Shown: piece after piece, positions 1 through 64,000 of the stretch
How positions within the stretch are numbered: position 1 is the stretch's first letter
Layout: each line of letters starts with the position of its first letter
Source: Anatilimnocola floriformis
GTDB lineage: Bacteria > Planctomycetota > Planctomycetia > Pirellulales > Pirellulaceae
Direction of reading: 5' to 3'
DNA: 64,000 nucleotides
Assembly: GCF_024256385.1 (NCBI RefSeq)
Contig: NZ_JAMLFW010000001.1
Span: 2,542,001-2,606,000, forward strand
Program-made: the position numbers and the translations under genes
The notes under the pieces: model-generated
Told to the model about the DNA's origin: nothing
The model's input: the letters and a program-made list of their open reading frames with translations, nothing else
The model's database searches: none

Positions 1-1
1 G

Positions 2-172
2 CGCGGGGCAAACGGGCTGGGCTGGGCACATTGGCCGATGAAGACCGGCAGGGTGCCCACTGACAACTATCGTCGCTATCTCACTGAAAGGTTGGGCAAT
101 CGAACGGCGTCTGAACGGTTTCCGATAAATGCCCATGCCCTAACTCGCGCAGCGACGACTTACTTCGGCTGA
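2..172 (+). CDS. Partial hypothetical protein, 3' end only
   Basis: The frame is open from the left edge of the window to a TGA at 170-172, giving 56 visible residues with an in-frame ATG at 38. The C-terminus is rich in Arg and Thr and ends in TTYFG. I do not recognise the family. It could be the tail of a gene starting outside the window or a chance open stretch, and nothing beyond the uninterrupted frame supports it. Confidence 0.25.
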   Translation, partial: RGANGLGWAHWPMKTGRVPTDNYRRYLTERLGNRTASERFPINAHALTRAATTYFG

Positions 173-318
173 TGCGGATCGCCGATTAAACTTAGGCAAT
201 GTTCAGCGATTACAACTTGTTTCTTTGTCAGGCGAAGCAAAGGATAGAAGTACGACTCGCTTCTTTAACGCGAATCATCCTTGTTCGCAGCGGCACAGAT
301 TTGGCCCTATGCGGCTGA

Positions 319-382
319 CTGTCCCACCCCCTGACGCTCCACAATTGGGGAAAACCAGATGGCCGTTAGGCTGGTGGGACAG
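319..382. repeat. Short inverted repeat CTGTCCCACC / GGTGGGACAG
   Basis: Bases 319-328 and 373-382 are perfect 10-base reverse complements separated by 44 bases. No T run follows, so it is not an obvious terminator. The stretch 173-467 around it holds no gene I can support; a 73-codon open frame there has the composition of a shadow. Confidence 0.4.
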
Positions 383-467
383 CGGAACTTGCCGCCATCT
401 TGACGCTGACGACAGTTGGTTCAGGAGCCGAGTGCGTAAAATGTAGACATACGAAAGCGAGGTCTTT

Positions 468-653
468 ATGACCCGAACGGAACGCGAGCGGGAATTGCAG
501 CTATCTCTGGTTTATGATCGCTATTTACTGATTCATGATTATCGTGCCGCGATGCACCTATATGGTGATCCTGCTGATTCGGAAAACGAATCGGAAGATG
601 TGATGATTCAAGCAATCGCAAATCGGAAACAACCAAAGAAGCCGCCGAAGTAA
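468..653 (+). CDS. Small hypothetical protein (61 aa)
   Basis: An ATG preceded by a purine-rich GCGAGG opens a 61-codon frame. The product is strongly charged, with an Arg/Glu-rich start (MTRTERERELQ), an acidic centre (DSENESED) and a basic Lys/Pro-rich end (KQPKKPPK). There is no signal peptide or membrane segment, and I do not recognise the family. The next small gene begins 36 bases downstream on the same strand, so the two may be co-transcribed. The protein-like charge pattern argues for a real gene, but no homologue comes to mind. Confidence 0.45.
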   Translation: MTRTERERELQLSLVYDRYLLIHDYRAAMHLYGDPADSENESEDVMIQAIANRKQPKKPPK

Positions 654-689
654 CAAACCTCGCCGACTGACAACCGATACAATCAAACC

Positions 690-905
690 ATGAAACGCGA
701 AGCCCGCGCGCCGCTGATCGTCGCTATCATCGCGCTGGCTCTGCCGCTGCTGTACGTGGCGAGTTATTTCGCGATGGTCACACCAGCGTCCGTGACGGTC
801 AGCAGCGCAGGAACCCATGTAGTCAACAACTACAGGTTCGGCGAAGTTCGGGCACAGCGATTCTTCTGGCCTTTAGAACAGATCGACATAAGGCTGCTTT
901 GTTGA
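690..905 (+). CDS. Small single-pass membrane protein
   Basis: A 71-residue product has a short basic start (MKREARAP) and a hydrophobic helix at about residues 9-31 (LIVAIIALALPLLYVASYFA), then a short Thr/Val-rich segment. The arrangement fits a signal anchor with the tail outside the cytoplasm. Small proteins of this build are common in planctomycete genomes, but I cannot name the family or a function. It lies 36 bases after the 61-aa gene in the same orientation. The composition of the helix makes a real gene likely. Confidence 0.55.
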   Translation: MKREARAPLIVAIIALALPLLYVASYFAMVTPASVTVSSAGTHVVNNYRFGEVRAQRFFWPLEQIDIRLLC

Positions 906-922
906 CATAGTTGGCAATCGAA

Positions 923-1168
923 TTACAGCAAATCCAACCACAGCGGAATGTGTTCGGGTCTCAGAAGACCCAAATACTCTTCATCAGCAGGCCATGACTG
1001 AATGAACGCCGTTGGGAATGCAATCCCCAGGTAGGCTGCGCCGTGAGCCGGCCAAGTATAGTCTTGAACTTCGTCTGACGAGCTTAGGCACCAAGCGTGA
1101 TGCGCTGGGCAGTGGTCACCGTCCACAAAAGCCAAGCCTTCGCAATAGGTGTGCTGGTCGCGACCGAT
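923..1168 (-). pseudogene. C-terminal fragment of a conserved hypothetical protein
   Basis: The minus frame reads IGRDQHTYCEGLAFVDGDHC and continues through PAHHAWCLSS, QDYTWPAHGAAYLGIAF and the stop at 923. The pattern Y-C-x-G-x-A, then P-x-x-H-A-W-C, then D-x-T-W and Y-x-G-I-x-F matches my memory of an uncharacterised family whose members carry a longer N-terminal part. Here a TGA at 1169-1171 closes the frame upstream, and the only start-like codon is a TTG at 1133-1135, inside the conserved region. I infer a decayed gene missing its N-terminal half. It lies among other accessory genes, in line with local gene decay. Confidence 0.45.
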
Positions 1169-1564
1169 TCAACCATTCACAATATTCCGATTCACGTTGC
1201 ACTAGCTAATTCTCGCATGATGGACCTGCGTTGCGAATTGTAATGGGAAGACGAAATTGGTGGGATTGGACTTTCTGTCGTGACCCTGATTCCCCTCTCT
1301 TGCCGCCCTTGGAAGAACGCGGGCGTGGCGAAGGTCGAACGAGCATCGCAGGCGAAACCGCCATCACCCACATTTTCGATTAACACCGCGAAAGTTCGGC
1401 GATTTCAACTCCTCCAATTCTCCGCCAAATTCCTGGAAACGGGCAAAAGCGGGCGGACGGCAGCAGATTGCAACCCATTCACAATAAACGACTTCGGACG
1501 TCGACGGACACGGGCGGGTAGCCTATTTTCGTCCTGGAAAATCGCTCGGTAATCCGGCTACGCA
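1169..1564. other. Intergenic stretch without a supported gene
   Basis: Open frames exist on both strands here, the longest about 90 codons, but their products are low-complexity and unlike real proteins. I see no RNA gene, repeat or clear promoter. The N-terminal part of the broken gene next to it may once have lain here, but I could not recognise it. Confidence 0.4.
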
Positions 1565-2092
1565 TTAGAGCTCGTTCGCCTGCTTAGCTCCATTCGAGCG
1601 AAGAAACTGGACTACTTCGTCGCTGCCGCTATCGATCGCATGGTCGAGAGGCGTCATTTCGGCCCAACATGAGTTGATCGCCGCACCTTTCTCCAAGAGA
1701 AATTGAACCATCGGCAGATTTCCCTCTCGCGCTGCATGAATCAGTGCGTAGCAGCGTGTTTGGCCACGGACATCGAAGTTGATCTTTGCCCCATGAGCAA
1801 GCATCCACTTCACAACTTCAAGATGTCCGTCGCTTGCCGCGCGATAGACCACACCTTCTGGGCTCGCCACCGAATCGCTATTGGCTGGCTCGTTGATGTC
1901 GACGCCGGTACTAATCAGAAACTTGATGACGTCCAGATTCCCGGCAGAAGCAGCGTCGGAGAACCACATGCTTCGGCCATCAGGAAACTGGCGCTGGTCG
2001 GGGTGCTGTTCGAACAAGGACTTGAACGTTCGCGAGTCGCCTTCTTGAATCGCGTTGTACATCCGCTCAGGAACTGGCGTTTCATCGGTCAT
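1565..2092 (-). CDS. Ankyrin-repeat protein
   Basis: A 175-residue protein carries three to four ankyrin repeats at about residues 45-170. The repeat signature is visible as DAASAGNLDVIKFLISTGV, AASDGHLEVVKWMLAHGA, HAAREGNLPMVQFLLEKGA and a final DHAIDSGSDEVVQFLRSNG. There is no signal peptide, so it should be cytoplasmic. Ankyrin repeats bind other proteins; no enzymatic domain is attached and the partner is unknown. A GGAG sits nine bases before the ATG. The gene lies 46 bases after the last gene of the recombinase module in the same direction, so it may be transcribed with it or be cargo of the element. Confidence 0.85.
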   Translation of the reverse strand: MTDETPVPERMYNAIQEGDSRTFKSLFEQHPDQRQFPDGRSMWFSDAASAGNLDVIKFLISTGVDINEPANSDSVASPEGVVYRAASDGHLEVVKWMLAHGAKINFDVRGQTRCYALIHAAREGNLPMVQFLLEKGAAINSCWAEMTPLDHAIDSGSDEVVQFLRSNGAKQANEL

Positions 2093-2138
2093 GGCATTGC
2101 TCCTTTCGGCGGCTTCGGCTGCAAAGACGATGCCGAAG

Positions 2139-2498
2139 TTAGGTTGAGATTAGGCGTAACCACAATCGTTGCTGTTCTTTCCAGCAAGATATTGCGGCGA
2201 GGGGTCGAAGTTGCCGCTCATTGATAGCGCCGGGCTTTGTGAGTATTTGTTCTTGGAGGTTTGGCGCAAGCGCCAACAGGTTCATGATCTGAGTGAGACG
2301 AGGCCTGCTCACGTGTCCCAGCTCCGCGATCTCCGCTTGGTCCCGGACCTTCCCCTCGCGTATTAACTCGTCGAAGTGAATCGCCAACGCCATCAGCTTG
2401 GCGATGCGGGGAACACGAACGACCGGCTTGGACTCCTGCGCAGGCGCAAGCTTCTTCTTCCCCTTCGCTACCCGTTTGAACTGCACTTTCACCTTCAT
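2139..2498 (-). CDS. Small HTH protein partnered with a serine recombinase
   Basis: A 119-residue basic protein begins with a Lys-rich stretch (KRVAKGKKK) and carries a helix-turn-helix like that of ParB at about residues 50-85 (DQAEIAELGHVSRPRLTQIM). Its ATG overlaps the TGA of the recombinase gene in an ATGA, so translation should be coupled. Small proteins of this type regularly follow large serine recombinases in accessory elements. A role in directing recombination or in regulation is an inference. The ending (ISCWKEQQRLWLRL) resembles family members I remember, so I take it as full length. Confidence 0.75.
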   Translation of the reverse strand: MKVKVQFKRVAKGKKKLAPAQESKPVVRVPRIAKLMALAIHFDELIREGKVRDQAEIAELGHVSRPRLTQIMNLLALAPNLQEQILTKPGAINERQLRPLAAISCWKEQQRLWLRLIST

Positions 2499-3997
2499 GC
2501 CATCGCCTCCTCGTTGATGCCAACGGACCGAAATGAAATCGCCAATGTGCCGTCACGCCCGTCGTGTGCGACCGTTTCGACCAAGAGCTCGATCACACGC
2601 ACTTGCTCGCGAGTGGATAGGGCGTGCCATAGGCGGCAAAAGTCAGCCAGACCCGCTCGCACCCGGGGTTCGTCGATTGTGGCCGCCGTGGCGCGCGACA
2701 GGGCGGTTTCTGTCGCTCGGATCGAGTCCTTGATCCCGGCTAGTTTCTCGGCGAGTGCTCCGTCACCGGGGGAACGACGGACCGCTTGCTCGACTGATAC
2801 CCGCTGGCGATTGAGTTTTTGGAGTTCGCCACCCAGACTGTCGACTTCGACGGTCTGTTGCGCACGGGCCTGGGCCAACGTCGCCGCCAGCAACTCCGGC
2901 GATTCCGCCAGCGCCTTCAGCTGCTCGACGATGAAGGCTTCGATCTCGCCAGCTGGTATAGACGGTGCCGCGCACGTGTCCCAGCCATCCCGCTGCGCTT
3001 TCGCACAAACGTAGTACCGGTACTGCTTCGGTCCTTTCTTCGTGTACACGTGGTGCATCGGCGAGTCGCAGCAACTGCAGCGGAGTAGGCCACGCAGCAG
3101 CGCGCCGTGGCGGTTTCGGTTCCCAGCACCGCCGTCTTGCTTACCCCGCGTCAGCGCCGCCTGCACTTTCAGGAACAGCACTTCGTCGACGATCCCTTTG
3201 TGCTCGCCGGGATGGACCTCGTCCTTGTACTTCACCTTGCCGATGTAAGCGGGGTTCGTCAGCAACTGCCACAATCGCCCTTTCGTGAACGGGAGGCCGC
3301 CGATCGTGCGCCCCTTCTTCGTGGTCCAGGACTTCGTGCGCCAGCCGCGCTCGTTCAATTGGCGAGCTACCTTCGTCATCGCTTGTTGCTCAGCGTACAG
3401 GCCGAAGATCTCACGGATCATTTCGACTTCGGCGGGATTCGGCACAAGCTTCGAGTTCTCGACATCGAATCCGAGTAGCGGCATTCCACCAACCCATTTC
3501 CCCTTCCGTCGCGCCGCAGCAATCTTGTCACGCGTCCGTTCCGAGATCATCTCGCGCTCGAACTGGGCGAAGGAGAGAAGCACGTTTAACACGAGTCGAC
3601 CCATCGAGGTTGCGGTGTTGAACTGCTGGGTGACGGAAACAAAGGCCACGTTGTGCTTGTCGAAAACTTCCATCATGCGGGCAAAGTCGAGCAAGCTGCG
3701 ACTCAACCGGTCGACTTTGTAAACGCACACGCAGTTAATCTTCCCTGATTCGATGTCTGCCATCAGCTTCTTAAGCGCGGGGCGGTCCATGTTGCCGCCA
3801 GTGAATCCGCCGTCGTCATATCGCTCGGGCGAGCAGACCCAGCCTTCGTGCTGCTGGCTCTTGATAAACGCTTCGCCACCTTCACGTTGGGCATCGAGCG
3901 TGTTGAACTCCTGTTCGAGCCCTTCCTCGGTGCTCTTGCGGGTGTAGATGCCGCAGATGATGGTCGGTGGTTTGGTTCTGGTTTGTACCTTCTTCAT
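2495..3997 (-). CDS. Large serine recombinase
   Basis: A 500-residue site-specific recombinase. The resolvase domain spans about residues 13-165, with the nucleophile in IYTRKST (Ser22), then YDDGGFTGGNMDRPAL, VYKVDRLSRSLLDF and the long E helix ending SERTRDKIAAAR. A recombinase DNA-binding domain follows at about 180-290, then a zinc ribbon with CSCC and two further cysteines (about 305-345), and a coiled-coil-rich C-terminus. This is the layout of phage and ICE integrases that act by double-strand breaks with a 5'-phosphoserine intermediate. It overlaps the DUF2924 gene upstream and the HTH gene downstream by four bases each. All catalytic motifs look intact, so it may still be active. The attachment sites are not visible to me. 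Confidence 0.95.
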   Translation of the reverse strand: MKKVQTRTKPPTIICGIYTRKSTEEGLEQEFNTLDAQREGGEAFIKSQQHEGWVCSPERYDDGGFTGGNMDRPALKKLMADIESGKINCVCVYKVDRLSRSLLDFARMMEVFDKHNVAFVSVTQQFNTATSMGRLVLNVLLSFAQFEREMISERTRDKIAAARRKGKWVGGMPLLGFDVENSKLVPNPAEVEMIREIFGLYAEQQAMTKVARQLNERGWRTKSWTTKKGRTIGGLPFTKGRLWQLLTNPAYIGKVKYKDEVHPGEHKGIVDEVLFLKVQAALTRGKQDGGAGNRNRHGALLRGLLRCSCCDSPMHHVYTKKGPKQYRYYVCAKAQRDGWDTCAAPSIPAGEIEAFIVEQLKALAESPELLAATLAQARAQQTVEVDSLGGELQKLNRQRVSVEQAVRRSPGDGALAEKLAGIKDSIRATETALSRATAATIDEPRVRAGLADFCRLWHALSTREQVRVIELLVETVAHDGRDGTLAISFRSVGINEEAMA

Positions 3998-4569
3998 TTC
4001 TTCGCTCCCTTACCCAGGCCAAAGAAGACGACGCCGTTCCAATGCTGCCCGGTTACGACCTTGGCGATTGCTGAGAGCGAGGTGTACTTCTGACTTTCAT
4101 ATTCGAATCCGTCGCCTAGCACCGTGACCAGCAACACCTTGTCCTTGTACTTCCGCGTGATGACCGATCCCGGTGGCGGGATACGGTTGTCGCCGTTCAG
4201 CTTCACGATCTTAGTCGTCGTGCCGGGTGACGGCTTCGATTGCTTCGGCGCCATGATCCGCAGGTCGGCTTCGTTGGCGAGTTCCTTCGCCCGAGCCAGC
4301 GCACGTTCCGACAAACCGCCGAATGCGTTCGCTTGGATCCGCCATGCGATTCTCTTCACCAACCAATCTTTGTGCCGGCTGTTTGTCGGTTCCCCGAACA
4401 CCTCGACGAACCGCTCTCTCAGCTGGCCGACCGTAAGCAGCGGTAGTGCCGCGAGCTCGGCTCGATTCCACGCACCATATAAGTAGTCTCCTTCTGAATT
4501 CAGGCCCGGCGGAACCTCTCCGACCGTTAACCGATGACACAGTGACGCTCTGCCGGGCACATCAATCAA
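3994..4569 (-). CDS. DUF2924 family protein
   Basis: A 191-residue protein. Residues about 45-85 (LTVGQLRERFVEVFGEPTNS, then KDWLVKRIAWRIQA) and the C-terminal SLSAIAKVVTGQHWNGVVFF are the hallmarks of DUF2924, a family usually found directly upstream of a large serine recombinase, as here. Its function is unknown; a helper or DNA-binding role in recombination is inferred from that constant linkage. The listed start is a TTG at 4567-4569 without a good ribosome site, and the true start may lie up to about 40 residues further in, because the first 35 residues are not typical. It overlaps the recombinase start by four bases. Confidence 0.8.
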   Translation of the reverse strand: MIDVPGRASLCHRLTVGEVPPGLNSEGDYLYGAWNRAELAALPLLTVGQLRERFVEVFGEPTNSRHKDWLVKRIAWRIQANAFGGLSERALARAKELANEADLRIMAPKQSKPSPGTTTKIVKLNGDNRIPPPGSVITRKYKDKVLLVTVLGDGFEYESQKYTSLSAIAKVVTGQHWNGVVFFGLGKGAKK

Positions 4570-4578
4570 GCGGTCCGG

Positions 4579-4707
4579 TCAGGATTCTTCCGGATTGTCG
4601 ATGAGATCGAGTTCGGGGAGGCGCAGGACGCCGCGGGCTAAGATGGCGGCGATGATTTGCAGACGCTGATCGGGCGTCAGTTCGTGGGGTAGGTCGAGGA
4701 AGAGCAT
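4579..4707 (-). CDS. 42-aa conserved protein at the head of the recombinase operon
   Basis: The minus strand has a GGAGG seven bases before an ATG (4705-4707) that opens a 42-codon frame ending in TGA at 4579-4581, ten bases before the DUF2924 start. The product begins MLFLDLPHELTPDQR, continues with an Ala/Ile/Leu-rich helix (IIAAILARGVLRL) and ends in an acidic tail. I recall similar short proteins containing LTPDQR-x-x-x-IAAILARG in planctomycete recombinase operons. The function is unknown. The strong ribosome site and tight spacing make it the likely first gene of a four-gene operon. Confidence 0.65.
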   Translation of the reverse strand: MLFLDLPHELTPDQRLQIIAAILARGVLRLPELDLIDNPEES

Positions 4708-4838
4708 GAGGCCTCCGTGTGAAAATCGCTTAACTCAGGAGGTTGCGATGCACCTCCGTTTACCCACTACCCGGATCGTCTTCGAATTGACGGAGGATTT
4801 TTCGGAATCTCACAGATAGGCGCAAATCCGCATTCTGA

Positions 4839-4866
4839 GTGACTCGCCAAATGTGTCTGCTATAAT
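4839..4866 (+). promoter_or_regulatory. Extended -10 promoter of the sigma/primase operon
   Basis: A perfect TATAAT at 4861-4866 is preceded by TGC, giving an extended -10 (TGCTATAAT). A weak -35 match GTGACT lies at 4839-4844 with 16-base spacing. Transcription would start near 4873, about 33 bases before the ATG at 4906, and a GGGGAGAGGG ribosome site follows. It reads away from the divergent recombinase operon. Confidence 0.6.
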
Positions 4867-4905
4867 CCGTGCAAGTAAGACGGATTCACTGGGGAGAGGG
4901 TTAGG

Positions 4906-5502
4906 ATGACCGTGCTGAATGATCTTTACGACACATCCCTGGCGGCTATCGATTCTGCTGACACCCTCTGCGACTTAGCTCGACCTTTCATTCAGATGAA
5001 GGCCCGGCGGCTGGTGGGCACCGCCGGTTTCAAGTGCAGCGACCAGCCTGATATCGAGCAGGAAGCGTACATCCGACTCATCGAGCGTTTCGAAAAAGCT
5101 CGCGATGTGGGCGAATTGCCTGTCCTCTTTTTCATCAAGCAGATTGTCGATCAGTCCATCGCCAATCAAGTGCGCGCCCGAAAATCGCAGTGCCGTAATC
5201 GCAGGACCTTGTCGATTCATTCGCCCAGTTCAGAGTTGGACGGTGCAGAACTTTCGCATTCGTTGCGTGACGATACGGTCCACGGCCAATCGCAGAATTG
5301 GTGGCACTGGCAGAAAACGATCGACATTAAGGACACGATCGCCAACCTGAGGCCCGAAGAACAGGAGTTGTGCGTACAGCTTGGCATCATTTCGATTGCC
5401 GAGATCGTTCGTAACGCAAAGTTGCCTCGCTCGACACTTCAGGACCGAGTAAGCCGTTTACGTTCCAAGATGCGGGAACATCAGCTGAATACAGGGGCCT
5501 GA
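4906..5502 (+). CDS. Sigma-70-like protein of a mobile element
   Basis: A 198-residue protein. Residues about 25-95 resemble sigma region 2 (DIEQEAYIRLIERFEKAR, then PVLFFIKQIVDQSIANQVRA). The C-terminal part (about 150-195) carries a region-4-like HTH (ISIAEIVRNAKLPRSTLQDR, then VSRLRSKMREH). The centre is Ser/His-rich and variable. It is first in a plus-strand operon with replication genes. Proteins of this kind commonly precede primase genes in planctomycete accessory elements. It may direct RNA polymerase to element promoters or act as a DNA-binding regulator, and I cannot tell which. Confidence 0.7.
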   Translation: MTVLNDLYDTSLAAIDSADTLCDLARPFIQMKARRLVGTAGFKCSDQPDIEQEAYIRLIERFEKARDVGELPVLFFIKQIVDQSIANQVRARKSQCRNRRTLSIHSPSSELDGAELSHSLRDDTVHGQSQNWWHWQKTIDIKDTIANLRPEEQELCVQLGIISIAEIVRNAKLPRSTLQDRVSRLRSKMREHQLNTGA

Positions 5503-5595
5503 CAGTTTTTCAGAAATTCTTCCGTCATCTTTTCGCCTGACCGGGTAGTGGAAACTTAGACAGAGTTTTCATTCACCATTTCAGCAGGGCGTTCG

Positions 5596-5886
5596 ATGAG
5601 CGGAAATGCGTTCCGGTATGATTTCGGCAATGATGTGCCGATGGAAGAGGTCCAGGCCTCAATTCTTCTCGCGGTTCTGGGCTGCGAGAGTTTGCACGGC
5701 GAAACGGGCGTGCATCTCAACGCGACATATTCGCTGGATGTAGCCGGCCGTACGTGCGTGGTCGATGTCAGCAATGACGTTGGCAGCGATCTGAATCGGC
5801 TTTTCGCGGGCTTCGTCCGGAGGGAATTCGGACGTGGGAAGTTCAGTGTGAAGCGGATCGAAGGACTTTCTGCGATCAAGAGGTGA
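5596..5886 (+). CDS. Conserved hypothetical protein of the element
   Basis: A 96-residue soluble protein lies between the sigma-like gene and the primase gene, with the primase ATG only three bases after its stop. It has a short N-terminal part (SGNAFRYDFGNDVPMEEVQ), a helix around LLAVLGCESLHGE and beta-rich text (TYSLDVAGRTCVVDVSNDVG). An AGGG precedes the ATG. I recognise no family. Its place suggests a role in replication or control of the element, but that is only inferred from position. Confidence 0.65.
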   Translation: MSGNAFRYDFGNDVPMEEVQASILLAVLGCESLHGETGVHLNATYSLDVAGRTCVVDVSNDVGSDLNRLFAGFVRREFGRGKFSVKRIEGLSAIKR

Positions 5887-5889
5887 GCC

Positions 5890-7330
5890 ATGTCACCTCT
5901 TGATGCAGCGACAGGCTACTTGCGCCGCGGCTACGCCGTAATTCCGGTCCCGTATCGCGGCAAGAATCCGGGCCTCGACGGTTGGCAACAATTGCGGATC
6001 ACGCTCGATACGGCCGACCAGCATTTCAATGGTGCACCGCAGAATATTGGTGCGTTACTCGGCGAACCGTCTGGCTGGATCATCGATGTCGATCTCGATC
6101 ATAAGCGGGCCGTCGAGCTGGCTGCAGACTTCTTGCCACCAACGCCGGCAGTGTTTGGCAGGGAGAGTAAGCTCCGTTCGCATTTTGTCTATCGGGTGAC
6201 CAGCCCGGTCGCTACCAAGAAATTTCGCAGCAAATCTGCGGGCATGATTGTCGAGCTTCGGTCACCTTCCAATTTCAGTTGAATCGCCGTCGTGGATCCA
6301 CAGCGCACCATCTGGTGTCGACGCTAAAGACATCTTGCCTTGCCGTTCAACGCTGCTGCATCTGCCCACGGGCATACATTACCCGGCGACGCCAAAGTTC
6401 TTTACGGTTAATGCACTCGAGTTCGATCCGGTTCCCAATGCGCCTCCGCCGGCAGCCTGGCACCAATTCCTTCACGAGTTGTTCGATGGTGACATTGAAT
6501 CGCTCGATCTGCTGCAGGAATGGTTTGGTTATTGTCTGACGGGTGATACGTCGCAGCAGAAAATGATGCTGATGGTCGGCCCGAAGCGGAGTGGTAAAGG
6601 CACGCTGGCGCGGGTTCTTCGGCAGCTTATCGGCGCGGGAAACGTCTGTGGGCCTACTACTTCGAGTCTCGCCGAGCAGTTCGGACTACAGCCGCTGGTC
6701 GGCAAGACTTTGGCCATCGTCAGTGACGCACGCTTTCACGGCGACAAGATAGCCACGGTGGCAGAACGGCTGCTGTGCATCAGCGGCGAGGATCCGATCT
6801 CGATTCCACGGAAGCATTTGACCAACGTGGAGATGAAGCTGCCGACAAGGTTCATGTTTCTTACGAATGAACTTCCGCGGTTCACGGATGCCAGTAACGC
6901 TCTGGTCGGTCGTTTCCTGATCTTACGGCTGACCCAGAGCTTCTTCGGCAAAGAAGATGTCGGGCTCACCGGTAAGTTGCTCGGGGAGCTTCCCGGCATT
7001 CTGAACTGGTCAATCGAAGGCTGGCACCGCCTGCACAGCCGTGGCTACTTCGTGTTGCCGCGCAGTGCCCAGGAACTCGTGCAGGAGATGGAGGACCTTT
7101 CGTCGCCAGTTTCAGCGTTTGTCCGCGAGGAATGTCTGCTTGGGCACGGCCGTCGAGAGACGATCGATTGCCTTTACATCGCCTGGAAGGACTGGTGCGA
7201 GGGCCAGGGACGCCAGCACATCGGGACGAAGCAGTCGTTTTGCAAAGATCTTACCGCTGCGTTCTCTGGAATCAAATTGCGGCGAGGAACCGATGATCGA
7301 CGCTTTTACGATGGGATCGTACTAAAATGA
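5890..7330 (+). pseudogene. Prim-Pol / D5-like helicase gene, broken by deletion and frame change
   Basis: The first frame (5890-6282) encodes the N-terminus of a bifunctional primase-polymerase (YAVIPVPYRGKNPGLDGWQQ, the acidic motif IIDVDLDH) and stops just after GMIVELRS, where the fold should continue. A second frame, readable from about 6280 to 7330, enters at SPSWI and DILPCRSTLLHLPTG. It contains a complete D5/P4-type helicase: Walker A in GPKRSGKGTLARV, Walker B-like LAIVSDARF, and the sensor FMFLTNELPRF. The two frames differ by one base and much of the Prim-Pol C-terminus and linker is missing. I infer an internal deletion near 6265-6285 that also shifted the frame. A shorter helicase could still be made from an internal start. 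The next gene starts in an ATGA overlap. Confidence 0.8.
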
Positions 7331-7521
7331 CCGCCAAACCAACAATTTGCGAAGCCTGCAAAAGATGGGGGCACGTGGTCAAAAAACAACCGCCGCGAAC
7401 CGCCGCGGAGGTTAGCACTGCAATCGCGCGCGCTCGGGCGCGCGCCTGCGCGGGAAGGAGTTTGGTTGCATGGGAGCCTCCGCGGCGGTTCGCGGAGGTT
7501 GGTCGTTTGTCGCCTACATAA
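7327..7521 (+). CDS. Doubtful short ORF covering a palindrome
   Basis: A 64-codon frame starts in an ATGA overlap with the helicase stop, which suggests coupled translation. The first 20 residues contain CEACKRWGHVVKK and look protein-like, but from about residue 22 the frame runs through a GC-rich nested palindrome and becomes Arg/Ala repeats. It may be a real short protein or an accident of the inverted repeat. I recognise no family. Confidence 0.25.
   Translation: MTAKPTICEACKRWGHVVKKQPPRTAAEVSTAIARARARACAGRSLVAWEPPRRFAEVGRLSPT
7393..7495. repeat. Nested palindrome: 19-bp outer arms, 8-bp inner arms
   Basis: Bases 7393-7411 and 7477-7495 are perfect 19-base reverse complements (CCGCGAACCGCCGCGGAGG and its complement) with 65 bases between them. 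Inside lies a second perfect palindrome, GCGCGCGC at 7426-7433 and 7438-7445 around a TCGG tetraloop. As RNA this could fold into a long stem topped by a short hairpin. It lies downstream of the helicase and just before the zinc-ribbon gene. It might be a replication or transfer site, a transcription attenuator or a MITE. No T run follows it. Confidence 0.8.
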
Positions 7522-7535
7522 GGGATTATGCTCAA

Positions 7536-7724
7536 ATGAATCTCAAACGAAAGAACACGAAGGTGGCTACTGATCGAGGCCTCAAGTGTCATCAATGCGA
7601 CAGTCGAAAATTCCGCGTTGTCTACACTCGTGCGGCTCGCGGGGGGAAGCTAGTCCGCCGGCGCCAGTGTCTGAAGTGCGGTGAACGATTGACAACCTGG
7701 GAGCGAGCCATCGGCGTGCAATAG
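7536..7724 (+). CDS. Stand-alone NrdR-like zinc-ribbon protein
   Basis: A 62-residue protein with CHQC (Cys18, Cys21) and CLKC (Cys45, Cys48) framed by RRRQCLKCGERLTTWER, the pattern of the zinc ribbon of the regulator NrdR. The ATP-cone domain that NrdR needs for nucleotide sensing is absent, so this is only the DNA-binding half. I chose the ATG at 7536 because the open frame upstream of it runs through the palindrome; an AGGG lies 12 bases before it. It is probably a small transcription regulator of the element. It stands 23 bases before the DruA-like gene. Confidence 0.7.
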   Translation: MNLKRKNTKVATDRGLKCHQCDSRKFRVVYTRAARGGKLVRRRQCLKCGERLTTWERAIGVQ

Positions 7725-7747
7725 GCTACGACGATTGTTCTGATTCT

Positions 7748-8860
7748 ATGGGCAAAATTACTCAAACTTGTCCGCTAATGGACTCACACGTCGCTCGCAC
7801 GACTTGTAGACGGGAAGTGATGGCGCTAGGATTCAATGAATTACAAGTGATGGATGGTGCTCACAGGGACAAGGACTGGTCCGCTCGCTTCCGCCCTCAT
7901 TCTTCGCAACCAAATGCCGTGGTCCATGATTCGCTTCAGCCTAAGAAGCTGACTAAAAGCAAGTCTCTCGCCAACCGCGTTCGCACTCAGGGCTTTCGCG
8001 CACGTGGACGTTTCTTCACGCCGAAGCAAATTGAAAATATTGTCGGAATAGTCAATCGCTACTCCGTTGAAGGTCGAACTCGAATCTCGGAGCGAGTGTG
8101 CCGTAATCTTCGATGGAGACAGCGTAACGGCCTGCTCAAGGACATGGCTTGTCGAGAAGTTCTGCGGAAGCTTGATTCGCTGGGCGTGATCTCTTTGCCG
8201 GCCCAGAAGTGGGGCGGCGCTAAATGGCTGCAATATTCGCTTGAGACCACTGGAGCAACCTCGAATGACGTAATCACTACTGTCACATTCAGCAAAATCA
8301 CAATCGTTCGAGTAGACTCAAAAGGGCACCCACTTGCTCCAACGTGGAATTCCCTCGTCGACGAGCACCACTATCTACACTCGTCACGAATTGTTGGGCG
8401 ACAACTCAAGTACATCGCAACATACGAAGGGGCTCCGATCGCATGCTTAGGATGGGGCGACTGTGCGTGGGCTCAAAGTTCGAGAGATTCGTGGATCGGA
8501 TGGAACGCAAGCCAGCGAATGCGAAATCGTCACTTAGTGATCAATAATTCCCGCTTTCTGATTCTTCCCTGGATAAAAGTTCCGAATCTCGCATCTTGGG
8601 TAATCGCAGCTTGCAGTAACCTCGCTGTTCGCGACTGGGCCGAACAGTACGCCATCACGCCAGCGCTCCTTGAGACCTTCGTCGACTCAGAACGTTTTCT
8701 GGGAACTTGTTATCGCGCCGCAAATTGGCAGCAAATTGGCGTGACTGCAGGCTATGCAAAGGTCGGTAACTCGCACCATAATTCTCAATCCCCGAAACTC
8801 GTCTTCGCATATCCGACGACACGCCGGTTCCGGGATCTCCTTAGGGGGCGACGAAAGTGA
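7748..8860 (+). CDS. DruA-like protein (DUF4338)
   Basis: A 370-residue protein. Residues about 90-150 (FTPKQIENIVGIVNRYSVEG, then SERVCRNLRWRQRNGLLKDM and ACREVLRKLDSLGVI) and 195-340 (LVDEHHYLHSSRIVGRQLKY, GWNASQRMRNRHLVINNSRF, LILPWIKVPNLASWV, CYRAANWQQIGVTAGYAK) are the full signature of DUF4338, the domain of DruA from the Druantia anti-phage system. The domain's biochemistry is not settled, to my knowledge, and copies also occur outside Druantia. The first 70 residues are not conserved. The ATG at 7820 has a better ribosome site (GGGAAGTG) and may be the true start. The next gene's GTG overlaps this stop in a GTGA. Druantia's large helicase DruE is not here, so this is not a standard Druantia locus. 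Confidence 0.85.
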   Translation: MGKITQTCPLMDSHVARTTCRREVMALGFNELQVMDGAHRDKDWSARFRPHSSQPNAVVHDSLQPKKLTKSKSLANRVRTQGFRARGRFFTPKQIENIVGIVNRYSVEGRTRISERVCRNLRWRQRNGLLKDMACREVLRKLDSLGVISLPAQKWGGAKWLQYSLETTGATSNDVITTVTFSKITIVRVDSKGHPLAPTWNSLVDEHHYLHSSRIVGRQLKYIATYEGAPIACLGWGDCAWAQSSRDSWIGWNASQRMRNRHLVINNSRFLILPWIKVPNLASWVIAACSNLAVRDWAEQYAITPALLETFVDSERFLGTCYRAANWQQIGVTAGYAKVGNSHHNSQSPKLVFAYPTTRRFRDLLRGRRK

Positions 8861-11658
8861 CTTCTGAGCAATTCTACGAAAGCCAAGTTGGGCAGAAGTT
8901 TGCTGGCTATACGTTGGATTGCATTCTAGATAACGACGAAGGATCGCACTGGTACGACTCACACGCGGACAATGGCGAGCGAGTGATCGTATATATATCT
9001 GCAGACAATGCAGCAAGGGATCGGCGTCGCGCGGGCCTCCACGGATTTCGAACAAGCATCGACGGTCGCCATCCCCTGAATGATTCACCAGTTTTCGCAT
9101 CAATCGGGGACCATCGCCGAATGATGCCGAAGCAGCTTCGAGAAACGCTACGGAATCCGGACACGCGACCACCAAACATCGCAGGATACGAAATTGAATG
9201 CGTGTTGGGCCACGGTTACAAGGGCATCACCTTTCGAGTTCGTCAAACGCACGGACCAAAAACTCCGTACGCGCTAAAATTGACAATTGCAGAAGAATAC
9301 ACTGATAAGACGTTTCTTCCTGAAGTCGACTCGATGGCTGAGTTAGCGCTCGCGGATCGAGACCATTTTCCGCAAATCCACCATTGCGATTACTTTGACT
9401 TTGTCTGCGATGGAGTACTTCATCGGCTCGTCTACTTTATAGAAGAATTTGTGAAAGGAAGCACACTTGAGGGCATTCTCAGAACCTCTCCGGAGTCCTT
9501 GAACGCGACGTTTCTGTATAACTACACCAGCGAGATGTTGTCAGCCCTTGCCACAATGCAAGCGTGCAAACTTATGCACGATGACTTGCACGCTGGAAAC
9601 GTCATCCTAATTGACCGCAGCCCAAGGCGCCCGATACTCATTGACTTCGGATCGGTAAAGGCGCGCGGTGTCACGAAAAAGTCGAGAGACGACATTAGGA
9701 ATTTGGCGTCGCACATTGCCGCAATTGCGAATGCGATTCAGCAATACACGCCAGTGCGTACATCCCAGGAGGACCGCATCCTTCTTGCGTGTGAATCACT
9801 TCTTGCGTTTATGTCGGACGATGATCCGATGCGGCGTCCAGACGATGCACACGACCTTGAAGAGAGATTCGCTAGTTTTTTTAGCCTCGGCAGTCTCCAG
9901 CAAGTGCTGAAACACCCTTTCGACTTTGGGAATGCCGAGGAGGTCATGGACAACAGCCTTCTCTACAGCCTATCGGCCAAGTCGTTTCCTTGGCGAGCTC
10001 AAATGGAGGCAAGCTCGCATTTGCTCGTAATCGGCCCCCGGGGTTCAGGCAAGACGACTGTGTTTAGGTCGATGTCATTCAAATGCTTATCGGACGCGAA
10101 GCTGTTTGAAGACGCAATTAGTCGGACATATGTCGGTCTCTACATTTCATGTAACAGGGAGTTTCGGCAACGCTTCAGCGCAATTGATCCAGAACTGTTG
10201 ACCCGTCGACAGGATGACATCCGGCACTATTTACACTTGGTCATTCTGAGAGAATTTGTAACAACACTGGGTGTGTGCAATATCAATGGAAACCTCCTCG
10301 AAGCCGAAACGTCCGCGCTCCGCGAGTTCATCAGATCGCATACTATGCTGCTTAATGCAGTCCCGCCCGACGCTTCTCCAGAAATCGGCGCGATCGAAGC
10401 AATAGTTACGAGAGAGGTCAGTCGATGCCGGATGGCGCTGTGGAATGACCAAGATATCGAGGGCTTAACTTCCCAAGGTTTTATAGCTGACTTAGCTGCA
10501 TTTGCCACAAAGAGTATCGGCGCTTTCCTCGGAAAGACTCTCTATTTGTTTGTCGATGACTACACGGAAGGAAAGGTTCCAAAGGAGGCGCAACGCGCTC
10601 TAAACCACATTCTCTTCGTGCCGAATTCTTCCTACAAGTGCAAGATTTCATCCGAAGTATTCGGAGTGGCGCTCGACGAAACTTACGGCAATTTTCTCAC
10701 TCAGGATCGTGATTATAAAGAATGGAATCTTGGCACAGAGTACTGTGTAAACCTTCCGACAATCGACCAAAAGTCGTTCCTGAAAGAAATCGTCGATAAT
10801 CGATTGCGGCTTTGTAACTATTCCGGCCGCGTCGACACAGTGATCGGCAATTCAAAATATGCTGGTGGAACGCTTGCGCGAACTTTGAAACGCGAAGCGG
10901 AAATCCGCAGGGAGAAGAAGCGAGCCAAGAAACCAGGACCGCAGGAACTCGTGGACCGGATGGTTCAGCGAGAAGTGGAAGATGAGGGCTTCGTGGCTGA
11001 ATATCACGGCTGGGATACCATCTGCGATCTCTGCACAGGCGACGTAAGCAACATTCTAGAGTTGCTTAACCGTATGTATGAAGAATGTGGTGTTAAGTCT
11101 GATACGGAAGGCCGTATCACACCACAGCAGCAAAGTTCAGTCATTGAGGGATATTCGCGACAGTACATCTCGAAGATAAAAGGAATCCCTGTATTTGGCG
11201 AGCGACTGTTCGCGATTGTTGACGCTTTTGGAAATATGGCGCGGCAGCTTCTTCAGGAACACCCAGGTATCGACCGCGGTCCAAATCGCAAAGATCCTTA
11301 TCAAGTGCTTCGGATCGAGCTGGATGAGGCGGGTAATGTCGATCCTGAAAGTGACAGCGGCAGGATCTGGAAATTATTGCAACGATATTGCATCTTTATC
11401 GACGCCGAAGAAGGTCGGTCGAGGAGAAATACTCTCTCAAGCAGAGTGCTCTTGCGGCGGATTTTTTGTCCTGTGTTTCGAATGTCGTTAACCAACAGTG
11501 AGAGCTGGACAATTTCTCGGCAAAAGTGGGAAGCCTTCTGCAACGACCCTAAGCGTCGTGCCGAGGCTTTCGTGGGCGGTGTTTTGGAAAGCACTTCAAC
11601 TTCAGATCGCCCACAGCAAACATTCGGCTTTTTGAGTCAAGGTCTAACCAATGACTGA
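8857..11658 (+). CDS. Protein kinase - P-loop ATPase fusion protein
   Basis: A 933-residue soluble protein. A Hanks-type kinase domain covers about residues 108-345: Gly-loop GHGYKG (118-123), Lys141 in YALKL, catalytic loop HDDLHAGN (241-248) and DFG (263-265). All catalytic residues are present. Residues 12-30 (GQKFAGYTLDCILDNDEGS) echo the kinase start (IAGYEIECVLGHG), perhaps a vestigial second lobe. A P-loop ATPase follows: Walker A GPRGSGKT (393-400) and Walker B TLYLFVDDYT (561-570), like the ORC/CDC6-related or STAND ATPases of defence loci. The last 300 residues are helical and unrecognised. Starting with GTG, it overlaps both neighbours (4 and 8 bases). It may sense infection and signal by phosphorylation, which is inferred. 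The stretch 10081-10140 has 28 G/C of 60, against 39 of 60 at 30601-30660, hinting at acquired DNA. Confidence 0.8.
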   Translation: MTSEQFYESQVGQKFAGYTLDCILDNDEGSHWYDSHADNGERVIVYISADNAARDRRRAGLHGFRTSIDGRHPLNDSPVFASIGDHRRMMPKQLRETLRNPDTRPPNIAGYEIECVLGHGYKGITFRVRQTHGPKTPYALKLTIAEEYTDKTFLPEVDSMAELALADRDHFPQIHHCDYFDFVCDGVLHRLVYFIEEFVKGSTLEGILRTSPESLNATFLYNYTSEMLSALATMQACKLMHDDLHAGNVILIDRSPRRPILIDFGSVKARGVTKKSRDDIRNLASHIAAIANAIQQYTPVRTSQEDRILLACESLLAFMSDDDPMRRPDDAHDLEERFASFFSLGSLQQVLKHPFDFGNAEEVMDNSLLYSLSAKSFPWRAQMEASSHLLVIGPRGSGKTTVFRSMSFKCLSDAKLFEDAISRTYVGLYISCNREFRQRFSAIDPELLTRRQDDIRHYLHLVILREFVTTLGVCNINGNLLEAETSALREFIRSHTMLLNAVPPDASPEIGAIEAIVTREVSRCRMALWNDQDIEGLTSQGFIADLAAFATKSIGAFLGKTLYLFVDDYTEGKVPKEAQRALNHILFVPNSSYKCKISSEVFGVALDETYGNFLTQDRDYKEWNLGTEYCVNLPTIDQKSFLKEIVDNRLRLCNYSGRVDTVIGNSKYAGGTLARTLKREAEIRREKKRAKKPGPQELVDRMVQREVEDEGFVAEYHGWDTICDLCTGDVSNILELLNRMYEECGVKSDTEGRITPQQQSSVIEGYSRQYISKIKGIPVFGERLFAIVDAFGNMARQLLQEHPGIDRGPNRKDPYQVLRIELDEAGNVDPESDSGRIWKLLQRYCIFIDAEEGRSRRNTLSSRVLLRRIFCPVFRMSLTNSESWTISRQKWEAFCNDPKRRAEAFVGGVLESTSTSDRPQQTFGFLSQGLTND

Positions 11659-12766
11659 CCAATTTGAGAAGTCGTTCCCTCAATTGATTCGAACACTGCC
11701 CCAGCCGCAGCGTCTCAACGAGTGTCCACCTAGCAAGGCAATTAGCTGTTTGGTTGCCATAGCTGGTTTTGAGCCGCGATGCTACGCTGCCACTGAGGTC
11801 CTGGCCAACGGAAATTGGCGTGCATCAAAGGGGGTGTGTGTCTGCTACTGCAACAGTAAGACGCGGTTGCCAAATGGTAAGTACAAGGACAGGCTGCTTG
11901 GCCATATGCGGACGGTGTTAGGTGGAAACGAACCATCCATTCTTGAGCATGACGATCACCTTTTAGAGAGAGATTTCGGAACTGCGATCTTGAATGAACT
12001 GCTTTCTCAAGGCATTGATGTCCGTGATCCTGCTACGCATATAGTTGTTGACATTACAGTTGGAAGTTCACGGCTGCTACTCGAAGGTTTGCACGCGTTA
12101 TTTTCAAGCTCCGCATCGGTGACTGTCGTTTACAGCGAAGCTTCCCAATATCGTCCTTATTTTAACGAGTATTTGGAGAATGCTGAAGAGCGTCGTTTGC
12201 ACACACTTGAACCCCCCGAATTCCTAACTCTTGGAGTTGAAAGTGTGGAGGTGTTAAGGCGAATACCAGGGCAGAATGCAGATGCGAGGCCTGCGTATCT
12301 GATTATGTTTCCGTCATTTGCTTACACGAGATCGAGCGCTGTACTTCAGGAGCTTGCCCCAAGTCGAGTGCAGTGGATTTTCGGTATTCCTCACCTTGTG
12401 GAGAACCGCTGGAGGCTTGATGCGCAGCGTGAGTACCACCATGGATTAATGGAGAGGGCCCATCGGCAGTGTTTGGTGAGTACTTTCGATTATCGGGAGA
12501 CACTAGAGGTGCTCGAGAACATATTTCGAAAGCGACGCTTAGACTACGGTGTTTTTGTCGCATCGCTCGGGAGCAAGATGCAAAAGGTCGGGCAGGTTCT
12601 GTTTCACTTGCTGAGGCCAGAGGCCGCCGCAGTGGTCTCCATTCCGAGAACTTGGGATCCCGAGCGATTCAGCAGCGATGAGTCGAAGGAGGTGTATTCT
12701 GTTAGCTTCGGACAGTGCTCCGCTATACGTGAATCGCTATGGAAAACAAGACAGCTGCGGCTTTGA
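11651..12766 (+). CDS. Unrecognised partner protein of the kinase-ATPase (possible effector)
   Basis: A 371-residue soluble protein that overlaps the kinase-ATPase gene by eight bases. I cannot assign a family. Alternating strands and helices suggest a Rossmann-like fold: AISCLVAIAGFEPRCYAA (about 30-47), then HIVVDITVGSSRLLLEGL, SASVTVVYSEAS, AYLIMFPSFAY, RVQWIFGIPHLVENRW and DYGVFVASLGSKMQKVGQ. The GFEPRC motif at 39-44 and the strand VVDITVGSSRLL remind me of uncharacterised proteins encoded beside NTPases in defence islands, but I cannot name a described family. There is no signal peptide or membrane helix. Tight coupling implies it works with the ATPase, as sensor or effector. The stop at 12764-12766 is followed by 273 bases without a gene. 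Confidence 0.7.
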   Translation: MTDQFEKSFPQLIRTLPQPQRLNECPPSKAISCLVAIAGFEPRCYAATEVLANGNWRASKGVCVCYCNSKTRLPNGKYKDRLLGHMRTVLGGNEPSILEHDDHLLERDFGTAILNELLSQGIDVRDPATHIVVDITVGSSRLLLEGLHALFSSSASVTVVYSEASQYRPYFNEYLENAEERRLHTLEPPEFLTLGVESVEVLRRIPGQNADARPAYLIMFPSFAYTRSSAVLQELAPSRVQWIFGIPHLVENRWRLDAQREYHHGLMERAHRQCLVSTFDYRETLEVLENIFRKRRLDYGVFVASLGSKMQKVGQVLFHLLRPEAAAVVSIPRTWDPERFSSDESKEVYSVSFGQCSAIRESLWKTRQLRL

Positions 12767-13039
12767 GCGAATTCGGTTTCAAGTTCTAGTTGCGTAATAA
12801 TTCGCTGCCATTTCTCGAATGTCACTTGCTACTCGAGTTCCGTCGCATACAGAATGGGTACTGCCGTCCATAGCGACTGCCGGTTTCTCGACACCGCTGC
12901 GGACACCAAGAATATAGCCGGTCCGGCGCGGCGAAATTGATAACAGCGTTTGGCCATGATTTTCCGAAGCGATGATCCGGCAATCGCGCTGCGTATCGAA
13001 ATCCTGCTAATGAATGCTTGAACGGGACCACACACGCAC

Positions 13040-13261
13040 ATGGAACCGAAACCCGAAGCGCCAGCCAAACAACCGACTTGTCAGATCATCGACTGGTACT
13101 CGGAAGGAGAAACTCGTGTCCTAAGCGTCGATGGCGTCGAAGTTCGAATTCGGTTTGTCGGGCGTAAGGGACGACGCGGGCGTATCCTGGTAGAGGCACC
13201 TGCGGGTGCATTGTTTGACGTGGTAGTTCAGGCACGCGATGCAGCAGAGCACCTAGCCTAG
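13040..13261 (+). CDS. CsrA-like small protein
   Basis: A 73-residue protein. Its core, TRVLSVDGVEVRIRFVGRKG followed by RRGRILVEAPAG, follows the beta-strand pattern of the carbon storage regulator CsrA: a short strand, a V/I-rich strand, then a strand ending in APxx. The usual MLVLTRK start is replaced by a longer, Pro/Lys-rich N-terminus. CsrA proteins bind GGA motifs in mRNA leaders, but whether this divergent version binds RNA is unknown. It stands alone, with no gene close on the same strand. The assignment is by pattern only. Confidence 0.5.
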   Translation: MEPKPEAPAKQPTCQIIDWYSEGETRVLSVDGVEVRIRFVGRKGRRGRILVEAPAGALFDVVVQARDAAEHLA

Positions 13262-13411
13262 CAAAATAGCTGCTCAGGGAGCGAACCGTCGTCGGCCATG
13301 AGCTGATTGCAGTACGGATAGAGGAATCCACCGCGCGATCGACTCTTCGGTAGGAATGACAATAGCTTCAGATAGGTAATACCATAAAAGGTCAGCGCAA
13401 TGGTCGACGAG

Positions 13412-13463
13412 TTCTCTGGTCCGTCAATCCACCGCCTGGGCTTTCCGGGCCGCACTCCGCATC
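13412..13463. repeat. 52-bp direct repeat, copy A
   Basis: This stretch matches 14383-14434 in the same orientation with seven mismatches in 52 bases; the last 19 bases (CCGGGCCGCACTCCGCATC) are identical. On the minus strand it begins with a start codon and reads MRSAARKAQAVD, then a TGA, while copy B stays open at that point. Copy A is therefore probably a decayed copy of a short gene start rather than a neutral repeat. Confidence 0.75.
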
Positions 13464-13547
13464 ATTAGCTCTCAGAAAACGGAAGTTCCCGTATCCAGTT
13501 GACCGGCACGGGCACGACCATCTTGCGGCTGTCGCTGCGTGAACGGA

Positions 13548-13790
13548 CTAAGAAATCACTGGTTCGTGCTGCCAGTTCTCAAAGACATCTTCCGAGTTCT
13601 TAGTTAAATGAACTTGGCGATCTACTCGCCCCACCCATCCGACCGGAATGTAGTGGTGTTCTTTGCTGGCTTCCGGATCGTTTTTAGTCAACTTGATCCT
13701 GTCTCCATCAACTTGATCGACTACGCCAACATGTTTTCCGCATGAGGCAATCACTTCCATGTGCTCGCGGATTTCCGATGTTTTCGCCAT
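13548..13790 (-). CDS. DUF2171 family protein
   Basis: An 80-residue protein with the classical DUF2171 text: IREHMEVIASCGKHVGVVDQ, then DGDRIKLTKNDPEASKEHHY, IPVGWVGRVDRQVHL and a final NWQ. Members are short stand-alone beta-barrel-like proteins related to PRC-barrel domains; their function is unknown and some seem linked to stress. A GGAG-like purine stretch precedes the ATG. It faces away from the monooxygenase gene downstream of its start. Its length is that of the family. Confidence 0.85.
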   Translation of the reverse strand: MAKTSEIREHMEVIASCGKHVGVVDQVDGDRIKLTKNDPEASKEHHYIPVGWVGRVDRQVHLTKNSEDVFENWQHEPVIS

Positions 13791-14019
13791 GACTGGTTCT
13801 CTTTCTCCGGTTGTTCTTAAATCGCGTCACGCACCGATAGTGCAGCTGTCGCGCCGTTTCGGGCACAACAACCGTCAGAGCAGCAGGACGGCGGCGATTT
13901 AAGGGGTGCGTCAGTGTGCTCGTGGTCATCGGCACCAGCGATGTGCGAGCCCAGTAGGAAAAGCAAACTGCTACGATGCACACTCTTAACACGAATCACC
14001 CAGAACTCAGGAACAGAAA

Positions 14020-14304
14020 ATGATCACCGTTGGCATGAACTACCACGTGCTCCCCGGCAAGCAATCGGACTTCGAGAATAAGTTCGCCGCCGTGCTCGAC
14101 GCGTTGCGAAAGGCAGAGGGGCACACGAACTCCACGCTGTGGAAAGATGTTAGCGACGACGCCTCTTACCTCATCACGAGCGAATGGTCGGATGAGCAGG
14201 CGTTCGTGACCTTCATCCATAGCGCGGCATTTAAGGAAGTGACGACCTGGGGAAAAGAACAGATTCTATCGGGCCGTCCGCAGCACAAGATCTACAAGCA
14301 CTAA
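14020..14304 (+). CDS. Antibiotic biosynthesis monooxygenase (ABM) family protein
   Basis: A 94-residue protein. It starts MITVGMNYHVLPGKQSDFEN and continues through GHTNSTLWKDVSDDASYLIT and SEWSDEQAFVTFIHSAAFKE, the ferredoxin-like ABM fold with its characteristic ExW pattern. ABM proteins act as dimers in small-molecule oxidation or heme degradation. The substrate here cannot be told, since no pathway gene is adjacent. CAGGAACAG before the ATG is a fair ribosome site. The length is typical of a single-domain member. Confidence 0.85.
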   Translation: MITVGMNYHVLPGKQSDFENKFAAVLDALRKAEGHTNSTLWKDVSDDASYLITSEWSDEQAFVTFIHSAAFKEVTTWGKEQILSGRPQHKIYKH

Positions 14305-14310
14305 CCCGAC

Positions 14311-14433
14311 CTACCGAGAGCTAAATTCATTTTCAGTTCGAGGGCGATTCGCTATAATCTCAACATCACAGCGATAGGCTAGTTTTCTGGTCAGCCTATC
14401 CGCCGCCTGGGCTACCCGGGCCGCACTCCGCAT
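14311..14433 (-). CDS. 40-aa small ORF beside the ParB fragment
   Basis: The minus strand has an ATG (14431-14433) opening a 40-codon frame, MRSAARVAQAADRLTRKLAY and so on, that ends at 14311. The same protein start appears in copy A of the direct repeat (13412-13463), where differences keep several residues (MRSAAR-x-AQA-x-D, TR-x-L) but include a stop. Conservation at the residue level argues for a true coding family. No function is known. It is divergent from the ParB-methylase fragment. Confidence 0.35.
   Translation of the reverse strand: MRSAARVAQAADRLTRKLAYRCDVEIIANRPRTENEFSSR
14330..14358 (+). promoter_or_regulatory. Candidate sigma-70 promoter before the ParB fragment
   Basis: TATAAT stands at 14353-14358 with TTTTCA (four of six -35 matches) 17 bases upstream at 14330-14335. 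It reads toward the ParB-like gene at 14474 and would give a leader of about 110 bases that contains repeat copy B. The -10 is perfect; the -35 is weak. Confidence 0.4.
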
Positions 14434-14434
14434 C
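14383..14434. repeat. 52-bp direct repeat, copy B
   Basis: This is the second copy of the 52-base sequence at 13412-13463, with seven differences. It encodes the start of the 40-aa minus-strand ORF and lies 40 bases upstream of the ParB-methylase fragment. The interval between the copies holds the DUF2171 and ABM genes, which may have been inserted between, or caught by duplication of, the same ancestral junction. Confidence 0.75.
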
Positions 14435-14473
14435 TCGGAGCAACCAGCACAGTAACTGTGCGGATGCTCCGTC

Positions 14474-15022
14474 ATGCAAATCGAAACCTGGCCCATCGAC
14501 CGGGTCAAACCGTACCCAAACAACCCACGCGTCAACAAAGACGCCGTCGCCGCAGTCGCTGTCTCGCTGAAGGAGTTCGGCTGGCGACAGCCCATCGTTG
14601 TCGATTCGGACGGTGTGATCATCGTCGGGCACACGCGCTGGAAGGCAGCGAAACAACTCGGGTTCGACCAGGTGCCGATTCACGTCGCCACTGATCTTAC
14701 GCCCGAGCAGATCAAGGCCTACCGCATCGCTGATAATCAGACAGCGACCATCGCCGAGTGGGACAAGCAACTGCTCCCGATCGAACTCGCCGATCTCAAG
14801 GCGATGAACTACGACCTCGGTCTGCTCGGGTTCGAACCAGACGAGTTACAGAAGTGGATGGGCGCCGAAGCAGCTGAAGGTCTCTGCGATCCGGACGAAG
14901 TGCCCGCGCCGCCTGACGCGGCGGTGACGCAGGCTGGTAATCTCTGGACCCTTGGCAATCATCGCCTCTTGTGTGGCGACAGTAGTCAGCCCGATCAGCT
15001 TGACCGGCTGATCAACGGTGCG
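14474..15022 (+). pseudogene. Truncated ParB-nuclease / DNA methylase
   Basis: The frame opens with a complete ParB-type nuclease domain: PIDRVKPYPNNPRVNKDAVA, SLKEFGWRQPIVVD, GHTRWKAAKQLG, then AYRIADNQTA. It runs into the start of an N4/N6-adenine or cytosine methylase, visible as NLWTLGNHRLLCGDSSQPDQ. Intact relatives continue with the catalytic DPPY motif and about 200 further residues. Here the match ends near 15020 and the frame then runs antisense through a transposase fragment to a stop at 15136. The methylase part is thus lost, and a short ParB-like protein with a foreign tail could still be made. Such genes belong to phages and integrative elements. Confidence 0.8.
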
Positions 15023-15023
15023 G

Positions 15024-15150
15024 AGATGCGTTGCGGCAACCTCGAACGTAGGATCTCGTTCTCGACCTTCAGGTACTTCACCTGGCGGGCCAGCTCTTTC
15101 TGCGTAGCGCCGGCGATCACGAGCCAGAGAGACTGAAAAACGTTGACCAT
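15024..15150 (-). pseudogene. N-terminal fragment of an IS transposase
   Basis: From an ATG at 15148-15150 the minus strand reads MVNVFQSLWLVIAGATQKEL, then ARQVKYLKVENEILRSRLPQ. This is the start of an integrase-core (IS3/IS481-like) transposase I know from planctomycetes, whose members continue LPxRIxxTPxER into a DDE domain. Here the homology stops at about 15025, where the ParB-methylase fragment begins, so both genes end at one junction. The element is dead; only about 42 of 300 or more residues remain. Confidence 0.65.
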
Positions 15151-15864
15151 CGTGTTAAACTAGGAAAGCCGCTGTGTATCCAAGAAATCTCATCTTTTTT
15201 GCACAGCGCAGGTGAGCGGTGGCCATCTAAAACATAGCTCGACTTCGAATCTCGATTCGATCTTTCCTAGCTTCTCTAGCTAGTTATCAAAATCCCTTCG
15301 CGCAAGGGGATGACCCGGCGGTTAACAGCAGAAGTTGCGTGCCAAAAAATCGGCCAAGAAGAGAGCGCGGTTAGTAGGAGAGTTCCGACCAGGGAGGATT
15401 TTTGCAAAAGTACAGTTGTCAGATGGGTCAGAATCTCAAGTAGGTTTTTGGGTTTATCCCACACCGACTATCAAGCCCCAAAATCGAAAAACTCCCAGCA
15501 CCACAGTTTCCTTGGTATTGCTGGCCGACGAATCTTTTTTTGCTATCCGATCTGGTAAGGCAGCCGTACGTGAGCAGTCGCGAGCGAGGCTCGTCAGGCC
15601 TATCTACTCTGAGATGATCTTCAGTGCAAAGCCTCCAGACCCGATGGATACGGCTTGCCCCTGAGCAACTCGCTCCCGCGCGGCCGCTCAGGAAGAAGTC
15701 GCTGCGGGATGGGAAAGAAGGATCGTTGTATGCTAACGTAATTGCTGATGCGGCTAGTCGTTGGACATACTGCTAACGGTGCCTCGGTGCCCTCGAACTT
15801 TGCACGTTCAAGGGGCAGATTCGGCTGCAGTAGAGTGATTGGATTCTCCTGAGGGTGACTCCGT
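15151..15864. other. Long stretch with one doubtful ORF
   Basis: These 714 bases hold no gene I am sure of. A frame from a TTG at 15335 to 15664 (109 aa) starts MRAKKSAKKRARLVGEFRPG and has a beta-rich centre (SESQVGFWVYPTPTI), so it could be a small protein or remnant, but its second half is low quality. The nonamer CTAGGAAAG at 15160-15168 has its reverse complement at 15262-15270. The stretch probably marks the edge between the element debris and the chromosome. Confidence 0.35.
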
Positions 15865-17421
15865 ATGCTTCCTGTATGTCTACTTCTGTGTGCGGTGATG
15901 ATGTGCGCAGACCCCAACACGGCGACATTGACTGCCGCGTTGGCTTCTGCCAAAGAGATTCGTTGCAACCTGATTAGCACTGATGCTCCGCACGCTTGCG
16001 TGCTGAAAACGGCGGAGGAAGTTGGCGAGTTCGTCAAGCTGCTGGATCTTAGCGAGCGGGCTGTTGAACGTTCTGGGGAATCGGGAGCGGCGAGCTTTTG
16101 GCATCTGCAAATCGCGACCAAAGAAGGTGCCAGCGTCGACTTGGTGCTGATCGGCGATACGCAGGTGCTCTTCGGACCTGGCGGCAAATGGGTTACCAGC
16201 CTGCGCTCGAAGCGAGCGTATGAATGGCTCACGAAGAAAGTGACGCCGCCTGCTCCGCCAGTGAGCGACGAACTGCAGCCTCGCTTGTTGAAGGTCTACG
16301 ACAATCATCGAGTCACCGAGACAGTCAAAAACTTAGGACGGCATCAGATTCTGTTTGGCAGCAAGCAGACAGAGCTGTTTGTTCTGGAGGACGGGACCAG
16401 CACGCTGTCGTTTTTCAATCGCTCGCAGCGCGGAGGCATCGTCAAGAGATATCAAACGTACCAAGACGAACAGGCCGAACCCAAATTGGCCGGAGCGAAG
16501 GCAGTCGCTGGACTGTCTGCTCCCTTGGCCATGGCCTTGAGTGGCAACGGCAACTTTCTCTACGTGGTGAGTTCCAAGAGCGGCAGCATCGTTTGCTTTA
16601 AGCAGAACTTGAGAGTGGGGGGCTGGAAGCCGGATTCGCTATCCAATGGGCAGTTTGAGGAATTGCGCGAAACTCAAGCGTTGGTGGTTGGCGGCGATGG
16701 TAGCGAAATCTTGGTGGTGACACGTTCCGGTGTCTTACTGGAGCTGCGGCGTGATCTGGATACTGGCAAGATTTCGGTGCTGGACCGAATTCGTCTCAGC
16801 GATCACCTTCCTAAGCAAGCCGATCTGCGCGATGTGAAGTGGGATTTAACCGGTGATCGCGAGGCAGGGCATATCTATGTCGTTTCAAGTGCTGGGTTGC
16901 TGGTAGTGCTAAAGCGCGACCGCAACGCAAAGCTGGCCGTCGCCCAAGTCACCCGCGATCGCGAGCTGCGCGGTAGCGAACCTTCCCATCCTGAGCATGG
17001 GTTGAGTGGTGCGACCGACTTGACAATTCAGCCTGATGGAAAGCTCCTGTTCGTCGTTTCTGCGCGCGGTTCAGTGGGAGTGTGGAAGCGCGACCGTGAT
17101 TCGGGGGAACTGAGTTTCGAGCGAATTCTGGCAGATGACAGGTTGAAGGGGGCGATGCAAGTGACCTGCTGCAGCAAAAGCGAGCGGCTGCTTGTGGTTA
17201 GCGAATCGGGACACTCGCTTGCTGAAATCTGTCGAAAACCGAGTGGCGAACTCGCGGTGTTGCAGGTGCTGGTTTCAACCCCCGCTGTTTCTTTGGGCTT
17301 TGCCTCTCCCACTGCGGCTGCTGCAAGTTCCGACGATCGGTTCATCTACGTCGCGTCCGGCGAAAACACCCTGAGTGTGTTGATGCTGGTTCATGACGAC
17401 GAACTGCCGGGGTTGCATTAG
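15865..17421 (+). CDS. Secreted beta-propeller protein (lactonase-like repeats)
   Basis: A 518-residue protein with a hydrophobic start (MLPVCLLLCAVMMC) that looks like a signal peptide with a possible lipobox. Residues about 140-510 form beta-propeller repeats of the 6-phosphogluconolactonase type: MALSGNGNFLYVVSSKSGSI, ALVVGGDGSEILVVTRSG, TIQPDGKLLFVVSARGSVGV and SSDDRFIYVASGENTLSVL, each preceded by blade text such as VWKRDRDSGELSFER. The N-terminal 120 residues are a separate unrecognised domain. Planctomycetes have many secreted propellers of unknown substrate, and enzymatic lactonase activity is not established here. It stands alone. Confidence 0.75.
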   Translation: MLPVCLLLCAVMMCADPNTATLTAALASAKEIRCNLISTDAPHACVLKTAEEVGEFVKLLDLSERAVERSGESGAASFWHLQIATKEGASVDLVLIGDTQVLFGPGGKWVTSLRSKRAYEWLTKKVTPPAPPVSDELQPRLLKVYDNHRVTETVKNLGRHQILFGSKQTELFVLEDGTSTLSFFNRSQRGGIVKRYQTYQDEQAEPKLAGAKAVAGLSAPLAMALSGNGNFLYVVSSKSGSIVCFKQNLRVGGWKPDSLSNGQFEELRETQALVVGGDGSEILVVTRSGVLLELRRDLDTGKISVLDRIRLSDHLPKQADLRDVKWDLTGDREAGHIYVVSSAGLLVVLKRDRNAKLAVAQVTRDRELRGSEPSHPEHGLSGATDLTIQPDGKLLFVVSARGSVGVWKRDRDSGELSFERILADDRLKGAMQVTCCSKSERLLVVSESGHSLAEICRKPSGELAVLQVLVSTPAVSLGFASPTAAAASSDDRFIYVASGENTLSVLMLVHDDELPGLH

Positions 17422-17518
17422 CAACAGTTTCCTAGCGTCAACTTCGAGTGGCCGCGTGATCCCCTGAGAAAGCGGTCGTTACTCTGGTTCGCGAATTCGA
17501 AAGCACGGCAAACCGACG

Positions 17519-17863
17519 CTAAGTTCGCGCGCGCCGCTTGGAACGATGTAGCAATTCGAGGATCTGGCCCACCGTACAATGCGACTCGAGCGCGTGGCGA
17601 AGAGGTTGGTCGACCTGCAATTGGTACACATTTCTCCGCCCGTTTTTTTCAATTCGCAGGTATCCACAGAGCACCAGTTCGGCCACGATTTTTTGGACCA
17701 TGCGCTCTGTGATTCCCACACGTTCCGCCACATCTCGCAGGCGGATTTCTGGTTCCTGATAGATGCACCAAAGCACATGCGTGTGTTTGGTCAGAAACGT
17801 CCATGGTGGCGCCGCTGCTGGAAGTGAAGCAGTATTTAGCGCATTTCGCCTGGTCTTCTTCAT
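17519..17863 (-). CDS. Winged-helix transcriptional regulator
   Basis: A 114-residue protein from the ATG at 17863, chosen because AGGACAGG lies just before it; the frame is open up to 17950. Residues about 25-90 form a wHTH of the MarR/Lrp-like kind: HVLWCIYQEPEIRLRDVAER, VGITERMVQKIVAELV and the wing GYLRIEKNGRRNVYQL. It has no effector domain. It is divergent from the carbonic anhydrase gene 131 bases away and may control it or itself. The ligand is unknown. Confidence 0.75.
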   Translation of the reverse strand: MKKTRRNALNTASLPAAAPPWTFLTKHTHVLWCIYQEPEIRLRDVAERVGITERMVQKIVAELVLCGYLRIEKNGRRNVYQLQVDQPLRHALESHCTVGQILELLHRSKRRART

Positions 17864-17994
17864 GCCTGTCCTTGTCAATTCCGAGACGGCCGAATACAAA
17901 ATAACGAAATACAATTCGTGAATCATAGTGCACAATCCGTGTAATCTCAATCCGTTGCCGCCAGCACTCGATCCCGGTTGACAGTCGAAACATC

Positions 17995-18654
17995 ATGAAG
18001 CCTAAGCAGCCCAATACTCGCCCGAACTTTGAAACTGCCGTAGCCGACATGTGCATTCCGCCGGCGCATTCTTGTCCAGAGTCTCCCCTGGCCGCGCTCG
18101 AACGAATTTACGAAGGCAACCGACGCTTCGCTGCCGAGAGGGCACTCGCCGGGAACCGCGACATATTGCGAGTGCGGGAAGTGGCGACGCGGCAATCGCC
18201 GTTCGCTGCGTTTTTAGGCTGCGCTGATTCGCGCGTGCCGATTGAAATCATTTTTGATCAGGGCTTTGGCGACTTGTTCGTCACTCGCATCGCGGGCAAT
18301 GTCGCTAGCAGCGAAATCATCGGGAGCTTGGAGTTCGCTACGCACATCCTCGGCGCGCAGGTGCTCTATGTGCTTGGACACACGAACTGTGGCGCGGTAA
18401 CGGCCACCATTCAAGGCGAGGAAGTTCCTGGCCAAATTAGCGGCCTGTTTCAGCACATCCGGCCTGCGGTCAAGGTCGCGAAGAACGACTTGTCGAGGGC
18501 GATTGAAGAGAATGTCCGCAATCAGGCGATACTGATTGCCGAGTCTTCACCAGTAATTCGAAGATTGGTGCGCCATCAGCAGTTGCATGTGGCTGGTGGG
18601 GTTTATGACTTAGCGAGCGGCATTGTCACGCCAGTCTCGATCGAGCTAAGTTAG
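17995..18654 (+). CDS. Beta-class carbonic anhydrase
   Basis: A 219-residue enzyme that interconverts CO2 and bicarbonate. The zinc ligands are visible: Cys76 with the Asp78-Arg80 dyad in LGCADSRVP, and His129 and Cys132 in GHTNCGAV. The motif RIAGNVASSEIIGSLEFA is also typical. The protein has no signal peptide, so it should be cytoplasmic. It lies divergent from a small wHTH regulator. The bicarbonate transporter candidate (SulP family) is 13 kb away, so no operon links them. Its length fits the family. Confidence 0.95.
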   Translation: MKPKQPNTRPNFETAVADMCIPPAHSCPESPLAALERIYEGNRRFAAERALAGNRDILRVREVATRQSPFAAFLGCADSRVPIEIIFDQGFGDLFVTRIAGNVASSEIIGSLEFATHILGAQVLYVLGHTNCGAVTATIQGEEVPGQISGLFQHIRPAVKVAKNDLSRAIEENVRNQAILIAESSPVIRRLVRHQQLHVAGGVYDLASGIVTPVSIELS

Positions 18655-18719
18655 GCTTAACAGTTATTCCCAAACTTTTGGCATCGTCCAATGATTTGAT
18701 GTGCGGCTAAGATTGTGCC

Positions 18720-20024
18720 ATGTGCCAGATCATACGGACGCAAATCGCCAAAGTCTCCTTCTTCCTGTTGCTGGTCAGCACGTCGAGCGTGCTTGCCGAA
18801 CCACCGAAAGTGGACGAACTCGATGTTCGCTTGGATGAAGTCCTGCGCCGCAAAACAGACGTGCTGGTCACCAGCAGCGCAGGAATCTTTTGGAGCAATT
18901 TAGAAGAGAAAAAGTGGCAGAAGCGAACACTGCCCGCACAGATGCCGATTGGCGGGAAGTTTGGAGTAGTTCCAACGGACTCGGAGCAGATTCTTTATTA
19001 CTCTCCTCGCTGGCATAAGCTGACTGAGGGACAACGTGCAGGCATCTATGGTTCGACGGATGCGGGGCAGACATGGCAACTCCTTTCCGAGGGTGGCGAA
19101 TATGGTCCGGTGGCAATGCTTGAGAATGGATCGCTGTTCGCGGTGACGAACGCCGAGCAGATAAATCGCCAGCCCAGCATCGCGGTTTCGCGCGATCTTG
19201 GAAAAACCTGGCGCGACATCAGCGGCAACCTCTCTGGTCGGGTTCACGGATTATTTCCCGACCCGGATCATCCTGGACTGATTTGTGTCGAAACCCATTG
19301 CATTCGCGGCTACGTTGAGCAGGCAGACGATGAGAATTACGAATGGAAGTCAACGATTTCGTGGCATTGGCACCCCGAGCGCCGAGAAAAAGTTTCATTC
19401 GGTCGCCCCTACTCGACAAGTAGTTCTAATAACCCTCTTTATATTTTCTGTGCAACCCTGCGCAACTATTTCGATTACGACTTCATTTATGGGGCATCCA
19501 CTCCAGCGATTGATCTGAGCACCGGCGCGGAGCGATTTACGTTTCGCACTGGCGAGGTGTTAGCTGTTCCAATCACCATTCGCTTTCTGCAGGACCTACG
19601 AAACGACAAAATGCCAATCGTCGAAAAGCTCATTGACCATCCGGCGAATTTGGCTGCCTGGGGCTTGCGCTGGGAGTTTCAAGGTGAGCGGTCCTACAAG
19701 TCACCGGGGATTGTCGCGGCCATGAGCCGGATTCGCGACGAAGACTCCGCGGCCAGGAGCAAAGGGCTGCCCGGCTTTCGAGAAGAAAAGCAAAACGCGT
19801 TGATCGCCGGACTCAAAGGAGATCGCGCATGGAAGACGGTGGAGTTCAGCGCGATGGCGCCTTATCGCCGGATGCTGGAGATCGGGAAACTGGGCGACTT
19901 TGCCAAGCCCGGTGAGTACCGCGTGCAGTTAGACTATCAAAGCACATACCTAGCCGACCGCAAAGATGGGCCTTGGATAGGAAGTTTTTCGAGTCCAGTG
20001 TTCACCGTTGTAATCGAGCCGTGA
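18720..20024 (+). CDS. Secreted protein with BNR-like repeats
   Basis: A 434-residue protein with a signal peptide at about residues 1-27 (KVSFFLLLVSTSSVLAEPPK, cleavage after LAE or nearby). The first half contains Asp-box (BNR) motifs, visible as GIYGSTDAGQTWQLLSEGG and AVSRDLGKTWRDISGN, as in sialidase-like or photosystem-stability propellers. The second half (about 250-434) is a beta-rich domain with no recognised family. I cannot assign a reaction. It is monocistronic and converges on the ferredoxin gene. Confidence 0.65.
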   Translation: MCQIIRTQIAKVSFFLLLVSTSSVLAEPPKVDELDVRLDEVLRRKTDVLVTSSAGIFWSNLEEKKWQKRTLPAQMPIGGKFGVVPTDSEQILYYSPRWHKLTEGQRAGIYGSTDAGQTWQLLSEGGEYGPVAMLENGSLFAVTNAEQINRQPSIAVSRDLGKTWRDISGNLSGRVHGLFPDPDHPGLICVETHCIRGYVEQADDENYEWKSTISWHWHPERREKVSFGRPYSTSSSNNPLYIFCATLRNYFDYDFIYGASTPAIDLSTGAERFTFRTGEVLAVPITIRFLQDLRNDKMPIVEKLIDHPANLAAWGLRWEFQGERSYKSPGIVAAMSRIRDEDSAARSKGLPGFREEKQNALIAGLKGDRAWKTVEFSAMAPYRRMLEIGKLGDFAKPGEYRVQLDYQSTYLADRKDGPWIGSFSSPVFTVVIEP

Positions 20025-20064
20025 GCCTCAGATGACGCGGCTGATATCGCAGCACATCCGAGGC
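20025..20064. terminator. Possible stem-loop between convergent genes
   Basis: GCCTCAGATG at 20025-20034 pairs with CATCCGAGGC at 20055-20064 (one wobble) around a 20-base loop. It starts one base after the BNR-protein stop and precedes the convergent ferredoxin gene end. There is no T run, so it is a weak terminator candidate. Confidence 0.3.
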
Positions 20065-20089
20065 TTCAACTCACACGAGAACGCGGAAG

Positions 20090-20446
20090 TTATTTGGTCG
20101 TCCAATCAGGCGGCGGCTGGATTTCGGCAGCCGGAATGTGCCCCGCATCCTTTCGCCCGCTTCCTGCCAAACGGCTGATGACGCGTACCGTCATGTCCTC
20201 ATCGCAATTGATCTGACAACTCAGCCGGATTCCCGAAAGCCCGCGCGCCTTGAGCAAGTCGCGCTCAGCAACAGTCATCCGATCCGGCTCGCCTTGGACG
20301 AACTCAATGCGGCAGGTCGTACACCGTGCATTTCCGCCGCAAGCATGCAGTTGATCGACTCCCGCATCCTGCGCAATCGCCAAAACCAACCGCTTACCGT
20401 GCGGCACTTCGAACTCGCCAACATTTTCCACCATCAATTTCGGCAT
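20090..20446 (-). CDS. 2Fe-2S ferredoxin
   Basis: A 118-residue electron carrier. The plant-type cluster motif is complete: ACGGNARCTTC gives three Cys and LSCQ the fourth. I start it at the ATG 20444-20446 (MPKLMVENVGEFEVPHGKRL) because ACGAGG lies just before; the open frame extends 13 codons further. The tail beyond residue 95 is unusual, with a Pro-rich end (EIQPPPDW). It is not next to a reductase, so its redox partner is unknown. Confidence 0.9.
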   Translation of the reverse strand: MPKLMVENVGEFEVPHGKRLVLAIAQDAGVDQLHACGGNARCTTCRIEFVQGEPDRMTVAERDLLKARGLSGIRLSCQINCDEDMTVRVISRLAGSGRKDAGHIPAAEIQPPPDWTTK

Positions 20447-20798
20447 GACCTCGTCCTTCGAGCAAAACGTGATGGCCGGCACCACGCCAACCGAATTTCA
20501 GTTTAACTGCGCCAGTTTGCTGCGTGTGTGCTGGCAGACTAACTCTCGCTCTTTGGCGGGACAACGATGACTTCGCCATCTTCATTCGCATTTCCGCAGT
20601 CGGCCGTAGACGATTTTGCTGAAACTTCAATTGACCCATCGAAATGAACCGCGGCATTATTTCTCGCGAACCTTCTGACGATTGGCGTGTCACTAGCTCA
20701 GGCCCACCTTTTTGGCACCGGAGGCGATCGCTCGCAATGGCAATCCAAACTCGACACCGTGTTCTGCAATTCACACTGTCGCGTGAGGAAATTCCAGC
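20447..20798. other. Intergenic stretch with a possible minus-strand remnant
   Basis: No confident gene is present. On the minus strand a frame of 52 codons ending at a TAG (20539-20541) reads protein-like text such as AAVHFDGSIEVSAKSS and DGEVIVVPPKSES, but it has no ATG, GTG or TTG start and is closed upstream by TGA. It may be the tail of a lost gene. The promoter of the ABC-F gene should lie here, but I see no clear match. Confidence 0.3.
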
Positions 20799-22394
20799 AT
20801 GGCCGCTTCCATTCAACTGTTTGATCTCGCCTGGTCCACGCCTGCCGGTCAGCCGCTGCTTGCTGATCTGAACCTGCGTTTCGCCGCGCGAAAAACGGGA
20901 CTCGTCGGCCGCAATGGCGTGGGGAAGACTACGCTGCTCAAACTGATCGCCGGCGAACTCACGCCCACTCGCGGTCGAGTCGCCGTCGCTGGCACGCTTG
21001 GCGTGTTGCGGCAGGTCGTGCAGGTTGACCCTGCGAAAACGATCGCCGATTTATTTGGTTTGACAGCAGGTTTGCGGCTTCTCGATTGCGTCGAAAGTGG
21101 CGAGGCCAGTGAACAAGAACTCGCCGATGCCGATTGGACGCTCGAAGCTCGCCTGGCCGAAGCACTGAATCGCGTCGGCCTGCAGACGACTCCGCAAACT
21201 CGACTGGCGACATTGTCAGGCGGGCAACGAACTCGTGCGAGTCTCGCCGCGCTGCTGTTTGCAGATACTGACTTTCTGTTGCTCGATGAACCGACGAATA
21301 ATCTCGATCGCGAAGGGCGTCGCGCGGTGATCGACATGCTGGCCGCGTGGCGGGGCGGCGCCATCGTCGTCAGTCACGATCGTGAGTTGCTGGAAACGAT
21401 GGAGTCGATCGTTGAACTCACTTCGCTCGGCGCGAAGGAGTACGGCGGAAACTGGAGCACCTATCGAGAGCAGAAGCAACTCGAACTAGCCGCGGCCGAG
21501 CGCGACCTGGCCGATGCGGAGAAGAAAATGGCCGCCGTGGCTCGCGACACGCAGGCGACTCGCGAACGCCAATCGCGCCGCGCCGCCACCGGCCGCAAAG
21601 CAGGAAAGCGCGGTGGAATTCCAAAGATCATGATCGGCGGTTTGAAACAAAACGCCGAAAAAACGGCGGCGGGGAACGAACGACTGGGCGAAAAACTGCG
21701 CGAGCAGGCCGCCAATGCTGCTGCGACGGCCCGTAGCCGAATCGAAATCCTGCAGCCCTTTGCAGTGGAGCTGCCGCCCACGAATTTGCCTGCCAGCAAG
21801 ATCATTCTCAAGTTGGAATCGCTTTCGGCCGGTTATGATCCGGAGCAGCCGATCCTGCAAAACCTGTCGTTTGAAGTGATCGGCCCCGAGCGAGTTGCCA
21901 TCGCCGGCCCAAACGGTTGCGGCAAGACCACGCTCCTCAATGTCATTACGAAGAAACTCGAACCCAGCGCCGGCCTGATTCGTGTCGCGACTGATTTCGC
22001 ATTGCTCGATCAGCAGGTAAGTCTGCTTGATCCCCAGCAATCGATCCGCGACAACTTCCGCCGCTTGAATCCCGTTGCCGATGAAAATGCCTGCCGCGCG
22101 TCTCTCGCGCGATTCATGTTTCGCGCCGATGCTGCTCTGCAAATCGCCGGCACACTCAGTGGCGGCCAACTACTGCGGGCCGGTTTGGCTTGCGTGCTCG
22201 GCCGCGAAACGCCGCCGCCGTTATTGCTACTCGATGAGCCGACGAACCACCTCGATATCGATTCGATCGAAGTTGTCGAAGCGGGCCTGAGAGCATACGA
22301 CGGCGCGCTGGTTGTCGTCAGCCATGACGAATCGTTCTTGCAAGCCATCGGCATTACACGCCGGTTGACGCTGCCGATGGTTGCGAGCAGTTAA
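20799..22394 (+). CDS. ABC-F family ATP-binding protein
   Basis: A 531-residue protein with two ABC ATPase domains and no membrane segment, the layout of ABC-F translation factors. Domain 1 (about 5-215) has Walker A GRNGVGKTT, signature LSGGQRTR and Walker B FLLLDEPTNNLD. Domain 2 (about 330-525) has GPNGCGKTT, LSGGQLLRAG and LLLLDEPTNHLD. Between them lies a charged helical linker (about 225-320), which in this family reaches into the ribosome. Members rescue stalled ribosomes or protect them from antibiotics; the linker does not tell which. It is monocistronic. Confidence 0.9.
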   Translation: MAASIQLFDLAWSTPAGQPLLADLNLRFAARKTGLVGRNGVGKTTLLKLIAGELTPTRGRVAVAGTLGVLRQVVQVDPAKTIADLFGLTAGLRLLDCVESGEASEQELADADWTLEARLAEALNRVGLQTTPQTRLATLSGGQRTRASLAALLFADTDFLLLDEPTNNLDREGRRAVIDMLAAWRGGAIVVSHDRELLETMESIVELTSLGAKEYGGNWSTYREQKQLELAAAERDLADAEKKMAAVARDTQATRERQSRRAATGRKAGKRGGIPKIMIGGLKQNAEKTAAGNERLGEKLREQAANAAATARSRIEILQPFAVELPPTNLPASKIILKLESLSAGYDPEQPILQNLSFEVIGPERVAIAGPNGCGKTTLLNVITKKLEPSAGLIRVATDFALLDQQVSLLDPQQSIRDNFRRLNPVADENACRASLARFMFRADAALQIAGTLSGGQLLRAGLACVLGRETPPPLLLLDEPTNHLDIDSIEVVEAGLRAYDGALVVVSHDESFLQAIGITRRLTLPMVASS

Positions 22395-22419
22395 GCAGCT
22401 GTGAGGCAGGCTAGATCGT

Positions 22420-23388
22420 TTACGACCCGCCGCCGTTCATCGCCGGGAACATTTCGCGGACCATCGTGATCGCGGCCGGGCCGACGAGGATCACAAAGAT
22501 GCCCGGGAAGATGAAGAGCACCAGCGGGAAGATCAATTTTACCGCCGTCTTGGCGGCTTTTTCTTCGGCGATTTGAGCGCGGCGAGTACGCATCGCTTCG
22601 GATTGCACGCGAAGAGCTTGGGCGATGCTACTGCCGAACTTGTCGGCTTGGATCAGAATCGAGGCGAGCGATTTCAGATCGTCGACACCGCTGCGCGAAC
22701 CGAGTTCTTGCAGCACTTGCGAGCGAACGCGGCCCATCTGCAACTGCATGTTGCACAGGCCGAATTCGTTGGCGATGTTGCGATAGCACTTCTTCATTTC
22801 TTCAGCGACTTTACGCATTGCCTGGTCGAGACCGAGGCCGGCTTCGACGCACACCACCATCAGGTCGAGCGCATCGGGCAAGCCGAGGAAGATCGATTCT
22901 TTTCGTTTCTTGGCCATGTACATGATGACCAGCTCCGGCAAGTAGAAGCTGAGGCCGGCGATCATCACAATGCGAAACAGCGCGGCTTGCGTCAGGCCGT
23001 AAACAAAAATCGATGCACCGCCGCCGATGAACAACCCGATCAGCAGCAGTAGGAATTTCGAGGCTTGAAAAACCATCGGCGCGCCTTCACTACGAAAGCC
23101 GGCGTACGAGAGTTTTTCTTTCAGTTTATTTCGTTCGGCTTCAGTCTTCGGCGCCAGCGGTTTGGCGAGCGCCGGCGACGCGGCTTCGAGCATCCGCGAG
23201 AGATTGTCTCCCTTGGTAATGCCGTCGGCCCGCTTCTTTCGCCCAGCCGGATCACGAAAGTCCTCGAGCCGTTGCTCGGCCCGGCTGTTGCTCCCCGAAA
23301 GCCATTCGATGGCCAGCCAGGTGATGCAAGCGATCAGACCGAACGCAGCGAGCTGGACGAGCCAATGATTGGTGAGAATAGCGTTCAT
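22420..23388 (-). CDS. tadC: TadC-like type II secretion F protein
   Basis: A 322-residue inner-membrane protein. A first helix lies at about residues 8-27, two more at about 110-150 (FLLLLIGLFIGGGASIFVYG) and one at the C-terminus (LIFPLVLFIFPGIFVILVGP). The T2SF domain covers about 180-300, with PDALDLMVVCVEAGLGLDQA and SLASILIQADKFGSSIAQAL. TadC pairs with TadB as platform of the Flp/Tad pilus machine. It is the last gene of cpaF-tadB-tadC, 60 bases after tadB. No pilin, CpaB or RcpA is nearby, so the rest of the machine must lie elsewhere. Confidence 0.9.
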   Translation of the reverse strand: MNAILTNHWLVQLAAFGLIACITWLAIEWLSGSNSRAEQRLEDFRDPAGRKKRADGITKGDNLSRMLEAASPALAKPLAPKTEAERNKLKEKLSYAGFRSEGAPMVFQASKFLLLLIGLFIGGGASIFVYGLTQAALFRIVMIAGLSFYLPELVIMYMAKKRKESIFLGLPDALDLMVVCVEAGLGLDQAMRKVAEEMKKCYRNIANEFGLCNMQLQMGRVRSQVLQELGSRSGVDDLKSLASILIQADKFGSSIAQALRVQSEAMRTRRAQIAEEKAAKTAVKLIFPLVLFIFPGIFVILVGPAAITMVREMFPAMNGGGS

Positions 23389-23448
23389 CGTAGTACCGAG
23401 TGAGTTTGTGGCTGCGGGTACGCAGTGTTGGTGGCAAGTGAGCCGTGC

Positions 23449-24411
23449 TTAAACTTTGATATTGATAATCTTACGGATGACGAGCGCGCCGAGGATCTGC
23501 AGCACGACGCCGGCCGCCAGCATTTGATGGCCCATCGGGTCGGTGAAGAGCATCGACAAGTAACCGGGATTGAGCCGCCACATGACGATGGCGAGCACCG
23601 GCGGCAAGCCGAGCAACACCGCGCCCGACAACCGGCCTTCGCCCGTGAGGGACTGAATCATGCCGTAAATCTTGTAGCGTTCGCGAACAAGGTGGCCGAT
23701 CTTGTCGAGAATTTCGGCGAGGTCACCACCCGTTTGCCGTTGCAGAATCACCGCGGTTGCAAAGAACCGCAAGTCGAGGTTCGGCACGCGATCGGTCATT
23801 TCCTCGATAGCATCTTCGAGCGGTTGACCAAGGTTTTGTGCTTCGTAGCAGCGATTGAATTCGTCGCCGATCGGCGAACCCATTTCGTCAGCGCACAGCT
23901 TGAAACCGGCAGCGAGCGAGTGACCGGCGCGGAGGGCGCGGGAGATCAATTCAAGTGCTTCCGGCAATTGCTTGGCAAACTTTCCGAGCCGCCGACCGCG
24001 CTTCATATAAAAGTACAGGAACGGGATTGGTCCGAGCAGCAAACCGAGCGGCGCGAAGACCATCGGCAGGCGAGCCATGATGGGCAGCAGTACGCCGGCG
24101 CCGGCGAGACCGGCACACATCAGCGCGAGCTTCGCCGGCGAGACCTTGGTATCGGCTTGTTGCAAGAACAGTCGCAGATTAAAGCTTTTCGCCAGCCATT
24201 CTTCGAACGGGTTGGTCTCTCCCAGCGGGTTCGTGAGGAGATTGATCTCGTCCTTTTTCTTGGCTTGCGCGGGATTCGAAAGTCCCGCGAGCATATCCAA
24301 GCGATCTTCGACCGCGCTGCCCCCTTCGGAGCGGAACGCGATGCTCGCGACGCCGCCCACAAGGCAAGCCACGCCGATAAAGGACGCGCCGATGATGAGA
24401 AGCGTTAGCAT
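23449..24411 (-). CDS. tadB: TadB-like type II secretion F protein
   Basis: A 320-residue inner-membrane protein. It has a helix at about residues 4-24, a pair at about 100-135 (MARLPMVFAPLGLLLGPIPF) and C-terminal helices. The T2SF domain at about 155-290 contains LPEALELISRALRAGHSLAA and FATAVILQRQTGGDLAEILD, the GG-rich turn typical of TadB. It forms the assembly platform of Tad pili with TadC. It stands between cpaF and tadC on the same strand. The spacer toward cpaF contains an inverted repeat. Confidence 0.9.
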   Translation of the reverse strand: MLTLLIIGASFIGVACLVGGVASIAFRSEGGSAVEDRLDMLAGLSNPAQAKKKDEINLLTNPLGETNPFEEWLAKSFNLRLFLQQADTKVSPAKLALMCAGLAGAGVLLPIMARLPMVFAPLGLLLGPIPFLYFYMKRGRRLGKFAKQLPEALELISRALRAGHSLAAGFKLCADEMGSPIGDEFNRCYEAQNLGQPLEDAIEEMTDRVPNLDLRFFATAVILQRQTGGDLAEILDKIGHLVRERYKIYGMIQSLTGEGRLSGAVLLGLPPVLAIVMWRLNPGYLSMLFTDPMGHQMLAAGVVLQILGALVIRKIINIKV

Positions 24412-24465
24412 GGGTTTGCTTGCGTGTCGGGATCAGTCGAAATGGAAAGGGAACGGGCGATTCGG

Positions 24466-24534
24466 ATGCAGAATGCAGAGGTCAGAATGCAGAACGTTTT
24501 TTCATTCTGCATTCTGCGTTCTCAGTTCTGCATT
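24466..24534. repeat. TGCAGAATGC-rich inverted repeat
   Basis: The left side carries repeated GCAGAATGCAG units (24466-24493) and the right side their complements, CATTCTGCATTCTGC (24503-24517) and TTCTGCAT (24526-24533), around a run of six T. The right edge overlaps the TAA stop of cpaF (24533-24535). It lies inside an operon, between cpaF and tadB, so it could be a mobile intergenic repeat or an mRNA-processing hairpin that lowers tadB-tadC expression. Confidence 0.7.
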
Positions 24535-25858
24535 AGTCTGGCAGCATCACGCGTTGACGGAATGCGCTCGATGGCAGGCGGATGCCGGCCGATTCGAGTT
24601 TGTGCATGAAGGTGGGACGAATGCCGGTTGCCTCGAAGCGACCGCGGGCGCGGCCCGTTTCGTCGATGCCTTCTTGCACGTAACGGTAAATGTCTTGCAT
24701 GACGATCGTGTCTTGTTCCATACCCACCACTTCGGTGATGCTCGTCACGCGGCGGATACCACCTTGCAAGCGGTTGGCCTGGATGAGCAAGTGCACGGCC
24801 GAGGCAATTTGTTGACGCATGGCTTTGATGGGGAGCTCGAAGCCCGACATCATGATCATCGTTTCCAGACGAGCCAAAGCATCGCGCGGTGTATTGGCGT
24901 GGAGCGTGGTAAGCGAGCCATCGTGGCCCGTATTCATGGCTTGCAGCATGTCCAGAGTTTCCGGACCGCGGCATTCGCCGATGATGATTCGCTCTGGACG
25001 CATACGCAGGGCATTCTTCACCAGGTCGGTTGCCGTGATGGCGCCCTTCCCTTCGATGTTTGGTGGCCGCGTTTCCAGACGCACTACGTGTTCTTGTTGC
25101 AGCCGAAGTTCCGCCGCGTCTTCGATGGTGATCACGCGTTCGTGATTCGGAATGAAGCTGCTGAGCGTATTGAGCAGCGTCGTTTTACCGGAACCAGTAC
25201 CGCCGGCGACGACGATGTTGAGTCGCGCCTTCATCGCTCCTTCGAGGAGCATGACCATTTCGGGCGTGAGGGCTTTGTAGTTCAGCAGGTCTTCGAGCTT
25301 CAGCGGCGACGAACCGAAACGACGAATGGAAACCGCAGCACCGTCGAGAGCGAGCGGCGGAATGATGGCATTCACGCGGGAGCCGTCCGTCAAACGGGCG
25401 TCGACCATTGGGCAGACTTCGTCGACGCGGCGACCGACCTTCGACACGATGCGGTCGATGATCTGCAGCAAGTGGCCGTTATCGCGGAATTCGACGTTGG
25501 TCTTTTCGAGCTTGCCGCGGCGTTCGACAAAGATGCTCTTCGGGCCGTTGATCAAAATATCGGAGATCGTGTGATCCTTGAGGAGCATTTCCAAAGGACC
25601 AAGGCCGAACGTTTCATCGAGCACTTCTTCGATGAGGCGTTCGCGTTCGGTGCGGTTGAGGAAGGTTTCTTCCGTATCGCACAAGTGTTCGACGACGAGG
25701 CGAATTTCGCGGCGGAGTACATCGCCTTGCAATTCGCCGACGCGGTTGAGGTCGAGCTTATCGACGAGCTTGTTGTGGATCTTGCGTTTCAGCAGATCGA
25801 ATTCTTCGGCCTTGGAGGCGTCAGCGGCCGAACGAGCAGCAGCGGGCATCGGTTTCAT
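24533..25858 (-). CDS. cpaF: CpaF/TadA pilus assembly ATPase
   Basis: A 441-residue secretion ATPase that powers Tad pilus assembly from the cytoplasmic side. The N-terminal helical part ends at about residue 90. Then follow the typical CpaF blocks [40 protein letters not shown], Walker [15 protein letters not shown], the Asp box [10 protein letters not shown], and the Walker B region [20 protein letters not shown], with [14 protein letters not shown] start it at the ATG 25858; the frame is open to 25954, but those residues are not conserved and no better ribosome site is visible. It is first gene of cpaF-tadB-tadC and divergent from mobA. Confidence 0.92.
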
Positions 25859-26087
25859 CGTGGGGTTCCGAACCGGCGGGGGTTGACTGGCATGTTGAGT
25901 GGCAACTGCACAAATCGCGCAATCCGCCGACTCTCTGTCGAAACCATAGCTCACGAGTTTTCAGCGTGTTGCCAACAGGCCGCTGTGGAAGTGGCAAATT
26001 GTCAACATGACGAAAGAGCTGGCGATTATGCTGAAAGTGCGGGTGGCACAATCGCTACCATCCGCACGACGCGTCGAAGAGCACATC

Positions 26088-26690
26088 ATGCAGGCTGGCG
26101 GCATCATTCTTTGTGGCGGGCAGAGCAGCCGGATGGGCGCGCCGAAGGCGGCGTTGCCGTTCGGGCCGGAGTTGATGTTGCAGCGGGTTTATCGCCTGTT
26201 AAGTGAGGTCGTGCAGCCGATCGTGGTTGTTTCTGCCGCCGATCAAGTTTTGCCGGAATTGCCGGCAGATGCTTTGTTTGCCCAGGACGAGCAGCCTAGC
26301 CGCGGTCCGCTCGAAGGTTTGCGCGCGGGGATGAAGGTCATGCAGCCGCTGTGCGATCTGGTCTATGTCACCAGTTGCGATGTGCCGTTGCTACAGCCTG
26401 GTTTTGTGCGACGGATGCTGGAACTCGCCGAAGGGTATGAAGCAGCGGCAACGGTTGACGGCGAGTTCGTTCATCCGCTATCGGCCGCATATCGAACGAG
26501 CCTGGTAGGAAAGATCGAGCAGCTCTTAAATGCAGATCAACTGCGGCCAAATGCGTTGCTGAAGCAGATCAACACGCGATTTGTGACGGTAGAGGAAATG
26601 CGCACTGTGGATCCGCAGCTATCCACACTGCGGAATTTGAATCGGCCTGAAGAGTATCTGGCGGCGTTGCGGGAAGCCGGGTTCGAATAG
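26088..26690 (+). CDS. mobA: Molybdenum cofactor guanylyltransferase
   Basis: A 200-residue nucleotidyltransferase that attaches GMP to molybdopterin to make the bis-MGD cofactor. The start MQAGGIILCGGQSSRMGAPK is the classical MobA loop with the GTP-binding GGxSxRMG. Further motifs are YVTSCDVPLLQPGFVRRM and the C-terminal NLNRPEEYL. I chose the ATG at 26088 because the preceding open frame has no family match. The stop lies in the left arm of a 30-base inverted repeat. No other molybdopterin gene is near. It converges on the GlmU-like gene. Confidence 0.9.
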   Translation: MQAGGIILCGGQSSRMGAPKAALPFGPELMLQRVYRLLSEVVQPIVVVSAADQVLPELPADALFAQDEQPSRGPLEGLRAGMKVMQPLCDLVYVTSCDVPLLQPGFVRRMLELAEGYEAAATVDGEFVHPLSAAYRTSLVGKIEQLLNADQLRPNALLKQINTRFVTVEEMRTVDPQLSTLRNLNRPEEYLAALREAGFE

Positions 26691-26869
26691 TCGTCGAACG
26701 CTCCGCGGTCGATGAATAGACGCCAACCAACGGAGCCCCGCTATTCGGCAGCCAAAGATACGAACTAGCAACAACCCTCCACTAGCTTGCGCCGGAATTA
26801 TGCTGCGCTGATTCCTGCGCCTGCGGCTCCGTAACATCCATTCATCGAACGCGGAGCGTTCGACGACTA
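26688..26869. repeat. 30-bp inverted repeat holding the stop codons of two convergent genes
   Basis: Bases 26688-26717 and 26840-26869 are reverse complements with a single mismatch over 30 bases. The left arm begins with the TAG of mobA and the right arm ends with the complement of the TAG of the GlmU-like gene, so both genes end exactly at the outer edges. The 122 bases between hold no gene. It may serve as bidirectional terminator, but its size and symmetry also suggest a MITE or REP pair that supplied both stops. Confidence 0.85.
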
Positions 26870-28126
26870 GAGTTGCAACGGTTCGCCGGCCAATTGCCGT
26901 TCATTGCGAGTCAGCTCATACATGTCGTTAATCAACTGCGCATCGCAGGCACGTTGCTGCACGTTACGGCGGGCGAACATCCGTTGCTGCGTGGCGATCA
27001 TCACATCCGGCGGCAGTTCGGTCACCTGGCCGAAGAGGCGGGCGTAGTTCACAAAGCTCGCGACGTTGGTCGTCACATATCCGTAGAGCATGCTGCAGCA
27101 ACCGACCGTTTTTCCCGTAAAAATGCCGGTGTTAATCGCAGATTTTGAGTAGTCGCCCATCATGCAGCCGACGAACTGCATGCCAGTGGGGACCGACTCG
27201 CCCCGGTAATCCATCTTCACGCTGCCGTAGGTGTTTTTGAGATCGCTGTTGCACGTGCCGGCGCCTAGATTGATCCAGCTGCCGAGATAGCTGTGCCCGA
27301 GAAAGCCGTGATGCTGCTTGTTGGTGTAGGGCTCGACGATGCTGGCTTCCACTTCGCCGCCGATCTTCGTGGTGTGGCCCAGCGACACGGCATCTTTGAT
27401 CGCCGAGTGCTCAATTACTTTCGCTTTCGGCCCCAAGTAGGCCGGGCCACGCAAGAACGAATACGGACCGACGGTCGCGTTTTCATCGAGCAACACCGGG
27501 CCTTTGCTGGTATCGGTCGTGCAATACTGACCGAGCACGGCACCTTCGGCGGCGAACACGCCAGTCGCGATTTCCCGATATTTGCCGCTCGCGATTCGAT
27601 GAGCGAGGCTCGCCGAAATGATCTCCAGGTTGTAGCGCACGAGGTCATGCGGCCAGGAAAGGAGTGGCAACTGCCGCTCGATCACCGGCAATTTCCAAAG
27701 TCCGGGATTGTGCAAAAACTCCAGGAATTTATGCACATCGGCGTGCGCCGGCGGCTGGGGACTCTCGCGCGAAAGAAACGCCGCGGCGATTGATTCGCCG
27801 ACGCGAACTGTTCCCGATCGGCCTTCGGCAACAAGTTGTTTCAGCGTTTCGTAAGTGCCAACCGACGGGACCAGCCGCGCGTTGACCAGCAGCGTATTGC
27901 CATCGCCGAGCGCAGGAACGGCGGTGAATTGCGGATAGTCGACCTGCTGAATCGTCATCAGGTGCGGACGAACAATGCCGCGCAGCGAGCAGCTCAATTC
28001 GGTATTCAGTACTGCGAGCCAATCGATCAATCGATAGCTGCCGCAGGTCATTGCATACGCGGGCCGACCGACAGTGATGGGGAACAGACGATTGATCTGT
28101 TCGTCTTCGAAAACGATGATTTGCAT
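26867..28126 (-). CDS. GlmU-like sugar nucleotidyltransferase
   Basis: A 419-residue protein of the alternative GlmU-like family seen in Bacteroidetes and planctomycetes. The N-terminal half (1-200) is a degenerate nucleotidyltransferase (FEDEQINRLFPITVGRPAYA, then SYRLIDWL). The C-terminal half (about 205-400) is a left-handed beta helix with hexapeptide repeats: GPVLLDENATVGPYSFLRGP, AKVIEHSAIKDAVSLGHTTK, then GWINLGAG-like SWINLGAGTCNSDLKNTYGS. It is predicted to make UDP-sugar precursors for the envelope. The pyrophosphorylase signature is weak, so the substrate is open. Its stop lies in the arm of an inverted repeat. Confidence 0.8.
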   Translation of the reverse strand: MQIIVFEDEQINRLFPITVGRPAYAMTCGSYRLIDWLAVLNTELSCSLRGIVRPHLMTIQQVDYPQFTAVPALGDGNTLLVNARLVPSVGTYETLKQLVAEGRSGTVRVGESIAAAFLSRESPQPPAHADVHKFLEFLHNPGLWKLPVIERQLPLLSWPHDLVRYNLEIISASLAHRIASGKYREIATGVFAAEGAVLGQYCTTDTSKGPVLLDENATVGPYSFLRGPAYLGPKAKVIEHSAIKDAVSLGHTTKIGGEVEASIVEPYTNKQHHGFLGHSYLGSWINLGAGTCNSDLKNTYGSVKMDYRGESVPTGMQFVGCMMGDYSKSAINTGIFTGKTVGCCSMLYGYVTTNVASFVNYARLFGQVTELPPDVMIATQQRMFARRNVQQRACDAQLINDMYELTRNERQLAGEPLQL

Positions 28127-28365
28127 AAGACGATCTTCGCGCGCAAGGGATCGAGATATCCCGCAATTATAGGGCGCTCTGGCATGCGCAGTTCATAACC
28201 CGCGGCGTCAGCCAGGAGTTGCGCGTTCGCGTCGGTGCGAGAAAAGAAGCAACCGACGGCGGTGGCTGTGCTGGTCAAATCCGTCGATTTGCAGGCATTT
28301 TCGAGACATTTACAAACTGCCCAAACCCCGGCTGACGCCGCGGGTTGTGACAGCGAGCAGCCGAG

Positions 28366-29805
28366 CTATTCCGTATCGCTGGAGAAAATCTCCGGCACGA
28401 GTAGGTATTCACTACCATCACTCACGCCGGCCGGTTGAAACGCCGTGACTTGCAGGCGTTCGTTCAAAGCAGCCAGGCCTTGGCAATAGATCAGGCCGAG
28501 CGGCCTTTGATCTCGCACGACAACGGCATAGTCGTGTTCGCTTTCGGCGAAGTGCTCCATCATTTCATTGAGCGGCGCCACTTCATCGAACTTCTTGTAT
28601 TCTGTTTCCATCACATGCCGCACCAATCGCACCGAAGGTTGTCGCGGCCGATTGCCCGGTGTGCGAGCGCTTTGCAAACGAGCTTCGGTCACCAGACCCA
28701 GCATGCGACCTTCGGCATCGACGACCGGCAACAATTCGAGTTGCGTTTGAGCGAGCAGCGCCAACCCTTGATCGACCGTTTCATCGGCGCCGATCGTGAG
28801 TGGGCAAGAGATCATCACATCGCGGGCTGTGGTCGTGGCAAAGAGCTGACCTTCGGCGGCGATCTCGGTCCACGTTTGTTGTTCGTCGTCAACTTCGTCG
28901 CTATGCACCGCGCAGTCGCGGCCCGAGACCTTCGCTAGCTGCAGAGCATTGCCGGCTCGTTGCAGCGCGACATCGGCTGGTTCGCCGGCTTGCACCGCGG
29001 TGTAGCCAATGCTGGCGGTTACTTTCACTTCGGCCGTGCCGAGGCGGAAAGTCGAGGTGCGCAGCGATTTTAGCCATGTTTCCGCGGTCTTTTCGGCTGC
29101 GGAATCATCGGCAGCGGTGAAGAGAATAGCCAGCCGTTCGTTGTGGAGCGAGCCCGCCAAGGCATTCGCCGGCAGGGCTCGTTGAATGGTGTTCGCGGTC
29201 GATTTCAGCAGTTCGCGATAGGTCAGCAAACCATATACACGCGAAAACCGGCCGAAGGAATCGAAGTCGAGCACGGCCAAATAGGGAACGGCGCGAATCG
29301 TTTTGTCGGCTTCGACCGCTTGTTGCCACTTGGTCCAATCGCGGAACCAGAGGCTCCGTTCGATCAAACCCGTGATCGGATCGAGGCCGCTTTGTTCGGC
29401 CAGGCGGCGTTCGTATTCGAGCACGCGGGCGCCGGCTCGCAGCCGCGCGAGCAGTTCGCCATAGACCACATCAGCAGAGAGAAAATCGTCGAAGCCCGCT
29501 TCGAGTGATTCCGTGAGCGCGGATACTTCGGCGTTATCGATAAACAGAATGCAGTAAGTGAAAACGAGCGAATCCAGCCGCCGGACTTGCCGACAAAGCT
29601 GCTTGCTGTTGATGGCCGAGCTGTTTTTGTCGGTGCCATCGACCAGCAGAAAATCCGGCGGATTGGCCTCCGCGGCGGCAATTGCAGCCGCATCATTCGA
29701 GGCCTGCCGTACCTCATAGCCAAAGATCTCGAGGAATTTCGACACCCGCCGTAGCAACGTGCGGTTGACCGAGACGATCAAGATCGAGAATGGTCGGGCA
29801 GACAT
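28366..29805 (-). CDS. Receiver - degenerate GGDEF - CBS protein
   Basis: A 479-residue cytoplasmic signalling protein, started at the ATG 29805. An N-terminal receiver-like domain (about 5-120: FSILIVSVNRTLLRRVSKFL, FLLVDGTD) has a candidate phospho-Asp. A GGDEF domain follows (about 140-300: DPITGLIERSLWFRDW, then YLAVLDFDSFGRFSRVYG). Its active-site loop reads GSLHNERLA in place of GGDEF, so it should not make cyclic di-GMP. Two CBS motifs form the C-terminus (about 325-470: TARDVMISCPLTIGADETVD, MLGLVTEARL), which often bind adenine nucleotides. It may be a sensor that binds rather than makes a nucleotide. It is divergent from the FHA-EAL gene. Confidence 0.8.
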   Translation of the reverse strand: MSARPFSILIVSVNRTLLRRVSKFLEIFGYEVRQASNDAAAIAAAEANPPDFLLVDGTDKNSSAINSKQLCRQVRRLDSLVFTYCILFIDNAEVSALTESLEAGFDDFLSADVVYGELLARLRAGARVLEYERRLAEQSGLDPITGLIERSLWFRDWTKWQQAVEADKTIRAVPYLAVLDFDSFGRFSRVYGLLTYRELLKSTANTIQRALPANALAGSLHNERLAILFTAADDSAAEKTAETWLKSLRTSTFRLGTAEVKVTASIGYTAVQAGEPADVALQRAGNALQLAKVSGRDCAVHSDEVDDEQQTWTEIAAEGQLFATTTARDVMISCPLTIGADETVDQGLALLAQTQLELLPVVDAEGRMLGLVTEARLQSARTPGNRPRQPSVRLVRHVMETEYKKFDEVAPLNEMMEHFAESEHDYAVVVRDQRPLGLIYCQGLAALNERLQVTAFQPAGVSDGSEYLLVPEIFSSDTE

Positions 29806-30042
29806 TGTGGAGCAACCGTGGGTTTGCAGGCCAATTTGCAAGTTCTTCTTGCGCAGCCGCGCGCTGCGGAATATCGGCCTATGGCAGAAACTTAGGTCAC
29901 AAACCGCGAACGCGTGTTCACTGTGACATTTTTTCTGAACAGAATTCCGCCGCCGGTCGTTTCTTGACCTAGATTTCTGATGGCCCGTGCTGACGGAATG
30001 AACTGCCAGCGATCCAACGCTGCAACGACAAGCGGAGTCGCG

Positions 30043-31188
30043 ATGCGTACGAAAATCTTATTGCCCGAAACGAAACAAGCCCCGTACCTCGAACGGATGA
30101 ACGGTTCGCATGAACCGATCATCATCGAGAAGTTTCCCTTCACGCTGGGGCGCAACGAGTCGTGCGACTACCAGGTCCCCTCGACCCGCGTCTCGCGTGA
30201 ACATGCTGCCATTCAAAAGGACGGCAAGCATTTTCGCATCAAAGATCTCGGCAGCACCAACGGCACGCTGGTGAACGGCAAGAAGATCGGCGAAGCGCTG
30301 CTCAACGACGGCGACTTACTGACCTTTGCCGATGCAGAGTTCTGCTTTCGCACGCCCTGCACCGAAGCCTCGCGAGTGACCGTCACGCATGTGATGAACG
30401 GCGGGCAGGTTGCTGCGGCCGAACCCGATTCCTCTGGCGAAGATCGCGCAGCTCGCGACTTCATTCATGCGATTCGCTCGCTGCACGAAGGTTTGTTGCA
30501 TCGTGCTCTCCGCACTCGCTTTCAGCCGGTCGTCGAGCTCTCGACCGGTCAGGCCATTGGCTATGAAGCCATCCGCCGAACCGAAGCAGTGCACGGCGAG
30601 TTGCCGACGACGGAGCGCTTGCTGCAAACCGTCGACTGCCGATTGACCGAGCGCTGGCAGCAGTTGCATCGGCTGCTGGCCACTGAGCAAGCGGCCGAGG
30701 AAGGGAACGGCAACTTGTTGCTTGTGAATTTGCAGCCAGCCGAAGTAGGCGCCGATGGCTTGCCGGAGACGCTCGCCGCGCTGCAAGGCAAACTTTCCCG
30801 AAAACGTCTGATCGCCGAGATTCCACACTCGGCCGTAGTCGACATCCCGTTCTTTCGGGAGTTTCTCAGTCGACTGCGCGAACTGAATGTCGGCGTGTGT
30901 TACGCCGGCTTCAGCAGTGGCCAGAATCAGGTGCGAGCGCATGAGCAGTTCGCCCCCGATTATCTGCAACTGGCCTCGTCGCTCGTTCGCGGCGTCGATC
31001 GGAGTACGCAACGACAGCAGCAGATTAAAGCGCTGGTCGATGCAGCGGTGGCGGCCGGTTCGCAAATCATTGCGACCGGCGTGCATAGTGAGAATGAAGC
31101 CCAGACTTGTCGCGAGTTGGGTTGCCAACTTGCTCAAGGGGATCATTATGGTCGGCCGCAGACCATGCAGTGGGGTGCGCTAGCGTAG
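30043..31188 (+). CDS. FHA domain - degenerate EAL protein
   Basis: A 381-residue protein, started at the ATG 30043 after a GGAG. An FHA domain (about 15-90) has the phosphothreonine-binding signature FTLGRNESCDYQVPSTRVSR and DLGSTNGTLVNG. An EAL domain follows (about 140-375: FQPVVELSTGQAIGYEAIRR, LLLVNLQPAEVG, LIAEIPHS, ending GDHYGRP). The EAL motif reads EAI and the metal-binding DDFGxG is YAGFSSG, so cyclic di-GMP hydrolysis is unlikely. It could bind a phosphorylated partner and act as an inactive receptor. Its partner may be the divergent degenerate-GGDEF protein; both are catalytically dead by sequence. Confidence 0.85.
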   Translation: MRTKILLPETKQAPYLERMNGSHEPIIIEKFPFTLGRNESCDYQVPSTRVSREHAAIQKDGKHFRIKDLGSTNGTLVNGKKIGEALLNDGDLLTFADAEFCFRTPCTEASRVTVTHVMNGGQVAAAEPDSSGEDRAARDFIHAIRSLHEGLLHRALRTRFQPVVELSTGQAIGYEAIRRTEAVHGELPTTERLLQTVDCRLTERWQQLHRLLATEQAAEEGNGNLLLVNLQPAEVGADGLPETLAALQGKLSRKRLIAEIPHSAVVDIPFFREFLSRLRELNVGVCYAGFSSGQNQVRAHEQFAPDYLQLASSLVRGVDRSTQRQQQIKALVDAAVAAGSQIIATGVHSENEAQTCRELGCQLAQGDHYGRPQTMQWGALA

Positions 31189-31205
31189 TTCGTTGCGGAG
31201 CAACG

Positions 31206-31397
31206 AAAAAGTAGCCCGACGCGTGAGCGAGGAAATGCCGCGAGCGAATTCAAGCGTCAGTAACGTGCGGTAGCACAAAGAGAAGCGGAGTCGTACGTGG
31301 ATTCGAGTCGTACCCGCTACTTTTTGTGCTGCCGCACGTCGGTGGACCATTAGTCCACGCGCAGGCCTCCCTCGCTCACGCGTCGGGCTACCTTTTC
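31206..31397. repeat. Nested inverted repeat between convergent genes
   Basis: The outer arms GTAGCCCGACGCGTGAGCGA... (31211-31232) and 31370-31391 are perfect reverse complements over 22 bases, and pairing continues outward with one mismatch into GAAAAA/CTTTTC. The inner arms 31263-31279 and 31323-31339 pair over 17 bases with one mismatch. The whole forms a two-level cruciform of about 190 bases. Sequences like GTAGCCCGACGCGTGAGCG are familiar to me from planctomycete intergenic DNA. It lies between two convergent gene ends. Confidence 0.85.
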
Positions 31398-31413
31398 TAC
31401 GCGTCGAATGAGT

Positions 31414-33273
31414 TTAGACCGCAACCAAGCGCTGACGAGCGCCTTCGGCGTGAGTCGAGAGTGCGCGGTGTTGTTCCAGACCAATGACCTTCAGCTCAAG
31501 GCCCTTGTCTCGGAACGTGCGGCTTAGATCTTTGAGCTTTTCCATCACGGTGTGATCGACGAGTTCTGTCTTGCTCAGATCGACCACGATGTTCTTGCTC
31601 TGCTTCAAGCCGAGTTCGTCGATCCGGCTGCGAACTGGCAGCCAGTTGCTGAACGTGACGGCATGTTGCGGCGTGATCACCCAGGCGTTCCCTTCCTGCC
31701 GCGGTTCTTCAAAACCAGGCGAGAAAGTGGCCGAGAACGGCAAGCCGCGGACGTAGTTGATCACGAACTCGAGCGCCATGCCGATGAGCACGCCGACGAG
31801 CAAGTCGGTGAGAACAATCGCGACAATCGTGGTGACAAAGACCAGAAACTGCTCCTTGCCGATCACCCACATCGAGCCGAATTCGCGCGGATGAGCCAGC
31901 CGGAAGCCGGTGAAGACCAGCATCGCAGCCAGGGCCGACGTGGGAATGTAATTGACGACGAAGGGGAGGAACGACACGAACAGCAGCAGGAAGCAGCCGT
32001 GAAACACGTTGCTGAAGCGCGACTTCGCGCCGGCATCGACGTTAGCCCGGCTCCGAACAATTTCAGAAATCATCGGCAGACCACCGATGAACGAGGCGAT
32101 CAGGTTTGCCACGCCGCAACCGAGCAAATCGCGGTTCAAGTCGGTGCTGCGTTTGACAGGATCGATGAAGTCGACGGCTTTGGCACTGAGGAGCGATTCC
32201 AAGCTGGCGACGATGGCAAACATCATCACCCATTTCCAGAAGGTCAGCCCCAATTCCTTGCTGAACATAAAGCTGAAATCGGTTTTGCCCGTGTATTCGT
32301 ACGCGGCCAGCGTTGCCTTGTCATTCGTTTGAAAAAACGCGGGCAAGACAAAGGCCTTGCGAAAATCGAGCGGCACGGTGATCAGCAGTTTGCTTGGATC
32401 GCGCGTGTATTGCTTGCCGCTCAGTTCGTAGGGATTCACCAGCGGCGCCGGAGCAGGCGCGGCATCTTTTTTCGGCTCGGCTGGTTTCGCGTCTGTGGTT
32501 GCCGTCGCCTCTGCGGGCGGCTTCGCGGGAGCCGCCGCCACGGCGGGTTCAGTGGGCTTGGGAATGTCGCGAGTAATGCCAAAGAACATCGCCAGCGGCA
32601 CCGCGATGGTGAGCACGATGATCTGGACTGGAACCGCTTTGAACGCCCTGATCTTGATCAAGGGATAGAGCGCCATCAGCATCAGACTGATCACGCCGAT
32701 GGCGGCGACATAGGGATTGAGCTGCATGATGAAGTGCGGATACTTCTGGAGCAATTCAATGTTTTCCGGGGGCAGCTTGGCCGTGACGCCCAGCATCGTC
32801 AAGAACTGCTTCACCATGATGATCACACCGATCGAAGCGAGCAGCCCATGCACCGCCGCCGTCGGAAAGAAGTCGCCGAGTTTGCCGGCCTTGAAGATGC
32901 CGAACAAAATCTGAAAAACCGCGGCAACCACGCCAACCGCGAGCGCCAATCGATAAGCATTGAAATCCGCCGGCGCCGAGCCACCAACCGAACCACCGAA
33001 GGCCGAGACCGCGCCGAAGATAATCGCGATGAGGCCCGCCGCGGGACCTTTGATTGTCAGTTCCGAATTGCTGATGAGCGATGCCACAATGCCGCCGACG
33101 ATCGCGGTGATCACACCACCAATGGCCGGAAAGCCGCTCGCCCGACCAATCGCCAGACACAACGGCAACGCGATGAGAAACACCAAGAAGCCCGACAGCG
33201 CGTCGTAACGCAAACAAGCCGGAAAGGGGACCGGAGACGCTGGTCCCAAGGACTTCTGTACGGGAGTTTCCAT
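31414..33273 (-). CDS. SulP family anion transporter with STAS domain
   Basis: A 619-residue inner-membrane protein. I start it at the ATG 33273, seven bases after a GGAG, not at the upstream start 33303. About ten membrane helices cover residues 25-500, with SulP text SGFLVFLIALPLCLAIGRAS and FIGGLPMISEIVRSRANVDA. A C-terminal STAS domain (about 515-610) has IVVDLSKTELVDHTVMEKL. Between helices, at about 240-290, lies an Ala/Pro/Lys-rich insertion (KPPAEATATTDAKPAEPKKD) that is unusual. The family carries bicarbonate or sulfate; SulP proteins of this group often take up bicarbonate with sodium, which would fit the carbonic anhydrase at 18 kb, but this is inferred. Confidence 0.88.
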   Translation of the reverse strand: METPVQKSLGPASPVPFPACLRYDALSGFLVFLIALPLCLAIGRASGFPAIGGVITAIVGGIVASLISNSELTIKGPAAGLIAIIFGAVSAFGGSVGGSAPADFNAYRLALAVGVVAAVFQILFGIFKAGKLGDFFPTAAVHGLLASIGVIIMVKQFLTMLGVTAKLPPENIELLQKYPHFIMQLNPYVAAIGVISLMLMALYPLIKIRAFKAVPVQIIVLTIAVPLAMFFGITRDIPKPTEPAVAAAPAKPPAEATATTDAKPAEPKKDAAPAPAPLVNPYELSGKQYTRDPSKLLITVPLDFRKAFVLPAFFQTNDKATLAAYEYTGKTDFSFMFSKELGLTFWKWVMMFAIVASLESLLSAKAVDFIDPVKRSTDLNRDLLGCGVANLIASFIGGLPMISEIVRSRANVDAGAKSRFSNVFHGCFLLLFVSFLPFVVNYIPTSALAAMLVFTGFRLAHPREFGSMWVIGKEQFLVFVTTIVAIVLTDLLVGVLIGMALEFVINYVRGLPFSATFSPGFEEPRQEGNAWVITPQHAVTFSNWLPVRSRIDELGLKQSKNIVVDLSKTELVDHTVMEKLKDLSRTFRDKGLELKVIGLEQHRALSTHAEGARQRLVAV

Positions 33274-33638
33274 CGATTGCTCCAAAGGACGAACAGGAGA
33301 CAATGCGCAGAATCTCAGCGGGCGAGATTACAATAGCGCAACGGGTCTGCAAACCAAAATCAAGGAGGGTTGGATCGCCGCGTATCGCCCGCTGCATCCA
33401 AAAGTAATAATCAGCTGGTGCCGAATTTGCAGGCCGGCTGAGTAGCATCGGCAAGTTTATTCCCTTTCGAAAAGGAGGGAAGGAGCTAAACGGTTACGAA
33501 TCAGTTAGAGTGCACATTGCCGCAAGTCCTGATTTGATCGCAGGTTACTAAACAGCAATGTTCTTCACGCGTCCCTAGTCCAACCGCCGTTTTCAAGCCA
33601 ATAATGGACAGGCGTTATCAATCTTTGGGAGGCCTCGA
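33274..33638. other. Divergent intergenic region
   Basis: These 365 bases separate the divergent SulP gene and the response regulator gene. They should hold both promoters. I see an imperfect palindrome around CCCTTTCGAAAAGGAGGG near 33461-33480 but no convincing -35/-10 pair. No gene or RNA is recognisable. Confidence 0.4.
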
Positions 33639-34310
33639 ATGAACCTGCTGGTAGTGGAAGATGACCCTGTGTTGGGCAAAGCTCTGCAACGGGGCCTGAA
33701 CGAAGCAGGGCATGCCTGCGAATGGGTCCGCAATGGTCGTAAGGGGCTGGAAGAGGCTAGGTCGCAACGTTTCGACGCCGTCGTGCTCGACCTGATGCTG
33801 CCGGATCTGGATGGCGTGGCGATTATGAAGTCGCTGCGGGGGGATGGCATTCGCACTCCGGTGCTGATGCTGACCGCCATGGGATCGGTCGAAGACCGGG
33901 TCAACGGCCTGAAATCGGGTGCCGACGATTATCTCGTTAAACCCTTTGCCTTCCCCGAGTTAATGGCCCGGCTCGAGGCCATCGGCCGCCGCGTGGCCGA
34001 TCGTCCTAGCTCGACGATGACAGCCGGCCCTGTGACGCTCGACCTGACGAATCGCCGGGTTCTGCGTGGGACCACGGAAATCACCCTCACGCCGACCGAG
34101 TTCAGCCTGCTGGAATACCTCATCCGGTTTCAGGGTCAGGTGGTGACGCGCAAAATGCTCTGCGAACACCTCTGGGAGTCGGACTGGGAAGGTGTCACCA
34201 ATGTTGTGGAAGTGCATATCAATCGCCTGCGCGGTAAGATCGATCGCGGCTTTGAAGAGCCGCTGATTCAGACCGTGCGGGGTAGAGGATATGTCCTTCG
34301 AGCGTCTTAA
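33639..34310 (+). CDS. OmpR-family response regulator
   Basis: A 223-residue two-component regulator. The receiver domain (1-115) has Asp8-Asp9, the phospho-acceptor Asp51 in AVVLDLMLPDLDG, Thr79 in MLTAMGS and Lys101 in LVKPFAF. The winged-helix output domain (about 125-220) has ITLTPTEFSLLEYLIRFQGQ and VVEVHINRLRGKIDRG, ending RGRGYVL. It binds DNA when phosphorylated; its targets are unknown. The kinase gene starts inside its last seven codons, so the two are translationally coupled. A GGGAGG lies before the ATG. Confidence 0.95.
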   Translation: MNLLVVEDDPVLGKALQRGLNEAGHACEWVRNGRKGLEEARSQRFDAVVLDLMLPDLDGVAIMKSLRGDGIRTPVLMLTAMGSVEDRVNGLKSGADDYLVKPFAFPELMARLEAIGRRVADRPSSTMTAGPVTLDLTNRRVLRGTTEITLTPTEFSLLEYLIRFQGQVVTRKMLCEHLWESDWEGVTNVVEVHINRLRGKIDRGFEEPLIQTVRGRGYVLRAS

Positions 34311-35769
34311 GTCGAACTTCCGCACCCTGCGGTTTCGCTTAATGTTTTGGAATGCCTTGGCCGTGATTGTCACGGGCCTGGCAATCTTGATCACTGTCCG
34401 GCAAGGCGTGGGATATCGCCTGCTGTACGATCTCGACCACGTGCTGGCCGAGGATCTCGACGAAATCTCGCTCAATCTGCGCGAGGAACGGGGCCTGGAC
34501 TTCGAGCGGTTGCACCGCGAACTCGACCGTAAGGCCCGCGGTCACGCCTACCACCAGTGGTTCGTCCTCTTCATCGATCGCAAAGGGGACGCGGTTTGGT
34601 CGAGCACAGGCGCGCCGGTCTTGCCGCGTGTCATTACTCCGGGGCGTGAAACCGAAACTCTGACGACCAGCGGATATCGCCTCGCATATCGCGAGTTGGC
34701 TGGAGCCCGCGAGCGGGCGCCGATTGTCTGTGTCGGTTCTTCGGTCAAATTCATCCAGCGCGACATGGCCAGCATCGATCGCATGGTGATCCTGGTCGCA
34801 GCCGTCATTATCGTCGGCTCGCCACTGTGCGGATACATTCTCGCCGGTCGTGCCACAGCGCCGCTGGCCAACATGATGGCGACCACGGCCCGGCTGCGGC
34901 CATCGGAAATGGATGAACGGCTCAAGGTGCGCGGCACTGGCGATGAGCTCGATCAATTGGCCATGACGGTCAACGGCTTACTCGATCGCTTGGCGGAATA
35001 TCTCAAGCAGAAGCACGACTTTCTCGCTAATGCAGCGCACGAACTCCGCACGCCGCTGTCGGCCATTCGCAGCAGCGTGGAAGTTGCCCTCAGCGGCGAT
35101 CGCACTGTCGATGAATACAACGAATTGCTGGCTGAAGTAATCGATGAATGCAGCTCGCTCGAGACGCTGGTCAATCAATTGCTGCTGCTCGCCGAAACCG
35201 ATGCCGACCGGCAGGAAGTGGTCGGCGATCCGATCCCGCTGCACCTGGTCGTCGGCCGCGCGGCAGAAATGTTTCAGGGAGTCGCTGAGTTCAACGGCGT
35301 GCGGCTGAAAGTCGAACACTTGCCCGAAGTGGTCGTCCCCGGCAACCGCCATTACCTGCGGCAAGTCTTGAGCAATCTGCTCGACAACGCCATCAAGTTC
35401 ACCGCCTCGCGCTATGTGCATCACGCGGGCCCAATTTCCGCGAACAATGGCCATGGCACACGCGGTGAAATCAAGATTTCGCTACAGCCCGATTGGGAGC
35501 AGCGCGTGGTGCGGTTGTTGATCGAGGACAACGGCCCGGGCATTCCCAAGGAAGACCTGCCACTGATTTTCGATCGCTTTTATCGCGTCGATCGCGCCCG
35601 CGTCCGCGGCATTGCCACCGGCGGCACCGGCCTGGGTTTAAGCATCTGCCAGGCCATCATCCATGCCCATCGCGGCACGATCGAAGTGATGAGCAAAGTG
35701 GACGAAGGGACGACGTTTGTCATCACTCTCCCGCTGGTGACCGCTGATAATCCCGCTGCGTTGGTTTAG
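34291..35769 (+). CDS. Sensor histidine kinase
   Basis: A 492-residue membrane kinase. The first helix lies at about residues 13-33 (LMFWNALAVIVTGLAILITV). A periplasmic sensor of about 130 residues follows, then a second helix at about 165-190 and a HAMP segment. The dimerisation domain has the phospho-His in AAHELRTPLSAIRS (about His250). The ATPase domain (about 345-485) has N-box LSNLLDNAIKF, G1 EDNGPGIPKEDLPLIFDRFY and G2 GGTGLGLSICQ. It overlaps the regulator gene by 20 bases. No metal or ligand motif betrays the signal. The pair resembles CusS/PcoS-type kinases in layout. Confidence 0.95.
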   Translation: MSFERLKSNFRTLRFRLMFWNALAVIVTGLAILITVRQGVGYRLLYDLDHVLAEDLDEISLNLREERGLDFERLHRELDRKARGHAYHQWFVLFIDRKGDAVWSSTGAPVLPRVITPGRETETLTTSGYRLAYRELAGARERAPIVCVGSSVKFIQRDMASIDRMVILVAAVIIVGSPLCGYILAGRATAPLANMMATTARLRPSEMDERLKVRGTGDELDQLAMTVNGLLDRLAEYLKQKHDFLANAAHELRTPLSAIRSSVEVALSGDRTVDEYNELLAEVIDECSSLETLVNQLLLLAETDADRQEVVGDPIPLHLVVGRAAEMFQGVAEFNGVRLKVEHLPEVVVPGNRHYLRQVLSNLLDNAIKFTASRYVHHAGPISANNGHGTRGEIKISLQPDWEQRVVRLLIEDNGPGIPKEDLPLIFDRFYRVDRARVRGIATGGTGLGLSICQAIIHAHRGTIEVMSKVDEGTTFVITLPLVTADNPAALV

Positions 35770-35814
35770 ATCGACATCTTGCGTGAACGTCCGTGCTGCT
35801 GAAAGGATTTCAAA

Positions 35815-36768
35815 ATGCCGTTGAAAGTTGGAGTCGTAGGCTGCGGTTTTGTAGGCTCGACCGCTGCCTATGCGATGGTGCAGCAAGGCGTCGGCCGCGA
35901 GATTGTCTTGGTCGATATGAAGCGCGAGCGCTCACTCGCCGAGGCACAGGACATTTCGCATGCGATTCCTTTTTCGCGTCCGCTCAAAGTGCGGGCGGGA
36001 GAATATAGCGACCTGCAAGGCTGCCGCGTGGTGGTGATTGCCGCCGGCGTGGGACAAAAGCCGGGCGAGACTCGCCTGCAACTGCTCGAGCGAAACGCCA
36101 ATGTCTTTCGGGCCGTGGTGCCCGCCGTGGTGCAAGCGGCTCCGGATGCTGTGCTGCTGATTGCCACGAATCCGGTCGACATCATGACCCACATCGCGGC
36201 CCACTTTGCCGCTCAACTGGGCGTGCCGCGCCATCGCGTGCTGGGGAGCGGCACGACGCTCGATACCGCCCGCTTTCGCACGCTGCTGAGTGATCATTTC
36301 GGCGTCGATTCGCACCACGTGCATGGCTACGTGATCGGCGAGCATGGCGACTCCGAGGTTCTCACCTGGTCGCAAGCGACCATCGGCGGCATGCATCTCG
36401 CAGACTTCGCGCGGCTGCGCGGAATTCCGTACGACGAAGCCTGGCGGCAGCAAGTCGATCAAGGCGTGCGCCGCGCGGCATACACGATCATCGAAGGCAA
36501 AGGGGCGACGTACTACGGTATCGGCGCAGCGCTGGCGCGGATCGTCGATGTCATCCTGCACGACCAGCGGGCCATTTTGACGGTCAGTACTTTCGTCAAC
36601 GAGTTCCCCGGCGTGACACCAGCGACGTTCGCGCTGCCACATCTCGTCGGCGGCGATGGCGTGCTCGGGTGCATTCCATTGCAACTGAGCGATGAGGAAT
36701 CGACCGCGTTGCAACGTTCGGCCCAGATCATCGCCGACGCGACAGAGTCGGTGATCAAGCACATTTGA
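35815..36768 (+). CDS. ldh: L-lactate dehydrogenase
   Basis: A 317-residue NAD-dependent dehydrogenase that interconverts pyruvate and lactate. The nucleotide fold shows GCGFVG (9-14) and Asp34. The substrate loop reads [12 protein letters not shown]: Gln81 selects pyruvate, where malate dehydrogenase would have Arg, and Arg87 binds the substrate. Arg153 in DTARFR and the catalytic His177 in GEHGDSE complete the site. AAGGAT precedes the ATG. It follows the histidine kinase by 45 bases in the same direction but needs no functional link. The length is typical. Confidence 0.93.
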
Positions 36769-36781
36769 CCGCGAAGATTGG

Positions 36782-37771
36782 CTAGCGCGCGACGGCCACT
36801 TCCTCATACACAATATTCGTCGCATTGCGAGCATTGCGCGTCAGCCAGGCCGTTTCACCTGGTGTCAATTCAGTCCAGCTGGTGGTGCGACCTAGACGTG
36901 ATTTCACAAACACGTGCGCCGAGCCGGAGCCCAGAACTTGCAACTGATTGCCGCGGGCTACGAGCGCGGTTCGTTCTTCCACGGCGAGGCCGATCATTTG
37001 TTCGCCAGCGCCACGACGGCCCGTGAGTTCATCGAGCTGCGCGTTGTTTCGCAGCAGACCAGTGAATCGCTCCAGACGACCCGACTTGGCGTCGAAGTGT
37101 TGTTCCACGATCGCTTTCGTCAGCAGTCCTAGCCCGTGGGCCGCGCGGGCGGTAGCGGGCGCGTCGGCTGTTTCGCGCTCATCCCACATCGTGATGACTT
37201 CAGGAACCGCTGCCATTCCTGCCGAAGTGCCGCCGACCACGCCGCCGCGCTCGAGTACATTGCGCAACAACTTTTGAAACCGCGTTTGCTGCGGATAGTT
37301 GCCGACAAACCGATAGTTCAGCCGCGACTGCCACCCGCCAGAGAACCACACCGCTGTCGCCGTTTCCAGCGGTTTGCAAAACGCCACGTCGTCCGCATCC
37401 GCTGGATCGTCGGTATAGAGAAACTGAAAACTCCTCGCCCAGCCTTGCTTAACGAGCGCCGGCCAGGAGCTGTAGCGACTATTGAGCGCGGCGAGAAACT
37501 CTTCGTCTGTGTCGTAGGCTTCGCGTCGGAAGCCTGCGCAGGGAATGAACACGATCCGCGCATTCCGGCCGCCGGCGAGTTCCACAAAACGGTTGAACAC
37601 ATCGCCGGTGATCGCACCACCACCGTGCAGCACGACGGATCCCGGCTGCTGCGCATCAATCGGCGTGGGCATGCCGAGCAAATCCTGCGCTCGCGACTCC
37701 GAGCCACTGATTGCGCGAATCAACAACACCACGACCAGCCCAGCACGATTTAGCAGGTTCGTCACGTTCAT
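36782..37771 (-). CDS. Cyanophycinase-like secreted peptidase (family S51)
   Basis: A 329-residue protein, started at the ATG 37769-37771 because GGGAGG lies just upstream; the frame is open to 37954. A signal peptide covers about residues 1-30 (LLNRAGLVVVLLIRAISGSE). The S51 domain has VVLHGGGAITGDVFNRFVEL, RIVFIPCAG, WFSGGWQSRL and the serine-nucleophile motif VVGGTSAGMA. Cyanophycinases cleave the polymer of aspartate and arginine; exported relatives may act on other peptides. The C-terminal 90 residues are variable. It converges on the ldh gene with 13 bases between. Confidence 0.85.
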   Translation of the reverse strand: MNVTNLLNRAGLVVVLLIRAISGSESRAQDLLGMPTPIDAQQPGSVVLHGGGAITGDVFNRFVELAGGRNARIVFIPCAGFRREAYDTDEEFLAALNSRYSSWPALVKQGWARSFQFLYTDDPADADDVAFCKPLETATAVWFSGGWQSRLNYRFVGNYPQQTRFQKLLRNVLERGGVVGGTSAGMAAVPEVITMWDERETADAPATARAAHGLGLLTKAIVEQHFDAKSGRLERFTGLLRNNAQLDELTGRRGAGEQMIGLAVEERTALVARGNQLQVLGSGSAHVFVKSRLGRTTSWTELTPGETAWLTRNARNATNIVYEEVAVAR

Positions 37772-37940
37772 TGCCTCCCGCGATTTTGCGTTGCTCCCGT
37801 CGGCGATATTAGAGCGATTTCCCGCGAACGAATGAAGCGAAGTTTGTCCGACTGCCGCTGGCAATGCTGTGAATGCGCAGCCGCCGGAGTCGAGTAAAAT
37901 GCGACCTTTCACAACCAAGGCTGCTATCAGAAGTGCTTCC

Positions 37941-38321
37941 ATGCCCGACGTCACGACGCCGATTCAGCATCTCAAGGACACCATGCGTAGGTTCGTCGAC
38001 GAGCGTGACTGGCGGCAGTTTCATGCGCCGAAGAATCTCAGCATGTCGCTGGCGATTGAAGCCGCGGAGCTGATGGAGCATTTCCAGTGGATCGACGTGG
38101 CCGAGTCGCGCCAAGTAAAAGATGACCCCGCCAAGCTCACCGCGATCGGCGAAGAATTGGCCGATGTGCTCTGCTATGCCTGCGCGCTGGCCAATGAACT
38201 GGGGCTGGATATCAGCGATATCGTGGAACGCAAAATGCTGAAAAACGCCGCGAAATACCCCGCCCAGGAGTTTCGCGGTCGGTATGGTAAAGATGACCAG
38301 CGGCCGACTTCCGCGTCGTAA
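37941..38321 (+). CDS. MazG-like nucleotide pyrophosphohydrolase
   Basis: A 126-residue protein of the all-alpha NTP pyrophosphatase superfamily. The motif MSLAIEAAELMEHFQW supplies the first EExxE-type metal-binding helix and IGEELADVLCYACALANE the second; RDWRQFHAPKNL is also typical of the dCTPase/MazG-like group. It should hydrolyse dCTP or another NTP to the monophosphate to clean the nucleotide pool. I use the ATG at 37941; the upstream 24 codons are not conserved. It is divergent from the cyanophycinase-like gene. Confidence 0.9.
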   Translation: MPDVTTPIQHLKDTMRRFVDERDWRQFHAPKNLSMSLAIEAAELMEHFQWIDVAESRQVKDDPAKLTAIGEELADVLCYACALANELGLDISDIVERKMLKNAAKYPAQEFRGRYGKDDQRPTSAS

Positions 38322-38391
38322 GCCACACTGGCCGCGTGTCCCGCCAATAAAAGCAGGACATGCCGAGACTCTGCGATTATTCCCGCAGCTC

Positions 38392-38985
38392 TTATTCCTT
38401 CAAAACCAGGTCGATGCACATCACCGCACCGACGATCAACATCCGGACCGGATTATCAAACGGCACCTGGTCGGAGATTTGCAGAATGTAGTTGTCTGCG
38501 CTCGTGAAGAGTTCCTTGCCGAGGCCAGCCCACTTCTTGCTGACCTTGGCCAGTTCGGTGTTGCCCGACATGAAGGTGAACTCCCAACCGGTCCATTTGC
38601 CCTTTAGTTCGCACACCGGCTGATCATTGCTGCCGAGCACAGTGAAGGCGCCGCCGATCGAAAACAGCTTTTGCTGAAAGCCACCCACGCGCTGCTGCGT
38701 TTCGTTGAGCACGTCGACCTTCGACAGAAAGAAGGTCACACCGCGCTTGACCGACAACACCGGCGTGCCGTCGGGCGTGCGAATCTGAATGTCGAACGGC
38801 GTTTTGTTTTTGTGCTTGGTGAACCGGAGCATCTTGGTGATGAAGCCCAGCCGCTCTTCGCGGCAGTTCATGATGATCTGGTTTGTGCTCGGATCAAGGA
38901 TGTCATAGTTGCTGGCCGCTTTGAACATGCCGGCATGTTCCTTGACGAAAAACAAATTGCGGTTGAGCACTGGATGCATAGTCAT
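38392..38985 (-). CDS. Scramblase / LURP-one-related protein
   Basis: A 197-residue protein, started at the ATG 38985; a second ATG at 38979 stands better spaced after GGAG and may be the true start. The text NRNLFFVKEHAGMFKAASNY, YDILDPSTNQIIMNCREERL and ELAKVSKKWAGLGKELFTSA, with a final hydrophobic helix (VRMLIVGAVMCIDLVL), matches bacterial relatives of phospholipid scramblase and LURP-one proteins, a 12-stranded beta-barrel with a central helix. The bacterial function is unknown. It converges on the MazG-like gene. Confidence 0.75.
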   Translation of the reverse strand: MTMHPVLNRNLFFVKEHAGMFKAASNYDILDPSTNQIIMNCREERLGFITKMLRFTKHKNKTPFDIQIRTPDGTPVLSVKRGVTFFLSKVDVLNETQQRVGGFQQKLFSIGGAFTVLGSNDQPVCELKGKWTGWEFTFMSGNTELAKVSKKWAGLGKELFTSADNYILQISDQVPFDNPVRMLIVGAVMCIDLVLKE

Positions 38986-39186
38986 AGACTCCAACAGGTT
39001 GATATGCGGGACTGGCGAACGAGTTGCCGGATTATCGAGGCTGGCGACAAACGTTGCAAGCAATGGGGGCTGGAACGAACGTGCAGACAGCGATTGAATA
39101 ATTCAATCCTCGCAAGTGGGACCAGTAGTCCGACTTTCGTTGCAAGTTTGTAAGTGTTACGAACCCTTAGGGCGGAGTGCTTGAAA

Positions 39187-39717
39187 ATGAACTGCAAAGT
39201 GGCTGGCTTGATCATAGCGATCTGCTGTTTGGCCGCACCGGTTTTGGCCGAAGAGGCGTTGGTGACGCGCGAGCGGGTCAGGCTGAATCTCGCGGGCGCG
39301 GAACTGATCGTCGCGGCGGCCAAAACTCAGGCGGCGAGCATGAAGCTCAATGTGAACATCGCCATCGTCGATGACGGTGGTCACCTGCTGGCCTTTGCTC
39401 GCATGGACAACGCTCGACCTGCGAGCGCGGGCACAGCCCTCACCAAAGCCGTGGCTGCAGCGACCACGCGCGTCGCCACTGGCCCGGTTCGTCGCGGCGA
39501 TGCCGAGCCCGATTTGCTGCTGAACTTGAGCCTGCAAAATGCCGCAGCGGCCGGCGGCACGAAAATGACGAGCCTGCTCGGAGGGGTGCCGATCGTGGTC
39601 GATGGCCAGGTGATCGGTGCGGTCGGAGTGGGAGGTGGCACGGGCGAACAAGATGCCGAAGTGGCCAAGGCGGGAATCGACAAACTACTCACCGAACTGG
39701 CGCGACAAAAACAATAA
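39187..39717 (+). CDS. GlcG/HbpS family secreted protein
   Basis: A 176-residue protein with a signal peptide (MNCKVAGLIIAICCLAAPVL, cleaved after LAE). The rest is a GlcG/HbpS domain (DUF336): LTRERVRLNLAGAEL-like start, VNIAIVDDGGHLLAFARMDN, PASAGTALTKAVAAATT, and IVVDGQVIGAVGVGGGTGEQ with DAEVAKAGI. Members bind heme or act in redox sensing outside the cell; whether this one does is unknown. GGCGGAG lies before the ATG. It is divergent from the scramblase-like gene and converges on the Tat-exported protein gene. Confidence 0.85.
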   Translation: MNCKVAGLIIAICCLAAPVLAEEALVTRERVRLNLAGAELIVAAAKTQAASMKLNVNIAIVDDGGHLLAFARMDNARPASAGTALTKAVAAATTRVATGPVRRGDAEPDLLLNLSLQNAAAAGGTKMTSLLGGVPIVVDGQVIGAVGVGGGTGEQDAEVAKAGIDKLLTELARQKQ

Positions 39718-39754
39718 GCCTGCCGCACGCGAAGTAATCCATCGCTGAGGGGCT

Positions 39755-41035
39755 TCACGTCCGCAGGAACTGCGATTCCTGCGGCGCTCGATAAGCAAAA
39801 GACAAATGCGGAGTCTCCAGCCGTTGCTGCTCTTTGCCGAGCGAACGAACACCGGCTTCGACGAGCCCGGTAGTTAGCAAAGTCCGTTCGATCGGCGTTG
39901 GTGACTTACCGGTCAAGAATGTCGCCTCGGCTTGTGCCATCAGGCCAGCCGAATAAGTCACGTTCGGCGTGGGCGGCAGATAGAATAACGTCGACAACGG
40001 CTCGGCCTGATCTTTCAAGCGCGCGGCAAAGGTAAAGTCGGTGACCAGGCCGTTCAGCAGAAGCATGGTCGCGTGCGTGCCGTCACGGTACTCGATCCGA
40101 TACGCGACGGGATCTTTCACGAGCGCGCGAATCTGCTCCGCCGTCGGATAGCGATGGCTGTTGTTTTCGAGCTGCGCAAGCGTCTGGCAACGTGAGAGGC
40201 ACGCTTCGAACAATCGCGAATCAAAGCCTCCATTCTTCCAACCTTCAGCCGCAAAAGCCTTCCAGACCGCATCGCCGCGCAAACCTTGCACTGCGGCGAC
40301 GCCGGTTTCGCCGCCGCGACGGCGCTCGGCCATGCATTGAATGACTTCGAGGGCATGAAAGTCATAACTGTCGACGCCGCCAAACGCGACGCAGAGCATC
40401 TCTTCGACCGCGGCATCGTGCGGCATCTCGATCGATGGCATCCGCCAGGTTACGGGCAAAGACGAGCCAGCGCAGAAAGGAATCTTCAGCTCCCGTGCCG
40501 TATCATACATTTCGCGAGCCCAATCCCAATTCCACGACAGATGCTTGTCGTTGAACACCGGCAACGATCGCTTCTCCTCACGGAAGACCTGTGCCACCTG
40601 CTTGAAGAATTCATAGCGAGGATATTTCGTCTGACCGAACTCACTCTTCTCATAGTCGCCATGCTCGCCGATGATCAGCACCGCATCGACGGCCATTTCC
40701 TTGCCGCCACAGCGCAGAGTTTCGGCGATCGTCGGATAGAGCGGGAACTTGAACTCCTCGCTCCGTTTCTTGCTCAGATCACCATCAGGCCGCTGATCGA
40801 CATACGCAGCAACCACATCCAGCGGCGGCCGGTGCCATTTCCCTTCTTTGGGATATCCCACTAGAAATCTCTCAGCCATGTGCCAGGCGTGTGAGCGATT
40901 TCGCCAAACCGTGGTGACGACGGCGAGTTTCTTGCGCGGTGGTTCTTGAGCGAGCAGTGAACCGCCACTCGCCAGGCAGGCCACCGCACTCGTCGCAAAA
41001 AAGTCACGCCGCGTAAAGGAGAATTTGTTTGCCAT
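39755..41035 (-). CDS. Tat-exported hypothetical protein
   Basis: A 426-residue protein with a twin-arginine signal (FTRRDFFATSAVACLASGGS) cleaved near LLAQE. The mature part starts with a Rossmann-like strand (KLAVVTTVWRNRSHAWHMAE) and includes VDAVLIIGEHGDYEKSEFGQ and YEFFKQVAQVFREEKRSLPV. Many planctomycete genomes carry such proteins near PSCyt1/DUF1501 genes. I cannot name the reaction. A perfect 9-base inverted repeat at 39761-39769/39776-39784 lies in its last codons and may stop transcription. It is divergent from the ceramidase-like gene. Confidence 0.7.
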   Translation of the reverse strand: MANKFSFTRRDFFATSAVACLASGGSLLAQEPPRKKLAVVTTVWRNRSHAWHMAERFLVGYPKEGKWHRPPLDVVAAYVDQRPDGDLSKKRSEEFKFPLYPTIAETLRCGGKEMAVDAVLIIGEHGDYEKSEFGQTKYPRYEFFKQVAQVFREEKRSLPVFNDKHLSWNWDWAREMYDTARELKIPFCAGSSLPVTWRMPSIEMPHDAAVEEMLCVAFGGVDSYDFHALEVIQCMAERRRGGETGVAAVQGLRGDAVWKAFAAEGWKNGGFDSRLFEACLSRCQTLAQLENNSHRYPTAEQIRALVKDPVAYRIEYRDGTHATMLLLNGLVTDFTFAARLKDQAEPLSTLFYLPPTPNVTYSAGLMAQAEATFLTGKSPTPIERTLLTTGLVEAGVRSLGKEQQRLETPHLSFAYRAPQESQFLRT

Positions 41036-41169
41036 GCGAATCGCTCGCGGTGCAGGGAAAAGTACTTGGCGGGGCGCATCGTATCAGTCACATTAGCGAG
41101 AGGCAAACCGACCAAAGAGCCACGCCCGCAGCAAGTGAGAGGCGGTTGGCATTCGACGGAATCCAATCC

Positions 41170-42600
41170 ATGAAATTCGCTTCTTTGCTTCTCGCTCTCC
41201 TCTTCACCACTCCCGCGTTCGCTGCCGACACTTTTCAAGCCGGCGCCGCAACGAGCAACATCACGCCGCCGCTGGGGCTTGAGATCGTCGGTGGCTTTGT
41301 GCCCTATCCGTCCGAGCAGATCCATGACGAGCTGCACGCCCGCTGCCTGGTTCTCGACGACGGCAAAACGAAGCTCGCGATTGTTGTCTGCGATTTGCTC
41401 GGCATTCACCGCGTGGTTAGCGACGAAGCTCGGAAGATGATCGAGCAAAAATCAAAGATCCCAGCGGCGAATGTCCTCATCAGCGCGACGCACACGCACT
41501 CGGCGAGCAGCGTGCTGGGACAGAAGAGATTTCAACCGGACCAAACGCCTGATGACTATCAAAAGTTCGTCGCGCAGCGAATTGCCGACGGCGTGGCGCG
41601 CGCGATTCACAATCTCAGGCCAGCACAAATTGCTTTCGGCAAAGTAGACGTCCCCGAGCATGTCTTCAATCGCCGTTGGCACATGAAACCCGGCACCGCG
41701 CCGGTGAATCCCTTCGGCGAGGTCGATCAAGTGAAGATGAACCCGCCGACTGGCAACGCCAATCTGGTCGAACCCGCCGGGCCGACCGATCCGACGATTT
41801 CTTTTTTCTCGGTGAAGGATGCCGAAGGGCGGCACCTGTCCTTGTTTGCGACCTATTCGCTCCATTACGTCGGTGGCGTCGGCAAGGCTGATATTTCGGC
41901 CGATTATTACGGCGTTTGTTGCGAACAGCTAAAGCAACTGCTGACCAAGGATGAACCCGCCGACATTGCCGTCGATCGGCCGCCGTTTGTCGCTCTCCTC
42001 GCCAATGGGACGAGTGGCGACATCAACAACATCAACTTCCGCACTCCGCGACCGGCGAAGAAGCCGTATGAGCAAATGAAGTACGTCGCTCACGACGTCG
42101 CTGCCAAGATCGAAGGCGCTCTCGCCAATCTCAAATATCGAAATGACATTTCTCTTGCCGCTGCTTATCGCGAGTTGCCAATCGCCTGGCGCAAGCCCAC
42201 GGCAGAGCAACTGAAGTGGGCTACGGAAACTACAGCGGCCGGCCCAAAGAGCAAGCAGGATTTGTCGTTCATCTACGCCGAGCGAACGCAGCGGCTCGCC
42301 GAAATTAAAGAAGAAAAGACCAACCTGCCGCTGCAAGTCCTGCGCATCGGCGATGTGGTGATCGGCACCATGCCCTGCGAAGTCTTCTGCGAGATCGGTC
42401 TGGAATTCAAAAGCCGCAGCGAGCAGCAACCGGCCTTCATGGTCTCGCTCGCCCACGGCTACTTCGGCTATCTGCCATCGCCGCGGCATTTCCGTCTCGG
42501 CGGCTACGAAACCTGGATCGGCACGAATCGGTTGGAACCCACGGCGTCGGACAAGATGCTCAGCGCGCTTTTGGAGATGTCGAAGGAACTGAAGAAGTAA
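41170..42600 (+). CDS. Neutral/alkaline ceramidase-family secreted hydrolase
   Basis: A 476-residue protein, started at the ATG 41170, where a signal peptide begins (MKFASLLLALLFTTPAFAAD). The domain is of the neutral ceramidase type: FQAGAATSNITPPLG, HDELHARCLVLDDG, the zinc-site text LISATHTHSASSV and later FSVKDAEGRHLSLFATYSLH. Many bacterial members lack a proven substrate; ceramidase or a related amidase is inferred. The frame is open upstream to 41029 but that part does not look coding. It precedes an aminotransferase gene by 13 bases, so the genes from here to 47.6 kb may form one operon. Confidence 0.85.
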   Translation: MKFASLLLALLFTTPAFAADTFQAGAATSNITPPLGLEIVGGFVPYPSEQIHDELHARCLVLDDGKTKLAIVVCDLLGIHRVVSDEARKMIEQKSKIPAANVLISATHTHSASSVLGQKRFQPDQTPDDYQKFVAQRIADGVARAIHNLRPAQIAFGKVDVPEHVFNRRWHMKPGTAPVNPFGEVDQVKMNPPTGNANLVEPAGPTDPTISFFSVKDAEGRHLSLFATYSLHYVGGVGKADISADYYGVCCEQLKQLLTKDEPADIAVDRPPFVALLANGTSGDINNINFRTPRPAKKPYEQMKYVAHDVAAKIEGALANLKYRNDISLAAAYRELPIAWRKPTAEQLKWATETTAAGPKSKQDLSFIYAERTQRLAEIKEEKTNLPLQVLRIGDVVIGTMPCEVFCEIGLEFKSRSEQQPAFMVSLAHGYFGYLPSPRHFRLGGYETWIGTNRLEPTASDKMLSALLEMSKELKK

Positions 42601-42613
42601 CCCCGACCGCTCC

Positions 42614-43810
42614 ATGAAACCAAACCAACTCAAGCGCGCCCGCAGCGAGACTCCCGGCTGCAACCAGGTCTTGCATTTCAACAATGCCGGCTCGTCGTTG
42701 ATGCCCGAGCCCGTAATCGAGGCCATGCTCGATCATCTGGAACTTGAAGCCCGCATCGGCGGCTATGAAGCTGCCGCTCAGGAAGACGCTCGCCTCGAGC
42801 GTTTCTACGATGTGACCGCGCAGCTGCTCAACTGCGGCCGTGACGAAATTGCCTTCGTCGAAAACGCGACGCGAGCCTGGGACATGGCGTTCTATGCCAT
42901 TCCCTTTCAGCCCGGCGACCGCATTCTCACCGCGCAGGCGGAGTATGCGAGTAATTACATTGCTTACTTACAAGTCGCACGCAAAACGGGCGCGAAAGTC
43001 GACGTCATTCCCAACGACGATCACGGCCAGATTTGCGTTGAGCAATTGAAAGCGATGCTCGATGAGCGCGTGAAACTGATCGCGATCACGCATGTGCCGA
43101 CGAATGGTGGCTTGGTGAATCCCGCAGCCGAGATCGGCGCGATTGCCCGTTCGGCAGGGATTCTTTATCTGCTCGATGCCTGTCAGTCCGTCGGTCAATT
43201 GCCCGTCGATGTGCAAAAGATTGGCTGTGATTTTCTCTCGGCGACGGGGAGAAAGTTCCTGCGCGGGCCGCGCGGCACAGGCATTCTCTACGTACGTCGC
43301 GAAGTCTGTCAGCAACTCGAGCCGCCGTTTCTCGATTTGCATTCCGCAACTTGGACAGCGCACGATCAGTACGTCATTCGTCCCGATGCCCGACGTTTTG
43401 AGAACTGGGAAATGAATCTCGCCGGCAAACTCGGCTTGGCCGCGGCGGTCGAATATGCACTGGCTTGGGGACTCGAAACCATTGCGGAACGCATTCAGCT
43501 ACTGGCCACGAAGCTGCGCGACGGCTTGAAGCAAGTCGCCGGCGCAACGGTTCTCGACCTCGGCCGGCAGCGCTGCGGCATTGTCAGTTTTTGTTTGGCC
43601 GGCGTGAGCGGGAACGATGTGAAGAAGCGTCTCGCCCGCCAGCAGATCAACGTCAGCGTCTCGCCACAGAGGTTCACACTGCTCGATATGCAGCAGCGGC
43701 AACTCGAACATGTCGTACGAGCCTCGGTCCACTATTACAATACCGAGCAAGAGATCGAACGCTTCCTCCAAGTTTTGCGGACGATTGCCGTCGAGGTCGA
43801 ACCCACGTGA
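42614..43810 (+). CDS. Class V aminotransferase
   Basis: A 398-residue PLP enzyme of the cysteine-desulfurase/selenocysteine-lyase type. It begins HFNNAGSSLMPEPVIEAM, with IAFVENATRAWDMAFYAIPF and LDACQSVGQLPVDVQKIGCD. The cofactor lysine stands in LSATGRKFLRGPRGTGILYV (the K after GR). The conserved desulfurase cysteine loop is not evident, so it is more probably an aminotransferase or epimerase-like member acting on amino acids. It starts 13 bases after the ceramidase-family gene and its TGA overlaps the GTG of the PSCyt1 gene. Confidence 0.88.
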   Translation: MKPNQLKRARSETPGCNQVLHFNNAGSSLMPEPVIEAMLDHLELEARIGGYEAAAQEDARLERFYDVTAQLLNCGRDEIAFVENATRAWDMAFYAIPFQPGDRILTAQAEYASNYIAYLQVARKTGAKVDVIPNDDHGQICVEQLKAMLDERVKLIAITHVPTNGGLVNPAAEIGAIARSAGILYLLDACQSVGQLPVDVQKIGCDFLSATGRKFLRGPRGTGILYVRREVCQQLEPPFLDLHSATWTAHDQYVIRPDARRFENWEMNLAGKLGLAAAVEYALAWGLETIAERIQLLATKLRDGLKQVAGATVLDLGRQRCGIVSFCLAGVSGNDVKKRLARQQINVSVSPQRFTLLDMQQRQLEHVVRASVHYYNTEQEIERFLQVLRTIAVEVEPT

Positions 43811-46149
43811 CGCTGCTTCGGTCGATCATCACGTTTCTACTTATCGTCACGCCTGCCGCGCCGCTGTTCGCCGCCGATGCTCCCGATTTTGAACGCGATG
43901 TCGCGCCGATTCTGGTAAACCATTGCCTGGAGTGTCATCAGCCGAACAAGAAAAGTGGTGGCTTGAATCTGGTGACAGCCGCTGGGTTGCTTGCTGGCGG
44001 TGAACAAGGGGCCGCAGTTGTTGCTGGTGATCCATCCAAGAGTCTGCTGCTCGAGCGAATTACCAGCGGAGAAATGCCGCCGCGCGAATCGAAAGAATCC
44101 AAGCCCTTATCTGCCGAGCAAATCGCGACACTTCGCACTTGGATCAACGCCGGCGCTACATGGCCCAAAGATCGCGAACTCGGTGTTCACGAAAAGAGCG
44201 TTGATCTGACGAAAGCCCGGCAATTCTGGTCGTTTCAGCCGATCACACGCTATCCGTTGCCTACTTCACCCGATGTTCGTGCGGCAACTTTTCTTGATCA
44301 CTTCGTCGCTGAGAAGTTGGCGGCGAATCAACTGGCCATATCGCCGCCAGCCGCACCACGTGATTTGCTGCGACGTGTTTCGCTCGATTTGCGCGGACTA
44401 CCCCCGACGTTGATCGAGCAGGAAGAGTTTCTGAACGATCGCGCGCCAGATGCTTACGAGCAATTGCTCGATCGCCTCCTCAGCGATCCCGCTTACGGCG
44501 AGCGAACCGCGCGGCCGTGGCTCGATCTCGTGCGCTACGCAGATTCAAACGGTTACGAGCGCGACGGTAGCAAGCCAAGCGTCTGGAAGTATCGCGATTA
44601 CATCATTGATGCGTTCAATCGCGACAAGCCATACGACCGCTTCGTGCTGGAGCAACTAGCCGGCGATGAACTAGCGGATCCAACTCTCGAAACCCACATC
44701 GCACTGGGCTTTCACGCCCTCGGTACCTGGCAGGATGAAGTCGATCCGCTCGAGTTGCCGCAGTACCGTGCCGATGAAATGGACGACATGCTGCGAACGA
44801 CGTCGCAAACATTTCTCGGGTTGACGCTCGGTTGTGCCCGCTGCCACAACCACAAGTTTGATCCGCTCACGATGGTCGACTACTACAGCTTGGCCGCAAT
44901 CCTCGCACCATTGAAGCGGCCTAATCAAGGACGGGACGATCGTGACCGTCCCGAAGGGACGCCCGAGCAGATCACCGCAGAAAAATCCCGCAATGCAGCA
45001 ATCACCGAGTTGCAGAAGCAAATCGACAAGCTGCAGCGCGAGAAGCCAGTAGATTTCGCACGACAAGTCGCTCAGCGGCAGGCAACGCAACAGGAACTTC
45101 GAGCGCAGACGCTTGATTTGCCACGGATCTATCGCCTCTTTGAAGATGGCTCGCCGCTGCCGACGACGCATTTGCTTCTCTCTGGCCGGGCGAGCAATCC
45201 TGGCCCGGTGATGCAGCCGCGCGTCCCCGCCGTGCTCACCGGACAGCGGCCACTCTTTCCACAAACATCCCAACCGACATCTGGGCGACGACTCGCGCTC
45301 ACCAACTGGCTCATCGCGCACGACAATCCGCTGACATCGCGCGTCTACGTCAATCGCATCTGGCAACAACACTTCGGCCGCGGCTTGGTTGCCACGGCCA
45401 GCGACTTCGGCGAGAAAGGCGCGCGGCCAACACATCCTGAGTTGCTCGATTCACTCGCTCATTGGTTTCAACACGATGGCCAGTGGTCGACGAAAGATCT
45501 GCGTCGCCTGATCCTTACGAGTCAAACGTATCGCCAATCCTCCGCGCCGCGCGAAGCAGCCGAAGGGGCCGATCCTGAAAATCAGCTTCTTTGGCGATAT
45601 CCCTACCGTCGACTCGATGTCGAAGCCATTCGCGATTCGATGCTCGCGACGGCAGGCAATCTCAACCGACAGATGCACGGCCCGGCTGTCTTTCTGCCGA
45701 TTCCCGCCTCGGCGATCGAAGCCCACACCGACAAACAGTCGGCCTGGAAAGCCGACACCGAGCCGAAGATTGACCGTCGCACGGTTTATGGCTACGTGAA
45801 GCGTACACTCCTGGTGCCGATGCTTGAGACGCTCGATTTTTGCGATACGACGCAATCCACCGAGCGCCGCGCGATCACCAGCGTCGCGCCGCAGGCGCTC
45901 ACGCTCTTCAATGGTGAGTTCACCAATCGACAGGCGGAACAATTCGCGGATCGTTTGATTCGCGAAGGTGGTGACGATGCGAACCAACAAATCACGCTTG
46001 CGTTTCGCTTGGCAGTCGGCCGCGATCCAACCAAACAAGAAATGAACTCGTTGAAGGACTTTCTTCAAAGCGATCGTCCGTTGCGCGAGCACCTCGTCCA
46101 AATGTGTCGCGTCATCCTGAACCTCAACGAGTTTGTTTACCCCAACTGA
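43807..46149 (+). CDS. PSCyt1 / DUF1549-DUF1553 secreted protein
   Basis: A 780-residue planctomycete protein, started with the GTG at 43807, which overlaps the aminotransferase stop in GTGA; the frame is open further upstream but the residues there are shadow. A signal peptide (about 1-22) is followed by a cytochrome-like motif FERDVAPILVNHCLECHQP (heme site CLECH), then DUF1549 (DRLLSDPAYGERTARPWLDL, VRYADSNGYERDGSKPSVWK), a second CxxCH in GCARCHNHKFDPLTMVDYY, and DUF1553 (about 490-770: LTNWLIAHDNPLTSRVYVNR). The family is abundant in planctomycetes, and its role, perhaps in polysaccharide breakdown, is unproven. A DUF1501 gene follows 8 bases downstream, as is usual. Confidence 0.93.
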   Translation: MTLLRSIITFLLIVTPAAPLFAADAPDFERDVAPILVNHCLECHQPNKKSGGLNLVTAAGLLAGGEQGAAVVAGDPSKSLLLERITSGEMPPRESKESKPLSAEQIATLRTWINAGATWPKDRELGVHEKSVDLTKARQFWSFQPITRYPLPTSPDVRAATFLDHFVAEKLAANQLAISPPAAPRDLLRRVSLDLRGLPPTLIEQEEFLNDRAPDAYEQLLDRLLSDPAYGERTARPWLDLVRYADSNGYERDGSKPSVWKYRDYIIDAFNRDKPYDRFVLEQLAGDELADPTLETHIALGFHALGTWQDEVDPLELPQYRADEMDDMLRTTSQTFLGLTLGCARCHNHKFDPLTMVDYYSLAAILAPLKRPNQGRDDRDRPEGTPEQITAEKSRNAAITELQKQIDKLQREKPVDFARQVAQRQATQQELRAQTLDLPRIYRLFEDGSPLPTTHLLLSGRASNPGPVMQPRVPAVLTGQRPLFPQTSQPTSGRRLALTNWLIAHDNPLTSRVYVNRIWQQHFGRGLVATASDFGEKGARPTHPELLDSLAHWFQHDGQWSTKDLRRLILTSQTYRQSSAPREAAEGADPENQLLWRYPYRRLDVEAIRDSMLATAGNLNRQMHGPAVFLPIPASAIEAHTDKQSAWKADTEPKIDRRTVYGYVKRTLLVPMLETLDFCDTTQSTERRAITSVAPQALTLFNGEFTNRQAEQFADRLIREGGDDANQQITLAFRLAVGRDPTKQEMNSLKDFLQSDRPLREHLVQMCRVILNLNEFVYPN

Positions 46150-46157
46150 GTGCCCGC

Positions 46158-47624
46158 ATGACCGCTTCTCTCCAGCGAGTGATTGCGAATCCGACTTCCT
46201 GTGGCCGATCGCGCCGTGGGTTTTTGTGGGAACTCGGAGGCGGCTTTCTCGCGTTGCCACTCGTGGATTTGCTCGGCCGTGAAGGCTTCTTTGGAAAATC
46301 TGCCGCGGCGAGTGAGCATTCGTATGTACCGGGACAAACGCACTTCAAAACAAAGGCCAAGCATTGTGTCTTCCTGTTCATGAACGGTGCGCCGAGTCAG
46401 GTCGATACGTTTGATCCCAAAGCTGCGCTCGACAAGTACGACGGCACCGCGTACGCCGGCAAGACCAAAGTTGGCTCAAACGGCCGCGCTGTCGGCAAAT
46501 TGATGAAGAGTCCGTTCCGCTTTAGAAAGCACGGCGAGAGTGGTCTCGAGATCAGCGACCTGTTTCCGCACACGGCGAAGCATGCCGATGAGTTGTGTGT
46601 GCTGCGGGCGATGTACACCGACACAGCCGCTCATTCCTCCGGCTGCTTGCAACTCAACAGCGGCAGTCCGCTCACCGGTCGGCCAAGCCTCGGTTCGTGG
46701 CTGAGCTACGGGCTCGGCTCGCTCAACGACAGCTTACCGAGCTTTGTTGTCATGACCGATCCGCGCGGCGGGCCGATCGGCGGCGCTCCCAATTGGGGTG
46801 CCGGGTACATGCCGGCGCGCTTTCAGGGAACACTCTTCCGCAGCGGTGAATCGCCGCTTCTCGATCTCGCCACTCCCGCTGGAGTTTCGCCCGAAGGGCA
46901 GAGAAAGTCGCTCGATCTGTTGAAAGAGCTGAATTCGCAACAAGCTGCGACGCGACCGCAAGACTCCGAACTCGCGGCCCGCATTCTGTCGTATGAACTG
47001 GCCTATCGCATGCAAACCGAAGCAGCCGAGGCCGTCGATTTGAACAAAGAGGATCGGCAGACGCTCGAGATGTACGGCATGAACAATCCGGTCACCGCCG
47101 ATTTTGGCCGCAAATGCCTGATCACACGGCGGTTGATCGAAAAAGGTGTGCGGTTCATTCAACTGTATTCCGGTGGTGGACACATCGAAGCGACTTGGGA
47201 CGGCCACAACGATTGCATCACGAATCATAAGACGCACGCCGGCGAAACCGATCAGCCGATTGCCGCACTGATGACCGATCTGAAACGTCGCGGCTTGTGG
47301 GATGAAACGCTGCTCATCTGGGGCGGCGAATTTGGTCGCACGCCGACCAGCGAAGGTGTCGGCAAACCAGGCCGCGATCACAACTGGCTTGGCTTTTCGA
47401 TGTGGCTCGCCGGCGCCGGTGTGCGCGGCGGCCAAGCCGTGGGCGCGACCGATGAACTCGGCTTTGAGGGCGTGAGCGATCGTTGTCACGTCTCCGATTT
47501 GCACGCGACGATTCTCCGACTGATGGGTTTCGATCACGAGCGACTCTCCTATCTCTACAACGGTCTCGATCAGCGATTGACCGGCGTGACCGAGCACCAC
47601 GTGATGCAGCAGGTGCTGAAGTAA
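46158..47624 (+). CDS. DUF1501 Tat-exported protein
   Basis: A 488-residue protein, started at the ATG 46158, eight bases after the PSCyt1 stop. A Tat signal reads CGRSRRGFLWELGGGFLALP. The DUF1501 domain shows HCVFLFMNGAPSQVDTFDPK, FRFRKHGESGLEISDLFPH, LLIWGGEFGRTPTSEGVGKP and GRDHNWLGFSMWLAGAGVRG, with the His/Asp pattern of the alkaline phosphatase-sulfatase fold. The reaction is unknown. The pairing with PSCyt1 is constant in planctomycetes, and the two probably act on the same substrate outside the cytoplasm. Confidence 0.93.
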   Translation: MTASLQRVIANPTSCGRSRRGFLWELGGGFLALPLVDLLGREGFFGKSAAASEHSYVPGQTHFKTKAKHCVFLFMNGAPSQVDTFDPKAALDKYDGTAYAGKTKVGSNGRAVGKLMKSPFRFRKHGESGLEISDLFPHTAKHADELCVLRAMYTDTAAHSSGCLQLNSGSPLTGRPSLGSWLSYGLGSLNDSLPSFVVMTDPRGGPIGGAPNWGAGYMPARFQGTLFRSGESPLLDLATPAGVSPEGQRKSLDLLKELNSQQAATRPQDSELAARILSYELAYRMQTEAAEAVDLNKEDRQTLEMYGMNNPVTADFGRKCLITRRLIEKGVRFIQLYSGGGHIEATWDGHNDCITNHKTHAGETDQPIAALMTDLKRRGLWDETLLIWGGEFGRTPTSEGVGKPGRDHNWLGFSMWLAGAGVRGGQAVGATDELGFEGVSDRCHVSDLHATILRLMGFDHERLSYLYNGLDQRLTGVTEHHVMQQVLK

Positions 47625-47788
47625 GCCGCACGGTCGTCATATCCGTTACCACCAGCGCGCGAAGCCCTGCCAGCAATGCTGCTTGTTCAGCGACGGGGGC
47701 GAATCTTGAATGCGGCTGCGGTGTTGCGTCGATGTAATCAGAGACACCCTAAACCTGCGCACTAGCAGCGAAAACAGGTGTCGTGGGC

Positions 47789-50689
47789 ATGGACGCGCCC
47801 AAGCACTTCGTTGGCCACCGCACGCAGCCGAAGATGGTTGCGACCCCGCGCGTCATGCTTGAGCAGCGAAATCTTCGATTGGATCTGGCCGCGCTCGCGC
47901 TGGTGGCGGCGATCATTTTCTTGACGTGCGCGCTGCTGACGTATCATCCCCACGATCCCGTTGGGCCGCTGCCGCCGCCGGTCAACTTGCTCGTCAACGC
48001 CGATCCGCTCGCGCTGCCGCCGAGCAGTACGATTCACAACGCCTGCGGCTTTTGGGGCGCGCTGGCGTCGAACTTGCTGTTTACGACGTTCGGCTACGGC
48101 TCGTATTACCTGGTCGCCACGCTCGGACTGATCGATTATCAAATGCTGCGGCGGCAACAAATCGACCGGCCGTTACTGCGTGCCATCGGTTGGTTTCTTT
48201 CCCTGGCGGGCGCGACGACGCTCATCGCGTTGCTGCTCCCGGGCGTATCGCCGGGACCAGTGATCGGCGCCGGCGGTTATGTCGGCGCGCTTGGCAAAGC
48301 GATTGTGGAAGCGCACTTCGCCATGGCTGGCGGTGTGATTCTGATGACCAGCATCACCATCGGCGGTCTGATTCTCTGCACCGATGATGCCGTGGTGCAA
48401 GTCGCTCGCGGTGTAGCCGAAGTCGCACAGCAGCGCAACCGCTGGATCTTCGGCAATGCGGAGTCTGGAGAAATCGATGCCGCGACCGGCAAGGCGAAGC
48501 GGACCCGCAGCGACCTGGATTCGTCGGTTCCTGAAAATGCTCCTTCGCCGCTCAAGGTGAAGGGGAAGAACAAGATCGTTCTCGAAGAGGAACCGCAGGA
48601 ATTTGCCAAGCCCGCCGCGACGAAGGCAAATTCGAAGAAGGTTGCCGCTGAAGTTTCCGAAGACGAAGAGGATGCTCCGCTTCCCATCAAGCTGCCCAGC
48701 AAACCGGCCGCTGCGCCAGCGGCGGCAGTTGCTCCTACGCCGGCTGCTGCCGATCTGAAGGTGCGAAATTCCGCAGACAAGCGGAAGGAGCAGAGTGAGC
48801 GCGAGAAACTGAACATCAATGAAGCGAATCCGCTCGGTGACGAAGAGTATCAACTTCCCAGCATTGAATTGCTGCAATACGGCCAAGACATCGACTACGA
48901 CAAGCAAGCGACGGAAGTCCGCCGCATTGCGAAAATTCTGGAACGGACATTCGCCGATTTCGGCTTCAATGTGAAGGTCGTCGAAATCGAGACTGGTCCC
49001 GTGATCGCCCAGTTCGAGGTCGAACTGGAGGCTGGCCTGCGTCTCTCGAAGATCACGAATCTGGCCGACGACCTGGCGATCGCGCTCCGCGTACCAAGTG
49101 TGCGCATCGTTGCCCCCATTCCTGGCAAAAACTCCGTCGGCATTGAGGTTCCCAACGCGGACGACCAGCGACAAGTGGTGTGTCTGCGCGACGTCATCGA
49201 AGAGTCTGCTGCGCTGCCGAAGGTCAAGAAGATGGCAATCCCGCTGTACCTCGGCAAGGATGTGAGCGGCAACGCGCTAGTCGCCGATCTCGCGGCGTTG
49301 CCGCACTTGCTCATCGCGGGTCGTACCGGTACCGGTAAGTCGGTTTGCTTGAATACGATCATCACATCGATTCTCATGACCCGCGCTCCCGACGAAGTGC
49401 GAATGCTGATGATCGACCCGAAGATGGTCGAACTCAGCGGTTACGGTCGGTTGCCGCACTTGATGCATCCCGTCGTCACCGACATGCGCAAAGCCGAAGC
49501 AATCCTGGCTTGGGCAGTAGAGAAGATGGAAGAGCGCTACACGCTGCTGGCTCGCGCAGGTGTGCGTCACCTCAGCAGCTACAACCAGCTCGGCGAAGAA
49601 GAGTTGATGGATCGTCTACAGCCCGAGAACGACGAAGAACGCCAAAGCATTCCCTTGCAGCTGCCATCGATCGTGATTGTCGCCGACGAGTTTGCCGAAC
49701 TGATGATGACCGCGGGCAAGGAAGTCGAGACACACATCATTCGTCTCGCGCAAAAATCCCGCGCGGTCGGTATTCACCTGATCCTCGCCACGCAACGTCC
49801 GACGGTCGACGTCATCACCGGTCTCATCAAATCGAACTTGCCGTCTCGCATCGCGTTTCAAGTGACCAGCCGTACCGATAGCCGCGTCATTCTCGACGAA
49901 ATGGGAGCCGACAAACTCCTCGGCAAGGGTGACATGCTCTTCCTCGGACCAGGCACGAGCACGTTGCTCCGTGGTCAGGGTACGTGGGCTTCGGACGACG
50001 AAATCAACTCCGTCGTCGCCCACTGCAGCAAGACCAAGCAGAACTTCGTGCATGAACTCGTCAATATCAAGGTCAAGGAAGAAGAAGGCGCTGAGCCCAC
50101 CAAGCCCGGCCAACTTAAGAAACGCGACGAGCTGTACGAATCGGCAGTCGACCTCGTCGTGCGTGAACAACGCGGCAGCGTCTCGCTGTTGCAACGAGCC
50201 TTGGGAATCGGTTACGGCCGCGCGGCGCGCTTGATCGACTTCATGGCCGAGGATGGCATTGTCGGCCAATACAACGGCAGCCAGGCCCGCGAGATTCTAA
50301 TGACTGTCGCCGATTGGGAAGCGATGCAAGCCGGCGGCGGCGAGGAAGAAGCACCCGCGCCACGCAAGAAGGCAGAAGGGAAACGCTCGAATAAAGTTCT
50401 CCCCGCTGCTTCCGCGGGAGAAGATGCGAAACCAAAGCCCCCAGCCTCGAAGAAGCGCGTCGTTTCCGTTGTGCATGAAGAGAAGGAAGAAGCCGAGGAA
50501 GAGGAATCGCTCGACGATGAAACTGCCGAGGAATCGGATACGCTCGACATGAATGGCGGCGACGAGGAAGATGCCTTCGCCGAAGAGGAAGAGGCCGACT
50601 CGGAATTCGACGAAGTTTCTGAAGACGAAGACGCCGAGTTGGAGGAAGATGAAGACGATACTCAGCACTTCCGGGCCGAAAGCGCCTAG
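47789..50689 (+). CDS. ftsK: FtsK/SpoIIIE DNA translocase with an acidic tail
   Basis: A 966-residue protein from the ATG 47789 (a GTG two codons earlier is possible). Four membrane helices lie at about residues 33-200. A charged Ala/Pro linker follows. The alpha-beta motor has Walker A AGRTGTGKSVCLN (about 510), Walker B IVIVADEFAELMMTAGKEVE and LATQRPTVDVITGLIKSNLP. The gamma winged helix (about 790-850: RGSVSLLQRALGIGYGRAAR) normally reads KOPS sites. FtsK moves the chromosome at the division septum and activates XerCD; in planctomycetes, most of which lack FtsZ, its role in division is less clear. The C-terminal 70 residues are almost purely acidic, beyond the usual end of the family. Confidence 0.93.
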   Translation: MDAPKHFVGHRTQPKMVATPRVMLEQRNLRLDLAALALVAAIIFLTCALLTYHPHDPVGPLPPPVNLLVNADPLALPPSSTIHNACGFWGALASNLLFTTFGYGSYYLVATLGLIDYQMLRRQQIDRPLLRAIGWFLSLAGATTLIALLLPGVSPGPVIGAGGYVGALGKAIVEAHFAMAGGVILMTSITIGGLILCTDDAVVQVARGVAEVAQQRNRWIFGNAESGEIDAATGKAKRTRSDLDSSVPENAPSPLKVKGKNKIVLEEEPQEFAKPAATKANSKKVAAEVSEDEEDAPLPIKLPSKPAAAPAAAVAPTPAAADLKVRNSADKRKEQSEREKLNINEANPLGDEEYQLPSIELLQYGQDIDYDKQATEVRRIAKILERTFADFGFNVKVVEIETGPVIAQFEVELEAGLRLSKITNLADDLAIALRVPSVRIVAPIPGKNSVGIEVPNADDQRQVVCLRDVIEESAALPKVKKMAIPLYLGKDVSGNALVADLAALPHLLIAGRTGTGKSVCLNTIITSILMTRAPDEVRMLMIDPKMVELSGYGRLPHLMHPVVTDMRKAEAILAWAVEKMEERYTLLARAGVRHLSSYNQLGEEELMDRLQPENDEERQSIPLQLPSIVIVADEFAELMMTAGKEVETHIIRLAQKSRAVGIHLILATQRPTVDVITGLIKSNLPSRIAFQVTSRTDSRVILDEMGADKLLGKGDMLFLGPGTSTLLRGQGTWASDDEINSVVAHCSKTKQNFVHELVNIKVKEEEGAEPTKPGQLKKRDELYESAVDLVVREQRGSVSLLQRALGIGYGRAARLIDFMAEDGIVGQYNGSQAREILMTVADWEAMQAGGGEEEAPAPRKKAEGKRSNKVLPAASAGEDAKPKPPASKKRVVSVVHEEKEEAEEEESLDDETAEESDTLDMNGGDEEDAFAEEEEADSEFDEVSEDEDAELEEDEDDTQHFRAESA

Positions 50690-50723
50690 CAAGCATCGCG
50701 AAAAATAGTTCTGCGGCTCGCTC

Positions 50724-50752
50724 TTGACGGTTTACTACACCAGTCGTAACAT
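50724..50752 (+). promoter_or_regulatory. Sigma-70 promoter of the blaI-like gene
   Basis: TTGACG at 50724-50729 and TAACAT at 50747-50752 are spaced by 17 bases, a good housekeeping promoter. Transcription would start near 50759, within the second operator. It reads toward the repressor gene at 50803, and its spacer is covered by operator 1. Confidence 0.7.
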
Positions 50753-50773
50753 GCCTTACGACAGCTGTAGTAA
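50732..50773. promoter_or_regulatory. Twin BlaI-type operators
   Basis: Two 18-base dyads, TTACTACACCAGTCGTAA (50732-50749) and TTACGACAGCTGTAGTAA (50756-50773), have TACnAC/GTnGTA half-sites, as BlaI/MecI operators do. They stand in inverted order, and an outer 13-base inverted repeat (ACGGTTTACTACA and complement) joins them. One overlaps the promoter and the other the start site, which should let the BlaI-like protein repress its own operon. Confidence 0.75.
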
Positions 50774-50802
50774 ACCGTTTTTCTTTTTGCATCCGCACCA
50801 AA

Positions 50803-51210
50803 ATGGCACGGCCGAAACCGACTGAACACTTCGCTTCTGGTGAAATGAGCATCCTCCGCCTGCTTTGGGACCTCGGGGCCAGCACGCTCGCCGAAGCCCA
50901 TGCCGAGATCGTGCGTCGCGGCGAAAAGATCGGCTACACCACGGTGCAGACGCGACTCGAACGTCTCGTCATGAAAGAGGTCGTCACCAAGACAACGGAC
51001 CGCCCGGCGAAATACCAGGCAGCCATCGCGCCGGAGGAAGTAAGCGGGCCACTACTCGATTTGCTCTTGGAAAAGGTCAGCGGGGCCGTACCGTTGTTCG
51101 CGCAGTTGATCCAGGATCCCACGCTGACCAGCGAAGACCTCGCCGAAATGAAACGGCTGATCGCTGCCGCGGAAAAGGCAAAACGAAATCCACCGGAGGG
51201 GAAGAAATGA
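50803..51210 (+). CDS. BlaI/MecI/CopY family repressor
   Basis: A 135-residue repressor. The N-terminal wHTH (about 10-80) has SGEMSILRLLWDLGASTLAE, YTTVQTRLERLVMKEVVTKT and DRPAKYQAA. The C-terminal helical part (about 82-125) serves for dimerisation. In BlaR1-BlaI systems the membrane peptidase senses a ligand and its protease activity causes the repressor to be cut or released. Twin operators lie just upstream. Its stop overlaps the start of the M56 peptidase gene in ATGA, the classical arrangement. Confidence 0.93.
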   Translation: MARPKPTEHFASGEMSILRLLWDLGASTLAEAHAEIVRRGEKIGYTTVQTRLERLVMKEVVTKTTDRPAKYQAAIAPEEVSGPLLDLLLEKVSGAVPLFAQLIQDPTLTSEDLAEMKRLIAAAEKAKRNPPEGKK

Positions 51211-53172
51211 ACATCCTCTCGGAAACACTTCTTCCTACTCTGTTTCGCACTGCGGTAATGGTCGCCGGCATGATGCTGGTGATGCGCGCCGCGCTCTGGT
51301 TGCTGAATATCCGTCATCCCGTATTTCATCGCTGGGCCTGTGTGCTGATTCTGCTGCAAGGCTGGCTGATCGCGCCGCTGGTGATTGCAATTCCTTGGTA
51401 CGATCCGCCGATCGTTACGAAGACAACCCAACTAACAGCAGGTTCGCCGGATTTCTCGCTGCCAGGAAAATCGTCGATCGCGCTGCCGGCTGCAACCGAT
51501 CATTCGCCGCAATCGGGTGTTGGCTGCCGCCGCACGCTGGTTCACGTTTTCTCGATTGAAAATCGTGGCGGTCGCTACTGTTGGTTGTTTGTGGTTTATG
51601 GGAATGCTCGCCAGCTTCGTCGTCTTCGCCGCCAATTACCTGCGTTACTGGCGCATCGCTCGCTCCCAGCCCCCGCTCACTGACGACGAGCGAGCAACAT
51701 GGCAATCGCTGCTTCGGCAAACATCCGGACCGCAGTCACTGCCGCTCAAGCTGACCACTGTGCTCGGCCCGATGCTCTGCTTGTTGCCCCGCGGTTATGA
51801 ACTATGGATTCCACGACGATTTTGGTCGGCGTGTTCGCTCGCCGAGCAAGAAGCCATCGTTCGCCATGAGTTGTCGCACTATCGTCGTGGCGATGTTTGG
51901 AAGAACTGGCTGATGTATCTGCTCGCTTTGCCGCAGTGGTTCAATCCAGCGGCCTGGTGGGCGGTCTCGCACTTTCAGCAAGCGGGCGAATGGCTCTGCG
52001 ATCTCGATGCCGCGGCCGCTTCGCCGCAGCGGCGGACTGAGTATTTGCAGGCCTTGCTCCGGCTCGTCGAGCTTCAACCTCCTTCTTGGACACATTCAGC
52101 GGTTGGGCAATGCGCGCACGCTCATCCGCTGCTGGTGCGTGTACGTCGTTTAGTTTCTCCTCAACTTCGGGATTCGTTTATGAACAAGCTCGTGTTTGCC
52201 GCGGTCATCGCGGGTGCGGCTGTGTTGCCGCTGGTGCGGATCGAATTGGTCGCGCGTGCCGCCGATCCGCCGGCTGCGCTCCTTGCCGTGAAAGATCGCA
52301 TTGCCGTGCTCGACGGCCGGCTCGGTGAAATCAAAGACAGCCTCGCCGATTTGAAGAAGCGGGGCGAAGAACTCAAGAGCTCGATTGAGACGAAAGTTGC
52401 CGACCTGAATAAACTGGCGGAAGATCCAACGCAGCTCAGCGATGACCTAAAAGAAAAAGCCAAGATCTTCCTCGGCAACGATGAAAAAGCGCAGCTCGAA
52501 ATCGTTAAGGACCTCGGCAAGTTGGCCAGCCAGGACGAGCAGCTCCTCGCACTCGGCCGTATCGCAAAGGACTCCCCGCACGAAGCAGTCCGCCGACTTG
52601 CGTTGCAGCAAGTCCTTGCCAAGGGCGAAGCCGGTTATCCAGCCATAGCGTTGAGTTTCGAATCGCTGAATAACAAAGATCGCGGCTTCCTCGCACTGGA
52701 ACTCAACAAGCTTGCGAATAACGACAAGCTAATCCTCTTTCTCGCCATGGCAAAGAACGCCGACGATGAGTTGCTGGGAACGCTAATCGGCCTCGATCTG
52801 ACGTTCCAGCAGCGGATGATGCTCCTGGCAACACTCGCCGATTCCCACAAGGATGACGAGAAGTTCGCTGAGCGGGTTCTCGATCTTGGCGACAAGACCG
52901 CCGGCGACGATGGCTTGTTGATTCTGTATGCTGCCGCCAAATCGGCTTCGGGCAAAAACGCGGCCACGGCGGTGAAGCATGCGACCAAGCGCAAAGCCGA
53001 CGCCTGGCCGGTGATCGCGGTGGCTTACAAGAAGGAAGACAAGGATTGTCGCGCTGCGGTTGTTCGCGCGGCAAAAGAACTCGGCGGCGAAGGGGCCGAC
53101 TTCTTGATCAAGCATGCGTTCGAGGATTCCAACGCGGAACTGCGGGCGGCGGCGGAAGAAGCGGTGAAGTAA
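51207..53172 (+). pseudogene. BlaR1-like M56 peptidase, frameshifted
   Basis: Translation from the ATG 51207 gives two membrane helices (TLFRTAVMVAGMMLVMRAAL; CVLILLQGWLIAPLVIAIPW) and a short linker, then the frame goes out of register near 51430-51520 and ends at 51683. The next frame, from about 51517 to 53172, carries a third helix, the M56 metallopeptidase site AIVRHELSHYRRGDVWKNW and another membrane helix. The normal BlaR1 sensor is replaced by a coiled coil (about 52270-52430) and HEAT-like helical repeats to the C-terminus. One base must be lost or gained in this sequence, or the ribosome shifts. If assembly error is excluded, the sensor is split. It should control the BlaI-like repressor. 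Confidence 0.8.
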
Positions 53173-53230
53173 GCTACGGCTGACTTCGCTTCCCAAGCCC
53201 TGGCTTACGCCGTGGGCTATGACAGGAACG

Positions 53231-53266
53231 CCCTGGAAGCTGAAGCTTCCGGGGCGTTTTCGTTTT
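53231..53266 (+). terminator. Rho-independent terminator after the M56 gene
   Basis: CCCTGGAAGC (53231-53240) pairs with GCTTCCGGGG (53245-53254), one G-T wobble, around a TGAA loop, followed by CGTTTTCGTTTT. It lies 58 bases after the stop of the M56 gene and should end the blaI-M56 transcript. Confidence 0.75.
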
Positions 53267-53291
53267 GCCGATCAGTGCTAAAATCCGGGCA

Positions 53292-53681
53292 ATGATTACG
53301 CAGCACACCACCGAAATCCGCGTTCGCTATCAAGAAACCGACGGCCAGGGACGCGTCCATCACGCCAATTATCTCAAGTGGTTCGAGCTTGGCCGCGTCG
53401 AACTCCTCCGCGCGATGGGGCACAGCTACAAAGAGCTCGAAGCGTCCGGCGTGTTGCTCGTCGTCGCCGAAGTTCACATCGAATATTTCCTCGGCGCCGA
53501 ATTCGATGATTTGCTGCAGCTCACCACCTTCACCGAGCGCGCCAAGGGTGCGCGGATCCAGCATCGCTACGAAATCCGCCGCGGCGAAGCACTCATTGCA
53601 AAGGGACGCACGACGGTTGCCTGCGTGGATCGCAGCGGCAAAGTATCGCGCTTGCCAGCGTGGCTGATCATCAAAGAGTGA
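53292..53681 (+). CDS. Acyl-CoA thioesterase (4HBT, YbgC-like)
   Basis: A 129-residue hot-dog fold enzyme. The catalytic Asp stands in RYQETDGQGRVHHANYLKWF (a YbgC-type motif with VxHANY) and is followed by GRVELLRAMGHSYKELEASG and IEYFLGAEFDDLLQLTTF. It should hydrolyse short or medium acyl-CoA thioesters. The start is the ATG 53292; the nine codons upstream lie in the terminator. It converges on the MnmE-like gene 29 bases away. The length fits the family. Confidence 0.92.
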   Translation: MITQHTTEIRVRYQETDGQGRVHHANYLKWFELGRVELLRAMGHSYKELEASGVLLVVAEVHIEYFLGAEFDDLLQLTTFTERAKGARIQHRYEIRRGEALIAKGRTTVACVDRSGKVSRLPAWLIIKE

Positions 53682-53710
53682 TTTTGTCCGAGCCCCGTTC
53701 TTCGCTTCGA

Positions 53711-54826
53711 TCAGCGAATTTCGTTCAGGCTGAATAAGACCAATTGCGGCGATCCCGCGTCGAGAGCATCCCGCGCGTTCGTCAGCGCAGCTGCATGTTC
53801 TGGCAGGAAGGGAACTGCCTCGTCGGGTTGGGGCGGAGCACCAATCAAGCGGTGTACGATCGCGGCGGCAAGTTCCGCCAAGCCGACTCCTGAGACTGCG
53901 GAAACCGCGATTGCATTTCCAATTGGAGTTTGCGTGGGCAGATCGCTCTTCGTGCTAACCACGATCAGCGGCCGATCACCACGAAGTTCGCGAATGGTCT
54001 GCAACTGTACGGCAGCTTCAGAAAAAGAGTCAGTCGACGGGATCAGGAAGAGAACCAAATCAGCCGCCCTGAGTTCACGCTCGGCGAGTTCCACGCCGGC
54101 GACTTCGATCGCGTCGGTTGTTGTTCGCAAGCCTGCCGTGTCGCGCAGTTCTACCGGCCAGCCGTCGAATGCGGTGCGGGCCGTGACGACATCGCGTGTG
54201 GTACCCGGTTCAGGACTCGTGATGGATCGCTGAAAGCCGAGCAGAGCGTTCAGCAAATTGCTTTTGCCGGCGTTCGGTCGGCCGGCAAGGACAACCTGCC
54301 AGGGTTGGGTCAGATGTTGGCCGAGTGGCACTCGCGAGAGTAAGGCTTCGACGCGGGCACGAGCGTCTGTGTGCTCTGATCGCTGAATCAGGTCGATGAT
54401 GGTTTGAATTTCTTTGCCCCAGGCTCCCTGGAGTTGATCGAGCAGGATCAGGGCTGTTTTTTCGCTAAGTGCGCCGGCCAGCGCGTTTCGCGCATCCGCA
54501 TTCGGCTCGGCAAGAGTTCCTTGTTCCCGCTGCGCGCCTTGTTCTTCCAAAGCTTTCAGCACGGCCTCGCACGCCGCGGTGCCACCGTGACAGTGAATGC
54601 GGGCTTCGCATTCGCTCGAAAAACAAACAACCAGTTCCTCGCCTGCGCCCTGAGCGCTACGGAATTCGCGCAGCCACGGCCGCATCACTGCAGAGTCGGC
54701 CAATTCGATCGGCTTAGTCAGACAAGCGTTGGTGATTTGCCAGGCTTGTGGTCCGCGAACTCTGATTGTTGCGAGCGCGCCGCGGCCGGGAGGGGTGAGA
54801 AGAGTGGCGGTGGTTTCAGATTCCAT
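53711..54826 (-). CDS. MnmE-like GTPase lacking the C-terminal motif
   Basis: A 371-residue protein. The N-terminal tetrahydrofolate-binding-like domain (about 1-110: TATLLTPPGRGALATIRVRG, ARIHCHGGTAACEAVL) and the GTPase domain (about 175-320) are of MnmE type: G1 GRPNAGKSNLLNALLG, G2 SPEPGTTRDVV, G3 LRDTAGLR and G4 STKSD. MnmE modifies U34 of tRNAs with MnmG and needs a C-terminal CxGK motif for catalysis. Here the protein ends at LFSLNEIR with no such motif and is about 80 residues shorter than normal. It is therefore a paralogue of unknown role, or a regulator. It is divergent from the photolyase gene. Confidence 0.82.
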   Translation of the reverse strand: MESETTATLLTPPGRGALATIRVRGPQAWQITNACLTKPIELADSAVMRPWLREFRSAQGAGEELVVCFSSECEARIHCHGGTAACEAVLKALEEQGAQREQGTLAEPNADARNALAGALSEKTALILLDQLQGAWGKEIQTIIDLIQRSEHTDARARVEALLSRVPLGQHLTQPWQVVLAGRPNAGKSNLLNALLGFQRSITSPEPGTTRDVVTARTAFDGWPVELRDTAGLRTTTDAIEVAGVELAERELRAADLVLFLIPSTDSFSEAAVQLQTIRELRGDRPLIVVSTKSDLPTQTPIGNAIAVSAVSGVGLAELAAAIVHRLIGAPPQPDEAVPFLPEHAAALTNARDALDAGSPQLVLFSLNEIR

Positions 54827-54863
54827 CGTGATGAACCGGTGAGGTGCGAGTACCGGTATACTT

Positions 54864-54930
54864 TAGCTGAATTCGCCAGAATTCAGGACGCAGTTGGGCG
54901 TCACCATCTGAATTCTGGTGAATTCAGCTA
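54864..54930. repeat. 23-bp inverted repeat between divergent genes
   Basis: TAGCTGAATTCGCCAGAATT... at 54864-54886 and 54908-54930 are reverse complements with one mismatch over 23 bases, 21 bases apart. It lies upstream of both the MnmE-like and the photolyase gene, so it is not a terminator. GAATTC occurs twice in each arm. I recall this kind of sequence from other planctomycete genomes; it may be a MITE/REP element or an operator. Confidence 0.85.
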
Positions 54931-54947
54931 CTTTTAATCGACCTCTC

Positions 54948-56420
54948 ATGCATCACGTTCCCGCCATTCGTATTCGCTCCGTCAACGATCAGCCGATTCA
55001 CGGCGACGGCGACTTTGTGCTGTATTGGATGACTGCGTTCCGCCGCGTGCGGTTCAATTTCAGTTTGCAGCGAGCCATCGAGCACTGTCGTACTCTCGGC
55101 AAACCGCTGGTCATTCTCGAAGCGGTTCGCACGCGATATCCCTGGGCTAGCGATCGCCTGCATCACTTCATCATTCAAGGGATGGCCGACAACGACGCCG
55201 CGGTCGAGAAGACGAAAAATCCGGGCGTCATTTACTATCCCTACGTCGAGCCTGATCACGGCAAAGGAAGCGGCCTGCTCGCGGCACTCGCAAAGCGGGC
55301 CTGCCTAGTGGTGACCGATGACTTTCCGTGTTTCTTTCTGCCGCAACTCGTGAAACTGGCGGGAAGACAATTGCCGTTGCTCGTAGAAGCTGTCGATTCG
55401 AACGGACTCGTGCCGTTGCGCGGGACCGATCATGTCTTCACGATGGCGTTTCACTTCCGTCGCTGGTTGCAGAAGAACCTATCGCCTTGGCTCGAGAAAA
55501 GTGAGTTCCCGGTTGCTGATCCACTCCGGAACGAACTGCCGCAGATTGAACCCTTGCCGAAGTCGATTACTAATCGCTGGAAGCCGGCTGACCTCACCGC
55601 CCTCCTGAGTGAAAGCGGCCTCGCCAAGTTGCCCATCGATCACGAGGTGAAACCCACCAAAACCAACGGCGGCACGGTTGCTGCAGAAAAGGTGCTCAAG
55701 GAGTTTTTGAAGCACCGCTTGTCGCGCTACAAGGAGGAACGAAATCAGCCCGAGCAGGAAGTGGCCAGCGGCGTTTCGCCCTATCTGCATTTCGGCCATC
55801 TGTCGGTGCATGAAATCTTCCACGCTGCCGCGAAACTGGAAGATTGGTCGCTCGATTGTCTCGCCAAAAAAGCGACTGGCAAAAATGAAGGCTGGTGGGG
55901 AACGTCGCCGCAGCTTGAATCTTATCTCGACGAGTTGATCACGTGGCGGGAGATTGGATTTAACTTCTGCACGCATCGGCAGGACTATGACAAGTACGAT
56001 TCGCTACCGGATTGGTGCCAGAAGACGCTGGAAAAACACGCTCGCGACAAGCGGCCGAATCTCTATGAGCTGCCGGAGTTCGAAGCAGCGAAGACTTACG
56101 ATCCACTCTGGAATGCGGCTCAACGGCAGTTGGTGCGTGAAGGGCGCATTCACAATTACCTGCGGATGCTGTGGGGTAAAAAAGTGCTGGAGTGGTCGGC
56201 GTCGCCGCAGGAAGCGTTGCAGACGCTGATTCATCTCAACAACAAATACGCCCTCGATGGCCGCAACCCAAATTCGTACAGCGGCATCTTTTGGTGCCTC
56301 GGCCGTTACGATCGACCGTGGGCACCCGAACGGCCGATCTTCGGCATGATTCGCTGGATGAGCAGCGACAACACCGCCCGCAAGGTGCGCGTGAAAAACT
56401 ACCTGCGGCAGTACGCGTAG
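54948..56420 (+). CDS. Class II DNA photolyase
   Basis: A 490-residue flavoenzyme that splits UV-induced cyclobutane pyrimidine dimers with light. The N-terminal Rossmann-like domain (about 15-200: DGDFVLYWMTAFRRVRFNFS) binds an antenna. The FAD-binding domain (about 215-490) has the class II text SGVSPYLHFGHLSVHEIFHA, WWGTSPQLESYLDELITWRE, RIHNYLRMLWGKKVLEWS and NNKYALDGRNPNSYSG. I start it at the ATG 54948. It lies downstream of the GAATTC inverted repeat. The gene end is 27 bases from the convergent SNF2 gene. Confidence 0.93.
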   Translation: MHHVPAIRIRSVNDQPIHGDGDFVLYWMTAFRRVRFNFSLQRAIEHCRTLGKPLVILEAVRTRYPWASDRLHHFIIQGMADNDAAVEKTKNPGVIYYPYVEPDHGKGSGLLAALAKRACLVVTDDFPCFFLPQLVKLAGRQLPLLVEAVDSNGLVPLRGTDHVFTMAFHFRRWLQKNLSPWLEKSEFPVADPLRNELPQIEPLPKSITNRWKPADLTALLSESGLAKLPIDHEVKPTKTNGGTVAAEKVLKEFLKHRLSRYKEERNQPEQEVASGVSPYLHFGHLSVHEIFHAAAKLEDWSLDCLAKKATGKNEGWWGTSPQLESYLDELITWREIGFNFCTHRQDYDKYDSLPDWCQKTLEKHARDKRPNLYELPEFEAAKTYDPLWNAAQRQLVREGRIHNYLRMLWGKKVLEWSASPQEALQTLIHLNNKYALDGRNPNSYSGIFWCLGRYDRPWAPERPIFGMIRWMSSDNTARKVRVKNYLRQYA

Positions 56421-56447
56421 TCTTTGCCTTCCAGCCCAATACCACAA

Positions 56448-59400
56448 CTACCGTTTGGCCGTCTTGCGTTTAGCGGTCTTGGTATTCTTCGGCGGTTCAG
56501 CGGCTTCACTAGTTATCGCCGCTTTTCCCTCGGTGCGGATCAGATCGACGAGTTCGCGCGTACTGAGCTTGCCTGCCTGGTCGGTTCCTTCGAGGATGTC
56601 CGCCACAAGATTCCGCTTGCCGGCGTGCATCGCCAGGATCTGCTCTTCGATGGTGTCCTTCGTTACCAGGCGATACACGGTCACCGGGCGCGTTTGGCCA
56701 ATGCGATGCGCTCGGTCGGTCGCCTGATCTTCAACGGCAGGGTTCCACCAAGGATCCATGTGAATCACGTAATCCGCCGCGGTCAGATTCAAGCCCGTGC
56801 CGCCGGCCTTCAGCGAGATGAGGAACATTTCTCCTTCGCCGCGCTGGAAAGCATCGACTCGCTTCTCGCGTTCCTTGGCGGGCGTTTGCCCGTCGAGATA
56901 CTGATAGGTAATGCCCGCTGCATCGAGCGCGGCGCGGATCAGTTCGAGGTGTTGCACGAACTGACTGAAGACCAGCGCGCGGTGGTTTCCTTCACGCAGC
57001 TCTTCGACGATTTCCATGAAGAGCTCGAGCTTCGCGGAATCACCGGGCCAAGCGGCATCGACGAGCTTGGGATGACACGCGAGCTGCCGCAAGCGGGTGA
57101 GCGCGGCCAGCACTTCGAACCGCCGATCGGCAACTCCATCTTTTTCCGACTCACCCGCGCCAGCCAAGTTGGCAATCGCATCGAGCCGGGCAGCGTGATA
57201 GCGCTGCGTCTCTTCCTTGGTCATTTCCGCGGTGCGGATGATTTCGGTGCGGGCGGGAAGTTCTTCAAGGACTTCGCTTTTGGTCCGGCGCAGAATGAAA
57301 GGCCGCATCAACCGCGACAGTGCTCGCCGTCGCACGGGATCCTTTTGCTTCTCAATAGAATCGGCAAACTTCGTACGAAAACGCTCCCAGCTGCCGAGCA
57401 GCCCGGGACAAACTGCGCGGAAGATGCTCCATAGTTCGCCGAGATGATTCTCGACCGGCGTGCCGGTGAGGGCGAGTCGCCAATTGGCTTCGATCTGCCG
57501 GACGGCCTGCGCGGTCTTGGTGACGGCGTTCTTCACCCGCTGGGCTTCGTCGAGCACGAGCGTGTTCCACTTCACCTTGGCGAGCCGTTCGACATCGCGC
57601 TGCAGCAAACCGTAGCTCACCACCAGCACGTCGCCAGCTGCCAGGTTTTGCAGAATTTCGTCGCGATCGGTTTCACGATAGAGAACGGCCCGCAACGTCG
57701 GCGCAAAGCGCTGCGTTTCGCGTATCCAATTGAAACCCACGCTCGTCGGCGCGATCACTAGTGCCGGGCCCTCTTCAGCCCGCGTGATGAGCAGCGCCAA
57801 AGTCTGCACCGTTTTGCCCAGACCCATGTCATCGGCGAGGCAGCCACCCATGCCCCAAGCCGCCAGTCGCGACAGCCATTGAAAGCCTTCGAGTTGATAG
57901 TCGCGCAGTTCGGCCGCGAGTGTCACGGGCAACTCAGGCCGAAGTTCTTCGGCGGTGCGCAGTTTCGTGAGCGACTCTTCCCAGGCGAGGCATGTTTTCA
58001 GTTCAACGCTGGGATCGCACATCTTCTGCAGCACCGGCGCTGCGGTGATGTCGAACTCCAGCTTACCCGACTTGGTTTCGTGAGCCACTTCGTCCAGAGC
58101 TTCGAGCGATTGCCGCAGCGTTTGCGCAAAGCGCACGAACTGATTCGGACTCACTTCGACGTAGCGACTGCCCTTGCGCATCGCGTGCAGAATCTTCGCC
58201 AGCTCGACTTCTTCGCCTTCGATCTGCACGGTGCCGTTCAAGCCGAACCAATCGTGTTGCGATTCGATTTGCACTCGCAGCGCGCTGGCCTGCAGCGTGG
58301 CGCTCACTTTCCGCTCGGCGCCGGCGGGCCATTGCACCACCAGATCTTCGCGCGGCCGATCGGCGAGCAGCGCGAGCAGATCTAGCGCGTCATCATGTGA
58401 GGGGAGTTGCCATTGCCACGGCCTCGGTGAAACGTGCATGCCAAGCCGCAAACTTTCGACGCATTCTGCCGCTCGCCGGCGTTCTTCCGGCAGCTTTCGT
58501 TCGAAGCAAAACTGCTTACCTTCTTTGAGTTGCGTTAGCGCAGCGGGCCCTTCGCCGGGGAAGTACGCCTGCCGTTCGGCCACGGGAATCACGACCATCT
58601 CGGCCAGCACTCCACCTTGGTGCGGTGTGAGGCGCAGGACCAGTCGATCATCGGCGGCTTCGGTTCCACCGACGTAACCCGCCGGCAAGGTGACGGGCAT
58701 GCGGTTCTGCAGCAGCGTCAGCCGCGCAAGCAACTGCGATTGGCCTTCTGCCGGAATCGCCTGCGGAACCATGGCTAGCCGTGCCGCCAACGTCACCGCT
58801 TTCGTATCGCCGGCGCCGAGCACAATGCGATTGGCGTCGCGGTCGATCCACATGGGCTTTTCAAAGTTCTGGCCTTCCTTGCCCCAAACTGCATCGCCGG
58901 CGGGTGTCGCGCCGTTGATCGATGGAATGATCTTCCAGCCCCCCTCGACTTCTTGCACGGCCAAGCCGAAGTCGCCGCGGACAATTTCCACGACTTGCTG
59001 CGGCGCATCCGACCACGTAAGCAGCGGATGGCCCATCAGCGCTTCGAGCAAGTCGTAAGGCTTGATGGTCGGGCCGCTGTAATAACTGTAGGCCGATCGC
59101 CGCGAGGTATAGAGCTGTGAATAAAAATTTGCCACCTGCCGATCAGCGGCTTGCGACCACGCTTCTTCCATCTGGGCAAAATCTTCGAGCCGGATCCGCC
59201 GTCCTTTGGTCCAGTTGCCACCCTTGCCGACGCGCTGCTCATAGGGATCGATCGACAGTTGCGGGCCGTAGTTGAGCGACTTGCTGAATTCCACCCGCCA
59301 GGCGATTCGCGTATCGGGCTCGCTGGCGGTCTCCACCGTCTGCTGCACCGCGAGATAATCATCAACCAGCAACAGAGCGTTCTTCCAAGCTTCTTTGGGA

Positions 59401-59843
59401 TTGGGAACAGCCCCCAGTCCATAAAGCTTCTTTCGCAGCGGACTATTGACCTCTTTCAAAGTGCGCGAGAGTTCGCGAATGGCGGCCAGCGAGTGTACGC
59501 AGGCCTGGTGGCGACGATGCTGTTGGCAGGTTCCACCCAGGCGATCGATGCGGGCCGGCACCAGATCGTCGTCGATGTTTTCGCTCGTGAAATAGATCGC
59601 AATCCGGCAGGTGTGGCCACCAGCGCTGCAGCTGAGCAGGCCCCAATTTTCATTGAAATGAAAGGGAGTTAGCAGAACACCCGCGGTCGGGCCAAACACG
59701 CCGGACTCGGCATGCTCAATTTCCAAGTCGCGCAGATCCTCCAGCATTTCGGCCAGCAACATTTCGCGGCTGACTATGCTCTCCGGACTCGGCGAACTCG
59801 AATTGCTAGGCCGGAATCCATCTCTGTACGAACCCATGCGCAC
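56448..59843 (-). CDS. SNF2-family DEAD/DEAH helicase
   Basis: A 1131-residue ATP-dependent DNA translocase. Residues about 105-118 (CQQHRRHQACVHSLA) are the end of a SWIM-type zinc finger. The centre is an unrecognised long linker. The motor has ELRDYQLEGFQWLSRLAAWG, motif I DDMGLGKTVQTLAL, DEAQ in LVLDEAQRVKN, motif III LTGTPVENHLGELWSIFRAV, and in the C-lobe HRALVFSQFVQHLELI, LKAGGTGLNLTAADYVIHMD, DRAHRIGQ. A basic Lys-rich tail ends the protein. Such bacterial Swi2/Snf2 proteins act in transcription or DNA transactions, but the target is unknown. A GGAG lies just before the second in-frame ATG (59837), which may be the real start. Confidence 0.92.
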   Translation of the reverse strand: MRMGSYRDGFRPSNSSSPSPESIVSREMLLAEMLEDLRDLEIEHAESGVFGPTAGVLLTPFHFNENWGLLSCSAGGHTCRIAIYFTSENIDDDLVPARIDRLGGTCQQHRRHQACVHSLAAIRELSRTLKEVNSPLRKKLYGLGAVPNPKEAWKNALLLVDDYLAVQQTVETASEPDTRIAWRVEFSKSLNYGPQLSIDPYEQRVGKGGNWTKGRRIRLEDFAQMEEAWSQAADRQVANFYSQLYTSRRSAYSYYSGPTIKPYDLLEALMGHPLLTWSDAPQQVVEIVRGDFGLAVQEVEGGWKIIPSINGATPAGDAVWGKEGQNFEKPMWIDRDANRIVLGAGDTKAVTLAARLAMVPQAIPAEGQSQLLARLTLLQNRMPVTLPAGYVGGTEAADDRLVLRLTPHQGGVLAEMVVIPVAERQAYFPGEGPAALTQLKEGKQFCFERKLPEERRRAAECVESLRLGMHVSPRPWQWQLPSHDDALDLLALLADRPREDLVVQWPAGAERKVSATLQASALRVQIESQHDWFGLNGTVQIEGEEVELAKILHAMRKGSRYVEVSPNQFVRFAQTLRQSLEALDEVAHETKSGKLEFDITAAPVLQKMCDPSVELKTCLAWEESLTKLRTAEELRPELPVTLAAELRDYQLEGFQWLSRLAAWGMGGCLADDMGLGKTVQTLALLITRAEEGPALVIAPTSVGFNWIRETQRFAPTLRAVLYRETDRDEILQNLAAGDVLVVSYGLLQRDVERLAKVKWNTLVLDEAQRVKNAVTKTAQAVRQIEANWRLALTGTPVENHLGELWSIFRAVCPGLLGSWERFRTKFADSIEKQKDPVRRRALSRLMRPFILRRTKSEVLEELPARTEIIRTAEMTKEETQRYHAARLDAIANLAGAGESEKDGVADRRFEVLAALTRLRQLACHPKLVDAAWPGDSAKLELFMEIVEELREGNHRALVFSQFVQHLELIRAALDAAGITYQYLDGQTPAKEREKRVDAFQRGEGEMFLISLKAGGTGLNLTAADYVIHMDPWWNPAVEDQATDRAHRIGQTRPVTVYRLVTKDTIEEQILAMHAGKRNLVADILEGTDQAGKLSTRELVDLIRTEGKAAITSEAAEPPKNTKTAKRKTAKR

Positions 59844-59973
59844 TCCTCAGCAGGCAGACGCCTCCGCGCGTCCGCAATCGACATTTCGGGGACCTCAGTT
59901 TATCCCCAATACGCCTGCTGGCCCATGCTGCATCGACAGCTTTTCAACCGCTGTGGGCAGTGTGAAACCGCCG

Positions 59974-60699
59974 TTACAGAATGCGCATATCGGGCAGCTT
60001 GCCCTCGACGCCGTAATACAGATAGGGGCGGTTGCGCGGCGGCGAGATCTTCAGGCTCGGGCTTTTGTAATTGAAGATCGCTTCGCGAAAACTGAAATCC
60101 CCTTCGACGCCCCAGATGAAGAGCTTGTCGCCGTCGCGCGAGATCTCGAGCTTCGTCGTGGATACCGTGGCGATGATCTTGTAATCAAGGCGCGATTCGA
60201 GTTCAAACGCTGCCCGCTTGCCGTCGAGGAAATCTTGCATGGCATCTGCCGGAGCAGCGACTCGCACGGCATTGAACTCTCCCTGCAGTTCAATGTCGTA
60301 GCCTTCGAGCTTTCCCGTCGCGTCTTTCCGCTCGTGAAAACGGAGCCCCGATAAAACAACAGGCAGTCCGGGATTCTCGTTCGACTCGGGCATCAGCTTC
60401 GATTTGCCGCGAAACGACTCCAGCCGACCGATCGGGCCGGTGGCGTCCTTGTCCTCGTTCGTCTTGCCGCCAGGAAACATCACGATCAGCGGCGGCAATT
60501 TCTCGCCCGGTTTGAGCGTGGCGTTCTTGATGTTGTCGGGATCGACAATCTTGTACGACAACGGAAACGTCTGCGCCCCGGCTACCGCGGCCTTCCTGGC
60601 AACCTGCTGCCCCTCAACTTCGCCGCAGCCCATGGCCCCGAATGTGAACAGGGCCAGCGCGAGACAAACTTTGCGGATTGGGAAATTCTGAGCAGCCAT
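59974..60699 (-). CDS. Lipoprotein of unknown function
   Basis: A 241-residue protein with a lipoprotein signal: basic start, hydrophobic VCLALALFTFGAMGCG, and a lipobox ending at Cys25. The mature part is beta-rich with YKIVDPDNIKNATLKPGEKL, PLIVMFPGGKTNEDKDATGP, DIELQGEFNAVRVAAP and a final YLYYGVEGKLPDMRIL. I recognise no family. It should be anchored in a membrane, facing outside the cytoplasm. It is monocistronic and lies upstream of the SNF2 gene in the same direction, 130 bases apart. Confidence 0.7.
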   Translation of the reverse strand: MAAQNFPIRKVCLALALFTFGAMGCGEVEGQQVARKAAVAGAQTFPLSYKIVDPDNIKNATLKPGEKLPPLIVMFPGGKTNEDKDATGPIGRLESFRGKSKLMPESNENPGLPVVLSGLRFHERKDATGKLEGYDIELQGEFNAVRVAAPADAMQDFLDGKRAAFELESRLDYKIIATVSTTKLEISRDGDKLFIWGVEGDFSFREAIFNYKSPSLKISPPRNRPYLYYGVEGKLPDMRIL

Positions 60700-61541
60700 G
60701 GGCGGACCCCCGGATTGTGGGATGCGAGTGAGTTCATATTTTTGCCCACCAAGGTGAAATTCGCAACGCCAGTGTGGGACCGGCTGGTCCGTTGTAACGC
60801 TGACTTGGAGCCTGGGGTCAGGGATCAGGGGGATTCGTGAACAGTTCTCGATTCATCAAGTTTGCGTCAGTTCAGCAAACCACGCGAATCCTTAACCGAT
60901 TTCCATCCATACACTTGTGCGCACTCCGCAGAACAACTCTGCACCGTAAAGTCACTGTTCACCTCCAAAACTGAACAGCCGTCAAACAGGGGGCGAGGAG
61001 CCGATTTGAATTGGATGCTTATCCGATTCGCCACCGTAGTAGTTTTGAGTCCGTGAGGTGGAATATATAACGGGTTATCAAATTTGCTGCGATTCTGGCA
61101 ATGTCCTGGTAATTAACGACTTGCGGCAAAATCGCACGGTTATATCGGGCCCGGGCTATAACCTTTTTATAACCAGCGCCGATCCTTCGAACACAAATCG
61201 ATCACTTCCCCGGCGGCGCTCCATTCGACATCCGTCGGCCACTCTAAGCGCGCACCGGTAGCGCCGCGACGACTGTCATTTTCAAAAACATCAACCGAAT
61301 TGAGAAAGATCATTTGCTAATTAAATGCAAATGTGGTGACAACTTAGGTCAAAGGCGCATTCAAGTTGTTACCGTTCACGCCAGTGACGCTGTAAGCGGC
61401 CTTTTCTCTCTCCCCTCTCCCCGAAGCGGGGCGAGGGGAGCAGGACAGGATGCTGCCTGCCGAGCGCTCACGATGCATGCATTGCCTTGGCAGCTAGCGG
61501 CGGCGGGCGTTTCCATTCACTCTGGCCGAAGTTGGGCGATC
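60700..61541. other. Long intergenic region
   Basis: About 840 bases separate the lipoprotein gene and the beta-barrel gene, which point in opposite directions. Short open frames (up to 67 codons) look random. A strong hairpin lies at 61410-61440. AT-rich patches near 61060-61180 (such as TATATAACGGGTTATC) could hold promoters, but I found no clear pair. No RNA gene was recognised. Confidence 0.4.
61410..61440. repeat. 14-bp hairpin (CTCCCCTCTCCCCG / CGGGGCGAGGGGAG)
   Basis: Two 14-base arms with one mismatch surround an AAG loop. Sequences of this kind are widespread intergenic repeats in planctomycetes as I remember them. It lies in the upstream extension of the beta-barrel ORF, which argues that the true start of that gene is after it. 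Confidence 0.7.
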
Positions 61542-62531
61542 ATGTTATTCACGGCTGATATGCGATCACAGGTTTTCCTAAACCTCAACTGCTGGCATCG
61601 GATCTGCGCAAGCTGGCTGCAATTTTTCGTCTTCGGCTGCGCACTAGCGTTCTCGACGTCAGCTATCTCCAAGGCAGAGGACTCCAGTTCCTTGGCGGCC
61701 TCCGCTACGTTCATGTTTCGAGAGGGGCAGTTGGTTGACCAGGTTGCACCGGCGCAGATGCCTTTCTTCGAAGAGGTTCCCGTCAGGCTACCCGCTCCGT
61801 CCGATGCGAATCCGCCGGAGCAGAACACATCTTGCATCGTCCCATTTAACGGACACTTAACGCCTAATCCAACGGCCGCCATCAGTAACGCCACGGCGGC
61901 ACTTCCCCAATATTTGCCGGAGGGCATGCTGCCAGCCATCACGGGCCCCACGGGTGAGAATCATCGTGCGTATGCCATTGGCAAGCCGCTGGAAGGAACC
62001 AGCTGGCTCGCGGCGCCGTATAGCGCAGGCTTCTTCGTCGGCGGCATTGGCGGGGCGATGCTGGTCGACAACCAGCTCGAGCAGTCGATCGGCGGGACTT
62101 TTGGTTTGCGGTTCGGTGTCGACTACGACCATCGCTGGGGACTGGAAAAACGCTTTGGTTTCGCCGAGATGGGTGTGTTCGATGTGCTGGAGCACCAGCG
62201 ACAAATCGTCAACCTCGAAATGGGCGACATCGATCTGCTCTTTTATCCTTGGGGCGACACGAGGTGGCGACCCTACATGTCAGGTGGCGCAGGACTGTCA
62301 CACTTCAACTACGAAAGCGACTCGGGTCGCCGCATCGACCGGCTCCTGTTCGGGCTACCATTTGGCATGGGTGTTAAATACTTTTGGAGCGAGGGAATCT
62401 CCATTCGTGCCGAGCTAATCGACAACCTCATGTTGGGTGCCCACGAGCTGAGCACGATGAACAACATCAGCGTCGCAGCGGGAATTGAGTTTCGCTACAG
62501 CGGACTGCATCTAGGACGCGCCAAGGGTTAA
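61542..62531 (+). CDS. Outer-membrane beta-barrel protein
   Basis: The frame is open from 61314, but a hairpin lies in the upstream part, so I start at the ATG 61542; a signal-like segment runs from residue 7 to about 40 (SWLQFFVFGCALAFSTSAIS). Residues after about 150 alternate hydrophobic and polar as in OmpA-like or lipid A deacylase-like barrels: SAGFFVGGIGGAMLVDNQLE, SIGGTFGLRFGVDYDHRW, WRPYMSGGAGLSHFNYESD, FGLPFGMGVKYFWSEGISIR and a final AAGIEFRYSGLHLG. It should sit in the outer membrane. The function is unknown and no catalytic motif is visible. Confidence 0.65.
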   Translation: MLFTADMRSQVFLNLNCWHRICASWLQFFVFGCALAFSTSAISKAEDSSSLAASATFMFREGQLVDQVAPAQMPFFEEVPVRLPAPSDANPPEQNTSCIVPFNGHLTPNPTAAISNATAALPQYLPEGMLPAITGPTGENHRAYAIGKPLEGTSWLAAPYSAGFFVGGIGGAMLVDNQLEQSIGGTFGLRFGVDYDHRWGLEKRFGFAEMGVFDVLEHQRQIVNLEMGDIDLLFYPWGDTRWRPYMSGGAGLSHFNYESDSGRRIDRLLFGLPFGMGVKYFWSEGISIRAELIDNLMLGAHELSTMNNISVAAGIEFRYSGLHLGRAKG

Positions 62532-62725
62532 CGCGATGATCGCATCGCAGCGTGGTCAAGCCAAGAGTTCCGGCTAGCAGCCCTCACCGGACAGGCAATC
62601 TTGAGCACTATCCCACCGAGAAAGCGAAGTCAGCGATTCCGCTTCGAAAAATTGACGCTCGAAGCAATTGCGAGGTCTGCCGAAAACAGCGGAAGAAGTG
62701 CGGACCCGTACTGAGCAAGTCCACA

Positions 62726-63262
62726 TCACTTGAACGCACGTATCTTTCGAATCCTTTCGAGCACAGCTTGCACTCTTGCTTCTGCCGCAGCCTTGTCACT
62801 CCGTTCGCCAGGCCGCTCAAGAATCGAAACTCCGCAAACGCTTTCGTTTCCCGCAGCACGAACATACCCAATCCGCAACAGATAATCGCCGTGGTCCGGT
62901 TTTTTTACACGTTCGTCATCGGTAATCGCCTTCAGTCGGTCGTAGCACAACACCAGAACTTTATCACCAACTTGCGGAATGCTATGCGGGGTAATGACTG
63001 AGTCGGCAAACCCGACCTGTATAATAGCCTTCGATGCCGGGTCGAGAGAGCCACTAATCAATCCGGTTGGCTCTAGCTCCATCACTACCCAAGCATTGCC
63101 CTTTGGCCGCATCTTCTTCACTATGCCGGTCAAAACAACTGACTCATCCCAAATCGCCTTATGAAAGGCGTCAGGTGAGTCTATGTCCGCAGGTCCGATG
63201 GCAACTGCGCGCTGTAGAGCGCAACACGTTAGCAGAAACCCCAGAATAACATTTCGACACAT
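62726..63262 (-). CDS. Secreted hypothetical protein
   Basis: A 178-residue protein, started at the ATG 63262 because GGAG lies nine bases upstream and a signal peptide begins there (MCRNVILGFLLTCCALQRAV, cleaved after AVA). The mature part is a small beta-rich domain (VVLTGIVKKMRPKGNAWVVM, IIQVGFADSVITPHSIPQVG, VLVLCYDRLK) that looks like an OB-type fold, followed by a charged helix at the end (SDKAAAEARVQAVLERIRKI). The family is unknown to me. It converges on the beta-barrel gene. Confidence 0.65.
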   Translation of the reverse strand: MCRNVILGFLLTCCALQRAVAIGPADIDSPDAFHKAIWDESVVLTGIVKKMRPKGNAWVVMELEPTGLISGSLDPASKAIIQVGFADSVITPHSIPQVGDKVLVLCYDRLKAITDDERVKKPDHGDYLLRIGYVRAAGNESVCGVSILERPGERSDKAAAEARVQAVLERIRKIRAFK

Positions 63263-63452
63263 CGACCCTATCTCCTTGTTGATCCAAGAATGGTCCCAAA
63301 CGGAGCCCACTAACTTGATTATTTCAGGCGACCTGCGTTCGGCACGGCAGCGCATAAGTTTAAATGATCTCGTCCCCACGCGACGCAAGTGGCGATGATG
63401 AGGACAATCCAGAAGAGGTCTCGAAGTGAGAGTTTCATGAGCTACGTACCAA

Positions 63453-64000
63453 TTACAGTAAACGCATCGTCCAACTCGAAGCCGCGTTGGACTGCTGCTG
63501 GTCGAGTGTTTGCTTCAGCAGAAAGATATCGATCCCCCAGGCAGCCGTCAGCAACACGATTAGCACCAGGGCCAGCCAATCGCGGACTTTCAATCGTCGC
63601 GCTGAATTTCTGCGGAATGTCTGTTGGACGAAGAGAACGAGTGAGATAAGCAGAGTGATGAGGAAGAGGCTGAGCGGCAGTACGATCAGTTGCCATTTCG
63701 AGGTAAGCGCCAGGTTCTCGACGATGACCGGTATGGGCTTTGACTTCCAGGAGATGCGGCCGACAAGATCGTCTTCATTAGTGATTGCGCGACTCGCGTG
63801 GAAGAGAACGAGCGTGTAGCGGCCTGGCGGCGGCGATTTGACATACTCGCGCGCGTCGAGCAGGACATCGCAAACCCGGCTTTGGTGGTCGAGCAGCATT
63901 TCGCCGCCAATCGGTCCGGCTGTCGGTTTGAAAGCGCCGATGTCCACGCCGGGTACGCGCTGGCCCTGAGCATCGAACAGTTGCACTCGCCAGCAGGCGG
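63453..64000 (-). CDS. Partial membrane protein, 5' end outside the window
   Basis: The minus frame is open to the right edge of the window; text before the first GTG (63984-63986) still reads protein-like (CWRVQLFDAQGQ), so the gene starts outside. A beta-rich extracytoplasmic part (GRYTLVLFHASRAI) is followed by a helix (LIVLPLSLFLITLLISLVLF), a short basic loop (RRNSARRLKVRD) and a second helix (WLALVLIVLLTAAWGIDIFL). The last part is Gln-rich. I cannot name the family. Confidence 0.7.
   Translation of the reverse strand, partial: ACWRVQLFDAQGQRVPGVDIGAFKPTAGPIGGEMLLDHQSRVCDVLLDAREYVKSPPPGRYTLVLFHASRAITNEDDLVGRISWKSKPIPVIVENLALTSKWQLIVLPLSLFLITLLISLVLFVQQTFRRNSARRLKVRDWLALVLIVLLTAAWGIDIFLLKQTLDQQQSNAASSWTMRLL

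What the first reader, a model, noticed from the sequence alone, without database searches (positions are those of the whole stretch)
7748..12766. Candidate new defence cassette: DruA-like protein, kinase-ATPase fusion and an unknown third protein
Three genes overlap by 4 and 8 bases and must be one translational unit. They code for a DUF4338/DruA-like protein, a 933-aa protein with an intact Hanks kinase plus a P-loop ATPase, and a 371-aa protein of unknown family. They lie directly behind replication genes of an integrative element, the usual place for cargo. Druantia is defined by DruA with DruE-type helicases, which are absent here, so this would be a different use of DruA. Sequence shows the motifs and overlaps; the defence role is inference.
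Basis: partly seen in the sequence, partly recalled or inferred. Interest (0 to 1): 0.88.

Follow-up and report, generated by a model that had tools for sequence, protein, structure and literature searches.

The report
Kinase-ATPase-CARF defence module with DruA
A planctomycete element carries a rare kinase-ATPase-sensor gene set whose relatives often carry a DNA-methylating enzyme, but here that place is taken by DruA, which is modelled with the fold of a phage DNA-modifying enzyme; this makes a testable guess at what DruA does.

Summary
The three overlapping genes are real. The 'unknown' third protein is a tandem-CARF protein (CARF6). Kinase-ATPase plus CARF6 is a known, rare family: its fused form (Zn ribbon, kinase, AAA+, CARF) was described in 2014 (PMC4012209, passage seen). 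I found 25 other loci of this branch in many phyla; CARF6 is adjacent or fused in 23, and in the other two the held sequence ends first. DruA is in none of the 25. Directly upstream of the kinase, 14 of 25 have a DNA methyltransferase (one only a fragment), 5 a thymidine-phosphorylase-like gene, 6 none or unreadable; the window has DruA there. The window's kinase-ATPase groups inside the methyltransferase-bearing rows (98/97; exclusion rejected, p-AU 0.011), on a long branch. DruA is modelled as a GNAT acyltransferase; phage Mu Mom is the third PDB hit. Its nearest relatives are genes of IS66- and Tn5-type transposons, not Druantia. Best reading: a transposon-lineage, Mom-like DNA modifier replaced the methyltransferase of a CARF6-kinase-ATPase system. 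The DruA swap is a single case; defence and DNA modification are untested.

The parts
7748..8860 (+). DruA-like protein, 370 aa (PF14236); GNAT-fold domain about residues 180-360, wHTH-like helices before it (by look at the model)
   Evidence: start codon uncertain
8216..8764 (+). DruA Pfam domain (residues 157-339)
8857..8860 (+). 4-base stop/start overlap DruA / kinase-ATPase (GTG start; AGGGGG upstream)
8857..11658 (+). protein kinase + ORC-CDC6-like AAA+ ATPase, 933 aa
9121..9123 (+). alternative ATG start near the start of the relatives
9277..9279 (+). kinase Lys141
   Evidence: invariant
9577..9600 (+). kinase catalytic loop HDDLHAGN (residues 241-248)
10033..10056 (+). Walker A GPRGSGKT (residues 393-400)
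10555..10560 (+). Walker B DD (residues 567-568)
11651..11658 (+). 8-base overlap kinase-ATPase / CARF6
11651..12766 (+). CARF6 protein, 371 aa, two Rossmann/CARF-like halves
12563..12583 (+). CARF6 motif SLGSKMQ (family consensus APTGSKMQ)
2495..3997 (-). serine recombinase of the host element (context)
6248..7330 (+). DUF5906/D5-like helicase of the host element (context)

Best explanation
It is a member, in split form, of the CARF6 / protein kinase / ORC-CDC6-like ATPase family (supported by sequence, structure model and gene neighbourhood), in which the upstream DNA-methyltransferase position has been taken over by a transposon-lineage DruA (supported for position and phylogeny, n = 1). 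Proposed mechanism (inferred): DruA is a Mom-like GNAT that puts an acyl-type mark on DNA bases and so plays the part that the methyltransferase plays in the relatives (self-marking, or marking that the ATPase reads). The ORC-like ATPase watches DNA. When it meets unmarked or invading DNA, or when the CARF6 protein binds a nucleotide-type ligand, the kinase phosphorylates host or complex partners and stops phage growth or the cell. Shown: gene order, intact catalytic motifs, CARF-like and GNAT folds in models, DruA in the slot that relatives fill with a methyltransferase. Inferred: DNA binding by the ATPase, DNA acylation, self-marking, ligand, kinase target, defence.
For: CARF6: PADLOC E 2e-12; AF2 model pLDDT 84.5, Foldseek Csm6 9w3u E 6.5e-6 and the type III CRISPR cOA-activated DNA nuclease 6sce E 7.4e-6. 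Kinase-ATPase: PADLOC CARF6--CARF_STK_AAA E 5e-26. In 25 further loci the gene directly upstream is a DNA methyltransferase of one family in 14 (L056 only a fragment there), a thymidine-phosphorylase-like gene in 5, none or unreadable in 6; membership checked by single-sequence phmmer from L050 and L057, Pfam N6_N4_Mtase in the six scanned, SPPY in 14 of 14 full or near-full copies and FxGxG in 13 of 14, L052 being cut at its start. Window kinase-ATPase is sister to methyltransferase-bearing L049 + L263 (98/97); holding the 13 methyltransferase rows together without the window is rejected, p-AU 0.011 (23 rows; the group was fixed after one search was seen); the CARF tree puts it at the same place, 85/82. 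DruA: GNAT fold, phage Mu Mom (8bv8) third of the PDB hits, E 1.4e-5; 16 of 22 members of the DruA alignment match PHROG 1384 'Mom-like DNA modification protein'. No match to my methyltransferase profiles among 330 ORFs of the whole window.
Against: DruA with this module is seen once. Of 150 loci fetched mostly around other DruA relatives, none has the module beside DruA within the sequence held (often only 1.5 kb each side); hits were only L080, the window itself, and L131, a contig whose Druantia-group DruA lies about 11 kb off. The window's branches are long (1.5-2.3), and without L049 and L263 the window falls at the base of the methyltransferase side rather than inside it. DruA does not find Mom by sequence in PDB, the window protein itself matches PHROG 1384 only at E 0.0095, and other GNATs score as well as Mom. 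In the CARF search, potassium-chloride transporter chains also score among the top hits. The ligand source is unknown: one Cas10 palm-domain family gives 24.1 bits in the genome, cut-off 27; other messenger synthases were not searched. Defence is not tested.
Confidence: 0.42

Rival explanations
1. DruA is a hitch-hiker: a leftover or passenger of an IS66-type transposon that landed in front of a kinase-ATPase-CARF6 pair and lost its transposase; the pair works alone.
For: Nearest relatives of this DruA are transposon genes, beside IS66 TnpC or joined to Tn5-type transposases; tree places it in the IS66-type group (87/89) and apart from Druantia DruA (100/100). Three loci have no partner gene in that slot: L008, L055, L059.
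Against: No TnpC or Tn5-type match in window 1-20000; DruA's frame and the residues invariant in its family are intact; the GTG start of the kinase overlaps the DruA stop, with AGGGGG before it; it stands where many relatives keep a DNA-acting enzyme.
Confidence: 0.3
2. DruA is a targeting or effector part that acts on invading DNA (as DruA may in Druantia), not a self-marking enzyme; kinase and CARF6 gate it.
For: Genes annotated as Druantia DruA stand in loci with a DEAD/DEAH helicase; viral contigs carry many DruA-domain proteins (80 loci kept of 120 that matched), so the domain serves both sides.
Against: The commonest slot-mate is a methyltransferase, i.e. a modification enzyme; the Druantia DruA is a distant branch.
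Confidence: 0.15
3. The kinase-ATPase-CARF6 module is a stress or cell-cycle regulator of the element, not anti-phage defence.
For: No direct defence test exists; ThyX or thymidine-phosphorylase-like partners point to nucleotide metabolism.
Against: Several loci have restriction and modification genes nearby (L007 restriction endonuclease, L008 DNA cytosine methyltransferase + NaeI, L051 ResIII-type helicase, L056 GmrSD, L059 Mrr); some loci lie on plasmids or viral contigs (L007, L008, L218-L220).
Confidence: 0.1

Closest known systems
CARF6 'CARF_STK_AAA' family (PADLOC model PDLC01925; described in Makarova et al. 2014, PMC4012209, as Zn ribbon-kinase-AAA+-CARF-wHTH)
   Same: Kinase, AAA+ with Arg in the P-loop, CARF, in this order; L058 matches the model with 1636 bits, window kinase-ATPase 88.6 bits
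   Different: Window has two genes, no Zn ribbon seen, is divergent (24-29% identity to relatives), and has DruA in front
Druantia (DruA + DruE helicase; definition recalled)
   Same: A DruA-domain gene opens the operon
   Different: No helicase of that kind beside it; DruA is in another branch (100/100)
Mom DNA modification (phage Mu) and PHROG 1384
   Same: GNAT fold; Mom third among PDB hits
   Different: Extra N-terminal wHTH-like part; activity unknown
IS66- and Tn5-type transposon DruA genes
   Same: Closest relatives by sequence: 33-39% identity, up to 40% over most of the domain
   Different: Transposase absent; kinase-ATPase-CARF6 instead
PF24389 ATPase + CARF6-like gene with PRTase-CE, HD-CE or calcineurin-like partners
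   Same: Same ATPase family, CARF6-like gene downstream, methyltransferase near, sometimes ThyX
   Different: Another enzyme in place of the kinase
MADS / BREX (kinase + ATPase + methyltransferase)
   Same: Same kinds of parts (recalled); weak kinase matches to MAD6 and PglW
   Different: Scores far below the NCBIfam cut-offs (28.7 of 460 bits; 10.9 of 990 bits)

Membership tests
CARF6 / STK / AAA family | CARF6-type CARF protein or domain | tested here: met
   (E 2e-12)
CARF6 / STK / AAA family | protein kinase with intact catalytic residues | tested here: met
CARF6 / STK / AAA family | AAA+ ATPase with Arg in the P-loop (GxRGxGKT) | tested here: met
   in 26 of 26 rows, window included (kinase loop in 25 of 26; L054 lacks the kinase part)
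CARF6 / STK / AAA family | fusion into one protein with Zn ribbon | tested here: not met
   window is split; split forms also in L007, L050-L053, L055, L056, L219, L220, L264-L267, so fusion does not define the kin group
Druantia | DruA-domain protein | tested here: met
Druantia | DruE-type helicase in the operon | tested here: not met
   no helicase besides the D5-like replication protein among the 13 ORFs scanned at 1565-15136
Druantia | DruA groups with Druantia DruA | tested here: not met
   (4 Druantia-group rows)
IS66-type transposon | TnpC transposase next to DruA | tested here: not met
   no match in window 1-20000
Mom-type DNA modification enzymes | GNAT fold related to Mom | tested here: inconclusive
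   fold yes; specific kinship to Mom over other GNATs not shown; no sequence match in PDB
Mom-type DNA modification enzymes | modifies DNA bases | not testable with these tools
   needs experiment

The most novel reading that the evidence does not exclude
DruA proteins are Mom-like DNA acyltransferases that transposons, phages and defence systems share; here one has replaced the DNA methyltransferase of a CARF6-kinase-ATPase immune system, giving a defence system that tells self from non-self by a hypermodified base instead of a methyl group.
Probability: 0.25. Interest if true: 0.85.

Novelty: new variant of a known kind. Interest (0 to 1): 0.58.

Why it matters
I know of no established activity for DruA (recalled; the paper passages and listings I saw did not give one). 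Its modelled GNAT fold, its repeated place beside transposases, and its place in a methyltransferase slot together suggest one: DNA base modification. That can be checked by mass spectrometry of DNA. It also shows that kinase-ATPase-CARF6 sets come with exchangeable partners, often a DNA-modifying enzyme.

Tried and rejected
Trio as a conserved cassette: rejected, 0 of 25 relatives have DruA beside the kinase, and of 150 loci fetched mostly around other DruA relatives only the window itself and one contig with a Druantia-group DruA about 11 kb away carry the module (flanks often only 1.5 kb). 'Druantia variant': rejected (no DruE). Third protein as novel family: rejected. Type III CRISPR link: no Cas10 palm domain over cut-off (one family searched). 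Phage or plasmid copies: P0001 and P0003 have no match in the phage collection (P0002 was not searched there); no DNA match in plasmids; viral scans with P0002, P0003 and alignment A7 gave none, alignment A6 gave three relatives. Attachment sites: no convincing direct repeat pair around the element in 1-15000. RNA families: none at gathering score in 1-16000. Promoter and terminator scans: near chance level.

Rows dropped before counts: of the 16 loci, L061, L062 and L064 (no kinase-type protein), the loci of G1079 and G1007 (L268, L269; ATPase-CARF6 without a strong kinase-ATPase score). L054 is kept among the 25 although its ORF lacks the kinase part. (Pseudomonadota) rang in 165 of 349 genomes, nearly all short kinase matches, with two candidates scored per genome; only G295 (= L050) and G593 (= L251) were taken as real. 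One search left out L007, L013 and L054; its two tests are the same split of the rows and count once (p-AU 0.011 and 0.008). In one search two rows (L219, L266) were cut in the wrong frame; one search repeats that tree with correct frames and replaces it. The profiles were built from some of the loci they then marked, so one search checks these by single-sequence phmmer.

Papers: Makarova 2020 (gkaa635), JB.00365-20 and gkv1267 are not held; what I say of the 2020 classification is only the PADLOC label. Seen as passages: PMC4012209, PMC12458937, PMC12839542, PMC7824862. All else as search listings. No paper on a DruA-kinase-CARF set, or on DruA with IS66, came up in those searches; most subscription papers are not in the library.

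Full report
Observation. The three genes are present as described: 7748-8860, 8857-11658 and 11651-12766, overlapping by 4 and 8 bases. The 2-kb windows at 8-14 kb have G+C 0.495-0.524; the other windows have 0.537-0.613. They follow a serine recombinase with DUF2924 (2495-4569), a Prim-Pol ORF and a DUF5906/D5-like helicase ORF. An ABM-domain gene begins at 14020.

What the proteins are. The first is DruA (PF14236, 112.6 bits). The second is a protein kinase followed by the PF24389 ORC-CDC6-like ATPase. Its AlphaFold2 model has two Rossmann-like halves (pLDDT 84.5), and Foldseek returns Csm6, the type III CRISPR cOA-activated DNA nuclease 6sce, Cam1 and other CARF proteins, with some potassium-chloride transporter chains among them. 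The second protein matches the PADLOC model CARF6--CARF_STK_AAA (E 5e-26). Makarova et al. 2014 already describe proteins with Zn ribbon, kinase, AAA+ with Arg in the P-loop, CARF and wHTH (PMC4012209, passage read).

Co-conservation. This gave 25 loci besides the window: L007, L008, L013, L049-L060, L063, L218-L220, L251, L263-L267. L054 lacks the kinase part in its ORF. CARF6 is fused or adjacent in 23 of the 25; in L060 and L218 the held sequence ends just after or inside the kinase-ATPase ORF. In L054 CARF6 is in two pieces with an ORF on the other strand between them.

The slot upstream of the kinase. In 13 of 25 the gene directly upstream (from a 68-base overlap to 44 bases apart) is a DNA methyltransferase of one family: L007, L049, L050, L051, L052, L053, L219, L220, L263, L264, L265, L266, L267. 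In a 14th, L056, an 87-aa fragment of it lies there (phmmer E 4e-13) and a full copy further upstream. In 5 (L057, L058, L060, L063, L251) it is a thymidine-phosphorylase-like gene. In 6 there is none or it cannot be read (L008, L055, L059 none; L013 and L218 at or near contig ends; L054 next to an oppositely oriented ORF). A single-sequence search from the L050 methyltransferase finds each of the 13 other full or near-full copies at E 7e-83 or better. Pfam calls N6_N4_Mtase in the six scanned (L050, L053, L056, L220, L264, L266). SPPY is in 14 of 14 and FxGxG in 13 of 14, L052 being cut at its start. The phosphorylase-like call rests on NCBIfam for L057 (E 1e-27) and on phmmer from L057 to the other four (E 9e-55 or better); Pfam gave at most weak matches. 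In the window, DruA stands there, and none of 330 window ORFs matches the methyltransferase, phosphorylase or ThyX profiles.

Phylogeny. A kinase-ATPase tree of 26 rows puts the window with L049 and L263, both methyltransferase-bearing, at 98/97. Forcing the 13 methyltransferase rows together without the window costs 13.5 log units, p-AU 0.011 (23 rows; the second run in that call is the same split and gives 0.008; the split was chosen). The corrected CARF tree (22 rows) gives the same sister group at 85/82. The window's branch is long; without L049 and L263 it falls at the base of the methyltransferase side. Roots are midpoints. Replacement of a methyltransferase by DruA is therefore the simplest history, but its nesting rests on those two rows.

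DruA. Twenty-nine of 294 genomes of the phylum, the window's included, have a match. Of 32 distinct DruA places outside the window (duplicate loci removed by hand; L133 and L134 are two places on one contig), 23 have a transposase directly beside DruA or fused to it: IS66 TnpC (e.g. L081, L086, L088, L092, L094, L096, L133; L084 weak), Tn5-type (e.g. L085, L089, L093, L100, L101) or another DDE transposase upstream (L091, L109); two have a hit at a distance or on the other strand (L129, L130); seven gave no hit with these queries (L082, L097, L098, L099, L103, L115, L135). In a 34-row tree the window DruA falls in the IS66-type group (87/89), next to L099 (83/92), a DruA in a long frame whose other part I did not identify; the four Druantia-group DruA are apart (100/100). 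The AlphaFold2 model (mean pLDDT 73.7; first 66 residues unreliable) is a GNAT fold. Foldseek lists human Naa60, a tRNA acetyltransferase and phage Mu Mom as the first three entries. Sixteen of 22 alignment members, all but the window from viral contigs, match PHROG 1384 'Mom-like DNA modification protein'; the window protein itself does so only at E 0.0095. That Mom transfers an acyl group to adenine N6 is from PMC7824862 (passage).

Wider class. PF24389 ATPases with CARF6-like genes also occur with PRTase-CE (L045; L047 in this same genome), HD-CE (L046, L269) or a calcineurin-associated protein (L044; L061 by phmmer, E 2e-57). A methyltransferase gene stands beside them in these six loci (Pfam for L044, L045, L046; by profile or phmmer for L047, L061, L269). 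ThyX stands near in L046 and L047, and in the kinase-type loci L007 and L266. For L061 and L269 the ATPase call rests on my own weak profile scores and, for L061, on phmmer from L044; the CARF-like scores of L044, L047 and L061 are weak.

Mechanism. I propose that the ATPase reads the state of DNA, the methyltransferase (in relatives) or DruA (here) writes it, CARF6 adds a nucleotide-type signal and the kinase carries out the response. Only the parts list, the motifs, the folds of models and the slot occupancy are supported here; ligand, target, modification and defence are inference. The main rival is that DruA is a transposon passenger. The 4-base overlap argues against it, but only if the GTG at 8857 is the true start; relatives start about where the ATG at 9121 lies.

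Verdict. A new variant of a known family, with one unusual and testable substitution.

Noticed in passing
G000:C1:3867000-3884000 (L047 5105-11272): The same genome holds a second locus of the PF24389-CARF6 type: C5-like methyltransferase, PRTase-CE, PF24389 ATPase, weak CARF6-like gene, and ThyX on the other strand.
   Followed up: partly
L007 11905-12828; L046 4044-4976; L047 10370-11272; L266 5303-6304; L057 5893-7077 and others: ThyX or thymidine-phosphorylase-like genes recur beside PF24389/CARF6 loci, which hints at a role of thymidine nucleotides.
   Followed up: partly
window 5890-6282 and 6248-7330: Prim-Pol and D5-like helicase parts lie in two overlapping frames, either two genes or a decayed primase; described only.
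   Followed up: no
window 7387-7501: A 25-base inverted repeat (96%) with 65 bases between, right after the helicase gene and before the cargo; could be a terminator or a replication site.
   Followed up: no
G298 (13 matches); L085, L093, L126, L128: DruA domains occur fused to Tn5-type transposases (L118, the L085 place, and L128 by Pfam); G298 has 13 DruA matches, 12 of them in frames of 615-1169 aa.
   Followed up: partly
L133-L212 (IMG/VR): 80 viral-contig loci (of 120 matching) carry DruA-domain proteins; 16 of 22 rows aligned match PHROG 1384: a large viral DruA/Mom-like group.
   Followed up: partly
window kinase residues 15-45 (about 8899-8991): The extra N-terminus starts like the kinase N-lobe (AGYTLDCIL vs AGYEIECVL; 7 of 2000 shuffles score as high), perhaps a decayed duplicate lobe.
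   Followed up: partly
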